This document shows positions 1-64,000 of a stretch of DNA of 64,000 bases, one piece after another (within the stretch, counting starts at the first letter, position 1; every line of letters begins with the position of its first letter). The notes under the pieces are model-generated. The model was not told where the DNA came from and searched no databases. It was given only the letters and a program-made list of their open reading frames with translations. A program made the translations under genes and the position numbers. The stretch is from Acholoe squamosa (Eukaryota > Annelida > Polychaeta > Phyllodocida > Polynoidae): contig OX439041.1 of assembly GCA_949317995.1 (NCBI GenBank), forward strand, positions 6,646,001 to 6,710,000, given 5' to 3'.

Positions 1-3000
1 GAAAAGTTCTTGGGATAGGGGAAGTTTGCCCATCCCGGGTCCGGGTTTGTTTTTACAACAATCCGGACAGGTGGTTACCCATCTTTGCAAGTCCCGTGTC
101 ATGCCAGGCCAATAGTATTTCTTGGAAAGTCGTGCTAGCGAGCGTTTCCTTCCGAAATGACCACTGGTCCGATGCCCATGACAGAAGTACATAATGTCAT
201 GTCTCATAGCATGTGGTATCACCACTTGCATGATTCTCTCACCATTACTACATGGCTTCCAACGGTATAACACGCCTTTCCGGACTTCAAGCTCGGTCCA
301 TTGAGCAAGAAACCTTCTCATTTCTCGATTTTCCAGAGAGACCTCTGGTCTAACTGGACGTATACCCTTTGGTACTAATTGCAGTAGCTGCGCAGTTATC
401 GAGTCAGCTTCCTGGAAATGTCGTATGTGATCCATAGACCAATCCAGTATACTGGCAACTAGGGGTACGAATGGTCTTCGAATCCCTGCTAACACTGCCC
501 TATGAGCTCCACAATCAGTACAATCCGGATTATCACATTTCCGGATTGGTATTCGAGACAAAGCATCAGCATTTAAATGCTTAACTCCGGGTCTATGCTG
601 AATCTGTTGATGTTCAAGCCCATATTCGGATAAATGGGCTAGCCATCGGCCTAACATGCCTTCAGCATCTCGGAAGTTCAGTAGCCACCTTAAAGAGGAA
701 TGATCCATACGTAAAGTAAAGTTCGTTCCCCATAGAAAATGTTTGAACTTCTTGGTATATACGACTACTGCTAACAACTCTCTTTTGGTTGTGCAGTAAT
801 TGCGCTGAGTCTTGCTCAGTGTGTTGCTGGCAAAGGCAATCGGTACTTCTCTCCCATTTTGGACTTGCGAGAGAGCTGCACCAATGCTATCATTACTAGC
901 ATCAGTATCCAGTATGAAATGATCCGTTTCATTCGGATATTGCAATACGGGAGTACTCGTGAACAGGTCTTTTAGCTTTTGAAAAGCGGTTTCCTGTTCA
1001 TGCGTCCAAGGAAATTTTTCCTTGGTACTTCCTGGAGTCCAGTTAGCTATTGCTTGTAATGGGTAACTGACTCTAGAATAATTCGGAATAAATTCCCTGT
1101 AATAGGAACAGAATCCTAAAAAGGACCTCACTTCCTTGGGTGTTTTAGGTCTATTCCAATTCGTAACTGATTCGATTTTTTCCGGATCAGCCTTTATTCC
1201 TTCATCACTGATGATGCGGCCCAAATAATTTATGGACTTTCTAAACATGTGGCATTTCTTAGGTTTCAATTTGAGACCATTAGAAATAATACGTTCTAGT
1301 ACCATTTTCAGGTTATTAGAACACTCTTCGAATGTTTTTCCGAAGACTATGACATCGTCAAGATATACAAGACATCTTTTCCACAATAAATCACTTAGAA
1401 TTGTTTCCATCATTGCTTCAAATGTTGCAGGTGCATTGCACAGTCCAAACGGCATTACATTATATTGGAATAATCCAATATGACTCGAAAATGCAGTTTT
1501 CTCCATATCTGAAGGGTTCATTCCCACTTGCCAGTAGCCTGATTGCAAGTCTAGGGTACAAAACCAGCTGTTTCCCCCTAAGGAGTCAATGGTTTCATCT
1601 ATTCTCGGTAATGGATACGAATTCTTTTTCGTTATTCCATTCAACTTCCTGTAGTCTATGCAGAAACGGATAGTACCATCTTTCTTTGTTACCATACACA
1701 CAGGACTACTCCATGGACTATTGGAAGGGACTATTACATCCTGTTCCAACATCTTGTTTATTTCATCCTCAGCTACTCTCTTTTTTGCTAAAGGTAACCG
1801 TCTATACGGTATCTTAAAGGGTTCGGCATCTCCAGTATCTATTTTATGTAATACTTTATTTGTCGTACCTAGTTTTTCACCAGGTTTGGCAAAGGCAGTA
1901 TGATACTGACAGAGCATATCATAGAACTCTTTCCGGTGTTCCGGATCTTCTAATGAAGTTTCTTCATACAACTTAAGTAAGTCTCCCGAAATTTCATCAT
2001 CCCCTGTTACCTTCTGTAAGCTTAGCTTACTATCCGTTACAGTTTCCGAAAGGGTCACATTTCCAAAAACTTGTCCCTTTTTCAAGTAGATAGTAGTGTT
2101 TCCAGTATTGGAGACAGGTACTACCGACCAGGATGCATTCGCTACTATCGTGTCTACAGAATTTAATCCGATACTTGATAACGTAACTACATCCGGTTCT
2201 ATCACTGCAGGCTTATTACGCATTGCAGGATCACTTCTTACAAGCACATCACAGGCTACTCCTGGAGGGATTCGCACAGTGTGTGCCACACTAGCCATAC
2301 TGCTCACTTGTCTCAGTACACATCTAACTTTTACGGGATACGGGTATCTCACACTCAACACTCCTGTTTGGGGTTCTAACACAGCACCATACAGGGATGC
2401 GAAATCCAACCCAAGTATACCCTCATCTGCTATATCCGCAACGGTGGTGCTCATGACATAGTCATGGATACCATCCAACTGTAGTTTCACACAAGTTCTA
2501 CCATACGTTTGCAAGGTACTGCCGTCGGCCGTCTGAGCACTTCCTCCCGATTTGAGAGTCTCATGTTCATCCGGTATAAGATCGTAGAACCCCCTGGAGA
2601 TACAAGAGTGGCTAGCTCCCGTATCCACAAGGAATTCGGCAGATCTTCCGTTAACAGTGAGGCAAACATACCACCGCCTTCCGTTTAGAACAGAGGGTAT
2701 GTCCGTGACAATCGGAACGTCATTTTTCACACCAGGAGTCAATCCACATCTTTTCAGGAATTCAAGAAAAGGATGACCCGGGGGCAGGTGGGCACCACAG
2801 ACCTTGGCTAATTCATAGCCGCCTGCCTCGTTACTGATATTGGGTTTCCCCTGTGCGCCCGTGGCACTTGTTATATCAGCTTCCCTAACCTTCCGGGTGT
2901 CTACAACCACCTCGGTGTTAGGCGATCTTGTTACTAAATGCGAACCGTCGTCACGGATGGTGATATTATGGCAAGATTTGTCACTGGGATCCCCTTCTTT

Positions 3001-3027
3001 GCCCCTCGGGAGATCCCTTTCTAGTTT
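1..3027 (-). CDS. pol: pol polyprotein of element A (partial at left edge)
   Basis: I checked every codon of this frame from 3060 down to 1 and found no stop. After the predicted frameshift it encodes an aspartic protease (DTGA at 2614-2625), a reverse transcriptase with the YLDD catalytic box at 1354-1365, an RNase H region around 700-1000, and the integrase HHCC zinc-binding module around 60-190 (two His, then CPDC with a nearby Cys). The integrase DDE core is off the window. The product is made as Gag-Pol and would copy the element's RNA into DNA and insert it. The frame is -1 relative to gag, with a stop at 3061-3063, so it has no independent start near the domains. It looks functional as far as it can be seen. 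Confidence 0.9.
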
Positions 3028-3030
3028 TCC
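2986..3030 (-). promoter_or_regulatory. Candidate -1 ribosomal frameshift signal, element A
   Basis: The heptamer GGAAAAC (3030-3024) reads G GAA AAC in the gag frame and is followed at once by the gag TAG (3023-3021). Six nucleotides downstream begins GGGATC (3017-3012), which can pair with GATCCC (2991-2986) across a 20-nt loop. Pol is open in the -1 frame from this point. The first three bases are not identical, so the heptamer is a variant of the classic X XXY YYZ type. The same heptamer plus TAG recurs in element C, which supports a functional role. Confidence 0.6.
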
Positions 3031-5804
3031 TCTGTACTTATCCCAGAGACACTCTCCTGTTTACGCGGAACAGGCTTCTCAGCCATACATTCGGGAGCAA
3101 AATGCCCCAGTTTCTGACATCTGAAACATCTCCTTTGAGATTTATCAACTCTTGGTCTCCTTAGAGCTTCTGTTAATCCGGCTATTAATGTTTCCATCAT
3201 GTTAGTCGGAGCAACAGTGGCTGCTACAGTTGAGTTCGCCGTAGAGGCTACACTGCCATGTTGAGTTGATCCGGAAGCTGTTTTACCAGCAACAGATCCT
3301 CCTCTCCCTCTCGAATGTACTTTCCTATACCGCTTTTGTCGGTAATACTTTCCAGCCACATGGACTGAACCAATATATTCTCCGTTTTCATCGGAGACAT
3401 ATTCATCTTCCTCATCAACTTCATTCGATTCAATCGGAGCTAATTGGGAAGTATCATATACCGGAGCAGGTGTACCTCCGTATTGGAAGGGAGCTGCTCT
3501 TACTGGACTAGGTCCAAGACCTACTAAACGTTTCTTCATGTCATGTCCATCAATTGCTATGAACAGATCACTGAAGGAAGTGTCATCTTTCCAGGAGTCC
3601 CACACCAGTTGCTTATGATCCGGATCTCGCAATCCACTATAGAATTGTATGAACAATTCTTGTAGATAACAATCATCGTCATGAGCCCAATTTGGACGTG
3701 CTTTCGAAAGCAAGTCCTGTAGCTCCAAACCAAAGACTTTGTGTGATTCTTTAGGTTTTTGTGTTCTCTTCTTAAAGCTTACCCACGGATCTTCTCTAAC
3801 GGTTGATCCGAAAAGGTATGCGGCACATTCGACCAATTGATCATAGGTACCGTATATTCCGTAAGCTGCTCTCCATTGGTTGAGAGCTACTTTTCCGCCT
3901 TTATTTAACCAACAAATCAAATATGGCAGAGCTTCTTCTTTTGTCCATCCACTACAATTGACTTCGTCGACAAAAGCTTGATACCTGTCCTTCCATGGAT
4001 CATTAGAATCATATGGAGGGGGTTTCCGTGCCTGCCTACGTGCCGGATTATTACATCCGCGTAGTCTATCTGCTTCTCGCATGCTCCAGTTCATGACTTC
4101 CATGCCGTCCGCTCCCTTTCGGTAGCAGTCAATGCCAAGGTTTTGGATACATTGGCTCCTATCAAAGATGGTTTGCATCCCTGCAGGCATAGAAGTTCTC
4201 CTGTTTGGTTTCCTGCCATCTCCTCCTGATCCTGATCCTCCGGATCCGGATCCTCCTGGGCCGCCTGGAGGGTTCCCTCCTGGTGGACCATTATTATTAT
4301 AGCTTCCGGATGAACCACCAGGGCATCCGCCATTGTAACCGGTGTTTCCAGAAGACGCATATCTAGGGTAAGAATCATTTTGATTCCATCCCTGGTTATA
4401 GCTATTACCATTTTGATAATTACCACCTCCTGATGGATTATAATTATTTCTATATCCATAGGAAGATGTTCTTGGTTGATACGTACCGCCATTAATATTG
4501 TTTTGTGGCGGGTTTGGTCTCGGAAAACGTCCATCAGTAGGACCATTACCAGAACCTGGGGTTGGATTCGGTAATCTTGGTACTGCTGGTGTACTGTGGC
4601 CGGGTTGGGGGAAATATGAAGGTGGTGTCAACATATGCCTCATTGGTCCGGGTGCTCTTGGTTGTGCCACGGGTGTATTATTATTATTCCCTGTAGCACC
4701 ATCGTGAGTCGCTTTGATTTTGTGACTCAAATCTGGTATGGGTGGTGCCGGACCTATCGTATCCAGCATTGGAATTACTGGTTTAGATGCGGTTCCATTT
4801 ACTGCAGCATTATCCGGTTTCTTGTAGATTCCGGATACCACATTCTTGTCAGCCCCATCATCAACGAATGGGCTGTATCTAATTGGGGTTGCATCTTTAG
4901 ATGTCTTTCCCAACATTGTAGATACCACAGCTGGATCTATATTACCTATAGTTAACTGGGCTGCTTCTACATATTTATCTAGAGTTATTGCAGTAGTCTG
5001 CAATTCCTGAAGCTCATTTGTGAGTTTCTGTCTATCCTCCTCCAGTTGTTTGTTGTAAGCTATAATGCCTACCCGGATGGTTTCATTGTCTTCAGCTTGT
5101 TTACTACACTGAAGTTTCAATTTATCCAACTCATCCTGATAATGGCGAATTTCGGATTCGAATTTTGCCTTATCAAGGTTTAGTTGGTCGTTCGTATCTA
5201 TGTATGTTTGGATACGAATGTGCCTATTATCATATTCTTTGTTGAATGATTCTCTCATAGATTGAAGTTTTAGTTCTTCATTCTCGAGTTCTTTCATGTA
5301 CTCGCTCCTTCTGGCTTCGAATTCCTTTCGCATGCCAGTTAGGTCCTCTTCCATCTGAAGTTTTTCATGGAATACTTCATCCTTAGCTTTGACCAAGGTA
5401 TTTAAATTCTCGTTCAAAGTTACATAAGTTTCATTCAACAACAGGACATCCGGTCGTTTTAATTCCTCACCTTCCGGTACCGCATAGGTTAAGTCGCCAT
5501 CTATAGCGCTATAATCTAATATTGGTAATTCGGGCCTGGGTAACCTGTAAGGCAGTTCTCCGAATGTTACCCTTTTTCGCATTGGTGCCGGATGTTCTGG
5601 GTTAGTACTACCACCAACTTCGAACATCGAATCACTTAATTCGTCAACAAGCGATTGTTGGCCTATTAAGTTACTATGTCTCTGTATAGACTGTTCGCGT
5701 CGTACAGAGTCTGGCAGATTCTCCTCACTATCATTATAGTGGGGTCCGGGATCTCTCCAAGATGCTGATTCCGCATCTTGCGAGTCCGAATGGGCTTGGA
5801 GCAT
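3021..5804 (-). CDS. gag: Gag of element A
   Basis: Structural protein of about 927 aa, counted from the first ATG (5804). The frame is open further upstream to a GTG at 5918 and through the PBS, so the true start is not certain. In order it has an acidic N-terminal region, a long charged stretch rich in Glu/Lys/Leu predicted as coiled coil (about 5400-4980), a Pro/Gly/Asn/Gln-rich low-complexity section (about 4700-4180), a capsid-like helical region with Retrotrans_gag character (about 4000-3500), and one CCHC zinc knuckle near the end (CFRCQKLGHFAPEC). The long coiled-coil head makes it larger than many Gypsy Gags. The capsid would package the RNA, and the zinc knuckle would bind it. It ends at the TAG that abuts the frameshift heptamer. 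Confidence 0.85.
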   Translation of the reverse strand: MLQAHSDSQDAESASWRDPGPHYNDSEENLPDSVRREQSIQRHSNLIGQQSLVDELSDSMFEVGGSTNPEHPAPMRKRVTFGELPYRLPRPELPILDYSAIDGDLTYAVPEGEELKRPDVLLLNETYVTLNENLNTLVKAKDEVFHEKLQMEEDLTGMRKEFEARRSEYMKELENEELKLQSMRESFNKEYDNRHIRIQTYIDTNDQLNLDKAKFESEIRHYQDELDKLKLQCSKQAEDNETIRVGIIAYNKQLEEDRQKLTNELQELQTTAITLDKYVEAAQLTIGNIDPAVVSTMLGKTSKDATPIRYSPFVDDGADKNVVSGIYKKPDNAAVNGTASKPVIPMLDTIGPAPPIPDLSHKIKATHDGATGNNNNTPVAQPRAPGPMRHMLTPPSYFPQPGHSTPAVPRLPNPTPGSGNGPTDGRFPRPNPPQNNINGGTYQPRTSSYGYRNNYNPSGGGNYQNGNSYNQGWNQNDSYPRYASSGNTGYNGGCPGGSSGSYNNNGPPGGNPPGGPGGSGSGGSGSGGDGRKPNRRTSMPAGMQTIFDRSQCIQNLGIDCYRKGADGMEVMNWSMREADRLRGCNNPARRQARKPPPYDSNDPWKDRYQAFVDEVNCSGWTKEEALPYLICWLNKGGKVALNQWRAAYGIYGTYDQLVECAAYLFGSTVREDPWVSFKKRTQKPKESHKVFGLELQDLLSKARPNWAHDDDCYLQELFIQFYSGLRDPDHKQLVWDSWKDDTSFSDLFIAIDGHDMKKRLVGLGPSPVRAAPFQYGGTPAPVYDTSQLAPIESNEVDEEDEYVSDENGEYIGSVHVAGKYYRQKRYRKVHSRGRGGSVAGKTASGSTQHGSVASTANSTVAATVAPTNMMETLIAGLTEALRRPRVDKSQRRCFRCQKLGHFAPECMAEKPVPRKQESVSGISTEEN

Positions 5805-5924
5805 TAATGATCCATTTCCATTCTCTTGGGCAAGTGATTGCCCTGCTGGGTTAGCTTCCCTAAGGGTGTCTAACCCATGTACTAGCCGTTCGGACGTTAT
5901 AACGTCCGGGCTATACACCAGAAT

Positions 5925-5942
5925 TAACTGGTCACGGCACCA
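5925..5942 (-). other. Primer-binding site, element A
   Basis: On the minus strand this reads TGGTGCCGTGACCAGTTA, starting one base after the LTR end (5944). TGG followed by an acceptor-stem complement is the usual layout for tRNA priming of minus-strand DNA. I did not assign the tRNA. Confidence 0.75.
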
Positions 5943-5943
5943 G

Positions 5944-6322
5944 TGTAAGGGTTTGTGGCCTTACGGACCTGGGGGGTTCGGGTCTTACGGTTCGGAAAAA
6001 AAGAGTAAGACAGTATTCCAAGTGTGTGCCAACGGTTAGGTTTATTACTTAACGCACACTCACGGCTGCCGGATGATATCAAGGAGGCAGCTAATATTAA
6101 AAGACAACGGTTTACATGGTGTGGAGGCCAGAAGGGCCTCTGACGTAGCGGCTGAGCCCTGGGCTTTATATACGGACCCAGGTGTTCGTCGTCAGATGTC
6201 CCCACAGACCTGGATCGGTGCTGCCACCTATCCGGAACCTGAGGAACGTCCGACGACTCGACTCACCCGCCACGTCAGACGGTACCCAACTCCTATGGTT
6301 TAATAACGTGTACCTCTACACA
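5944..6322 (-). repeat. 5' LTR of element A (right boundary uncertain)
   Basis: The LTR ends in CTTACA (minus strand) next to the PBS. It holds a TATA box, TATATAAA (minus strand, 6172-6165), and downstream an AATAAA polyadenylation signal (6046-6041), which fits U3-R-U5 order. Further upstream is TGACTCAG-like AP-1 sequence near 6330. Without the partner LTR the outer end cannot be proved. TACACA at 6322 is one candidate. Confidence 0.6.
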
Positions 6323-6597
6323 GACATGACTGAGTCAGACCTGGCTGGTAGTGACTTATGAGGTACCGCCTGCCTCTTCATTTACCATAATTACCTGTTT
6401 AAATACCAGGGTATTAAATAAACAGCAGTCCAAGTATGCACCAGGGTAAGAGGGGCATTGAAAACAATAAAACAGTATTGAAATAAGCACCTGTCTGGTA
6501 TAAGGGCTTGTGGTACAGAGGTATTGAAATTAATAAGGGTCCGGATGCCTAAACTGGCCACTGCGGTATGCACATCATACACAGAAAGACAATACAT
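6323..6597. other. Intergenic, no recognised gene
   Basis: AT-rich sequence that could still be U3 of element A if its LTR is longer than I assume. No ORF or repeat boundary stands out. Confidence 0.4.
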
Positions 6598-6931
6598 AGA
6601 GAGAACTAAACGACCGTGGTGTACGAGGTGGTCAATCCACCACGAGGGAGACGACGAGTGGATCGAGCACCGAGGACACCAGGGGAGTCTAGTTCTCTAT
6701 TTATTTTATGTTTTTAGAAGGTTTAAATAAGGAAAAATTAACAAAATCCGCTACCGTAGTTCCCCGTACGAGCGGCGGTCCGCCATTTTGAAAGTTTACA
6801 TGCGCCTGGAACGAGGCTGCAGTACCGCATCGGCCGCTGTGGTGGATCGGCACACGTTACGCCACTGTGGGTGTGGCGATCGGCTCCGCAATGTTATCTC
6901 TATGGGAAGAAGTTATTCACATAAAATAAAA
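6598..6931 (+). repeat. Composite foldback repeat, copy 1
   Basis: The first part (6598-6705) is an imperfect palindrome starting GAACTAAACGACC and ending in its inverted form near 6700. The second part (about 6701-6931) is bounded by TTTATTTTATG and CATAAAATAAA in inverted orientation. It contains a YY1-like CCGCCATTTTG at 6779-6789 and a conserved stretch (about 6812-6931) that recurs at 9897-10060 (inverted) and 63416-63535. It looks like a non-autonomous DNA element; the short ORF through it is not convincing. Confidence 0.7.
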
Positions 6932-7330
6932 GATTTATCCACAACCTTAACCCTATATGGGCTGTCTAATACCATAGTATCTATACTCCTTGGTTGCTAT
7001 GATGCAGCGATGCACTGCTGATACTTACATTGACAGCACTGTTTCAGTGCATCATGCCAACCCTTAACCTTTTAAGAGCTGCTGATTCATCAATACATCA
7101 TGTCCATTGGTCATCATGATGCATGAATGCAGCCCTGGCGAGTTACTTGCCAGGGCTGCATTCATGCATCATGATGACCCTACAGGAATGACACACAAAC
7201 TTCCAGAAGGTCGGCATGATGCGCCAATGAAGTGCTGGCGAGCAGTGTCATCAATACTTGATTAATGCGTCATGATGACCAATGGGCATGATGCATTAAT
7301 GCATTAAAGGGCTAGGAATCTTGTAGGTCT
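6932..7330. repeat. CATCATGATG-type foldback cluster
   Basis: The region contains a perfect hairpin: the 29-nt arm at 7111-7139 pairs with 7149-7177 around a 9-nt loop. A weaker second fold (GATGCGCCAATGAAGTGCTGGCGAG and relatives) follows near 7216-7300. The outer tips carry TCATCATGATGCA, the same palindromic core that forms the 23-bp minisatellites at 45.4 and 52.9 kb. Confidence 0.7.
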
Positions 7331-7733
7331 CATAGAAGGAATTCGTTCTGCACTATAACTTAATATAGTGCGAAACGCAATAGCAACAATTGGAACATCT
7401 TCATTTTCTAAAAATCACCCCACAATTAATAGATACATCCTTCCTTCATAATATAGGCTGACTTAAAATATGAATTGACCACGAATATTTTGAGCACTGG
7501 ACTATCGCGTAAAAACACCCTGATTCTGCCTAAATCTGCACTGGTATTTTATCCAAAGCAGCAAATGTTCAACAACATGTGTAGTTGTTTTATATTTATT
7601 GGCATTATTTTTAACATGGTTTTTGACCATTCAGTGTGCCTGCTGTATTCACTTCTGACCACAATCGTATATGACTTCCGGTTTTCTGCGGGATTTCCTT
7701 TACTGAGACCTGTAGGGTGAGTTCCATGAATTT

Positions 7734-7940
7734 GGTACTTTGATCACATTATAAGATACAACACAGGGGGGTTGAGTTACCATAATAATGATGATGTGTA
7801 ATCAGGTTACCACTATACTAACCAATTTCTGCTTTGTAAGAAGGTCTAATAATGTCATAATAGTAAAATACTGAAGAGATGAGCAAGGTGTATTGTTCTA
7901 ATTGATACACTGAGAGACAATTAATTAACAGTAAGTCTTT
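7734..7940 (+). repeat. Diverged direct repeat, copy 1
   Basis: About 200 bp (TGATCACATTATAAGATAC onward, ending in GAGAGACAATTAATTAACAG) that matches 9580-9770 in the same orientation with many substitutions. No coding potential seen. Confidence 0.55.
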
Positions 7941-9261
7941 TGGATAGGATGTGTTTAAAGAAATATCAGCAAACATTAACTAATCTTGTATCACGACAAG
8001 GCCATATATCGTTCGGGCCAGAAATCGTTCAGGTCAGAGACAAACCTAAATTCCCTGAAAAAATATGTACCTTTTTTGATAGATTTCAAACTACAGACTT
8101 CCAATGCAAGGTTCCTGACCGGAAATCAAGGTTTCTAACTGGTCAGAAACCTACCTGGACAGAAACCTTTATTCTCAACATATCAGCCAAATATGATATA
8201 AACAGAATGTGGGAGGAAAAGATTTTGACTTACAGATGGAGTCTGCCAGAACTGCTAAGAATCAAGGTTTCTGACCAGATTCTAAAGAAGATAGCTATTT
8301 GTGTCATAAATAAAGGCTGTTAGGGAAAGAGTTTTGCTGACAGATGGAGTCAATACAGGCAAACCCAAATCATGTGAAATATTTCTGTGATAGACTAAAA
8401 ACTAAAAACCTTTTGATAACTAAATCAGGGATCTTTAAAAAAGGTTTCTGCCTGGATACATAATACTGATAATGGAATCTCGTCATGAAGCTTTAGAAAC
8501 ATGATTTACCTAAAACTTCTTGCAGGTAAGGATGTTATTAACTATCAGTCTTGAGTTCTATTCGTAAAAAAGAACTTATGAAAAAGAACTCTGAGACAGG
8601 AAGAAGGAGGTGTTTAATATTAATTGATGCTATCCAGTCGGAAACCTTATAGACAAGATGTGTCCTTATAGACAAGATGTGTATGAATCTGAATTAACTA
8701 AAGATATTATACCTTTCTGTATTTCAGTGTTAGAAGTGTCAGAAACCTCGATCAAAGCGGTCAGAAACCTTGATTTCCAACTTGCACTACTTCTATGAGA
8801 CTGTGTCACATGTTCTGGCAGAATTCACAGGTAAGGAATTCCACCTAGTATAATTAGTAAGGTATGCCTGTCCATTTATATCCATCATACAGGAGACAAA
8901 AAATGCTTTATCCACTATGGTAACCCTTTCAGGGCTGATTATTGCCTAGAGCATGGGTTCGACTGATGTTGGTTGGGCGAATTTTCGTCAATCTGATGAT
9001 TTTGTATATTGCAAAAGTATTGAAAAGAAAATGCACCCCTTTCCCTTCAAAATTGCCTGAAAACCACCCCCAATCAAGGGCCCAAAAGTGCCCCTATCCC
9101 TCAGAATCGTGTTTGCACATTGTAGTCAAACATAAGGGGAGTGGCCCCCCGGGGTCAGAAGGTTGGGTGTGGCCCTTTATGTCAAGGTGAATATCGTAGT
9201 TCCATAGAGAAAGCACTGAGACCGCGTATTGCATCCCTGCGTTAAATAACCAGCGCCAAAT
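7941..9261. other. Non-coding stretch with GGTTTCTGACC-type repeats
   Basis: Short imperfect repeats of GGTTTCTGACC and its complement recur between about 8030 and 8780. The longest ORF (about 127 aa, 7940-8323) crosses these repeats and has no domain signature. I see no gene here. Confidence 0.5.
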
Positions 9262-9345
9262 CCGCATGATGACGTCATACGCATGCGCAGCCCTTTTGAA
9301 ACGTAAACATCCAAGATGGCGGCAGTCAGCATTTCGCGATGACGA
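9262..9345 (+). promoter_or_regulatory. CRE + NRF1-like + YY1-like promoter patch
   Basis: TGACGTCA (CRE), then CGCATGCGCA (NRF1-like), then AAGATGGCGGC (YY1 consensus) fall within about 50 bp, followed by an ATG. This is the usual make-up of TATA-less housekeeping promoters. The downstream ORF (9339-9539) runs straight into a foldback repeat and is probably not a gene, so this may be a mobile element's promoter or a relict host promoter. Confidence 0.5.
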
Positions 9346-9419
9346 TGGGTAAATCAGAGTTAATTATGGATTATATTGATAAAATATTGATTGATTTTCC
9401 ACTCAAACACCTTGACATA

Positions 9420-9578
9420 AATGTAAAGATGAACTCTGATGAGTGTTTGGCTCCTAATTATTTCCCTCGCAGGTTTGGGCCGCTCCACACTCGGCCTACC
9501 GGCCTTGTGCGGAACAGCCCAAACCAGCTCGGGAAATAATTGTCGCCAAACACTCATCATCGTTCACCTTTACCATTG
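9420..9578. repeat. Foldback element with about 60-nt arms
   Basis: The arm containing TGATGAGTGTTTGGC (9437-9451) pairs with GCCAAACACTCATCA (near 9545-9560). Inner pairing continues through CCTCG..GGTTTGGGC and GCCCAAACC. A related but different foldback lies at 23048-23153. Confidence 0.7.
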
Positions 9579-9579
9579 T

Positions 9580-9775
9580 ATTTAGCACTGTGATCACACC
9601 ATTAGACACAAGACTGGGGAGTTGAGTTACCTTACTGGTATGGTGACTGTTCAAATGACTGCTTTGTGAGAAGGCCTAATCAATGGCACAGCAGTGAAAG
9701 ACTGGGGAGAGGAAGCAGGAGTGATGTTCTACTTGATACGCCGAGAGACAATTAGTTGATGGAAGGTTTTTTAAG
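9580..9775 (+). repeat. Diverged direct repeat, copy 2
   Basis: Partner of 7734-7940; shared blocks include TTGAGTTACC, TGCTTTGT and GAGAGACAATTA. Confidence 0.5.
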
Positions 9776-9896
9776 AAATGTCTAGGAGCAGTCAGCTAGT
9801 CTCACAACCTCGTCAGTGATATGACAGAATCTGAGACATAAATGTATCTGGTGTCATACTTTATGGAGTGACAGCATCATGATGGATGGTTTGGGA

Positions 9897-10246
9897 TATT
9901 ATTTTATGTGAATAACTTCTTCCCGTAGAGATAGCATTGCGCGGCTGATCGCCACACCCCCAGTGGCGTAACGTGTGTCGATCCACCACAGCGGCAGATC
10001 CACCACTGCAGCCTCGTTCTGGCTGCGTGTAAACATTCAAAATGGTGGACCGGCGCTCGTGCGGTGAACTACGGTAACGGATTTTGCTCATTTTCAGTTA
10101 GGTAAACCCTCTAAAAACATAAAATAAATATAGAACTAAACTCCCCTGGTGTCCTCGGTGGCCGATCCACCCCTCGGGAGTTGTCTCCCGAGACAACTCC
10201 CTCGTGGTGGATCGACCACCTCGTACACCACGGTCGTTTAGTTCTA
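9897..10246 (-). repeat. Composite foldback repeat, copy 2 (inverted)
   Basis: Inverted relative to the copy at 6598-6931. The palindromic half (10131-10246) is better preserved: arms of about 55 nt meet at GGGAGTTGTCTC / GAGACAACTCCC with a 2-nt centre, and the tips read TAGAACTAAAC and GTTTAGTTCTA. The other half carries the conserved block and a YY1-like CAAAATGGTGG (10038-10048). Confidence 0.75.
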
Positions 10247-10823
10247 TCTATGTATCGCTTAGGGTTTGATAAGTGCTGGCGAGTAGTCTCGCCAGCACAT
10301 CATTGATGCATCTTGCTGACCAATGGGCATGAGGCACTCCTGCATCAGCTGCCCTTAAATGATCAACCATCTATGGGCCACTGATGCATCTATGTATCAT
10401 GCCCATTGGTTGGCATGATGCACCAATGAAGTGCTGGCGAGACGGCTTGCCAGCACTTCATTGGAGCATCATGCCGACCCTTTGTGTATCAATCACGTAT
10501 AGGGTCCTCATGATGCAGGAATTTTGTCCTGGTGAGTTCCTTGCCAGGGTTGCATTCATGCATTATGGAGACCAATGGGCATGATGCATCAATGCAGCAG
10601 CGGCCCTTAAAGGGTTAAAGATGTGAGAGCTGATTTGGTAAGTGCCTACATGATTGGTGACATGCCATTACTCTCCTAGTACCCTACCGATCCACAAATC
10701 TTTCTGCTCACTATGAATTGGAATTTGAAAATTTTGCAATATCTGAAGATGGTAGACAGTATGTTATCCTCTCACTTAAAGATCAATTGAAAATGTGGTC
10801 TATCACAGTCTAACCATTGCTCA
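10247..10823. repeat. CATGATGC-type foldback cluster
   Basis: Contains a strong hairpin: 10412-10438 pairs with 10449-10475 (27-nt arms, one mismatch, loop GAGACGGCTT). It repeats the GTGCTGGCGAG / CTTGCCAGCAC theme seen near 7230, and flanking sequence again ends in CATGATGCA. No gene seen from 10620 to 10823. Confidence 0.65.
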
Positions 10824-11485
10824 TTGACATCGGCCATAGAAGAAACCAACAGACATCGTTATTGTACACTTGCTTTGTACCAAAGAGATGCTATGAAGAT
10901 CAAAGAACTATGTAGAGTTAAGGTAACTAACAAACACTTGAATCAGGGTGTAGAGCTTTTTCAGATCTTTTGGAATTACCCATATTCTTTGAGGAACAGA
11001 CCGAGCATACAGTGATGCGTGAAAGTCGTATAACGACACCCCCCAAAAACTTCCAAATGGTCGACATGACCATCTGGAAGCCTGTTTTAGACAAGAACTT
11101 TAAATTGAAATTGGAAATAGAGAAATTAGGAACAATAGAAGACAAACCTTTGGAAGATCTGATAAACCAACTAGATGAAATAAGAATTTGGGAACATTCA
11201 TATTTTTCGAAAGAGAATATACCATATAGTATTATTGCATGCATAGTCATTATCATATCTATAATCATTGCAGTGTTAATGTGTAAGAGGAAAATGTTGC
11301 TAGAGTTGCTTATCAATAAGGTGCAGAGGAGACTCCATAAGGAGGAAGAGTCACACATTGTCAATGCTGAGCAAACTAACAAAGTAACTAACAAACACTT
11401 GAATCAGGGTGTAGAGCTTTATCAAGTTATTACTAATTACACTCACAAACAATTCAAATCCGACTTTCCTGTGGTTTTATATAAG
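10824..11485 (+). pseudogene. Decayed env-like fragment interrupted by element B
   Basis: The reading frames here encode Cys-containing segments (around 10855-10920) and then a frame with an acidic/Leu-rich stretch, a clear hydrophobic membrane segment (IPYSIIACIVIIISIIIAVL) and a basic tail. This is the layout of the C-terminal end of retrotransposon Env or similar type I membrane glycoproteins. A block of about 40 nt beginning TAACTAACAAACACTTG occurs twice (10923-10962 and 11384-11423), a local duplication. There is no start or full ectodomain. Element B is inserted at 11486. Assignment to Env is by overall character, not a specific motif. Confidence 0.45.
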
Positions 11486-11689
11486 TGTGAGGATTTCACA
11501 GTGATCCCTTAATATCAGAGTATCTTACCTTGAAGATGTGGGAGAGACAACTCCAGCACCTGTGTTGTGGTCTGCAGTCAGCTCTAAAGTGCGGGAATCT
11601 CGCCTCCTAAGCCCGCGCGTCGGGCCCGGGATTCCCTGGGGCCGGGGAAACCCCCTGTTGCCTCGCGCGGCAGATGCGCGCGTCTCACA
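11486..11689 (-). repeat. 3' LTR of element B
   Basis: 204 bp, matching 22537-22740. GC-rich at its U3 start, with no clear TATA box or AATAAA visible, so promoter and polyadenylation signals are non-standard or lie outside my recognition. Confidence 0.92.
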
Positions 11690-11700
11690 CTCCTCTCCGT
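11690..11700 (-). other. Polypurine tract, element B
   Basis: On the minus strand ACGGAGAGGAG lies directly against the 3' LTR start, as expected for the plus-strand DNA primer. Between this and ORF3 (11701-11919) no further gene is seen. Confidence 0.8.
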
Positions 11701-11919
11701 TCAGTTTTTAAAGGGCAGGGCACTGATTTGATAATATCCAGACTATGTACATGTTCGCCGGACCTTTCGGTCCAGCGCTACTGCTGCTATATACAGGGTG
11801 CTGGTCTATGATCCCAGCTCTATGATCGTTTCCTACTTGTCTATATGCCTACAACCTATGGCGACGACGACTCCTAACTATGACGCCGACGACTACTAAC
11901 TATGTGTCTTCTCGGGGGT

Positions 11920-13803
11920 TTAGGATTGAGGCCCGAAGAACACCTCAGCGTTCCGTGCTGCAATCCTCAGAATGATGCTACGGGGCAGGCCCCGCAGCTC
12001 CCCTATACGTCTGGCAACCTCCAGGATTGACTCTGGGCAATGCTGTTTTGGATGGATTCCAGGGGGGCACAGGTATGGGCTGTCTGTCTCCAGGAGCAGC
12101 TTGTCCAAGTTGATGTTTTGAACGACCTTCTCCAGCTCTGCGTGGTGGTTAGGGCGTAGTAGCAATGCAGAGATGCTGAAGGACACCTCCGGGAACGACT
12201 GTTCCCAGGCCTTCTGCTCTGCAAGGCCCCCATCAAAGCTGTGGAGTTGGATACGGTGATTCTTGGGTAGCACTTGTGTAAGGACCTGTCGGCACATCCT
12301 ACCAGCCCGTCCATCACCCCTGTCGCGTGTATGGATTACGACTGGCAGTCTCCTTTCTGCAGCTACCGAGGCTAGATTGGCCAGTGCCACCTCCTGGGCC
12401 AGGACCCGTCCATGGCCTTCGTTGTGGTAGAGGTCGATGCCGATCTCCCCCACCGCGACCGCGTCCTGGGTCGCCGCCTCGCGGGTCCGGTTTAGCAGGT
12501 CCTCCAACTCCTCCAGCCGTTCTGGGACTATTGCTGGATGTAGGCCCACCACTCTTAGCACTCCCACCCCCGGGAGACTTTCCATGCGTCCCCAGTCACC
12601 CGGGTAGCATTGGACATCAACCACCGTAAGGGTAGAGAGGTTCCTCCGCCAGCCTTTGTCATAGACAGTGGACCTGGTCGAGTTTCTGGCCAGCTGGCGA
12701 AGGTGACAGTGGGCATCAAAGCCGGGTGGAAGGGTTGACCCCAGGCACCCAGCTGACCTATTTGATGTCTTGATTCTTTGACGGGTGTTCTGGTCACAAA
12801 GCGCCAAGAGGGGTGCCAGCACACGCCAGTGAAGCAGGCAACCTTCGCTTGATGGCGGATTCATGATCCTCTTCGCCGGAGCAGTGAGCCCCAGCGCCTG
12901 ATCATAATGCTGATCATAATGCGCCATGAGTGCTTCTTGGCAGGGTGACACCGAGATCTCTCCCAGTGTGTCCTTGTTCAGCAGGTGGTGTAGGTTGACT
13001 CTCTTAACACCCAGGGAATGCGACAGGTCTTCAAGCATTCCTGCGCACATCCCAACCCAACGGTCCAGCATCCTATCGTCGAATGGTCTTGCTCTTCGGC
13101 ACTGGCTCATATGCTCGGTCAAGCAGCTCGGTCTTGTGAACTGCTCCTGACAGCCCCAGCATGCTGTTTCTGGCTGGATGAAGAATGGCATGTGAGATTG
13201 TACCACATGGCGATGGATGTGGTTAGAACGACTGCACATGTCCGACACTGGGCATGTGCTGGTCTTCCGTCGCTTCTTTACCGCTGGCTGCGGAACGGTA
13301 CCACGCCTCTTGGGCTGGTTATCATTTGGGCTGGGACGACTCTCTATGGTAACCGTCCTAACTTCTTCCTCTTCCTCATGTTCTCTCTTCCTGTGGCCTG
13401 TGGCCAGTGTGACAGACCGCTGTCTGCTTTTCTCCACCGCAGCTCCATCCGGACCACTTGCGAAAGTGACCCGGATTCCCGTTGGTGTTGGGCCGGCTAC
13501 TTCCCGGCCTTGATCTTTCTGTTGGACGATGGACACCAGAGGGGCCACCGTTGGTGTTAGGGTAGCGCCCTTCTGGTCATGTTGCTGCCGTGGTGGGACT
13601 TTATCTTGCCCGGGTTCTGTTGACCTGGTCGAGTTCATCCAGGTTGGAAGTCCCGCCATCATTGGTCCCGCCATCATGGGTAGGGGAGACCCCCACTGTG
13701 GTAACGACCAGGGCGAGCCAAACAGAAGAGGTGCTTGGCCCATGCTGGCTGTTGCTGCTGATGGAAGGGGCATTGGGACCAGGATGAAACCATTTGGTGG
13801 CAT
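11920..13803 (-). CDS. ORF3 of element B: zinc-finger TatD-type metallonuclease
   Basis: About 627 aa from the first ATG (13803); the frame is open to 13857, just after a good splice acceptor. The N-terminal third is Pro/Gln/Gly-rich and disordered. A basic stretch (KKRRK) then precedes two Cys/His fingers: one CPVSDMC..HRHVVQSH, one CWGC..H..C. The C-terminal about 270 aa is a TatD-family TIM-barrel hydrolase with the family's metal ligands: HCH in FDAHCHL, Glu in GEIGID, His in VVIHTRD, His in LHSFDGG, and Asp in LLETDSPYL. TatD enzymes are metal-dependent DNases/exonucleases. All ligands are present, so activity is plausible. It sits after pol where env would be. Possible roles, which I only infer, are cDNA trimming, integration-site or repair processing, or counter-defence. 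It could also be a captured host TATDN gene. Confidence 0.88.
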   Translation of the reverse strand: MPPNGFILVPMPLPSAATASMGQAPLLFGSPWSLPQWGSPLPMMAGPMMAGLPTWMNSTRSTEPGQDKVPPRQQHDQKGATLTPTVAPLVSIVQQKDQGREVAGPTPTGIRVTFASGPDGAAVEKSRQRSVTLATGHRKREHEEEEEVRTVTIESRPSPNDNQPKRRGTVPQPAVKKRRKTSTCPVSDMCSRSNHIHRHVVQSHMPFFIQPETACWGCQEQFTRPSCLTEHMSQCRRARPFDDRMLDRWVGMCAGMLEDLSHSLGVKRVNLHHLLNKDTLGEISVSPCQEALMAHYDQHYDQALGLTAPAKRIMNPPSSEGCLLHWRVLAPLLALCDQNTRQRIKTSNRSAGCLGSTLPPGFDAHCHLRQLARNSTRSTVYDKGWRRNLSTLTVVDVQCYPGDWGRMESLPGVGVLRVVGLHPAIVPERLEELEDLLNRTREAATQDAVAVGEIGIDLYHNEGHGRVLAQEVALANLASVAAERRLPVVIHTRDRGDGRAGRMCRQVLTQVLPKNHRIQLHSFDGGLAEQKAWEQSFPEVSFSISALLLRPNHHAELEKVVQNINLDKLLLETDSPYLCPPGIHPKQHCPESILEVARRIGELRGLPRSIILRIAARNAEVFFGPQS

Positions 13804-14434
13804 CTGGTTTGGCTGAGCAGGCTGGCTCTGATCTATCTCTAGTAGGTGATGCTTCAAGCTGCAATGGTGAAGAGAAGTCGAGGTCTATAACTTCATCTTA
13901 CATAATCTAGTGGGACTACTTGTGTACTACGTCTACTTATGGGTTGCTTATAAGGTCCGGATTCCCGTTGGTGTTGGGCCGGCTACTTCCCGGCCTTGAT
14001 CTTTCTGTTGGACGATGGACACCAGAGGGGCCACCGTTGGTGTTAGGGTAGCGCCCTTCTGGTCATGTTGCTGCCGTGGTGGGACTTTATCTTGCCCGGG
14101 TTCTGTTGACCTGGTCGAGTTCATCCAGGTTGGAAGTCCCGCCATCATTGGTCCCGCCATCATGGGTAGGGGAGACCCCCACTGTGGTAACGACCAGGGC
14201 GAGCCAAACAGAAGAGGTGCTTGGCCCATGCTGGCTGTTGCTGCTGATGGAAGGGGCATTGGGACCAGGATGAAACCATTTGGTGGCATCTGGTTTGGCT
14301 GAGCAGGCTGGCTCTGATCTATCTCTAGTAGGTGATGCTTCAAGCTGCAATGGTGAAGAGAAGTCGAGGTCTATAACTTCATCTTACATAATCTAGTGGG
14401 ACTACTTGTGTACTACGTCTACTTATGGGTTGCT
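13471..14434. repeat. 478-bp tandem duplication at the pol/ORF3 junction
   Basis: 13471-13948 is repeated at 13957-14434 with no difference that I noticed, separated by the 8-nt filler TATAAGGT. The unit contains the ORF3 5' end and the candidate splice acceptor. The upstream copy therefore carries a truncated ORF3 start (14343-13948) that ends within the filler, while the downstream copy leads into full ORF3. Confidence 0.9.
13859..13885 (-). promoter_or_regulatory. Candidate 3' splice site before ORF3
   Basis: Minus strand CTTCTCTTCACCATTGCAG followed by C: a pyrimidine tract ending in CAG, 55 nt before the first ORF3 ATG. A second copy lies in the duplicated unit near 14345. It pairs naturally with the donor in the 5' LTR to make a short ORF3 mRNA that skips gag and pol. 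Confidence 0.5.
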
Positions 14435-14438
14435 ATTG

Positions 14439-17400
14439 TTAGTGGAGAATACGAGGAAGCTGAGAAAGGCGGCGAATCGTGTTTAAAAGTCTTGCGGGAA
14501 GGCGTATGGGTCTTCCTCTTCTCGACCTTCTTTCCACTAAGTCGCTGCCCGGCTCCACTGGGCTACTTTGATCATGATGTGTATTTTGTTTTCTTATGGT
14601 GTTTCTTTTTAGGTCCACCCCGAGCCCTCTGGGCTGGTGCGCTGCAGTCTGAGGATTATCTTCTGTCGGGGATCCAGCAGGCTCATCAGGGGCTGCTAAA
14701 GGATTCCTAGCTAGAGGTTCAGGAGTCTGGTTGTCAGGGGCAGCTAAGGATGGATCTTTCTTCTGCCCCATGTCAGGGGGTCCAGTGCCCAGGGCCCTGC
14801 CATTGTCTGGGGCAGCCAGGGGTGTGTCTTCTCTCTGGCTACTGTTGGGGGGGCCGTACTCCGGGGCTGTGTCATTATCCGGGGCAGCTTCCTGTTGATT
14901 GTCTTCTGCAGTATGTCCCACTGGCTTGTTCGATGCGGCTGTGGGATCCCTTGCAGCTGGTCCTGCAGGCTGGTTGTTGGGGGCAGCTGGGTATGCATCT
15001 TCTCTCTGCCTTATGTCAGGGGGGCCATGCCCCTGGGTTAGGTCGTGCTCTTCCTCATCTGCGGATTCCTCCAGATGCAACAGCCGATGTCTCATACGGC
15101 GTAGCCACATTGGAATTGCTCTGTCTCTGCAGATGCTTAGACGGTCATGGTGGATTACTTCCACCTTTTTCCTCCCTCGGATCTTCAGAAGCACCGGTGA
15201 CAGGACTGCCTCAACTAGGTATGGGCCCTTCCACACCGGTTTGAGCTTGGGGCTCTCGCCCTTTTTGTTCGCTGTGTCCCTCTTGTATACTAGGTCACCT
15301 TGTTCGTACTTCACATGGGACAACTTTTGGTCATAAGTCTTTTTCTGGAGCTCCTGTTTTGCCTTGAGACCTTCACGCGCCATTTCATGGACTTCCTCCA
15401 TGGTTCGTCGTAGCTTTTGGACATACTCCGAGGCAGAGACAGGAATATTGTCGTTCCTGGCGGTGAGTCCGAAAACCACATCCTCTGGTTGCGTAACTTC
15501 CCGGCCCAGCATCATCATGTTGGGGCTATATCCAGTTTGCTTGTGGGGAACCGCTCGGAGGGCTCCAGCCAGGACAGACAGGTGTCTATCCCATTGCCTT
15601 GCCTTTCCCTCGAGAAAGCAGCGCACCATCTGCAGGATTGTTCTATTGTACCGTTCCACCTGTCCATTGGATGCAGGCCTGTATGGTGTTGTTCTGGTTT
15701 TCTTTACCTTTAACAAGTCACACACGCTGCGTATGACATTGCCGTCAACATTGCGACCCTGATCGGTATGTAGTTGTTGTGGGCATCCCCAGCGCGCTAC
15801 AAAGTCATCTACAAACTTATCTGCGATGATCTCGGCCTTCTGATCCGGGATGGCATAGCATTCCACCCACTTGGTGAATTGGTCAACAATAACTAGGATA
15901 CAGGTGTTCTTACTCTCTGATTCCGGTAGCGGCCCCAGTATGTCTAGGTGGACCCTTTCTAGCGGTGCACCAGCATGGTATTTCCCAAGGGGGCCACGTG
16001 CCTTCTGGCAGGGTTTCTTATTTCGGGTACAGGTGGCACATGACCGGACAAAGTCCCGGCAGTCGCTCTGCAGCTGGAACCAGATAAATCCTTGTTTCAG
16101 ACGTGCATATGTTTTGTCCTGCCCCAGATGACCAGCCGTGGCGTGGTCATGGCAGAACTCCAGTATTTCCTGTCTGTGCTCCTTCGGTGCTATCAGTAGG
16201 AATCTAGGCTTATTCAGCGTTTCCCACTTGTAGTGTAGCACCCCTTCTCTCATAACCAGCTGTGACCTGTGCACCCAGAAGTACTTTGTGGCTGGGCTGC
16301 TGATGGCAAGAGCAGCTTGCGACGGCTCGCATCCTGCCTCCATCCACCCTATGATGGGGCTAAGGTCATGGTCCTTCAGTTGTTTTTCCCTTAATTGTTC
16401 CTTAGAATACCCGCCTAGGCATGTATCCAGCATTGTCTGCTCATCTTCCGCATTTAGATCATCAACATCAAGCATTCTGATCACTGTCCCTTGTGTCGTA
16501 CTCGACTCGGCTTCGCCTGTATCCAAGCATGCTTCCAGGCTCCGTAATGCAAGCGGCACTACATCATCCACATCTGTCTCGAAGCGGCTCCACTGGTCAT
16601 GCGCTCTCTCACAAAACCTGCATCCACCGCATGGCAGGAGCTGAGGCTTGGATCCCGCCCTATAGCAGTCACAGTATTCCACCGTGTCTGGGATGCGGGA
16701 CAGGGCATCAGCATTGATGTGCTTCTTCCCTGGACGGTGCACAATCGACATGTCATATTGGGAGAGTTCCTCTAGCCACCTTGATAGTTGACCTTGGATG
16801 CTTTTAAAGCCCATCAGCCACGTGAGGCTGTTGTGGTCGGTCCTGACGAGAAAGGGCCTCCCAAGCAGGTAGTGGCGGTACTGCCGCGACAGCATCACCA
16901 CGGCCAGCAGTTCTTTCCGTGTTGTGCAGTATTTACGTTGTTCAGCGGTTAGGACAAAGCTGTTGTAGGCTATTATCTGCACTTTCCCGTCAACTATCTG
17001 CCCTAACTCCCCCGCTACAGCTACATCAGAGGCATCACAGTCCAGGATGAATTTGTATCTGACGTCTGGGTAAGGTAGTATTGGCGCTGCCAGTAACGCA
17101 CTCTTGATTAGGGACTGTGCTGTGGCCGCCTCCCCTGACCACTCAAATTTTGTCTTGGGGCTGGTCAGGGCGTAAAGTGGAGCAGATATTTCGGCAAACC
17201 GCGGGATAAACTCACGGTGGTAATTCGCATACCCAAGGAACGATTCAAGGTCTTTGACACATCTCGGTGTTGGCCACTTTTCTATAGTTTCTCTGCTCTC
17301 TGGGTTTATCTGGATCCCTTCTGGTGTTACTTGCCTGCCAAGGAATGTGACCTTGTTCTGAAACAGACTGCACTTCTTAGGTTTAAGTTTGAGGTCATAT

Positions 17401-19241
17401 TCTCCAAACCTCTCTAGGGCTTCAACCAGGTTATCCCTGGCTTGGGAGAAGCTGTTTCCAAAGACCACCACGTCATCTAGGTATGACAGAACCTTCTTCC
17501 ACTGCATACCATGGAGAACAAGCTGGACTGCCCTCTGGAATGTCGCAGGGGCATTACATAGGCCGAAACCCATACGTGTCCACTCATAGAGCCCATACTT
17601 TGTGATGAAAGCTGTTTTGTGCTGATCAGCTTCGTCGAGCTCTATCTGCCAGTAACCAGAATTCATGTCCAGGGTGCTGTAGAACCGACTTCCCGCCAGC
17701 GAGTCTAAGCACTCCTCGATTTTTGGCAGGGGGAAGGCATCCTTTATGGTCACACTGTTCAGGCCCCGATAATCGAGGCACCATCGGACTGACCCGTCTT
17801 TTTTACGTACCAACACAGGGACTGCAGCCCATGGGGATGATGAGGGCCTGATTACTCCAGCATCGAGCATCTTGTTAAGATGCTTCTCCTCTTCCTCTTG
17901 GAAGCCCAATGGGGTGCGGCGCATGCGCTGCCGGATGGGTTTGGCATCCCCTGTGTCTATGGTGTGTTTTATAGCTGAGAAACAACCCAGGTCTGTGTCA
18001 TCCTTTGAGAATACTGACTGGTACTCCTTAAGGATAGTGCACAGCTCTCGGGCCTGTTCCAGGTTGAGCACTGAGGCTGACCTGTGGAACAAATCGCGAA
18101 GATGCGGTGGTATCTGCCCCGCCAGGTCTTTGACATCCTCTGCCGTGACTGGCCGTTTGGGTTCATCGTCTACATGTTCCAAGTTCCTAAGGCCAGCCGG
18201 CACCGTTGACATGTCGAGTTCCGAGTCCATGACCCCTCCAGGCTGTGCCGACCCGAGAACTTGGCCTGCCTTGACCTTGACATAGTTATCACTGACATTA
18301 CATAACTCGAGTACTGCGGTGTCTGAGTTTTTATCTAGGACACTGTGTGGGCACAGGACATCCGGGTGAAAGAGTCTTGGGCTCAGAACCCGATCTCCTT
18401 CAGGCACATCCAGTCCCTGATTTATACACACCGCCACCTGTCTGGATGAATGTGGTGGTAATACAACTCTTTTGAGGCAGACCACTGGGGAGACCCCATA
18501 TGTGTCACCTGACCTGCTCTGGCGATATTTAGCTCTGATACTGTGACCGTTGATCTGGACTGTTGCCATTGTGAGATCAATTGAGGCCCCTACGGCTTTA
18601 AAAAAGTCCAGACCCAGTATGACAGAATCCGTTATTGGCGCAACATACATGTGCCATTTGAATGTAAGTCCCTCCGTTTCGAGGGTCACTGGGTCTGTGA
18701 AGTGGCCCTTCATGAAGCTGTCCGGTCCCGCCCCCTTCAACTTGATGGTCTCCTTTCGTGCAGGAGGGTGCTCCATGCTTTCTACAAAGTTCGAGCTGAG
18801 TACAGACACTTGTGCGCCTAGGTCGATCAGAGCGTTCACTGAGGTCCCATTGATTTCAACTGGTAGGACAAGACTCTCAGGGGTGTCTTTTATTGAGTTC
18901 TTTGTACGGAAGTAGACATTACGTATCCGAGGGTCCTCATGTCTCGCACCATCCTCCACAGTGTGCACCGTGTAGGATTTAGCATCAGAGTGAGGGCCCC
19001 CAGTGGGTAAGTCTGGCCTTCCCGACTGCCACATTTTGGCGTTCTCTGGGGGGCGACCTTTGTCGACTTCAAGCCGAGGCTCTTTATGCCTTACCCCATC
19101 CCTCACAGTGTGCACCGTGTGGGAGTTGGCGCCGGCACTAGAGCCTCCAGTAACTGATGATGTTTGCCTTTGACCTATATCTGGCGGACGACCCTGGTCA
19201 GCCCGGAATGGTATCGGGTCCCGTCCATTCCTGGCTAGTTT
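14439..19241 (-). CDS. pol: pol polyprotein of element B
   Basis: One open frame of about 1,600 codons in the -1 frame after gag. The N-terminal linker contains two copies of a TVHTV.DG.RH repeat. The protease active site reads DLGA (18813-18824), whereas the family usually has DTGA or DSGA. Reverse transcriptase has YLDD at 17472-17483. RNase H follows (FILDCDAS, then RTDHNSL). Integrase has the HHCC module (HATAGH..CATC) and the DDE core (LDILGP, TDQGRN, GQVERYN), followed by a GPY/F module (WKGPYLV). The last about 210 aa form a Pro/Asp/Ala-rich repetitive tail ending 5 nt beyond the 478-bp duplication. The protein looks intact except for the unusual protease triad. It would supply all enzymes for copying and insertion. 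Confidence 0.93.
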   Translation of the reverse strand, partial: KLARNGRDPIPFRADQGRPPDIGQRQTSSVTGGSSAGANSHTVHTVRDGVRHKEPRLEVDKGRPPENAKMWQSGRPDLPTGGPHSDAKSYTVHTVEDGARHEDPRIRNVYFRTKNSIKDTPESLVLPVEINGTSVNALIDLGAQVSVLSSNFVESMEHPPARKETIKLKGAGPDSFMKGHFTDPVTLETEGLTFKWHMYVAPITDSVILGLDFFKAVGASIDLTMATVQINGHSIRAKYRQSRSGDTYGVSPVVCLKRVVLPPHSSRQVAVCINQGLDVPEGDRVLSPRLFHPDVLCPHSVLDKNSDTAVLELCNVSDNYVKVKAGQVLGSAQPGGVMDSELDMSTVPAGLRNLEHVDDEPKRPVTAEDVKDLAGQIPPHLRDLFHRSASVLNLEQARELCTILKEYQSVFSKDDTDLGCFSAIKHTIDTGDAKPIRQRMRRTPLGFQEEEEKHLNKMLDAGVIRPSSSPWAAVPVLVRKKDGSVRWCLDYRGLNSVTIKDAFPLPKIEECLDSLAGSRFYSTLDMNSGYWQIELDEADQHKTAFITKYGLYEWTRMGFGLCNAPATFQRAVQLVLHGMQWKKVLSYLDDVVVFGNSFSQARDNLVEALERFGEYDLKLKPKKCSLFQNKVTFLGRQVTPEGIQINPESRETIEKWPTPRCVKDLESFLGYANYHREFIPRFAEISAPLYALTSPKTKFEWSGEAATAQSLIKSALLAAPILPYPDVRYKFILDCDASDVAVAGELGQIVDGKVQIIAYNSFVLTAEQRKYCTTRKELLAVVMLSRQYRHYLLGRPFLVRTDHNSLTWLMGFKSIQGQLSRWLEELSQYDMSIVHRPGKKHINADALSRIPDTVEYCDCYRAGSKPQLLPCGGCRFCERAHDQWSRFETDVDDVVPLALRSLEACLDTGEAESSTTQGTVIRMLDVDDLNAEDEQTMLDTCLGGYSKEQLREKQLKDHDLSPIIGWMEAGCEPSQAALAISSPATKYFWVHRSQLVMREGVLHYKWETLNKPRFLLIAPKEHRQEILEFCHDHATAGHLGQDKTYARLKQGFIWFQLQSDCRDFVRSCATCTRNKKPCQKARGPLGKYHAGAPLERVHLDILGPLPESESKNTCILVIVDQFTKWVECYAIPDQKAEIIADKFVDDFVARWGCPQQLHTDQGRNVDGNVIRSVCDLLKVKKTRTTPYRPASNGQVERYNRTILQMVRCFLEGKARQWDRHLSVLAGALRAVPHKQTGYSPNMMMLGREVTQPEDVVFGLTARNDNIPVSASEYVQKLRRTMEEVHEMAREGLKAKQELQKKTYDQKLSHVKYEQGDLVYKRDTANKKGESPKLKPVWKGPYLVEAVLSPVLLKIRGRKKVEVIHHDRLSICRDRAIPMWLRRMRHRLLHLEESADEEEHDLTQGHGPPDIRQREDAYPAAPNNQPAGPAARDPTAASNKPVGHTAEDNQQEAAPDNDTAPEYGPPNSSQREDTPLAAPDNGRALGTGPPDMGQKKDPSLAAPDNQTPEPLARNPLAAPDEPAGSPTEDNPQTAAHQPRGLGVDLKRNTIRKQNTHHDQSSPVEPGSDLVERRSRRGRPIRLPARLLNTIRRLSQLPRILH

Positions 19242-19244
19242 TTT
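19205..19244 (-). promoter_or_regulatory. -1 ribosomal frameshift signal, element B
   Basis: The heptamer AAAAAAC (19244-19238) reads A AAA AAC in the gag frame and is directly followed by the gag TAG (19237-19235). After a 6-nt spacer comes a perfect 7-bp stem, GGAATGG (19231-19225) with CCATTCC (19211-19205), around a 13-nt loop. Heptamer, spacer and stem match the classic retroviral layout, and pol is open in the -1 frame across it. Confidence 0.88.
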
Positions 19245-20995
19245 GGAGGCTGTTGCTTTGGCTTGGTGCACTCTCTGGCAAAGTGGCCTTGCTCCCCGCA
19301 GTTGTAGCATTCACTCGACCTGCCAGGCGAGGTGCTGCGGGAGGGGCTACGTGCCGGACTTCTCGCGGGACTCCTGCTCTGCCTGTAGCTGGGGTAGGGA
19401 CTAGGAGCTCTGGCAGAGCGCTGTTGGTGTTGCTGCAGCTGTTCGTTTACAACAGTTACTACCATCTTGCGAAAATCCTCTTTTAGATCGGCCAGCTGGC
19501 TTGATTCCAAGCGTAACACGCCCGGCTGCCCCGCTGGCTGTATCTCATCATTGTTCGAGAAGGAGACACTCCTTATCTTCTTGTCACCCAGGATAAACCG
19601 ATTGTTGTGGATGGAGTGTCTGACACTCTTTATTGCCTCTCTGATTGATTTCAGGTTCTTTTCTCCTGCAATCAGTGCAGCCTTCTGGTCTGAGCAGCCC
19701 TGTAGAAAGGAATCAACTGCTGCCCTCTCAATGGTACGCTCCGAGTCCCCTCTGAATCCTTCTCTCACCAAATCCATGCAACGCTGCGCGAATGCATCAA
19801 GCACCTCATCCGGCTCTTGGCGCAGGTGTTGGAGTTCCCTGCGTGCTGTCGCCGGTTGCTTTCTAGCTCCAAATCGATCTTTCAGTGCCTTGCAGACCTT
19901 CTTATAGTCCCGTCTGGTCTTTTTGGGTAATGAGCCGAAGAAGATGAGGGCGTCATCCCTCAGATGCTGTATGAGGCTATCTGTCTTCTCCTCTTTACTC
20001 CACCCGCACCTACGAGCAATCCTCTCGAACTGCTCCTTGTAGATCCCCCATTTCAGGCGACCATCGTAGGTGGGAATCTTCCCCTGGTGGGGTTTGTCTC
20101 TGCCGTCCCTTGTTCTGTGCACTGGGGGTCCATCCTCGTCACTCGAGCTCGATGAGCTGTCATCAGAGTCTGAGGATTCCGTATCCTCGACCCTCGAGTG
20201 CCTGCTCCTCTTCGACTCCTTTAGAACTCTGACGCTGGCCTGGCTCACAGGTGGACGAGGGGCCTTGTGTTGACGACCATCCGTCCCGGCACTGACGTTC
20301 CAGTCAGTCTGTGCCCTCTGCGTGTATGGTTGTGACCCTTTCGGGACATACACGTTGTCATGTACCAGCCCTTTCTGATAGGGCGTCGAATGGAGTTGCA
20401 AGGAACTCTCACTCGGTGCTGGGCTACTCAGCGCTGCCCATGTCCTCTGTGCGAGAGCTGGGTTCTGTCGAAGTATGGCCTGCAGCGTCTCTGCTACATC
20501 GTCTGTTGGGGGCGAGTCAACAGGTTGGCGCTCCGCCGGGGTGGCCCCGGCCGATGCTGAGGTTGCCCCGGCCCCGGCCGCTGCTTGATGCGACTCCGGT
20601 TGTGCAACGTCCCTCTGATCGGTTTGAGGCCGCCCTTGCCCCTGGGCCTCCAGCCGCTGTTTGTCTGCCTCCAGCTCCTGTATCCGCGATAAGGACTTCT
20701 GCAGCAGGGCCTTCATCTCCTCTAAGCCCATCGCAGCCCCAGCCCCTTCTAGAGAAAGGACTGTCACATCAGCAACGCTGTCCTCTTTCTGGCCAAAAGA
20801 CACTCTGCCCTTTACGACGCACTCCTGCAGGATCGCACCTACCTCTGCGCTGAGGTACGTGAGCATCCCTGTGATAGATGTGAAGGGTCCGTCATCCTGC
20901 ACGCACTTGACGATCTCACGCGCACGCGCTGACCCGATCCCTGGGAGGGACTTGAGGTCTTCCACACCAGCCGCATTAATGTCGAACCCGACCAT
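19235..20995 (-). CDS. gag: Gag of element B with N-terminal helix-hairpin-helix
   Basis: 586 aa from ATG 20995. Residues about 1-65 form a ComEA-like helix-hairpin-helix module (NAAGVEDLKSLPGIGSARA, then GPFTSI), a DNA-binding fold not usual in Gag. Next come a short Glu/Leu/Gln coiled coil (about 90-120), an acidic Ser-rich patch (about 270-290), a Retrotrans_gag-type capsid region (about 305-425, including Trp-Gly-Ile-Tyr and FGSLP motifs), an Arg-Ser-Pro repeat tail, and one CCHC knuckle (CYNCGEQGHFAREC) close to the end. The frame is uninterrupted and ends at the frameshift heptamer. It would build the particle and bind RNA; the HhH could also bind the DNA copy, which is inference. Confidence 0.9.
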   Translation of the reverse strand: MVGFDINAAGVEDLKSLPGIGSARAREIVKCVQDDGPFTSITGMLTYLSAEVGAILQECVVKGRVSFGQKEDSVADVTVLSLEGAGAAMGLEEMKALLQKSLSRIQELEADKQRLEAQGQGRPQTDQRDVAQPESHQAAAGAGATSASAGATPAERQPVDSPPTDDVAETLQAILRQNPALAQRTWAALSSPAPSESSLQLHSTPYQKGLVHDNVYVPKGSQPYTQRAQTDWNVSAGTDGRQHKAPRPPVSQASVRVLKESKRSRHSRVEDTESSDSDDSSSSSSDEDGPPVHRTRDGRDKPHQGKIPTYDGRLKWGIYKEQFERIARRCGWSKEEKTDSLIQHLRDDALIFFGSLPKKTRRDYKKVCKALKDRFGARKQPATARRELQHLRQEPDEVLDAFAQRCMDLVREGFRGDSERTIERAAVDSFLQGCSDQKAALIAGEKNLKSIREAIKSVRHSIHNNRFILGDKKIRSVSFSNNDEIQPAGQPGVLRLESSQLADLKEDFRKMVVTVVNEQLQQHQQRSARAPSPYPSYRQSRSPARSPARSPSRSTSPGRSSECYNCGEQGHFARECTKPKQQPPKN

Positions 20996-22517
20996 CCTCA
21001 GATTACCAACGTGATGCGATTAATATCAGAGGAGGGTGACAGATAGATCCCAGCGTGAGAAGCCGAGAAAAATGTCAGTACTGGCCAGGTGATAGATGAG
21101 AATGCCGAAGCAGGACTACACAATCACTGGCTTATCTTATACAATGTTAGTGCTTCCCCTCTTCACTTACTTGTCCGGATCCTCAATGAGGGGGGGGGGG
21201 GGTCAGTCAGTTAGGTGGATGAGGAATATTCACTGTCTTAATTGATGATGAGACTGGTGACATGCATATACTAAGTTACGTCCTTATTGAGTATGTTATG
21301 CACACAATATCAAGTTTTGCCAGATTTTTCACAAAAATTGGCTTAAAGTTCAATCGAATGCAGCATCAACAGAGAACATTGGTAATAATGTCATAGGTGT
21401 AAGGGTATTTCACAGAAAATCCAAAATACCAGGTAATAATAAGAGTCTGAGTCTTCTGGCCTTTCCAATCTACAGGTGGGGGGGGGGGGAATATAGATTT
21501 TGAATTCTCGAAGTGAGGGGGGGGGGGGGTCACCTTACACAGGTCCACCCCAAAATGCCAGGAATCAAACAAGTTGATATTGGCTACTTTCTGAATTTTC
21601 CAAATGGGGGGGGGGGGGTACTGTAGATCCACCCCGGAATGCCAGAAATCAAACAAGTTTATATTGGCAACTTTCTGAATTTTTCAAATGGGGGGGGGGG
21701 GTGTACTGTAGATAGCTTCACCCCAGGATGCCAGAAATCAAACAAGTTTAGATTGGCAACTTTCTGACTTTTTCAAATGGGGGGGGGGGGTACTGTAGAT
21801 AGCTTCACCCCAGAATGCCAGAAATCAAACAAGTTGATATTGGCTAAATCTTCAAGCACAGTACAAGACACAAAACAATGGTCTTAATATAAATATAGAA
21901 AATGCCAGATACCTAGGGGCATTGGCTGTATTCCTATTTTCCACTATGGAGAGCCACCTTGTCCAAGGAGAATTCAAAATGGCATCCAAACCACATGGGC
22001 AGAAAATGCCAAACACCCAATTAATTAATTTTTCCAAAATTGACAAAAATAATTATCCCAGTGGTATTATCAATAATTTTCAGTCACTTTCCAGTAGATT
22101 GTCACTGTGAGATAATTCAAGAATTTTGGGGATGGCTTGGATTGTCAATTCAAACCAGTGGACAATGAGGCTTAACTGCCAGATCCAAGATGGCTACTCT
22201 GTAAGATTCCAGTAATCCTTATTAGTGGCAGCTTGACCCAATTCCTCCAAGACAGGCCAAAGTGCACAAAAAGTGGCCAAACTTTATGGCAAACACACAG
22301 AAATGATGGCCTAAGTGTGGTTAACACAATAAATCCAATGGTTTCCCCAGAATTTAGAGTTCTCTTTGTGAGCAGATGGATTAAAGATATGCTCACTGTA
22401 CACAAAGAAGTGATGGGGGAGGCTGAGGGGTTTCCTCCTGGCTTCCTCCAAAACAATCACAAAACAAACAGTCCTAGTGCCCACAGGTTTTGTAGACACA
22501 CAATTAATCCACAAGGG
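20996..22517 (-). other. Long untranslated leader of element B
   Basis: About 1.5 kb between PBS and gag without a coding frame. It includes a G-tract at 21190-21201 and the tandem repeats at 21466-21850. The rest (21860-22510) shows no recognisable gene. Such leaders usually hold RNA-packaging and translation signals, but no specific one can be named. Confidence 0.6.
21466..21850. repeat. Tandem repeats with poly-G tracts in the element B leader
   Basis: Three to four units of very roughly 90-120 bp, each with a run of 9-11 G (plus strand) followed by TACTGTAGAT, CACCCC, and GCCAGAAATCAAACAAGTT. In the element's own RNA these are C-tracts. Confidence 0.75.
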
Positions 22518-22535
22518 CAAGTACTCCTGGCACCA
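22518..22535 (-). other. Primer-binding site, element B
   Basis: Minus strand TGGTGCCAGGAGTACTTG, one base after the 5' LTR end. Its complement ends in TCCTGGCACCA, reminiscent of a tRNA-Leu acceptor end, though I am not sure of the isoacceptor. Confidence 0.8.
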
Positions 22536-22536
22536 A

Positions 22537-22740
22537 TGTGAGGATTTCACAGTGATCCCTTAATATCAGAGTATCTTACCTTGAAGATGTGGGAGAGACA
22601 ACTCCAGCACCTGTGTTGTGGTCTGCAGTCAGCTCTAAAGTGCGGGAATCTCGCCTCCTAAGCCCGCGCGTCGGGCCCGGGATTCCCTGGGGCCGGGGAA
22701 ACCCCCTGTTGCCTCGCGCGGCAGATGCGCGCGTCTCACA
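22537..22740 (-). repeat. 5' LTR of element B
   Basis: 204 bp, TGTGAG to CTCACA, matching 11486-11689. Near its downstream end it carries a consensus 5' splice site. Confidence 0.92.
22573..22583 (-). promoter_or_regulatory. Consensus 5' splice site in the element B LTR
   Basis: Minus strand CAAG|GTAAGAT, with the GT at 22579-22578. No ATG precedes it in the short leader exon, so splicing to an acceptor upstream of ORF3 would create a subgenomic message. Confidence 0.5.
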
Positions 22741-23047
22741 TAAGAATAGATAGAGCCTAGATTATTTGTATGGTAGTGTGGTACTTCAGAACATACCAGA
22801 CGATCGTGTGGTATGCTCTTATCAGCTCTAAACCAATGAGAAACCAGCTTTTTGCATAGGCCACGCATTGACCAATCAGCGTTCAACAAGCTGCTGATGA
22901 TGTCATAGGGCAAAATGGCGATGTAAACAACATTCTTGCCAATGTATACCATTTTTTCACAATATAGACAACAAAAACACAATGTAAACAACATTATTTG
23001 GAAGGGGAAGGTAGAAATAAGTCTTATTTTCGTGTAATAAATATTGT

Positions 23048-23153
23048 ATTGAACTCACATGACTCGTATTTGCCATATAGGCTCTTGAAGACCTTATGAA
23101 GGCCATATGCCTCTCGAGCCCATATGGCAAATACTCATCATGTTCGTTCAATA
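23048..23153. repeat. Foldback element with about 38-nt arms
   Basis: The arm with GTATTTGCCATATAGGCTC (23067-23085) pairs with 23116-23134 (one mismatch), and pairing extends outward to TATTGAAC / GTTCAATA. Ends resemble the foldback at 9420-9578. Confidence 0.7.
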
Positions 23154-23581
23154 ATTGCTATTTATGACACTGTATATGTATTCTATGACATGGTTACATC
23201 AATGACTATGTATTCAAATGTATTCATAAGCCTCAGTGACGTAGTGCTTCTAGACACTTGATGCTAGGCAGGAAAAAAAGAGGCATGATCAGGGGCAGGG
23301 AGCAAGAGATGCGCGGTGGCAGTAGTGGAGAGCAGATCTAGAGGAGATGCAGGGTGACAGCAGTAGTGGATAGTTCTAAGAGGGAGCAGCTCACAGAATG
23401 GGCAGGGAGCAGCTGATAGCAGGGTGCTTGCTTTATACTGTCATATAGTCTGAGTCCTGAGGCTTACCATATACATGTACACACAGCAGGAGGAGTTCTA
23501 TCTCTACAAACAAATAAAACTTTTATGAGCCAAGAACCTGGCATATTTCTTGGGACTATTTTAATTAACGACTAATTAACC

Positions 23582-23626
23582 CTTTAATTAACCCCCCAGC
23601 TGTTTCAGCTGGGGGGTTAATTAAAG
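23582..23626. repeat. Perfect 21-bp hairpin
   Basis: 23582-23602 is the exact reverse complement of 23606-23626, with a TTT loop. The stem runs from CTTTAATTAA to CCCCAGCTG. Confidence 0.85.
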
Positions 23627-24156
23627 AGACAACAATCATAAAAAAGTTCTAGTTTGAACATCATACATTGAAACACTTAGACCTATTTCTCATTTGTTTC
23701 AAGTTTTCAATACAAATTTCACGGGCGTGGAAAGCAGGCGGGGGGGGGGGGGGGGGGGACAGGGGGATATGTTCCCCCCCCCCACTTTTGACCAACTCCT
23801 CAAAAGGTCAAAACTAAGGTCAAGCAAAGGGAGGTCAAAAATTGCAGAAAACCCCCCTGGTCCCACCCACTCTGAAACTGCTTCCCACGCCCCTGCAAAT
23901 GATATATCTTGGGCACTTGTGAGTGATAAGATAGAACCAGCTGAAAACCTGCAGGTTCATATTGTATTCCATGATACATTAACAATTCATGGGTAAGATA
24001 TGAATAATTCTTTGGAAACTAATATGATAATTATTTTTTGGAGTTGCAAGCCGCATCAGCAGCCGGGAGCGTAGCGACCGTAGCAACTCCATAACGTTTT
24101 CGGTTTTCTCCCTGTCACCTATGATGGTGATGTCATGCTGCCTTAGTGACGTCACC

Positions 24157-24543
24157 TGCAGTGGCTAGCGATGTTGCCATGATCTATGAGAGCAACTCCT
24201 ATCCGTGGTCCTTGCCACATTCTTCTTGTTTCAAACCCCTGTGAAACAGTTGAATTGATCAATTTATTTGCTCTACAATATATTACATAAAACATTATAT
24301 ATTCAATAAAGTTTAATAGTATAATATGAGATCCGTGTATTTTCTGCAGATGCACCTTGAATGTTTCCCAAATCAGATAATATTTGAGTAAGAGCAAAAG
24401 GGCTGCCATTTAATTAAAATCAATTTTTGTTGGCCACCCGCAGTGGCTAGCGATGTTGCCATGATCTATGAAAGCAACTCCTATCCATGGTCCTTGCCAC
24501 ATTCTTCCTGTTTCAAACCCCTGTGAAACAGTTGAATTGATCA
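24157..24543 (+). repeat. Pair of about 105-bp direct repeats
   Basis: GCAGTGGCTAGCGATGTTGC onward at 24157-24262 recurs at 24439-24543 with a few substitutions; the 24262-24436 dispersed repeat lies between them. Confidence 0.75.
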
Positions 24544-25293
24544 CATGTTGCTTGGATATTTTGTGCCCTTTGACTGTCAGCATTGTTTGAAACATCAGGT
24601 AAGGCAAACATGATTAATCTTTGTTTCTATTATACATAGCAGCTATGGCTAAACCAATAAGAGAGTAATGGTAGGGCCTTTCTATGATGGGTTGCATATG
24701 AACCTTGTATCATATACCATTTTATTATTCCATAAATTGTAACATATTACTGTATTAATCAAAGAATATCTAAGAAATTAATACATAGGTTGGTTCTAAG
24801 AGCTATAAGAGTGCTCAAACTTTGTATAAGAGCGTTCATGCCCCACTGCACACCAGCCAGGTCAGTTACACAGACTTTATGACATCAAAGGCTCCGACCT
24901 AATGGTTCACTGCACAATATAATAAAACTGAGGGTCTCAGTGTGCGACCTCATGGTTCAGTGCACAAACTAATAAGTTGTAAGTGAATGCAACCGGCCGT
25001 CATGGGTGCCTGGGCACCGCAAACGCCGTCATGAGTGTCTGAGCACTCTAATAACTGAACAATGGGTTACATAAGCACGACGCCATAACCGTCCGGTCGC
25101 TCTAGCATCGCTCCTGAGCAACCTAGGTCAAATATCAAAGCATTTATGGAAAGCCCATAATTAGACGGTCAAAATGAGCCCAAGATCAAGGCGGAACTCC
25201 TATTATTAAGGAAGTTACGCCATAGAGACTGATTCAACCTCCGAGTGCACTACAGACGAACCGGCGCAAGTTACGCGCCTATCAAGCAAGCAT

Positions 25294-25337
25294 TATAAAC
25301 TTGGCATATTCAACTCCGCGCATGCGCAAAATGGCGG
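25294..25337 (+). promoter_or_regulatory. LTR core promoter: TATA, NRF1-like, YY1-like
   Basis: TATAAA (25294-25299), GCGCATGCGCA (25318-25328) and AAAATGGCGG (25328-25337). The last two fall about where transcription should start. In the 3' LTR the NRF1-like site is altered (GCGCATGCAC, 39691-39700) while the YY1-like site is kept. Confidence 0.55.
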
Positions 25338-25515
25338 TTATAACGGCGTAAACTTTTAAGATATGGGGGTTTGAAGTCAAAGAACCGACCAAGACAATGG
25401 GGGACGCAGCGGCGTCCATGGGGGTCCTTTGTGCACCCAGTGACACATGAAAGCCTCCCCTCAAACAATTGCAGAGTTAGGCAGATGCCACTGGCCCCAG
25501 TCAGTCTGAGGTGCA

Positions 25516-25743
25516 ATGCCAAGATTTGCTACAAATAGCCTGGCTGCACCTCCTAGAAATCAGAACACCAAGAACCGCTCCAGAGGTAACATCTCCAGTC
25601 ATCTCCTGCTACCTGCTATACCACTGCACTATGGTGAAACTATGCTAGACAGGCATTGGTTTCCATCATTAGTGGCCAGAGGCTATCTTCCTCAAGACAT
25701 CCACCAGAGGGTAAAGTTATTCATTATTACATTATTCCTCTAA
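25516..25743 (+). CDS. Small ORF within the LTR of element C
   Basis: 75 codons from an ATG, open in both LTR copies (39889-40116) with only a few amino-acid changes. It has no recognised domain. A splice donor at 25710/25711 falls inside it, so it could be the coding start of a spliced leader exon, or simply a chance ORF kept open because the LTRs are similar. Two copies of one LTR are weak evidence for selection. Confidence 0.25.
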   Translation: MPRFATNSLAAPPRNQNTKNRSRGNISSHLLLPAIPLHYGETMLDRHWFPSLVARGYLPQDIHQRVKLFIITLFL

Positions 25744-26060
25744 GCAGCAGGTCAGGAGCTAGGTGTGGGAACCCACCTAGAACTATGCTGGACATTGTAT
25801 TATTATTACCTCACAGGTGGAGTGGAACAGAACATTATACTTTATAAACTATTGTATATTTACTGTATATATGCAAATTACCTGCATACTAACTACTGTG
25901 TGATTGATATTTCTTACATGTTGCCTAAAGCTGAATAAACCAGTGATAACTGGAAATAACACTATTTATAAGAGCCTGTTGGATTTACACTATATACCAC
26001 TAGTCATATGATATTTCTCATATGACAACTTGATCATGCACAATTACTAGTATGACAAAG

Positions 26061-26078
26061 TGGTGGAGAACATCCTAC
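26061..26078 (+). other. Primer-binding site, element C
   Basis: TGGTGGAGAACATCCTAC, three bases after the LTR end. The tRNA is not identified. Confidence 0.7.
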
Positions 26079-26199
26079 TAAGATCCCATTTCTCACAGGC
26101 TCATAGAAATTAAGCTGGCAACATTACTAAAAACAATCATACACACAGTAAACCCCACTCCACCCACACAGTGACCTTGACACCATGTTCAAAAAGGTC

Positions 26200-26824
26200 A
26201 CCAGTGAGATCACCCACATACCAGTGAGATCTCCCACACATCAATGAGATCTCCCACACATCAATGAGATCTCCCACACATCAATGAAATCTCCCGCACA
26301 TCAATGAGATCTCCCACATACCAGTGAGATCTCCCACATACCAGTGAGATCTCCCACACATCAATGAGATCTCCTACACGACAGTGAGATCTCCCACATA
26401 CCAGTGAGATCTCCCACACATCAATGAGATCTCCCACACGACAGTGAGATCTCCCACATATCAGTGAGATCTCCCACATACCAGTGAGATCTCCCACATA
26501 CCAGTGAGATCTCCCACACGTCAGTAAGGTCTCCCACACGTCAGAGAGGTCTCCCACACGTCAGTGAGGTCTCCCATTCATCAGTGAGGTCTCCCAAATG
26601 TCAGTGAGGTCTCCCACACGTCAGTGGGGTCTCCCACACGTCAGTGAGGTCTCCCACACGTCAGTGAGGTCTCCCAAACATCAGTGAGGTCTCCCACACG
26701 TCAGTGAGGTCTCCCACACGTCAGTGAGGTCTCCCACACGTCAGTGAGGTCTCCCAAATGGTAGTGAGGTGTCCTAAAATGTCAGTGAGGTCTCCCACAC
26801 GTCAGTGAGGTCTCCCACACGAGT
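26200..26824 (+). repeat. 20-bp minisatellite in the element C leader
   Basis: About 30 units of TCAGTGAGGTCTCCCACACG. The first half of the array has AGATCTCCCACAC variants and the second half AGGTCTCCC variants. It ends just before the gag ATG. A minus-strand frame across it (26261-26557) is only a repeat translation. Confidence 0.9.
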
Positions 26825-26839
26825 TCCACACCTTCCACC

Positions 26840-28486
26840 ATGGCCGACGCTGAAGAAGGTCCTCAACCCAATCAGGCAGCTGAGAAGATAGGGGCCTATG
26901 AGAAGACCATCCAAGATGCAGTTACTGCCCTAGAAGCAAACAAAGCCCAACATGATGCTCATGCCTTTGCCTCAAAGGAAAGGGAGAGGATCCTCAGTCA
27001 ACAATTAGATGACCATCGGAAGGCCCTAGAACAGGCACAACAACAGATATCAGATCTCATGAAGCTGGTACCAACTCAGACCTCACAGCCTCCCACACCC
27101 ACCACAACACCTATTGTCACACCATCTGCCTCTGGATCCAAGGAGGATGTCATGATCTCCATGATGTCCAACATGACCAGGATCCTAGACAGACAACAAC
27201 ACGACGACAGGAAGATCAGGCAACACGAGGTAACCAAACCCAAAACTTTTTCTCACCCATCACCACTCATGTCAACAGCACTATTTATTGATCACAAATT
27301 CCCAGAGTATCTGAAGGACAGGTACAAATAAACAGACAGTGACACCATGGTAACATATTTACCCAAGTACCTTGAAGGACAAGCATTGGCTTGGTTTGAA
27401 ACCTTCAAGGAAAGTGCCACACCTGATAAGTTGACATGGTCCAATGTAGTACATGAACTAAAAGAGTATTTTGCTACTCAAGACAATATTATCTCCAGGA
27501 CTGCACTCCGTGCACAAGAGATAGATGAACCTGTATCTGATTATGCAATGTATCTCAGAAAAGCGTGTAATGCCCAATGCCTAAAGGACGACACCTTATT
27601 TAAAACATTCACCCAAGGCATGAGGCCCTGGATCTCTGTAGCTCTTGAAAACAAGAAAATAGACTCTTTTAACCAAGCCCTAGACCTAGCCTTAGAGGTT
27701 GAGACCCAAGAAAGATCTAGGAAAACAAGGGATGCAGAGTCTAACCCAAAGTCTACAAAAAGAAAGGTCCAGGAAGTCACCACTGGTTCAGAGAAGGAAG
27801 ATGTTAACCAAATGTCCAGTGCCCATGTAAAGCAACAGGAAGATAAGGTTGTCTCCAAAGATCCCACCGGTAGATATAGAGGAAATAACTATGACCCCAA
27901 CTACCGCTCCAGTAGAGGTAGAGGGGGTAACAGCAACAACCAGGGGGGTCACAACAGTAGAAAGGACAACAGCTCTTCCAACTCCAACAATGGTAACTCT
28001 TCATACAGTGATAGGAGAGACAGAACCCCAAGTAATGGCAGATCCTATAATAATCAAGGATCCAACAGTAGGAGCCATAGTCCACATAGGAACTACAACA
28101 GTGGATCCTACAACAACAATGGTTCCTACAACAACCAGGGTTCCAACAACTCTGGATCCTATAGTCAAGGATCCAACGGTAGAAGCCACAGTCCACATAG
28201 GAACTACAACAGTGGATCCTACAACAACAACGGTGCCTACAACAATCAGGGATCCAACAACTCTGGATCCTACAGCAGCCAGGGTTCTAATAACTCTGGG
28301 CAATACAGCAACTCTGGTCATTATAACCAGAGTTTCAACTCACATCAGAAGGATCACAAACCTAACACAAGAGGTTACCAGGGGAACCAACACAGTAACC
28401 CCCAAACAATACCTCAAGTGATGGATCAACTCTCCAAGCTCCTGGTCGCAAGCATCGCAACCACCCCACAGAACCAGGAAAACTAG
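26840..28486 (+). pseudogene. gag: gag of element C, with one in-frame stop
   Basis: Starts at an ATG in strong context (CCACCATGG). A TAA at 27329-27331 interrupts a frame that otherwise continues without shift to 28486. The first part has a coiled coil (about 26880-27070). A Retrotrans_gag capsid domain follows (about 27280-27700; LEGQALAWFETF, then LRAQEIDEPVSDYAMYL). The tail is rich in Ser, Asn, Gly and Arg (RGRGG, RDRTPSNGRS) with an internal duplication of about 123 bp (near 28063 and 28186). There is no CCHC zinc knuckle, so RNA binding probably relies on the basic disordered tail. It ends GAA AAC TAG at the frameshift site. Confidence 0.85.
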
Positions 28487-28531
28487 GAAAACTAGGATGT
28501 CACAGTGCCGATGGGCCAGTGCACTGTGACA
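28477..28531 (+). promoter_or_regulatory. Candidate -1 frameshift signal, element C
   Basis: GGAAAAC (28477-28483) followed directly by the gag TAG, then a 9-nt near-copy giving a second GGAAAACTAG (28486-28495). A perfect 10-bp stem follows: TGTCACAGTG (28498-28507) with CACTGTGACA (28522-28531), 14-nt loop. The stem lies 14 nt from the first heptamer and 5 nt from the second. Pol is open in the -1 frame across the site. Confidence 0.7.
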
Positions 28532-31500
28532 CCCCAAAAACAAACAATCAATCAGGATTAACAAAGATCCAACCAGAGACAATTGCTAGTGCCAAGCTAC
28601 CATCTAACAGACAGAGACGTCCATCAGTGATACACATCACCCCACCAGATTCATCATCAAAGGATACAGGTGAGAGTACCAAGCTTTCTATTGTACTTCT
28701 TCAAAATGGCTGTATCAAGGCAAATCTATATGATGTTTCAGATGTACAATGTTTGGTTGATACAGGTGCTACTATCACCTGTGTCAGACAATCATTCCTC
28801 ATGGATCTCCAAAAGAGATTCCATATCCAACTGAGGAAATCTAAAATCAACATCCATTTGGCTGATGGATCGGTGTGTCATGTTAGACATTCAGCTATGC
28901 TGAACTTTAGAGTCCAAGATGTCAGATTCCAATACCAATTTGCTGTAATACCCAACCTCACACAGCCCGTTGTTCTCGGCACAGATTTCTTAAGCACTAC
29001 AAAATCTCAAATTGAATTTAATGTTGATCCTGAACAAATTCTCAAACCCATTAGGGCAGTGAGGGATTTTACCATCCCTCCATTCTCTGAACTTGCAGTA
29101 TTGGGTAAAATCACTTCTACTCAATCACTGCAAGGGAAAACTGGAGTAGTAGATAACCTCCAAAGAAATAACAATGCCCCATATCTAGTTCAAAGGGCAG
29201 CAGTAACCCCCAGGGAAAATAACAAACACCCCCTAGTGTTACTCAACACCAGCAGGCGCCCACATAAAATCAAAAAGGGTGCCATCATAGCTCTATTTCA
29301 GGAAGTCAAGGAATCTGATTTAGAAAAACCTCAACAGGTGTCAGACACTACCCCACACGCTGATCAATCCATCTCAGCCATAAGGCCTGAGGATGTAACT
29401 CAATTCAGCGACACAGACTCAGAATGTGAGTCCACATATGCTGACCCTGAACCCAACTCAATCAGACTCTCCGAAATAGCTGCTATACATAGTGAGGCAC
29501 ATGACCTCGAGCCAGAATTGGAAGAGAATGTTCCACCAAAATCTGTGCTCACATCCAAAGATCAGCATGATAGATTAGAATCACTGCTGACCAAGTATGA
29601 TGATATATTTGTAGGAAAAGATGGAGACATTGGTGCTACACACCTGTATACCCACTCAATACATGTAAAACCTGAGGCAGTATCATGTCATTTCCTACCA
29701 TATAGACAAACACCAGAAAAACAGGCCGCAATAGGGGAAGAGTGTGAAAGGCTAGTACAACAGGGCATTCTGAGAGAATGTGCTGAGGGCCCCTGGGCTT
29801 CCAGATCCTTTTTAGTACAAAAATCATCGGGAGGCCATAGGCTCGTCACAGATTTTCGTTATCTGAACCAAAACACGATAAATCAAGCCTTATCTACACC
29901 CCGAGCCGATGACACTCTAGACATGATAGGGTCACTCAGACCAAGAGTATTCAGTAAGCTAGATGCCCAACAGGGATTTTTTCAAATTCCTATAAGACAG
30001 GAGGACCAGCATAAAACCACATTCATAGCAAATGACAAAAAATATGTCTACGAAAGGATGCCGATGGGTTTAGCGACCGCACCTGCAGGATTCTGCCATC
30101 TAGTCACATTAATTCTGAACAAACTCAAATACAAATGTGCCCTACCATACCTAGATGACATATTAGTATTATCACCATCGATCGAACAACACTTCCATGA
30201 CCTGGAAGATGTGTTCAACAGCTTAAGAGTTGGTAAACTCAAACTGATAAAATCAAAATGTGAATACTTCATAGACAGAATAGACTTCTTGGGAATGAGA
30301 GTCACACCCATGGGACTGCAACCATCTCCCACAAAGGTGGAATCAATCAAAACCTTCCCAACACCAAAATCAGTCAAAAATGTCAGATCCTTCACAGGCC
30401 TATGCCAATACTTCAAAAAGTTTATCAAACATTATGCCCAAATTGCTAGACCATTGTATGATCTACAGACACATCTCAAAGCATTTGTCTGGACAGAGGA
30501 TGCAGATAATGCTTTCAAAACATTAAAGCATGCCCTCTGTACCAATGCTCTTCTCAGATATCCAAACTATGAGAAAGAGTTCAGTTTGGCAACTGATGCT
30601 TCCAATGTGAGTTAAGGAGCTGTACTCTCACAGAGAGATAATGAAGGAGTGCTCAGACCAGTAGCCTTTGCAGGTAGAACCCTCTCCAAACATGAGAGAA
30701 ATTACAATACCACAGAGAGAGAACTACTGGGAGTAGTGTATGGAGTATTACACTTCAGACACTATCTAGAGACTAGACACTTCCAATTATACACAGACCA
30801 TGCAGCCTTAATCCCACTATTAACCAATACAGGACTCACACATAGATGGGCCAGATGGGCTCTAGACATACAGCAATTTTCATTCACCATCCAACACATG
30901 AAAGGTGATGATAACACACCACCAGATGCTATGTCTAGAAGAGAATACCCAGACTCTGGACCCATGACTAACCCTCCACCCCTACCAAGGAGAGTTAGAG
31001 CAGCCAGTAGAACCAAGTTTGCAAAATTAACAAAGAAAGTACCATTCAGAAGGGATGATCCACCCAACACCGTTGAAAGGCCAGAGACACCCATTAGGGG
31101 TATCTTGAAGCAATCTACACACTATGTGTTTTGCCATTGTGAGAGAGAATACTCACAACTCTTTCCAGATAATGACTTCGAGCCTATTGAATTCTCATCA
31201 CTCAATCAGATGCTGAAGGCAACTCCTAAGGAGCCACCCTTCACCCCACCTGACTCAGATGATGAAGATTCAGAAGACACATTATATGCTATCACTCAAG
31301 CAACTTCCAAATCAGTCAGATTCTTTGAACCAATGCAGGGAGAGGAAACATCAAACCATTTGTGTCCTATGACCACACGCTCAAAGACTAGAGAAATGAT
31401 TCAGGAGGGCACACCAAAACCCCCCACACAATCACAAACTATTCTAAATGAGAAAAAGGTCACAGGAAACAAACCTACCAAAACCCCACCTGCCAGGAAA

Positions 31501-33249
31501 AATGTCACAAAAGACACTGCATCTACTAAGTCAAAGAACTCTGAGACAAAGAAGAATGACAAAAAGCAAATTGTGCCTTTAAAGAAAAAGGTTGCCACTC
31601 CCATCAAGGCGAGAATAGGCCCTCCAAAGGAGCCTACACACCAAAACAAGAGTGACACACCCCAACAAAAGGCACAGGATAGGCCAATAGTCGATGAAAA
31701 AGAAAAAGAAAGAGACAGAATAAAACAACATGTGCTAGATATAAATCAATTACTGGATCAGATTCCCGACACATCCATCTCAGGTTCAAACCTTGGCTTG
31801 GAACAAAGGAAGGACAAGGAACTATTGCCCCTCATACAATATCTTGAGGATGGGACCTTGCCTGCACCAAAAGCACAAGGAAACAGAATCATCAACCAAG
31901 GCCAGACATACACCTTGGTAAATGGTACATTAGTCCATATATGCCCCATAAATTGGAGAAAAACCAATACTGTACCACTTCAAATTGTTATACCACAGCA
32001 ATGGGTAACAAGTACACTACAGTATTTCCATGACTCACCTACTGGCGGCCAACTTGGTTCAAGTAGGATGCTGTCAGCACTCCGACCTAGGGTATATTGG
32101 AAGTCTATGCTAGCAGACACAACAAAATATGTTTCCACCTGCCACACATGCCTCACAGCAAAAAGGCAAGTACACTCACACAAAACACCAATGACAGTGA
32201 GAGAGTACATGGCTTCACCAATGAAGTTCCTAAACCTCGATGCGGTGGGACCACTTCCCACAACTGCCAGGGGGAACAAACATATACAAGTCTGCATAGA
32301 TTATGCTACCAGATATGCAACAGCTTGGGCTACTACTGACTTAAAAGCTGAAACAACAGCAGCAGAGTTCTACAAGAATATAATTTGTCATCATGGAACA
32401 CCAGCCACTCTTCAAACAGACAATGGAACATGTTATACAGGTGCAAAGTTCACAAAGTTAACTAAACACCTCAAGATCAAACATAAATTCTCCTCACCAT
32501 ACAGGCCACAATCAAATGGGCTTGTAGAGAGATTCAATGCTAGCATTGGCACAGTGCTCAGAGCATTCTGCTCAAAGCACCAAAACAATTAGGATTCATT
32601 TATTGAACCCATAACCTTTGCATTAAACAACACTGAATCCCAAACCACAGGATTCACCCCTTTCTTCCTACTTCATGGAAGAAACCCAGCCACTCCAATG
32701 GACTTAGGGCTGGGAATACAGGAAGACATATCCACCGAAGCAGACCATGTAGCTAACATGATAACAAATCAAGATACCTCTAGGAGGAAAGCTATAGAAA
32801 GGGTCGCCAAGCTACAAAAGGAAAGAAAAGATAGATATGATAAGAAACTTACACCACAGGAAATCAAGGTCACCGACATGGTGTACCTAAACATACCAAG
32901 AATCCTGACCAACACAGAGTGTAAGAAACTTCAACCCCTTTTTATGGGACCATATGTTGTAGTAGATAGACCTAGTTTGACAAGTGCCAAACTCAAAAAC
33001 TTGGACACCAATCTATTGGTGGCCAGACCAGTGCACATAGACAGACTGAAAAAGGTTGTGGCTGTCAGGAACAATGAATTTGCACACAGGCTTATTCCAC
33101 ATGAAGCCAAATACTACAACAAAATTGTAAGGAACAAAAATGATATCACCCTTACAAGAGAAACCACAGGCATAGGCCCTATCAAGCCTAGGCCTGCACA
33201 CCACATACTAAGAAAAACATCTAGGTGTGGTGCAGTTTCAAGAAATTAG
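28480..33249 (+). pseudogene. pol: pol of element C, with two in-frame stops
   Basis: One frame about 1,590 codons long, broken by TAA at 30613-30615 (within RNase H) and TAG at 32590-32592 (after the integrase core); no frameshift. Protease has LVDTGAT (about 28755). Reverse transcriptase has YLDD at 30147-30158. RNase H has ATDASN, then YTDHAAL. A Lys-rich linker (about 31000-31740) follows. Integrase has DDE motifs LDAVGP, TDNGTC and LVERFN, and a GPY/F module (FMGPYVV). In the integrase zinc module the second His position reads Gln (GGQLGSSR), so that site is probably damaged. It would make the replication enzymes, but this copy cannot give a full-length product by normal decoding. Confidence 0.9.
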
Positions 33250-34010
33250 AAACAGATTGAGATACCAAAAGAACATAAGATTTTCAAAATGTATTACAAA
33301 TTCTCTTCATCCACACATAAGGCATGTGTGACTAATAATGAATTACTTATATGTATATAAAGCCAATCAAATTTGTAAATATATCAGTAGGTTATTGCCT
33401 CTGAATGGTCAAAGACTGGGACCCTCCAAGTAAAGCAGACATGAAGTCTAAGAAGAGTAAGGGTAACACAATGGAGTGTCTAAAGCCTAATCCCCACATG
33501 AAAGAGCGCGCTATGCCAACACAGCAGTCTATAGAGATCAATTGACCTTATAAGCTACCCTCAGATTACACAATAGACCCCACAGTTGCAGACACTGGAG
33601 ATTAGGTGCACTTGACTCCAGAGAAACAATACCAGGCCCACAATGGATGTGGGTAAGGTAGGCTACATAAGAAGCACTGTGGACCATAGCCCACCATCAG
33701 TCTTCATCCAGCTGCAGTCGGAACTCAAGTCTACAGGACCCCACTTGGGAATTAGCCAGCCCACTTCTCCATTAGGAGAGACTGCACTAGGATAAAGAAC
33801 ACACCTACTTCACCTCCAACCTGATCTTACCATTTACTGGTCAATCTCTATAGACTCACCGGACATATTGCCAAGACAGCTCAATCTTGCAAAGGTACAG
33901 TTTGAACCACTTCATTTAAAGTGTTACACCATACACTTAGACTTTACCAGCACCAAATTACTACAAATTTGACAAGACTTTAAACAGCAGACTTGCTTTA
34001 CACAAGCACC
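33250..34010 (+). other. pol-env spacer of element C
   Basis: About 760 bp without a coding frame. Expected to hold the acceptor for an env message; several YAG sites are present and I cannot choose one. Confidence 0.5.
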
Positions 34011-36185
34011 ATGGGGAGACTGAGAGTTGCACCCATACTGCTAACTATGCTGTTATTATATATTATAGAACCACTTACTGCAGGTTATACACCTGTGGTG
34101 AGACAAAACATAGGAGTAGTATTCAAACCTAGCCCTCAACCATTGGTCAATGGACATACAACCACAACACTGTTGTTAGCTATCCCCTACAAGATACCTC
34201 GGGCACCCGTTACCCAAGGATCCATAAGGGATAGAATACTCCAATTGACCACTCCTACTCTACAAGATCATACCTCTGGTCAAATTATCCAACAAGCCAA
34301 AGAGCTTGACACCTTGCTGGAAATTGCAGACAAGGAGATAAATGAAACATTAGCCTCCATCAAATTGTTCTTATCCAACCCCATAAACACATTGGACAAG
34401 GCCAAAAGAGAGGCCATACTGGGTTTTCTAGCACCCCTGTTTCGCGGTGTGCTAGGTCTAGCCACAGTAGAAGATGTAAACCAAGTAATGGAACAGCTCA
34501 AGAACATAGATGAAATACTAAGAAAATTTGCTAAACAAGATCAGGAAGCAGCTAGTCTCATTGAAAAGATCACAGACAGACAAGATAAGTTTGTTAAAGC
34601 ATACATCCAAGATAAGAAGGTACTGGACAGCACAATCAAGACCATAGGTGACACCGTCAACCTATGGGCCTCTAACATGTCCATGTCCAGGTCAAGGCAC
34701 GAGAAAACTCAAAGGGAAAAAATGCAAGTATTAAATGATGCATTAATCATCATAGCAGCAAGAATGAATACAGTTCAATCACTGCAAAGAACAAATGCAG
34801 CCCTGAGGATGCTATCATCAGGAATCCTGACCCCTGATATAGTACCACCCTCAGACCTTGCTAGATACTTAATTGACATTAATAACAAACTTAGGATTAC
34901 ACACCCTGGAGCACAAATCGCAATTAATGACTTAGATTTCTATTATTCACAGAAGCTGACCTCATACACTTACTCAGCTCACCATATATATATTCATCTG
35001 GACATTATAATTCAATCTACCACCTCGACCTTCAAACTGTACTAAATGATTACATCACCCATGCCTATAGACACACAGGAGACCCCCACCAGAGGAGTCA
35101 CCAAATTGCAAACCACAACTGAGTTTCTAGCAGTATCTTATGACGAATCATTATTCATCGAATTGGACTCAGCAGATATGCAGGCATGTGAAGGTACTAC
35201 AGTAAAGGTATGCAGAGATGTAAATGGTAGAATTTATAAACACAGGCCTACATGCCCTGTAGCCATTTTTACTAACCAGGCTCAACAGATTAAGGAACAT
35301 TGCAAGTTTACAGTTTCACCACTGCAAGCACCTACCACCCATGCTATTTCCATTTCTGAAGATGAGTATCTGGTCACTACTAATGAACCCCATTACTTTA
35401 TCAACTGCCATGGTAAAACGTCTGAAACTCGAAAAGCCCAGTCCTACTCAATCATAGGTGTACCCTGTGGGTGCACAATCAGTGTAGGAGAATTTTCTCT
35501 TCCAAACACAAGGTTGCCCTGTAACTCAACCTTATCATTTCATTACATTCTCAAGACAATTAATTTACCATTCATGGCAGCACTTAACCAAATTTCTAAA
35601 ACCAAACCAGATGAAAGAGAGAATCTTCCAAATTTCCCAGTAGTAAACCTTTCTAGAACCTTAGAAAAACTACAGGAAAATCCAATCATGGATGATATTA
35701 CTCAACTAAATTTAGAGCCCTTTGCCAAAACATTATTAAAAGATGCCTCCAACCTTGATAAGGCAATGGAAACACGCTACGTAGAATCACACCTACGTCG
35801 AGTTACAGAGCATCCAATCTTCCAAAGCTTAGGACTCATCCTAGGGATATCAGCTCACATTTTTATAGTATACATACTACTCAAACTGTACAGACTAGGA
35901 GGGACTGTAGCCTACCTGCCTACAGCCAAAGCATTTAGACTAGTCACCGAGCTGCCCCTACACAAATTGCTCCCAGATAAGAATCCTACCAAATTAACCC
36001 CTACAGAGGAAACCCACACCCCTTTCCTCACAATTCAGGAAACCCACACCCTGATAATTGCTATATTATTCACCCTGACCATCTACTCAGCCTACAGAAT
36101 AATGAAGTACCTTAAGAAATTTGCACAGACACACTGTGGCAAGAAAAATGGGGCCAAGCGCACAAATCCCACAATATATTTTTAA
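34011..36185 (+). pseudogene. env: env-like glycoprotein gene of element C, interrupted
   Basis: The first ATG (34011) is in strong context. The frame is broken by TAA at 35043-35045 and ends at TAA 36183-36185. It begins with a hydrophobic signal peptide. A segment with FRGVLG followed by a heptad-rich helix (34430-34670) resembles the fusion-peptide and coiled-coil region of baculovirus F-like Env proteins found in errantivirus-type Gypsy elements. Cys-rich ectodomain sequence follows the internal stop (35170-35540). A membrane segment lies near 35820-35890 and a second hydrophobic segment near 36045-36110. In the family this glycoprotein mediates membrane fusion. This copy is truncated by the stop. 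Identification as F-like rests on layout rather than strong identity. Confidence 0.7.
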
Positions 36186-36626
36186 ATATATTGTGGAGAC
36201 TCAAACTTCGCGCTACCCTTGAGGCCAATACCACATGAATTTGATGAGATTAAATCAGCAGCTGCCCCGACCTATAAGGATATAGTGGTTAAAACCTTCC
36301 CACTACCTAAGGCTATATTTACCTGGAATGGACCAGCAGTTATAACAACACAGAGAGGAGAATTTGCTTATCACCTCCCTCAGGTGATACACCTACCTTG
36401 GCGCACTAGGTTCAGTACCATACCAGCCCTTAAAAACAAAGGACTGTACTACTCCATGCTTCTCCAGAATGATAATGGCACCAGCCCGGTGACCATGACA
36501 GCACTGGAAAATACAACAGATATAATTATTGATGAACAACAGGAGGAGACCGCAAGGTCAAACATGCAGACTATTGCTAATTTTCTAAACCACCAGCCCT
36601 CCCCGGTGACTGTGGAAACAGCCTAG
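36186..36626 (+). other. Open frame continuing in phase after env
   Basis: The env frame stays open for about 146 codons after the TAA at 36183-36185, with ordinary protein-like composition and no ATG near its beginning. It may be a former env cytoplasmic tail cut off by a stop, or a separate exon. No domain recognised. Confidence 0.4.
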
Positions 36627-36775
36627 ACTGCCCACAGCCTAGACTGCCCCCAGTCCACCACCAGGAGACAACATATCAGAGACAGTATTCAGAACTTTTC
36701 GGACAATTTGCCGGCCCTGAAAAGGGCCTTTGGGATGGCGGGTTTTTTCACCCTAGGTTTCAGTCAGTCGGGATT

Positions 36776-37381
36776 CTACCACAGAGCCTCGGGTTCAACA
36801 TTGACGGGAGAGTGGGAGTCCGATCCATACATGTGGCCGTGGTCATGATCCCACTCAACGAGTCGGGCCTCCATCGATCCCAGTCCGTACTCAGCTGCCA
36901 TAGATGGGTCCCCGGATGCCGCAAGATCAATGAAGGAGACTGCTAACAAATAATCCCACAACACTCGCTCCCGCGGCCCGAAGTTAGAGTCCATGGGCCA
37001 GAACCCTATACTACTCAAGGCCCTGGCCAAAAGGGCCACAGTGGCCCCCCGACGCAAGGCTGAACCCAAAAAGTAGTGGCAGGAGTACATGTCAACCAGC
37101 ACATCACCATACTCACTGATCTCTCTGAAATTTTTCACTATATAGCCATAGTGTATGATCTGGTTGGCCTCCACCAGGGCCCTAGCCGGACTCCCCACTA
37201 CCATCACCTGGGAGACAGGCAATTCAAGGATAGCTTGAAAGTGAGCCATGATGTTGCAGCAGAGGTTTCCAGTGAGGAACTGATACTCCAATACCAGCCA
37301 CCCACTCCTTAAATGGACACACACACCCCCCCCACCCTGAACTGTCCACTGACACCAAGCTAGGCACTGCCACAGACACAT
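36776..37381 (-). CDS. Antisense ORF between env and 3' LTR of element C
   Basis: About 200 codons on the strand opposite gag-pol-env, from ATG 37381; a second in-frame ATG at 37249 would give about 157 aa and is the better-looking start. Composition is protein-like, with helical segments (VVGSPARALVEANQIIHYGY; ATVALLARALSSIGFW) and an acidic, His-rich end. No domain recognised. Local GC is higher than in the flanking AT-rich sequence, and there is no comparable sense ORF. Plant Tat/Retand elements and some retroviruses have antisense genes here, but this one has no visible relation to them. It may be an accessory gene or captured host sequence. Confidence 0.5.
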   Translation of the reverse strand: MCLWQCLAWCQWTVQGGGGVCVHLRSGWLVLEYQFLTGNLCCNIMAHFQAILELPVSQVMVVGSPARALVEANQIIHYGYIVKNFREISEYGDVLVDMYSCHYFLGSALRRGATVALLARALSSIGFWPMDSNFGPRERVLWDYLLAVSFIDLAASGDPSMAAEYGLGSMEARLVEWDHDHGHMYGSDSHSPVNVEPEALW

Positions 37382-37449
37382 GCCAGAATCTGGCACCTAA
37401 CACCTCAAGTGCCACCACTGCATGAGCACATCAGGGAGGAGACCCACAT

Positions 37450-39061
37450 CTCATTCCTGACACACCTCCACTGTCAATGAAATTATCAAAGTATTGAAAA
37501 AGAAAAAAAATTGATTTAGAAAAATATACACAGCCACTTGTTGATGTATAATATGAAAATCTATGGTATTCTCACAGAATCGATGATTAATGCGCGCATA
37601 TACGCGCAAAATTGCGAAATTGCAAATTACAAATTGTAAATTGTACAAATCTAACATTAATATACATGAATGCAGGTAGATAACTAAGACAGTTCTTGTA
37701 CCCACTAGCACTTGTATACTATACCAAGGTTTACTTAAGGTAACACACTTTAGGTATCCAAGAAAATTGTTGGAAAAATGAATGAAAAAAAAAAATTGTT
37801 GAGAAAAATTGTTGACATAAAAAATGTTTACTTAAGATACTCACCAACTAATCTCTTTCAGGGACACATACTCAAAAAGGCTAGGGAAAAGTCAATTATA
37901 AGCAGCGGCCCACTGCCGAAATTGCCAATTAATACACCCATATAGCAAAATCACAGAGTAACTCAGAGACAAACGAGCCTATTGTACATGAAGTACTTTG
38001 TTTTTCCGGTCCTCGGAAAAATTTGTCTCAAATCCCAAAAGAAAAATTATATAGTGTAAACTAGATTGTACATTTGTACCCAATTTGCACACTAAAATTG
38101 TATGTTTGCACACCAGATTGTACGTTTGTACCCAATTTTGCACACTAAAATTTTATGTTTGCACACTAGATTGTACGTTTGTACCCAATTTGCACACTAA
38201 AATTGTATGTTTTGCACACTAGATCATACGCTTGTACACAATTTGCACACTAAAATGTATGTTGCACATTATACTGTACGTTTGCATCCAATTTATACAC
38301 TAAATCGGATTTTTACAAAATCAATATTTTCATGTGTAACCAAACTGTACGCAAAATTATATATGTGCATACAAAAAAAAAAAAGATTATCAATTGAACG
38401 CAAAATTATATATTTGCATACAGAAATTATCAATTGAACACAAAATTGTATATTTGCATACAAAAAATTATCAATTGAACGCAAAAATTGTATATTGGCA
38501 TACTAAAATTGTGAATTGAACGCAAGAATTGTATATTGGCATACTAAAATTGTGAATTGAACGCGAAATTGTATATTTGCATACTAAAATTGCCAAATGA
38601 ACGCGAAATTATATATTTGCATACTAAAATCGCCAAATGTACGCGAAAATTATATATTTGCATACTAAAATTGTCAATTGAACGCAATTACATGCGAAAT
38701 TGTAAATTTGCACACTAAATTGTCATTTATGTTCAATTTGCACGCTAAATTGAACATTAAATGCCAAAATTGCACGCTATTTGCCGAATTGTATGTTGTA
38801 CATAAAATTGGAAATTTGTACCCAAAATTAAAGATACATAAGCAAATACACCCATGTATGGTAAGATATAGAATTACGGAAATGTACTTATACCCAGGAG
38901 AAAATTGTATATATATACTGACAAAGCTCTACCACAAAAATTACATTTGAAGCACTCCCCATCACTTCAAATCCTCTTACAAACAGTATATAACTCCAAA
39001 TAAGGTAAAAATATATATATTGTACATTCCCTTGGCGAAATGACGGAGTTTCGCATTCTCT
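37450..39061. repeat. AT-rich region with TTGCATAC/TTGTACGTTTG arrays
   Basis: From about 38060 to 38720 two related tandem motifs alternate: TTGCACACTAAAATTGTATG with TTGTACGTTTGTACCC, then TTGAACGCAAAATTGTATAT with TTGCATACTAAAA. Unit lengths are about 35-45 bp. No gene. It lies in the element C 3' untranslated region. Confidence 0.8.
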
Positions 39062-39075
39062 CAGGGGAGAGGGAG
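39062..39075 (+). other. Polypurine tract, element C
   Basis: CAGGGGAGAGGGAG, 5 nt before the 3' LTR. Confidence 0.75.
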
Positions 39076-39080
39076 TATTC

Positions 39081-40428
39081 TATCATATACCATTTTATTA
39101 TTCCATAAATTGTAACGTATTACTGTATTAATCAAAGAATATCTAAGAAATTAATACATAGGTTGGTTCTAAGAGCTATAAGAGCGCTCAAACTTTGTAT
39201 AAGAGCGTTCATGCCCCACTGCACACCAGCCAGGTCAGTTACACAGACTTTATGACATCAAAGGCTCCGACCTAATGGTTCACTGCACAATATAATAAAA
39301 CTGAGGGTCTCAGTGTGCGACCTCATGGTTCAGTGCACAAACTAATAAGTTGTAAGTGAATGCAACCGGCCGTCACGGGTGCCTGGGCACCGCAGATGCT
39401 GTCATGAGTGTCTGAGCACTCTAATAACTGAACAATGGGTTACATAAGCACGACGCCATAACCGTCCGGTCGCTCTAGCATCGCTCCTGAGCAACCTAGG
39501 TCAAATATCAAAGCATTTATGGAAAGCCCATAATTAGACGGTCAAAATGAGCCCAAGATCAAGGCGGAACTCCTATTATTAGGGAAGTTACGCCATGGAG
39601 ACTGATTCAACCTCCGAGTGCACTACAGACGAACCGGCGCGAGTGACGCGCCTATCAAGCAGGCATTATAAACTTGGCATATTCAACTCCGCGCATGCAC
39701 AAAATGGCGGTTATAACGGCGTAAACTTCCGAGATATGGGGGTTTGAAGTCAAAGAACCGACCAAGACAATGGGGGACGCAGCGGCGTCCATGGGGGTCC
39801 TTTGTGCACCCAGTGACACATGAAAGCCTCCCCTCAAACAATTGCAGAGTTAGGCAGATGCCACTGGCCCCAGTCAGTCTGAGGTGCAATGCCAAGATTT
39901 GTTACAAATAGCCTGGCTGCACCTCCTAGAAATCAGAACACCAAGAACCGCTCCAGAGGTAACATCTCCAGTCATCTCCTGCTACCTGCTATACCACTGC
40001 ACTATGGTGAAACTATGCTAGAAAGGCATTGGTTTCCATCATTAGTGGCCAGAGGCTATCTTCCTCAAGACATCCACCAGAGGGTAAAGTTTTTCATTAT
40101 TACATTATTCCTCTAAGCAGCAGGTCAGGAGCTAGGTGTGGGAACCCACCTAGAACTATGCTGGACATTGTATTATTATTACCTCACAGGTGGAGTGGAA
40201 CAGAACATTATACTTTATAAACTATTGTATATTTACTGTATGTGCAAATTACCTGCATACTAACTACTGTGTGATTGATATTTCTTACATGTTGCCTAAA
40301 GCTGAATAAACCAGTGATAACTGGAAATAACACTATTTATAAGAGCCTGTTGGATTTACACTATATACCACTAGTCATATGATATTTCTCATATGACAAC
40401 TTGATCATGCACAATTACTAGTATGACA
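39081..40428 (+). repeat. 3' LTR of element C
   Basis: 1,348 bp, closely matching 24708-26057. Differences include a 2-bp loss near 40240 and several CpG to TpG/CpA changes. Followed by the CTTG duplication. Confidence 0.92.
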
Positions 40429-40432
40429 CTTG

Positions 40433-40878
40433 TAAAAAAGCCTCCTTGCCACAATTTTTATAGTTCTAAGTCCATTTTATATAATAACTTGGATTACGGA
40501 ATTTTGACCTAATTGTATGATCGGCAATCGGTTAAAAAATAGGTTCCTAAGTCCCCCTATCTAACCAACATATTCTCCCATAGGCGGGAGGCAAAAAAAT
40601 AAGTGGCATAGAAAACCACTTTTTTTGACATCAAACATTGGAATATGGAGAAATTCAGACCATTGAAAGTCAAGAAATGGAAGTTCTTTTGATTAATACC
40701 TACGTTTTTCTTTAGCAGAACTTTTGGTCAGTTACTCCAAAATACCCGTCGGCCGTCGGTAAAAAGATAGAAATAAAATCTTTTTTTTTTAAACAGCAAA
40801 AATCTCACCGGCGGATCTGTAATCCAGGTTATTAGAATAAAACGGCCTAACAGTAAGACTGAGACAATTAGGCCAACC

Positions 40879-40918
<40 letters not shown>

Positions 40919-40925
40919 TTACAGC

Positions 40926-40994
<69 letters not shown>

Positions 40995-41130
40995 CTGTAG
41001 TATACTATGTGTACTGTGTTATATAAGCAGTCCCAAACAGTGGTGATTGTTATCCGGTATTTTTCCTTCGCTGGTCCCGCTGCGGGATCGATGCGATAAG
41101 CCCGCAGGTGGTTAGCAATATAGGTAAGGT
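40433..41130. other. Intergenic with AT/GT microsatellite
   Basis: No gene. (TA)n, (GT)n and (TA)n runs occupy about 40881-40993. Confidence 0.6.
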
Positions 41131-41215
41131 CCAAGCATTGGCAAAGTACAAAGACTTGGTATAGGAGAGTGACGCACTCTCCTATACCAAGTCTTTGTAC
41201 TTTGCCAATGCTTGG
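41131..41215. repeat. Perfect 41-bp inverted repeat
   Basis: 41131-41171 is the exact reverse complement of 41175-41215, with ACG between. No mismatch anywhere in the arms. It could extrude as a cruciform or be transcribed as a perfect hairpin. Confidence 0.95.
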
Positions 41216-41254
41216 AGAGTGATATGCAAATTATAATTTATGATAATGATATTC

Positions 41255-41293
41255 TGTGACGTCACGAGCTCTAGGAGAGCTCGTGACGTCACA
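41255..41293. repeat. Perfect 18-bp palindrome carrying two CRE sites
   Basis: TGTGACGTCACGAGCTCT (41255-41272), AGG, then its exact reverse complement (41276-41293). Each arm holds TGACGTCA. A weaker CCGCTGG/CCAGCGG fold follows at about 41300-41340. Confidence 0.9.
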
Positions 41294-41339
41294 AGGTCCG
41301 CTGGTAGCTACCTGCCCTTATCCGTTAGGGAGGCCAGCG

Positions 41340-42810
41340 GAACCAGCCAATATTTTTCCTAGGACAAGATTTAACACAAGACAGAGAGATCCCCTGTTCT
41401 AAGGAATAAATATTCAATGCAGGAGCTTAAACTTTTTCCACAGGATTTGCAATGTTATACAGATCTCCCTGGTCCAAAAAGTGAAAAATCTAGAGTACCA
41501 TGCTAGCGGATGTATACACTTTAAGTCAAAATAGGAGTGAGTGCAAATTGTGACTTTTTGATCGGGGCATCCTGGCAAGCTTTTGCATTTACTTGCTAGA
41601 TGGCGACACATCTTCACCATGTGGCAACCTGTCCAATCTAGAATACATACAGGGTTCATCTTAGCTGAATTTACTGTAGTCGCAGACTGAAAATGGGTGT
41701 TCGGGAGATATTGACAAATCAAATCAATGTTAGCTGAATAACAGGGGGGGGGGGGTCGGCGGCTGTTGACAAACCAAAAACCCTGCTTATATTGACAAAC
41801 CAAAATAACCTTAGCTGAATAAAGGGGTGGGGGGGGGGGGGTATCGGGGCAGAGCACCCAATGATTGAGTTGTGCAGATATGCCATTCTGAGCTCAGTGC
41901 CAAGATTTGGCAATCCTTTTCACAGAAGACAAAAAAAAAGCAGGTATAATATGAGGGGTATAGTTGGTATAATAAGGGACAAAAATCGCGCGTGGACGTC
42001 CCCTTTTAGCCTATAGTAACGCGCGGGGTTTTCCACTGAAAACAGGTGAAATTATTTTGACCCCCCCCATCAGAGGTATTGAAAAAATTCTGACCCCCCC
42101 CGTTCAAGGGGTTGAAAAAATTCTGACACCCCCTCAAACCCACCGTCCTCCCCCCTTTTGTTAAAAAATGATCACTCCCTAATGGTGAAGTTATTTTGAC
42201 CCCCTGGTCAAGGAGTCTAAAAGATTCTGACCCCCACTAAAAACCCACCAGCCCCCCCCCCCTGTTGTTACAAAAATGATCACTCCAAGACGTGGAGTGG
42301 TTGACACATGTTGGTGTCACAGTGCCTGTGTGTCCCTGTTAGGTTGTTGGGACCTGTTTACATGTACCACGTGTCACATGGTACTACCCCATAATTATGC
42401 CATCCATCATGTCTGTATCTCCAACAGCTGGCAGACATTTACTGTGTTCTGCTTATTCATTTTATTTGGTATTATTTTCAGGATTACTAATCCCATAGAT
42501 TGGTATATGATATGAGGGGTATAGTTGGTATTAGAACACGCTGTTCAAATCTTAACCATGGTGCATTCACGCATCGTGCTCATTGGTTGTCTTGATGCAT
42601 GAATACAGCCCCTAGGAGGCATTCAATCTTTCCTCTTTTTTTTCCTTTTTGGAACAGGTGGGCCACTTGTCACATTTCAGATTTTAAGAAATGGTCAAGT
42701 CATATGCCACTTGAGTCGCCATGCCCCATGCCAGCTCCCTCAACCATATACCATGTATGGGTCTAGACCCCTAAATGTGACAGGGTGACACGACCATTTC
42801 TTAAAATCGA
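41340..42810. other. Intergenic with homopolymer and C-rich repeats
   Basis: G-runs lie at about 41741-41751 and 41827-41840 next to a repeated TTAGCTGAATAA / TTGACAAACCAAAA unit. At 42045-42285 a unit of about 115 bp (TTCTGACCCCC.., CAAACCCACC.., AAAATGATCACTCC) occurs twice; a third copy is at about 59895-60015. A CATCGTG/GATGCATGAAT foldback fragment is near 42560. No gene. Confidence 0.55.
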
Positions 42811-45399
42811 CATGAAGCATATTGTCAAGGACATGGGAAAATAGAAATCTAGACATGAAAATCGACATGGGGAAGCCCCGTCTAGATCTACCCATGTTCC
42901 ATATCCAATTAAAAAATACAAAGGTGCACCCCAACTGTTGTTCATGCTTTAAGTTGCCATCCCACTTGGCAAAATGTTTTTAACGTAAACACATGTTAAT
43001 CTTAGGTTCCTTAGTTTGCCAAATGTTTGTTGTAAACATAAGAAAAATCAAAACATGTACATTAAAAACGCTTCTTAGTGCAAGAAGGTTGTAACTGCAT
43101 TGTTCAAGTTTTTTTACTGGAGACACAAAAGATGTGTTCCACTTACTATAGCACAAAGTTGAAACAGGAACATTGCGCTGGGCCCTATAGGCACATACCA
43201 TATACAGAGCTTCAATATTTTAATAGTAGCTAGCTAAGTGTCAGTACATGGTAAAACAGAAGAAACCTTTTTATTTTGCAAAATGTCAGTTACAACCTTC
43301 TTGCACTAAGGCGACGATATTAAATAGCTTGTTTGAGTGCCAGAGTCTCAAATAAACACCAGGGATGCTGAAAACTAACTAGAATCTGTATTCAAATACG
43401 TGCCTTTTCTTAGATAAGTGCCGGCGATGTAAAGTTCAAGTTCAAAATAATTTATTTGCTCTAAAATATATTACATAAAATATTATATATTCAATAAAGT
43501 TTAACAGTATAATATGAGATCCGTGTATTTTCTGCAGATGTACATTGGATCTTTCCCAAATCAGATAATAATTTGAGTAAGAGCAAAAGGGCTGCCGCTT
43601 AATTTAAAATCAATTTTTGTTGGCCACCCTTATTTGTATCCATTTTAGGATTTAATATAGTTAAGGTATTGATATTGTAATTATCATTATATAATACAAC
43701 ATTATTTGAATCATAAAATATTGAATTAGATTACTTAGACGATACAGAAAATTGAAAGGAAAATAAAAGATAAATTCAGTGCACAATACAGGACAATTAC
43801 AGTTGACATCTTAGGAATTCTTAGGTTATAGACATTATAACAGCAGTATAATTCATAAATGCTAATTGGGTATACAACATATAAATGCAAAGGGAAGATG
43901 ATGTGTATAAGGCAGATGAGGTCAGAGGATGACTCAACAAATTGTTGCTTAAGTCAATATGTAATAGTGAAGATATTTGTACCTAATTTTACAGCAATAA
44001 AAGATGTAATCATTTTACATCTTTTTTTGTTGTTGTTGGATTTAACTCTTTAAGTTCTTTTTTTCAGCTCCATTTTAAATAAATAGATACATTATATATT
44101 TCTTTTTTTTCAAATGAGAGATTATTCCAAATAATGTATTGAAATTAACAAGCATCAGGATGCTTTTAAACGGGGTGCTACGTTATGCAGAATTTTCCAG
44201 TGCCTTAGGGGCTGAAGTGTGAGAGGTGGCCTTGGCAATATAGCTGGGGTCTTAGACTGGGGTTTACATGTGGATTTTCAAAATTGCTATAACATATGTC
44301 ACAAACTTTCTACTTCTCCATGTCCTTGTCACTAAGCTCCATGTCCTATGTCAATTATGAGAAAAGGTACATTGTCACAAATTATAATGATATTGAACCT
44401 TCCCCCCCATATAACCTTGTCACTAAGCTCTATGTCACATATCAATTTTAAGAAAAATGTAATAATTTCTCACAGAAAACCAGACAAGAAGCACTTTCAA
44501 TTCAAACCTTTTATTGCTGATGGATAGTATGTGGACAAGTGGATACATTTAATAATATGTGGGCAACGTTTCAACTTTATTCAAAAGTCTTCATTAAGAA
44601 AATGCCACTTCATCGTGTCGATTCTAGGGGTCTAGGCCCATCTTAGTGTATATGTTGTTGTTGTTGTCTGTGCAGTGTCCTGGAAGGAAGCCAAGACCAC
44701 AAATCACACAACTAGTGGTCTCAGCTCTACTGTGTGGGGGCAGTCTTCATGACATATAACACATAAATCTGCACACTCATCCCACTCACACTCTAACCCT
44801 TTACACTCTACCCTTTATATATATGTGGTAGAGCAACATGCATGGTCGTCATAATGCACCAATGATTGGTGAGTTTGCTCACCAGCACTTCATTGGGTCA
44901 TCTACTGACCCTTTGGGGTTTTATCAACCCATAGGATCGACACAATGCATGAAACTCGCGAGAAGCTCACCAGTGCTGCATAATTTTGTTTGGAATATAC
45001 CATCCCCGTCTTATGATGTGACGCGGTCTACTGAAATGTCTTTTTACTGAATGAGGCATGAATGTAATGGCTCACCACTGCAACATCCATGCATCATGCC
45101 AGTCCAATATAAAGGGGAGCACTAATTCATCAGTGGAGAGTTAACTCACCACAGAGCTGCATTAACAACAAGTTTGGGTGAAGGATAAAGTGATGAACAC
45201 TCCATGATGATGAAGGGTTAACGTGTGCTATGTCGGGGGATCCCACTCGTTTATCTTACTAACCTATTGTACATGTTATTTAACCCTTAAGAGGCCACTA
45301 ATGCATCGATGCGTTGTATGCATAATGTGTGTGCGCAGAACGACGGTCATTTGGGGTCAGCATAATGTACTGCATTTAAATGCTGGTGTAATCATTTTG

Positions 45400-46291
45400 T
45401 TATGACTAAGATCGGTGCATCATGATGACTTTGATTGGTGCATCATGATGACTATGATTGGTGCATCATGATGACAGTGATTGGTGCATCATGATGGCTA
45501 TGATTGGTGCATCATGATGACTGTGATTGGTGCATCATGATGACTATGATTGGTGCATCATGATGACTGTGATTGGTGCATCATGATGACAGTGATTGGT
45601 GCATCATGATGACTATGATTGGTGCATCATGATGACTGTGATTGGTGCATCATGATGACTATGATTGGTGCATCATGATGACTATGATTGGTGCATCATG
45701 ATGACTGTGATTGGTGCATCATGATGGCTGATTATTGCATCATGATGACAGTGATTGGTGCATCATGATGACAGTGATTGGTGCAACATGATGAATGTGG
45801 TTGGTGCATCATGATGACTGTGATTGGTGCATCATGATGACTATGATTGGTGCATAATGATGACTGTGATTGGTGCATCATGATGACTAATTATTGCATC
45901 ATGATGACTGATTATTGCATCATGATGACTGATTATTGCATCATGATGGCTGTGATTGGTGCATCATGACGACTATGATTGGTGCATCATGATGACTGTG
46001 ATTGGTGCATCATGATGACTGTGATTGGTGCATCATGATGACTATGATTGGTGCATCATGATGACTATGATTGGTGCATCATAATGACTATGATTGGTGC
46101 ATCATGATGACTGTGATTGGTGCATCATGATGACTATGATCGGTGCATTATGATGACAGTGATTGGTGCATCATGATGACTATGATTGGTGCATCATGAT
46201 GACTGTGATTGGTGCATCATGATGACAATGATTGGTGCATCATGATGACTGTGATTGGTACATCATGATGACTATGATTGGTGCATCATGA
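45400..46291 (+). repeat. 23-bp minisatellite, short array
   Basis: About 38 units of GTGATTGGTGCATCATGATGACT with G/A variants and some shortened units (TGATTATTGCATCATGATGAC). Each unit contains the 10-bp palindrome CATCATGATG. Confidence 0.95.
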
Positions 46292-46733
46292 CGCCCTTGA
46301 CATATTACACTTGAGGAATGGTGCGGCCCTTATAGTATCAAGAGTCAAAACATTGATGCTTTATGATGACCGTAATTGGTGCATCATCACTACTAAGATC
46401 GGTGACAACTATGATTATTGCATCATGATGAGGTGGTTGAAGTGTCAACTAAGAGTCAAAACATCATTGTTCTACATTCTACATGTCAGGAAAGGTCCGG
46501 AGCCATGCGAATCAGATCTTGAGCTGTTATTGCAGAAATTGGTCGTTTTTTTATCGATATTGTTTATTACTTTAAAACCTGTGTATAGGAAGTTAAAAAC
46601 GTTGCTAAACAGAACAGTTTTATTACGTTAAAGTTGCATTTATTTTGAAGGTAATAAAAATAGTTTTTTTCATCCAAACGTTCAAATTTTCGGTAATGCT
46701 GAATATACTGTAGAGGTCGGCGGAAAATGTCCG

Positions 46734-46804
46734 GGAGAAACCAGGAGTCGAACCCGGGACCCTCCAACCTGCAGGCGGAAGCTCTACCGCTGAGCTACTT
46801 CCCC
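46734..46804 (-). tRNA. tRNA-Cys(GCA)-like unit 1
   Basis: The 71-nt minus-strand sequence folds as a cloverleaf: acceptor GGGGAAG/TTTCTCC (with G-U pairs), D-arm GCTC/GAGC, anticodon loop CTGCAGG (GCA), T-arm CCGGG-TTCGACT-CCTGG. The A box TAGCTCAGCGG and B box GGTTCGACTCC fit consensus. The anticodon stem has one mismatch and the discriminator is C, not the U expected for tRNA-Cys. The surrounding about 200 bp repeats with it, so a tRNA-derived SINE or tRNA pseudogene unit is more likely than a working tRNA gene. Confidence 0.6.
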
Positions 46805-46971
46805 GTCTGACATTCTCTACCTTCCACCTACATCTGGATCGGTATAATACACAAGGGGGGCAGCTTATACCGGCTGACCAGCCCCTGAGGGCTGGTGCAA
46901 CCGGAACAGGGCAGGTGGCCTACTGCCATGGACTTACAGCCAGAGCTGGCCCCTACACTCCTCCCAACCAC

Positions 46972-47349
46972 CCATGTAGAAAGCCCACTCAGGGCCAAAT
47001 TGGTTTTACCAGGGATAAGGTGGTTTAAAGCAGGCAGCATTCAGTACATGGGTTTTAGGTTCGGCAGATGCTGGGTTTCCAGTCAGGGCCACACAGGGCA
47101 GCCCAAATCGGCCAAACTGACTTGAGCCCATTGGGCTCCCAACGGGTTTTGTCCTCAGCATATGGTCTGGGCCACATTGGGCTGACGATTTGGGCACTGG
47201 TCAGCTTTAAAATCGGCAACCACATTGGGCCCAGGATGGTTTCAAAATGGGCATCCCAAGATGGGTGCTTAGCTGCCTAAATTCTTCTCAGTCTGGGATG
47301 AGAGTGGGTTTGGACAGGGCAGCCTCATATTCTGGACTGTTCTGAACTT
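46972..47349. repeat. Dispersed repeat, inverted partner at about 50060-50230
   Basis: The GGGTTTTGTCCTCAGCA..GGTCTGGGCCACATTGG segment (about 47085-47230) matches the reverse complement of about 50060-50215. No gene. Confidence 0.55.
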
Positions 47350-48299
47350 TGTGATGAGTGGTCCCCCTCCCTCTCCTTTTCTTCGCCCTCCCCTATCCAT
47401 CCCCTACCCCTTCCATCTCCTACTCACTCCCCTCAACCTGCTCTACCCTTTCCCCCTCACCTTCTCTCACCCTGCCCTCCCCTGCCCTGTCCTCTCCTCC
47501 CTGCCCTCCCCCACCCTGCCCTGCCCTGCCCTCCTCTCACCCTGCCCTGCCCTCCCCTGCCCTTCTCTCACCCTGCCCTGCCATCCCCTGCCCCCCTCTC
47601 ACCCTGCCCTGCCCTGCCATCCCCTGCACCCTCTCACCCTGCCCTGCCCTCCCTTGCCCTCCTCTCACCATGCCCTGCCATCCCCTGCCCTCACCTGCCC
47701 TGTCCTGCTCTCACCCCACCCTGCCCTGTCCTGCCCTGCCCTCACCCTCCCCTGCCCTACCCTGCCCTGGTCTCCTCTCACCCTACCCTGCCCTGCCCTC
47801 CCTTGCCCTCCTATCACCATGCCCTGCCATCCCCTCCCCTCACCTGCCCTGTCCTGCTCTCAACCCACCCTGCCCTGTCCTGCCCTGCCCTCACCCTGCC
47901 CTGCCCTCCCTTGGCCTCCTCTCACCCTGCCCTGCAACTCCCTGCCATCCCCTGCCTTCACCTGCCCTGTCCTGCTCTCGCCCCACCCTGCCCTGTCCTA
48001 CCCTGCCCTCACCCTGCCCTGCCCTACCCTGCCCTGGCCTCCTCTCACCCTACCCTGCCCTGCCCTCCCTTGGCCTCTTCTCACCCTGCCCTGCAACTCC
48101 CTGCCCTCCCTTGGCCTCCTCTCACCCTGCCCTGCAACTCCCTGCCATCCCTTGGCCTCCTCTCACCCCACCCTGCCCTGTCCTGCCCTGCCCTGACCCT
48201 GCCCTGCCCTCACCCTACCCTGCCCTGGCCTCCTCTCATCCTACCCTGCTCTGCCCTGCCCTCTTCCCCTGCCCTCCCCTCCCTCCACCACTGGTGTAG
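47350..48299 (+). repeat. C-rich minisatellite (CCCTGCCCTGCCCTC)
   Basis: Nearly pure pyrimidine-rich plus strand built from CCCTG and CTCACCCTGCCC blocks, with higher-order units such as CTTGGCCTCCTCTCACCCTG. The minus strand has dense GGGCAGGGCAGGG tracts. Long open frames in all three plus frames come from the repeat itself. Confidence 0.9.
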
Positions 48300-48517
48300 G
48301 GGATAGGTAGTCCCACTTTCCCTATATCATTAATACACAGGTAGGTTCATAGTAGGGATCCAGATATTTCATGTAAAATGCAACACTGACTAGTCCTGGA
48401 AATAACAGGTTCATGTCTTTCTTTATACTAGTAGGCTTGCAAGGTGTATTTGTGGTGTGGGGGCAAACAGGTCCCACACCTGGCCGGGTATAAGAGGACT
48501 ATATTAAGCTAATAGAT

Positions 48518-48604
48518 CATGGATATTGGAGCCCTAGGGCCTTACATGCTGGATATATGCTGGATATATCCAGCATGTAAGGCCCGTGGGCTCCAATATC
48601 CATG
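48518..48604. repeat. Hairpin with 39-nt arms
   Basis: CATGGATATTGGAGCCC (48518-48534) through 48556 pairs with about 48566-48604; two adjacent mismatches interrupt an otherwise exact stem. Confidence 0.85.
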
Positions 48605-50316
48605 ACCTAATAGGTTTATACCACGATTTCCTCCATTTTGTATTAATTTCTTACCTGATATCCACAGAATATAGCCACGAGAAGACATTTTGTAAAAGCA
48701 AGTGATACGGCCTGGGTCTGCTCTGCGCGAAGCCATTGTTTTTGTTCCTTGCCGAGAGATGAACCGCCGTGTTTACACACACTTTTTGTATGGAATCCAA
48801 CCATGACAAATCGGGAAATTAACAGGTTCATATCCTTAGATAGTCTAGATGATCCCTCCATACGTATTATGTCCAATATATTCAAAATAAATAAGAATCC
48901 ATTGATTTTCCAAAACGGTCCGAAATTTTCTGCGTCTTCCTCGTACGACGAGCAGTTGACCTATATCTACATCTGGGCCACTGACACACTTTCGCCGAGC
49001 AAGGAGGCAGGTGGGAATGGCCGGACCGTGACTCGCTTACGATGGAAAAATCAATGGATTCTTATTTATATCGAGGAAAATGGAGAAAATTAGCACGCAT
49101 TCCTCGTCTATGGATCAAATACTTCTTGGGATTTCAATATTATAACATGACAAGCTTGGAATCAAGACGAAAACTGAGTGTAAACATAGGACAAGGACCC
49201 CAGGTTAGAAGTTATTCACTTTCGCATTGGGTTTCATCACCGTTCAGTGTGGCGCTATGGCTAAGGCCTTCGCCTACCTCCACTGCGGCCGGGGTTCAAT
49301 TTTCCTACGAGTTGGGACGATTTTTCACATTGAAATGATGGCCAGATTGAATTTGTATGTCTGCCACACATTTCCCAAAATATTCTAAGTCCAACTTGAC
49401 CTCGAAAAAGAATATACCAAAAATTCCAAAAATGCACATGTGTGGTATATGCAGGATAATGCACGGCTAAACTGCATATAAAACCACCGGAAGTGCCAGA
49501 ATCGTGGTATAAATAGAGGCAATTGAGAAAACAAAAATATCCCCTGCCCCTGTAGGCCAGTCCATGGCAGACTCACTACAAAGTGGTTTCACAACACTCC
49601 AGGCAGAATTCTACTACCCATACAAAACTTATTTCTTTTAGACATAGGACAACTTAGATGTTTCTAGTCAAAAGTGCAAATCAAGGTCATCTGAGTAGTA
49701 GTGGAATGGCAACACCATTTCTTTTGCACTGAACTTGGAACAAGAGCAGATATGCAGAGGTACAGTCATTATGAACTTGAAGGCTCTCTTCTCTACTCCT
49801 ACATAGGGAAGTAGTGGGGAAGATTGAGGCCATAATGTCACTTTAATGAATCAAAGTGCCTTGTGTTGGCTGAATGAGTTTGATTCAAATGGATGGTTCT
49901 GCTCTGCCTTTCCACTCAGGTAGATATTACATTTACTGCGTTAGTGATGGGGGGGGGGGGTGAGATTAGCTTTAGGATTTGTTGTTCATTGACTTTCGGA
50001 AAAAAGAATAAATATTGGATAAATTTCTCAAAAAGAATTTTTAATTTTTCGTCAAATCGGGCAGCCCACTTTGGGCCACACCAAAAACCCATGTTAAACT
50101 CACTTTGAGCCCAAATCGGTGAGCCTACTTTCAAACAGATCTGTGCCCAAATCGGTTAGCCCAGTGTGGCCCAGACCCTTTGCTGAGGACAAAACCCATT
50201 GGGCACCCACTTTCTTAAAATCGACATGTGACATGGGGTTTATTGAAAAGGACATGGGAAAATAGAAATTAAATTTTAGTGACATGTGACAAAGTCTTAT
50301 CTTAAAATCGACCTGT
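48605..50316. other. Intergenic; one inverted repeat, no convincing gene
   Basis: ATAAATAAGAATCCATTGA (about 48885-48903) recurs inverted at about 49047-49070. TATAAATAGAGG at 49511-49522 resembles a TATA box but leads to no clear ORF. A G-run is at 49949-49960. Confidence 0.45.
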
Positions 50317-52892
50317 GACATGAAGCATATTGTCAAGGACATGGGAAAATAGAAATCTAGACATGAAAATCGACATGGGGAAGCCCCGTCTAGATCTACC
50401 CATGTTCCATATCCAATTAAAAAATACAAAGGTGCACCCCAACTGTTGTTCATGCTTTAAGTTGCCATCCCACTTGGCAAAATGTTTTTAACGTAAACAC
50501 ATGTTAATCTTAGGTTCCTTAGTTTGCCAAATGTTTGTTGTAAACATAAGAAAAATCAAAACATGTACATTAAAAACGCTTCTTAGTGCAAGAAGGTTGT
50601 AACTGCATTGTTCAAGTTTTTTTACTGGAGACACAAAAGATGTGTTCCACTTACTATAGCACAAAGTTGAAACAGGAACATTGCGCTGGGCCCTATAGGC
50701 ACATACCATATACAGAGCTTCAATATTTTAATAGTAGCTAGCTAAGTGTCAGTACATGGTAAAACAGAAGAAAACTTTTTATTTTGCAAAATGTCAGTTA
50801 CAACCTTCTTGCACTAAGGCGACGATATTAAATAGCTTGTTTGAGTGCCAGAGTCTCAAATAAACACCAGGGGAACGTACAGGGATGCTGAAAACTAACT
50901 AGAATCTGTATTCAAATACGTGCCTTTTCTTAGATAAGTGCCGGCGATGTAAAGTTCAAGTTCAAAATAATTTATTTGCTCTAAAATATATTACATAAAA
51001 TATTATATATTCAATAAAGTTTAACAGTATAATATGAGATCCGTGTATTTTCTGCAGATGTACATTGGATCTTTCCCAAATCAGATAATAATTTTGAGTA
51101 AGAGCAAAAGGGCTGCCGCTTAATTTAAAATCAATTTTTGTTGGCCACCCTTATTTGTATCCATTTTAGGATTTAATATAGTTAAGGTATTGATATTGTA
51201 ATTATCATTATATAATACAACATTATTTGAATCATAAAATATTGAATTAGATTACTTAGACGATACAGAAAATTGAAAGGAAAATAAAAGATAAATTCAG
51301 TGCACAATACAGGACAATTACAGTTGACATCTTAGGAATTCTTAGGTTATAGACATTATAACAGCAGTATAATTCATAAATGCAAAGGGAAGATGATGTG
51401 TATAAGGCAGATGAGGTCAGAGGATGACTCAACAAATTGTTGCTTAAGTCAATATGTAATAGTGAAGATATTTGTACCTAATTTTACAGCAATAAAAGAT
51501 GTAATCATGTTACATCTTTTTTTGTTGTTGTTGGATTTAACTCTTTAAGTTCTTTTTTCAGCTCCTTTTTAAATAAATAGATACATTATATATTTCTTTT
51601 TTTTTCAAATGAGAGATTATTCCAAATAATGTATTGAAATTAACAAGCATCAGGATGCTTTTAAACGGGGTGCTACGTTATGCAGAATTTTCCAGTGCCT
51701 TAGGGGCTGAAGTGTGAGAGGTGGCCTTGGCAATATAGCTGGGGTCTTAGACGGGGGTTTACATGTGGATTTTCAAAATTGCTATAACATATGTCACAAA
51801 CTTTCTACTTCTCCATGTCCTTGTCACTAAGCTCCATGTCCTATGTCAATTATGAGAAAAGGTACATTGTCACAAATTATAATGATATTGAACCTTCCCC
51901 CCCCATATAACCTTGTCACTAAGCTCTATGTCACATATCAATTTTAAGAAAAATGTAATAATTTCTCACAGAAAACCAGACAAGAAGCACTTTCAATTCA
52001 AACCTTTTATTGCTGATGGATAGTATGTGGACAAGTGGATACATTTAATAATATGTGGGCAACGTTTCAACTTTATTCAAAAGTCTTCATTAAGAAAATG
52101 CCACTTCATCGTGTCGATTCTAGGGGTCTAGGCCCATCTTAGTGTATATGTTGTTGTTGTCTGTGCAGTGTCCTGGAAGGAAGCCAAGACCACAAATCAC
52201 ACAACTAGTGGTCTCAGCTCTACTGTATGGGGGCAGTCTTCATGACATGTAACACATAAATCTGCACACTCATCCCACTCACACTCTAACCCTTTACACT
52301 CTACCCTTTATATATATATGGTAGAGCAACATGCATGGTCGTCATAATGCACCAATGATTGGTGAGTTTGCTCACCAGCACTTCATTGGGTCATCTACTG
52401 ACCCTTTGGGGTTTTATCAACCCATAGGATCGACACAATGCATGAAACCCGCGAGAAGCTCACCAGTGCTGCATAATTTTGTTTGGAATATACCATCCCC
52501 GTCTTATGATGTGACGCGGTCTAGTGAAATGTCTTTTTACTGAATGAGGCATGAATGTAATGGCTCACCACTGCAACATCCATGCATCATGCCAGTCCAA
52601 TATAAAGGGGAGCACTAATTCATCAGTGGAGAGTTAACTCACCACAGAGCTGCATTAACAACAAGTTTGGGTGAAGGATAAAGTGATGAACACTCCATGA
52701 TGATGAAGGGTTAACGTGTGCTATGTCGGGGGATCCCACTCGTTTATCTTACTAACCTATTGTACATGTTATTTAACCCTTAAGAGGCCACTAATGCATC
52801 GATGCGTTGTATGCATAATGTGTGTGCGCAGAACGACGGTCATTTGGGGTCAACATAATGTACTGCATTTAAATGCTGGTGTAATCATTTTG

Positions 52893-55800
52893 TTATGACT
52901 AAGATCGGTGCATCATGATGACTTTGATTGGTGCATCATTATGACTGTGATTGGTGCATCATGATGGCTATGATTGATGCATCATGATGACTATGATTAT
53001 TGCATCATGATGACTGTGATTGGTGCATCATGATGACTGTGATTGGTGCATCATGATGACTGTGATTGGTGCATCATGATGACTGTGATTGGTGCATCAT
53101 GATAACTGTGATTGGTGCACCATGATGACTGTGATTGGTGCATCATGATGACTATGATTGGTGCATCATGATGACAGTGATTGGTGCATCATGATGTCTG
53201 ATTGGTGCATCATGATGTCTGATTGGTGCATCATGATGTCTGATTGGTGCATCATGATGACTGTGATTGGTGCATCATGATGACTGTGATTGGTGCATCA
53301 TGATGACTGTGATTGGTGCATCATGATGACTGTGATTGGTGCATCATGATGACTATGATTGGTGCATCATGATGACTGTGATTGGTGTATCATGATGACT
53401 GTGATTGGTGCATCATGATGCCTATGATTGGTGCATCATGATGACTGTGATTGCTGCATCATGATGACAGTGGTTGGTGTACCAAGATGACTGTGATTGG
53501 TGCATCATGATGACTATGATTGGTGCATCATGATGACAGTGATTGGTGCATCATGATGACAGTGGTTGGTGCACCATGATGACTGTGATTGGTGCATCAT
53601 GATGACTGATTATTGCATCATGATGACTGTGATTGGTGCATCATGATGACTATGATTGGTGCATCATGATGACAGTGATTGGTGCATCATGATGACTGTG
53701 ATTGGTGCATCATGATGACTGTGATTGGTGCATCATGATGACTGTGATTGGTGCATCATGATGACTGTGATTGGTGCATCATGATGACTATGATTGGTGG
53801 ATCACGATGACTGTGATTGGTGCATCATGATGACTGTGATTGGTGTATCATGATGACTATGATTGGTGCATCATGATGATTGTGATTGGTGCACCATGAT
53901 GACTGTGATTGGTGCATCATGATGACTATGATTGGTGCATCATGATGACTATGATTGGTGCATCATGATGTCTGATTGGTGCATCATGATGACTGTGATT
54001 GGTGCATCATGATGAGAGTGATTGGTGCATCATGATGACTGTGATTGGTGAATCATGATGACTGTGATTGGTGCATCATGATGACTATGATTGGTGCATC
54101 ATGATGACTGTGATTGGTGCATCATGATGACTGTGATTAGTGCATCATGATGTCTGATTATTGCATCATGATGACTATGATTGGTGCATCATGATGACTG
54201 TGATTGGTGCATCATGATGTCTGATTGGTGCATCATGATAACTATGATTAGTGCATCATGATGACTGTGATTAGTGCATCATGATGTCTGATTATTGCAT
54301 CATGATGACTATGATTGGTGCATCATGATGACTGTGATTGGTGCATCATGATGACTATGATTGGTGCATCATGATGTCTGATTGGTGCATCATGATGACT
54401 GTGATTGGTGCATCAAGATGACTATGATTGGTGCATCATGATGACTGTGATTGGTGCATCATGATGACTGATTATTGCATCATGATGACTATGATTGGTG
54501 CATCATGATGACTGTGATTAGTGCATCATGATGACTGTGATTGGTGCATCATGATGACTGTGATTGGTGCATCATGATGACTGTGATTGGTGCATCATGA
54601 TGACTGATTATTACATCATGATGACTATGATTGGTGCATCATGATGACTGTGATTGGTGCATCATGATGACAGTGATTGGTGCATCATGATGACTATGAT
54701 TGGTACAACATGATGACAGTGATTGGTGCATCATGATGACTATGATTGGTGCATCATGATGACTGTGATTGGTGCATCATGATGACAGTGGTTGGTGCAC
54801 CAAGATGACTGTGATTGGTGCATCATGATGACTATGATTGGTGCATCATGATGACAGTGACTGGTGCTTCATGATGACTGTGATTGGTGCATCATGATGA
54901 CTGTGATTGGTGCATCATGATGACTGTGATTGGTGTATCATGATGACTATGATTGGTGCATCATGATGATTGTGATTGGTGCACCATGATGACTGTGATT
55001 GGTGCATCATGATGACTATGATTGGTGCATCATGATGACTGTGATTGGTGCATCATGATGGATATGATTGGTGCATCATGATGACTGTGATTGGTGCATC
55101 ATGATGACTGTGATTGGTGCACCATGATGACTGTGATTGGTGCATCATGATGACTATGATTGGTGCATCATGATGACTGTGATTGGTGCATCATGATGAC
55201 TGTGATTGGTGCATCATGATGACTATGATTGGTGCATCATGATGACAGTGATTGGTGCATCATGATGTCTGATTGGTGCATCATGATGACTGTGATTGGT
55301 GCATCATGATGACTGTGATTGGTGCATCATGATGACTGTGATTGGTGCATCATGATGACTGTGATTGGTGCATCATGATGACTATGATTGGTGCATCATG
55401 ATGTCTGATTGGTGCATCATGATGACTGTGATTGGTGCATCGTAATGAGAGTGATTGGTGCATCATGATGACTGTGATTGTCGAATCATGATGACTGTGA
55501 TTGTTGCATCATGATGGCTATGATTGGTGCATCATGATCACTGTGATTGGTGCATCATGATGACTATGATTGGTGCATCATGATGTCTGATTGGTGCATC
55601 ATGATGTCTGATTGGTGCATCATGATGACTGTGATTGGTGCATCATGATGAGAGTGATAGGTGCATCATGATGACTGTGATTGGTGAATCATGATGACAG
55701 TGATTGGTGCATCATGATGACTATGATTGGTGCATCATGATGACTGTGATTGGTGCATCATGATGACTGTGATTGTTGCATCATGATGACTATGATTGGT

Positions 55801-57977
55801 GCATCATGATGACTGTGATTGGTGCATCATGATAACTGTGATTGGTGCATCATGATGACTATGATTGGTGCATTATGATGACTGTGATTGGTGCATCATG
55901 ATGATTGTGATTGGTGCAACATGATGACTGTGATTGGTGCATCATGATGACTGATTATTGCATCATGATGACTTTGATTGGTGCATCATGATGACTATGA
56001 TAGTGCATCATGATGACTGTGATTAGTGCATCATGATGACTGTGATTGGTGCATCATGATGACTGTGATTGGTGCATCATGATGACTGTGATTGGTGCAT
56101 CATGATGACTGATTATTACATCATGATGACTGTGATTGGTGCATCATGATGACTGTGATTGGTGCATCATGATGACTGTGATTGGTGCATCATGATGACA
56201 GTGATTGGTGCATCATGATGACTGATTATTACATCATGATGGCTATGATTGGTGCATCATGATGACTATGATTGGTGCATCATGATGACTGTGATTGGTG
56301 CATCATGATGGATATGATTATTGCATCATGATGAATATGATTGGTGCATCATGATGACTATGATTGGTGCATCATGATGACTATGATTGGTGCATCATGA
56401 TGACTATGATTAGTGCATCATGATGATTGTGATTGGTGCATCATGATGACTATGATTGGTGCATCATGATGACTGTGATTTGTGCATCATGATGACTATG
56501 ATTGGTGCATCATGATGACTGTGATTGGTGCATCATGATGACTGATTATTGCATCATGATGACTGTGGTTGGTGCATCATGATGACTATGATTGGTGCAT
56601 CATGATGACTGTGATTGGTGCATCATGATGACTGATTATTGCATCATGATTACTGTGATTGGTGCATCATGATGACTGTGATTGGTGCATCATGATGACA
56701 GTGGTTGGTGCACCAAGATGACTGTGATTGGTGCATCATGATGACTGTGATTGGTGCACCATGATGACTGTGATTGGTGCATCATGATGACTGTGATTGG
56801 TGCATCATGATGACTGATTATTGCATCATGATGACAGTGATTGGTGCATCATGATGACTATGACTGGTGCATCATGATGACTGTGATTGGTGCATCATGA
56901 TGACTGTGATTGGTGCATCATGATGACAGTGGTTGGTGCATCATGATGACTGTGATTGGTGCATCATGATGACTATGATTGGTGCATCATGATGACAGTG
57001 ATTGGTGCATCATGATGACTATGACTGGTGCATCATGATGACTGTGATTAGTGCATCATGATGACAGTGATTGGTGCATCATGATGACTATGACTGGTGC
57101 ATCATGATGACTGTGATTGGTGCATCATGATGACTGTGATTGGTGCATCATGATGACTATGATTGGTGCATCATGATGACTATGATTGGTGCATCATGAT
57201 GACTGTGATTGGTGCATCATGATGGCTATGATTGGTGCATCATGATGACTGTGATTGGTGCATCATGATGACTGTGATTGGTGCATCATGATGACTATGA
57301 TTGGTGCATCATGATGACTGTGATTGGTGCATCATGATGGCTATGATTGGCGCATCATGATGACTATCATTGGTGCATCATGATGACTGTGATTGGTGCA
57401 TCATGATGACTGTCATTGGTGCATCAAGATGACTGATTATTGCATCATGATGACTATGATTAGTGCATCATGATGACAGTGATTGGTGCATCATGATGAC
57501 TATGATTAGTGCATCATGATGATTGTGATTGGTGCATCATGATGACAGTGATTTGTGCATCATGATGACTATGATTGGTGCATCATGATGACTGTGATTG
57601 GTGCATCATGATGACTATGATTGGTGCATCATGATAACTGTGATTGGTGCATCATGATGACTGTGATTGGTGCATCATGATGACTATGTGGTGCATCATG
57701 ATGACTGTGATTGGTGCATCATGATGACTGTGATTGGTGCATCATGATGACTGTGATTGGTGAATCATGATGACAGTGATTGGTGCATCATGATGACTGT
57801 GATTGGTGCATCATGATGACTATGATTGGTGCATCATGATGACTATGATTGGTGCATCATGATGACTATGATTGGTGCATCATGATGACTATGATTGGTG
57901 CATCATGATGACTATGATTGGTGCATCATGATGACTGTGATTGGTGCATCATGATGACTATGATTAGTGCATCATGA
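52893..57977 (+). repeat. 23-bp minisatellite, long array
   Basis: About 5.1 kb, roughly 220 units of the monomer seen at 45400-46291, including shortened TGATTGGTGCATCATGATGTC units and sub-blocks that recur in the same order, a sign of higher-order amplification. Confidence 0.95.
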
Positions 57978-58415
57978 CGCCCTTGACATATTACACTTGA
58001 GGGATGGTGCGGCTCTTATAGTATCAAGAGTCAAAACATTGATGCTTTATGATGACCGTAATTGGTGCATCATCACTACTAAGATCAGTGACAACTATGA
58101 TTATTGCATCATGATGAGGTGGTTGAAGTGTCAATTAAGAGTCAAAACATCATTGTTCTTCTGTGTCAGGAAAGGTCCGGAGCCATGCAAATCAGATCTT
58201 GAGCTGCTATTGCAGAAATTGGTCGTTTTTTATCAATATTGTTTGCTACTTTAAAAACCTGTGTATAGGAAGTTAAAAACGTTGCTAAACAGAACAGTTT
58301 TATTACGTTAAAGTTGCATTTATTTTGAAGGTAATAAAAATAGTTTTTTTCATCCAAACGTTCAATTTTTCGGTAATTCTAAATATATACTGTAGAGGTC
58401 GGCGGAAAATGTCCT

Positions 58416-58486
58416 GGAGAAACCAGGAGTCGAACCCGGGACCCTCCAACCTGCAGGCGGAAGCTCTACCGCTGAGCTACTTCCCC
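58416..58486 (-). tRNA. tRNA-Cys(GCA)-like unit 2
   Basis: Same cloverleaf and A/B boxes as 46734-46804; here the discriminator position reads A. It lies in the duplicated segment, so it is a copy of unit 1. Confidence 0.6.
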
Positions 58487-59134
58487 GTCTGACATTCTCT
58501 ACCTTCCACCTACATCTGGATCAGTATAATACACAAGGGGGGCAGCTTATACCGGCTGACCAGCCCCTGAGGGCTGGTGCAACCGGAACAGGGCAGATGG
58601 CCTACCGCCATGGACTTACAGCCAGAGCTGGCCCCTACACTCCTCCCAACCAGCTTCAAGCATTCCTCCCAACCAGATCGGTTGGGCTTTATCAAGTAGT
58701 GTGAGGCACTCCTGACTTCCCAGTTGACCTACCAGTACACAGTACTGCCAGGGTCAAAGCGTATCTGTATTATACCGTTCCAGGCACCTACACCTGGATT
58801 GGTATGACACACACGTAGGGGGGAGCTACCACCGGATGCCAACCCCTGGGGGCTGGGATCTCCAGAAACGGGGCTGCTGGCCTTACGGCAGAGCTGGCCC
58901 CTACACTCCTCCCTACCAGATTCAATATAGGGTTCAGTACCCTATAGGTACCAGATACCCGGGACTAGTACTGAGTTGTGCCCAACCACCTGTTTCAAAG
59001 TCTCCCAGTACTAGCAAATTAAATCATCATTCGTGTCATACCAGCCCAGGTACCGAGTTCTCGTAGTCCCCCCTCACAAGGGTCAGGATTAACTCCGTTT
59101 CTCCACCAGTGTAGAGGTCGGCGGAAAATGTCCT

Positions 59135-59205
59135 GGAGAAACTGGGAGTCGAACCCGGGACCCTCCAACCTGCAGGCGGAAGCTCTACTGCTGAGCTACT
59201 TCCCC
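59135..59205 (-). tRNA. tRNA-Cys(GCA)-like unit 3
   Basis: Same family, with an altered A box (TAGCTCAGCAG) and T-arm change (CCCAG). The upstream CCTACATCTGGATCGGTATA block is shared with the other units and with a partial copy at about 58788-58860. Confidence 0.55.
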
Positions 59206-59209
59206 GTCT

Positions 59210-61629
59210 GACATTCTCTACCTTCCACCTACATCTGGATCGGTATAATACGCAAGGGGGCAGCTTATACCGGCTGACCAGCCCCTGAGGGCTGGTGCAA
59301 CTGGAATGGACAGATGGCCTACTGCCATGCATGGATTACAGCCAGAGCTGGCCCCTACACTACTAAGTAATAGTAGCATATGCAAAAGTTGAAAGAAAAT
59401 AGAAGAAAAAAGGAAGAAATGTGTGAGGGGAACACTTGTTGTGAGACACTTGTTGTGAGCTGCCTGCGTGAGTTATAACAATGGCACGGTGCCAAAACTG
59501 TGCAGCTCACACAGAGAGAGAATAGCCGGAGAATGTATACTGTTTACGTCCACTGCCTACACCGTAAAAAATATTTTCGAAATAACGGCAAAACCCTTGT
59601 CCCAAAGTAGCCAGAGATCCATCGCCAATTTTTAAAGAGATCCCTTGTACCACCATACTGCCATCTGGGGCTTGATGTAAAAGCTACACTGGTTCACTGC
59701 AATATGATTATGGTGGTTCACAGTTCAGATTTATGAGGATCCCTGGTAGATTCATCAGTTATTTTTTTCAGTGTACCTTTATTTTCTCTATTCATATTTT
59801 TGGGGGAGTGGGTTGGTCGGGCTGTTAGAAGGGCAGGATTTAACTTGAACAGGAGGTGAACTACAGAGGAATGACTGAATACCTGAGTGAGTGACTCCCC
59901 CTCAGAGGGGTTGAATTCTGCCCCCTCCCCGTTCAAGGGGTCAAAAAAACGTTTGACCCCCTCCCCTCAAACCCACTAGCCCCCACCTGTTGTTGAAAAA
60001 ATTATCACTCCCTAAGCAGGAGTTCAAGGGGTTAGATGCCCAGGGTTAGATATCAGGCGTCAGGTGAGACGATGAACTACACATATGACACTTTTATATC
60101 ATTATATCTGTGATAAAATCTGTAACCGGAGACATTGGGCCTGGGGCAGCACAACCTGACATTGATTCACTGATTGACCCTGGATACATTATTAACCAAT
60201 CAGATAATACCTTGTATTGACTGCAGAATCTTTGGGTACATTATGTAACACCTGGTACCCATCATGATGGTTCTTATCAGTGCTTTTCTCGCCAGGTGCC
60301 AGATCAGGCAATGGCCGACCCCGTAGGCCTCCATACTGAGCCCTATATAGATTCTCAATTCATGCAAATATTTAGTCTGAATATCAAATCCTTTGTTCTC
60401 TGTGTTTATGTTTGTAATCATTGCTGAGCAGGTAAGAAAAAAAAGAGACCCCGATTATCCGTCCCTTGATAGTCCGTCATTATAGAGTCTTCACCGATGG
60501 GCCGATTCTGTATTATCACCCACCTGGGGGAGTCAGGTTCCTGTCTGGCATAGTTTAATTTTCAAACAATAGGTGTCTCTGACCTCCCTCTTTCTCTATG
60601 TGTGCTAGTGGTGCCCTCTAGGGTGAGGCCTGTACACTAGGCACACTGGTAACTGACTGTGCAAGGCATTATGGGATATCAGAGATCCGACTATTACACG
60701 GTATCCGTCCAGGATGCAATAATCAGTTTTTAGATCCAACCAACATTTTTCTGCAACAGTGCCGGCCGGCCTATCAATGTCTGACTTACACTAATGTAAT
60801 ATCCCACCTGGCACAAAATGTTTTTAATGTTAGAAAATGACAGTTGTATTCATCCGCGCAGTGATGCACCGCTCAGCCTCCGCGCTGGTTTTGTACTTTT
60901 CGTACGGGGAATACGATCTAACTATAAATTTACATTTTTAAGCCTCTAATAACCTGAAATTTCTCTATTATATCTAAGTATTTTAAATTCTAATATGATT
61001 ATGTGTAGAGGGAGGGTTTTAGTTCACATGCTGTGTCGTCTTGTTACGGGACTATGTTTTTACCGGTAGATGTTACGTGTTTGGCTCTTTGATTTTCGTA
61101 CTTTTCTTCGTTTTTTTTTTATATTTTATATATAGAATTTAATCGTCTTATTAATCACTTTGAACATACATTTCTCATTACATTCAAATAAAAGAAACAC
61201 AAATTCAGTTTTTTTTTTTAATGAACTCGAACGTCTTAATCTTTATTTTGGAAATGAGGCTGTTGACCCATTTAGAAATTGAAAGTGAACATGACAAGAT
61301 AGCGACGCCCTGTTGCGCATGTGAGACTGTTATTAATCTTCATTCATCGGCGGGATTTTTGGAGAAACATTTACATTGGACTGCCTGTTGGAACTAACAT
61401 TATAATTCACATTCAAATGGATATTGCCTGTAATGCTCGCCCCAGCGAACATGCCGGTAGTCGCAGCAGCAAATCAATCAAAAGAGACCGCTGGGCCCGA
61501 AGCACCTTCCCTGGCCTCCCCCCTCCTCGTCCCGGCTGCAGTACCACGGGGCCAGGCGGGCTCCTCATCGCCATGGCTTTTGACGATGGTGGAGCTTGGA
61601 TCATTCCAAACATGGTGGAAGGATTTTCT
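59210..61629. other. Intergenic, no convincing gene
   Basis: Contains the third copy of the CCCCCTCCC / TTATCACTCC repeat (about 59895-60015) and otherwise unremarkable AT-rich sequence. A Pro/Gly-rich plus-strand ORF (61424-61693) overlaps the Crypton 3' end and has no domain; I treat it as doubtful. Confidence 0.45.
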
Positions 61630-63318
61630 TCATGGCTGGAGTATCAGGATAGAACTCATGGCTCGCTGCTGGGCGCGTGAAGCAGTGGAATAATTGTTCA
61701 GAGACTGTACATTTTTGTGGCCACTGAGCTGCTGCATGAGGGTTGGAGGTACGTTGCTTTGGATCAGCTTCTCACAGGATGTCTTACGTATGGTGTGATT
61801 CGTCTTCTTGCCAGGTATGTTAGCCATTTTACAGGAATCACTTACAATTTTTCTCATGGTGTTGATCCCCATAGGGACTGCTGCATAACATATTGCATCA
61901 GTTATCTTAGCATTATTTTTCACTGTCAGGTAGAAGGGGGCGGGGTCTTCCAACATGCTGGCAGGCCGACGTGCTGGAAAAAGCTTGTATAGCTGCACTG
62001 GACATCTTTCACAGTGTTTGGTCTCATAGATTCTGGGCTGCATACCAATGGCTCTATTTCCGGTCTTTGTGCATCTTTCTGTGAACTCTAACTAACAGGT
62101 TCCATCAGCCTCAGTTGACATCTCTACGTCTCCCCAAAGCATTTGTTTACTTTTGTGTGATCTTCTTAGTCCAAAACCAACACCCAAAATCCAATATAGG
62201 GTATTCTGTAGGGAACAGGGGGTGGAGGTGCCAAAAACATCATTATTCCAAAGTGCTTCAATCTCATCGTCATCCAAAGATTCTGCCCTGTTAGGTTTAT
62301 TTCCAAGACCCTGACCTTTTAGTTGGATATGTTTAGAGTTCAGTACTCCATGAGACATCTTGAATTCCTTGTCTTTCATTATGTCCCATTGATAATCTGC
62401 TTCGCTGAGGTGTCTAAAATTGAAAATAAATACACACATAAATTAGGCAAAATTTCAGATTTTTTTGTAACTTCTTCCTATTTTTCCCATCACTTCTCTA
62501 CTAATATTTTGCGTGTCTGGTACATAACAAATTAAAAATATATATACAAAAATTTAAAATAATAACTATACAAAACTAAATGACCATGGTGTACGCGGTG
62601 GTCTATTTCTTACTTTGTGGTAAATTTTCCATATATTCCTGGCCTGCTGAGGTGATACAAAAAAAAATGTATTTACCTTGCTATAGCTCTGTGGATCGCA
62701 GTGAGAGTGTCGGGTTCATGATCTGTACCGTCTGGCTTCTTCTTCTGCAGTATATAGTTGGCTATAAATTGGTCTAGTTCAGAACCCATAATAGATTCTA
62801 TGGCCCTTTCCTCCTGACATGCCTCTGACAGCCAATGCTGTGACAACCTGTGATATAAATAAGACCCATGAAATAACTTTTAACACTTTAAAAATTAATT
62901 TCTATAAATATTTTCACAAAGCCAATTAAATTACGATATAATTGCGATATTTACATCGTCAATATATTATTTTTGCAATATTTACGTCGTCAAACTCCTC
63001 AATGCACTTAATATCGCTCACCTGCGTCGTCTTCTTTACAGTGTTGACATTCTTTGACGACTTGATGAAATCTTTTAACTCCAATACAGACTTCATTTCA
63101 ACCATAGGTTTCTTCAACTCCCTTTCCCAGTCACCAGACTCGTCAGTTTTTGATCGTTTCTTCGTCATTCTAGCCATTGACGAGCATGTAAAATCGTTGT
63201 CGTCTGCTGCTTCAATATATGCTTGAACAGCGGTATTGACGTCGATTGAACCAAAATCAATGGTGGAAATATCAAAGGAACCTACATCCAGCTCGTCAGA
63301 TACTTGGGGGGTCGTCAT
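61630..63318 (-). pseudogene. Crypton-type tyrosine recombinase gene (DUF3504-like), split and interrupted
   Basis: Three exons can be read. Exon 1 is 63318-62986 (acidic N-terminus with an MTKKRSK basic patch), donor GTAAAT. Exon 2 is 62837-62677 (SELDQFIANYILQKKKPDG, acidic PDTL helix), acceptor CACAG, donor GTAAAT. Exon 3 is 62413-61630, acceptor TTTTAG, with reading phase preserved across the 2/3 junction. Exon 3 has the recombinase core: Arg in GVGFGLRRS, WGDVE, Lys in TERCTKTG, CPVQLYK, HTIRKTSCEKL, LSGHKN and Tyr in SLNNYS, so the R-K-H-x-x-R-H-Y set is complete. A TAG at 62092-62094 interrupts exon 3. This domain is shared with Crypton transposons and with Crypton-derived host genes such as QRICH1 and ZMYM2. 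The stop suggests a dead copy. Confidence 0.8.
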
Positions 63319-63409
63319 TTCGACAGATTGCTGTATTGGTGGTCGTCAGTTGCCATTTCAATCCAAATCGGCCACGAGCGCTCCCTCTATGATGTTTGGG
63401 ACTACTTTT

Positions 63410-63535
63410 TCCCAAAGCGAGGCTGCAGTGGTGAATCGGCCCACTGTGGTGGATCGGCACATGTTACGCCACTGGGTGTGTGTGGATCAGCCCTGCAATG
63501 CTATCTCTATGGGAAGAAGTCATTGACATAAAATA
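63410..63535 (+). repeat. Block shared with the composite foldback repeats
   Basis: GAGGCTGCAGTGG through CATAAAATAAAA matches 6812-6931 and, inverted, 9897-10020. It lies about 90-215 bp upstream of the Crypton ATG, so it may belong to the Crypton's 5' end. A piece like the other end of the foldback (ACTAAATGACCATGGTGTAC) is at 62575-62594. Confidence 0.65.
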
Positions 63536-64000
63536 AAATTTAAAACGTTTTTACAAAGATTGAAACGCTGGGTAAAACAAATGTTACAAATGTTTTATTA
63601 CATTCAAAAGGTTTTTTTAATGAACAATACACTTGTTTTAATCAAAACGTTTCTTTTCATAAGAAAACCGTTTTTCACAAGCATTTTTACCCAAACCTAT
63701 TAAGAACGTTTGCAAACGTTAAAAATACATTTTGGGATGAAATGGAAACAATGGACAAGCCATCTCACAGGTAAAGCAAATGTTCAGGCAAAGCCGATTG
63801 ACAAAAAATGGCCCAATTTTAATTGGTTTTGAGAGAAATAATAGATCAAAATTCACAATTTTTTATGGTAGCTTCCCCAAATTGATATTGTTCAATTTAA
63901 CCGGAAGTGGGTGGAAATGCATCTGGAAGATTTATTCCAGAGTCAACATTGGGAATAAATTGGCTTCGGTGGATTTAGGCATAAACCCATCCGCTGCAAG
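63536..64000. other. Nothing recognised
   Basis: AT-rich sequence with scattered AACGTTT motifs around 63544-63720; no ORF or repeat unit that I can define. Confidence 0.5.

Follow-up and report, generated by a model that had tools for sequence, protein, structure and literature searches.

We propose, with a probability of about 0.8, that the element found in the window (the whole stretch of 64,000 nucleotides that was analysed) belongs to a Ty3/Gypsy family in which a TatD gene of the TATDN2-like clade has become a stable third gene, ORF3, in the position of env, and that this gene encodes an active nuclease. The proposal is founded on gene order, linkage of ORF3 to pol and LTR in many copies, the set of metal ligands, the predicted fold, purifying selection, a sister lineage behind whose pol no ORF3 turned up, and a shared TatD clade. 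The first-pass annotation had already read a TatD-type nuclease as the third gene of a Gypsy family and had named two observations that would speak against it, namely family copies without ORF3, with a one-off host insertion in the window, and loss of purifying selection on ORF3 across copies; we checked for both, and neither check refuted that reading, which is supported.

The element occupies positions 11486-22740 on the minus strand and is laid out as follows.

22741..22744, no strand: TSD TAAG, copy 1, read from the flank
22537..22740, minus: 5' LTR, 204 bp, TG...CA, 204/204 identical to the 3' LTR
22518..22536, minus: PBS-like stretch starting with TTGG and adjoining the 5' LTR, read directly from the sequence
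21517..21844, minus: minisatellite in the 5' leader, units of ~87 bp with poly-C runs (RNA sense)
21165..21173, minus: putative splice-donor-like CAAGTAAGT upstream of gag
19235..20995 (open from 21019), minus: gag, with N-terminal HHH_3, Retrotrans_gag and a CCHC knuckle (ORF list and Pfam)
14439..19310, minus: pol, with aspartic protease, RT, RNase H and integrase (H2C2, rve) (ORF list and Pfam)
19238..19244, minus: slippery heptamer AAAAAAC in the gag frame
13957..14434, minus: extra copy of a 478-bp duplication, carrying the leader and a shortened N-terminus of ORF3; lacking in L098-L107
13859..13883, minus: splice-acceptor-like polypyrimidine tract and CAG, ~55 nt ahead of the ORF3 ATG
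11920..13803, minus: ORF3, 627 aa (ATG 13803, stop 11920), comprising a disordered tail, N-module and TatD
12769..13272, minus: N-module, residues 178-345, with a C2H2-like finger, a second finger and a helical LLHWRVL domain
11923..12729, minus: TatD nuclease domain, residues 359-627, with six metal ligands
11690..11698, minus: polypurine tract (PPT) GGAGAGGAG, adjoining the 3' LTR
11486..11689, minus: 3' LTR, identical partner of the 5' LTR
11482..11485, minus-strand element's other flank, no strand: TSD TAAG, copy 2, read from the flank

The alignment of the two LTRs, which have TG...CA ends, extends no further than the LTRs themselves, and the 4-bp TSD is present on both flanks; together with gag followed by a pol of the order PR-RT-RH-IN, these features place the element in Ty3/Gypsy. 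The identical LTRs, TSD and PPT noticed at first reading were all seen again, the PBS as a candidate stretch to which no tRNA matched, and the open frames stated for gag (21019-19235) and pol (19310-14439) were confirmed, with the expected Pfam domains in both. The slippery heptamer lies inside the gag/pol overlap and pol is in the -1 frame, so that pol may be produced by -1 frameshifting. ORF3, in turn, might be translated from a spliced, env-type mRNA joining the donor-like site at 21173 to the acceptor-like site at 13859, and the acceptor-like motif precedes ORF3 in all 14 copies fetched from subfamily I and in 13/14 from subfamily II.

ORF3 belongs to the usual gene set of this Gypsy family. 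We found 79 ORF3 matches across the host genome, and checking their genomic neighbourhoods, as had been suggested, revealed the pol tail, ORF3 and an LTR match in this order in all 28 fetched copies. Judged by coordinates, ORF3 matches lie behind pol in 15/15 subfamily-I pol copies and in 19 of the 20 subfamily-II pol rows (88-99% identity over at least 268/553 residues). Beyond the 28, an LTR match follows ORF3 at two more divergent loci, L136 and L137, of which only L137 has a pol-tail match. Subfamily-I copies are 98-100% identical; internal stops interrupt ORF3 in one of 11 full-length rows of subfamily I and in 5 of 11 of subfamily II. In the nearest sister Gypsy lineage of the same genome (pol 60-67%), ORF3 turned up in 0/9 cases; this lineage seems to manage without it, so Gypsy elements as a whole do not require ORF3 to retrotranspose.

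Purifying selection acts on ORF3, with the strongest constraint in the N-module and TatD. Between subfamilies I and II, at a dS of 0.34, omega was 0.11 in the N-module and 0.20 in the TatD domain, values that show selection retained across copies, while the disordered tail evolves faster (omega 0.42); the pooled ratio within subfamily II was 0.57. The dN/dS set consisted of the window and 17 of the 28 fetched copies, L108, L109, L123 and L124 entering as open pieces only, after an open-frame filter had removed L105, L107, L110, L111, L112, L114, L116, L117, L118, L122 and L125. In a further count, the single stop within the pol match of L140 was passed over.

Judged from its sequence, ORF3 very probably is an active nuclease. 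It matches PF01026 along the whole profile (1-253, E 7e-39), and the first-pass claim that every TatD metal ligand (HxH, E, H, H, D) is kept was correct, all six being present as H365, H367, E453, H491, H521 and D574; the predicted model of the domain is a TIM-barrel fold like that of solved TatDs. The N-module gave no PDB or BFVD match at E <= 0.001, and in Pfam only a C2H2 match below the cut-off. Both zinc fingers reported earlier could be recognized, a C2H2-like one and a second one. In the 17-row family alignment, where P0007 and P0018 are truncated at finger 1, H199 and H204 of that finger are present in 16 rows and C184 in 15, and the complete residue set of finger 2 (C215, C218, H231, C235) occurs in three rows only, those of the window, P0001 and P0002.

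Phylogenetically, ORF3, the intron-containing host TatD gene L148 and Helitron-associated TatDs form one clade. ORF3 groups with L148 and P0051 at a support of 99/94 in the larger of two trees, which includes no named TATDN2 sequence; L148 we take to be TATDN2-like by its motifs. Its TatD is split over introns and distant from ORF3, which, unlike TATDN2, is a single uninterrupted frame carried by an element, and the N-module was not found in P0051 by HMM. In this larger tree the ORF3 protein family falls into two halves that form an unresolved fork with host and Helitron TatDs, so the tree does not demonstrate a single origin for proteins with the N-module. Random draws of 35 and 20 out of the 74 other TatDs went into the two trees (20 into the larger), and P0004 and others are on long branches.

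TatD frames of this clade were also found downstream of Pif1/OTU genes in 5/5 fetched loci. At L146 and its upstream stretch L154, the one of the five loci checked for Rep, Helitron_like_N, PIF1 and an OTU-type region precede the TatD frame, a combination of Rep (HUH) and Pif1-type helicase that identifies a Helitron. OTU is usual in animal Helitrons; TatD is not known to be. The TatD type is the only thing that these Rep-Pif1-OTU Helitrons have in common with the Gypsy element.

Among LTR retrotransposons, the layout resembles that of env-bearing Gypsy elements of the errantivirus type, which likewise have a third gene between pol and the 3' LTR with an acceptor-like site ahead; here, however, that gene encodes a nuclease, and a Pfam domain search detected no env domain in it. 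A closer parallel is provided by Juno and Vesta of bdelloid rotifers, whose ORF3 is a DEDDy exonuclease or GDSL enzyme (Rodriguez, Kenefick, Arkhipova 2017, PMC5408684). As far as the main text of that paper goes, in which the term TatD is absent, both cases combine an LTR element, an enzymatic ORF3 after pol, mostly intact catalytic residues and an enzyme kind also present in an unrelated element class, the second carrier being a Penelope-like element in rotifers and a Helitron in the present genome. Unlike the RNase D-like DEDDy protein, the present ORF3 pairs a TIM-barrel TatD with an N-module bearing zinc fingers, and its Pfam search gave TatD and the below-cut-off finger but no DEDDy exonuclease domain. 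No title found by our literature searches, which left subscription papers mostly outside, describes a TatD gene within an LTR retrotransposon; the earlier suggestion of an undescribed family is in keeping with this, but a nuclease as ORF3 has a precedent of another fold.

The likely role of ORF3, as we infer it, would be processing of the element's RNA/DNA intermediates: the zinc-finger/helical N-module may direct the nuclease onto nucleic acid of the element, where it could trim or clear RNA:DNA hybrids, flaps or 3' ends while the element is reverse-transcribed or integrated. Several substrates are known for TatD enzymes, which leaves the role wide; that ORF3 acts on intermediates formed when the element itself replicates or integrates is put forward tentatively, at slightly less than even odds. 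An active nuclease aimed instead at host chromatin (R-loops, damage) or at host defence is rather unlikely; in its favour, TATDN2, a vertebrate TatD paralogue, is described as an R-loop-resolving RNase acting in host nuclei (PMC12709183), the tail evolves faster, and ORF3 is accessory, not having been found in the sister lineage; the TatD-carrying Helitron, which has no reverse-transcribed intermediate, fits a host target and a shared DNA intermediate equally well. It is improbable that ORF3 has lost catalysis and that its TatD fold persists only as a structural protein, nucleic-acid-binding or env-like: the Haliotis member P0054 has lost three ligands, and the main text of PMC5408684 reports no demonstrated activity for the rotifer enzymatic ORF3s, but all six ligands are kept in 17/18 family members, ligand motifs are present in the five Helitron-associated TatDs (the glutamate of L144 identified by reading the sequence), and constraint is strongest on the N-module and TatD. 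Still less credible is a passive passenger, open only through recent amplification from one master, as the near-identity of subfamily-I copies might suggest; this is contradicted by the omega values at dS 0.34 and by the relatives P0001 and P0002, which are 46% identical, whereas neutral simulation down to 46% identity yielded 4-22 stops in 450 codons (200 runs). Finally, the idea that a host TatD gene was inserted just once, into one Gypsy copy alone, which the commonness of TatD genes in cells and the single copy inside the window might evoke, is refuted by the many linked copies, diverged into two subfamilies with omega well below 1, and by the distance of intron-split L148.

With TatD as its third gene, this Gypsy family extends the gene repertoire of LTR retrotransposons by a new enzyme class, and it probably ties an element-borne TatD to the clade that includes an R-loop-acting repair nuclease of the host. 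The chances seem evenly balanced that TATDN2-type TatDs are recurrent cargo of unrelated mobile elements, in two versions both kept catalytic by selection, one with the zinc-finger/helical module in Gypsy and one with a CCCH finger as an apparent last exon in Helitrons. If so, this would suggest a common need, such as RNA:DNA hybrid clearing or end trimming at the site of integration or replication, for which the elements recruited one and the same repair enzyme of their hosts; the presence of both TatDs in one genome makes it a testable question which intermediate both must cut. By shared architecture, related loci in molluscs and in a sea urchin may perhaps carry the Gypsy-type version, and some 'TATDN2' annotations in invertebrate genomes may be mobile-element genes; a figure legend on the giant squid Hox cluster places a TATDN2 label beside ZMYM1 and POGK (PMC6962438).

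The window copy itself had been called intact and young. Its youth stands, resting on 0/204 LTR differences, for which the rule of three gives an upper bound of ~1.5% divergence. 'Intact' needs a caveat because of two traits of this copy: an in-frame ATG 11 codons upstream of the ORF3 start, present in 14/14 fetched subfamily-I copies, is absent here, and an exact 478-bp tandem duplication (13471-13948 / 13957-14434, with an 8-bp filler), overlooked at first reading, is private to it, the gap between pol and ORF3 being ~638 bp in the window copy versus 152-154 bp in the 10 copies L098-L107.

The first-pass annotation had claimed an LTR-bounded Gypsy element with a TatD gene behind pol, and we confirmed this element on the minus strand at 11486-22740, together with its TAAG target-site duplication and the identity of its two LTRs:

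5' LTR, 22537-22740, minus strand, 204/204 identical to the 3' LTR
3' LTR, 11486-11689, minus strand, 204/204 identical to the 5' LTR

Read along the minus strand, the element consists of 5' LTR, a leader containing an 87-bp minisatellite, gag, pol, ORF3 and 3' LTR. Pfam matches in gag are an N-terminal helix-hairpin-helix (HHH_3, PF12836, E 8e-10), Retrotrans_gag and a CCHC knuckle; pol encodes PR, RT, RNase H and IN in the -1 frame relative to gag, with a slippery heptamer, AAAAAAC, in phase shortly before the gag stop. The helix-hairpin-helix, a DNA-binding motif lying here at the N-terminus of Gag (gag frame 19238-21019), is to our knowledge unusual in such a protein. The element had also been called intact, which needs qualifying: its pol-to-ORF3 gap measures ~638 bp versus 152-154 in ten subfamily-I copies (L098-L107), the 478-bp duplication it carries being private to the window copy in this comparison, and it lacks an in-frame ATG found 11 codons before the ORF3 start in all 14 fetched subfamily-I copies. 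An acceptor-like motif stands ahead of ORF3 in 14/14 subfamily-I and 13/14 subfamily-II copies, and we infer that ORF3 is expressed via splicing.

The window corresponds to G000:C7:6646001-6710000 in a 1.48-Gb genome (63 contigs), and searching that genome with ORF3 gave 79 matches, certain copies being split over two rows. Fifteen rows, the window included, have 98-100% identity across 490 aa or more (subfamily I); 14 have 84-86% across 545 aa or more (subfamily II). Apart from the window copy, all of these were retrieved (14 of subfamily I, L098-L111, and 14 of subfamily II, L112-L125), and in all 28 ORF3 lay between an upstream pol-tail match and a downstream LTR match, which disposes of a one-off host-gene insertion. 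By coordinates, ORF3 matches, in some copies fragmented and as much as ~2 kb off, follow pol in 15/15 subfamily-I copies. The subfamily-II pol rows, which match at 88-99% identity along 268 or more of the 553 residues, have ORF3 matches behind them in 19/20 cases, the exception being a partial copy at C5:19214015. Neither N-module nor TatD was found in the forward frames of ~4.7 kb beyond pol in the Gypsy lineage nearest to these (pol identity 60-67%; 0/9) or in a 38%-identical one (0/1); among these loci lacking ORF3, L127 has a LINE-like insertion beyond pol and L133 a broken pol end. In a further copy, L149 (G000:C11:39273400-39274400), an integrase-like stretch runs into the end of a TatD domain in one long open frame, probably through internal deletion.

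Loss of purifying selection on ORF3, raised in the first-pass annotation as a contrary outcome, was looked for, and ORF3 proved constrained: between the window copy and seven subfamily-II copies, omega was 0.27 overall (NG86; dS 0.34), with 0.42 for the disordered tail, 0.11 for the N-module and 0.20 (range 0.14-0.32) for the TatD domain. Fisher tests on the single pair window/L113 gave p values of 1.9e-4, 4.6e-13 and 1.8e-15. Pooled ratios, from pairs that are not independent, were 0.21 inside subfamily I (11 copies) and 0.57 inside subfamily II (7 copies), and internal stops occurred in 1/11 and 5/11 full-length rows, respectively. For pol, omega between subfamilies was 0.29-0.35 over three pieces.

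Up to about codon 1435 of pol the subfamilies differ by a dS of just 0.045-0.062, while past this point most copies show 63-69% identity over the pol tail, and 200-nt bins running from the leader of ORF3 into the 3' LTR are 72-94% identical. Since RT-IN is near-identical and the stretch from pol tail to 3' LTR diverged, the 3' module has a history separate from that of RT-IN, for which recombination between elements would be the simplest explanation. L138, L139 and L112-L125 are mosaic in this way, with ~98% DNA identity to the window copy in RT-IN but with pol tails and ORF3 that have diverged.

Searching the same genome with PF01026 returned 113 matches, 12 of them full-length and, by coordinates, not ORF3 copies. 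In all five that were fetched from this multi-copy set (L143-L147), Pif1 and/or OTU coding sequence (recognized by Pfam in L143, L144 and L147 and by nucleotide similarity to those in L145 and L146) is followed by a frame encoding TatD together with a CCCH-like finger. All TatD ligand motifs were recovered by pattern in four, the L144 glutamate being missed by pattern and present on reading. A polypyrimidine-CAG acceptor-like site precedes the frame in 4/5 loci, so TatD appears to be the last exon. L154, the 4-kb stretch upstream of L146, encodes Helitron_like_N (E 1.8e-24) followed by the beginning of PIF1; this one locus of the five (G000:C1:111916100-111923600) is thus a Helitron (Rep-Pif1-OTU). 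Omega for L146/L147 was 0.24 (20 synonymous, 16 nonsynonymous differences), the remaining pairs being at or near saturation.

Among 62 protein matches, 16 combine N-module and TatD as ORF3 does (N-module partial in P0018), two being 46% identical to ORF3 over 99% of the searched part; named sources are Mytilus, Ruditapes, Diadema and Haliotis, and one protein comes from a symbiont MAG. In a 55-row tree a branch (97/81), present in 99% of bootstrap trees, separates the family (18 rows) from the rest; in a 47-row tree including host and Helitron-associated TatDs, its two halves form a polytomy with those. In the latter tree, Helitron-associated TatDs, P0051 and L148 group together (92/78). P0051 carries a Schlafen AlbA_2 domain besides TatD; the 55-row tree places it next to the element TatDs and the 47-row tree next to the Helitron-associated ones. 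L148 (G000:C1:125710600-125713900) is a host gene with introns, seemingly with a duplicated exon (2845-2949 and 2961-3236), which we tentatively label TATDN2-like by the motifs in its TatD exons. Because ORF3 families and Helitron-associated TatDs are set apart with L148 and P0051 from the 21 other TatDs of the 47-row tree (99/94), a TATDN2-type cellular gene would most likely be the source of the element TatDs, by one or two captures.

Enzymatic ORF3s in LTR elements are already known: DEDDy exonuclease and GDSL esterase ORF3s are described in bdelloid rotifer LTR elements, shared there with Athena elements (PMC5408684). An enzymatic ORF3 is common to both systems, whereas the enzyme here is TatD. 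In the literature searched, no paper title described TatD in LTR retrotransposons. Given its ligands and the selection on it, the ORF3 TatD is likely catalytic. Human TATDN2 is reported to act on RNA both as a 3' exonuclease and as an endonuclease, and to resolve R-loops (PMC12709183), and by analogy RNA:DNA hybrids would be the first candidate substrate. Another enzyme is joined to this Gypsy clade in P0118 (JGI source), a related pol with an N-terminal macro domain (PF01661).

The window holds two further Gypsy elements. One, at 27332-36185, has a Ty3_capsid gag, pol over several frames and, in the env position, two open frames (33984-36185) with no convincing Pfam match; the other (10-5960, minus strand) has a gag-like ORF with a zinc knuckle (3021-5960) and a pol match at 2661-10. 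The insertion site of the TatD-bearing element itself falls close to the end of an open reading frame (10931-11512) with a hydrophobic, transmembrane-like stretch, perhaps the env end of another element, and 60-bp direct repeats lie at this frame (10920-10979 and 11381-11440).
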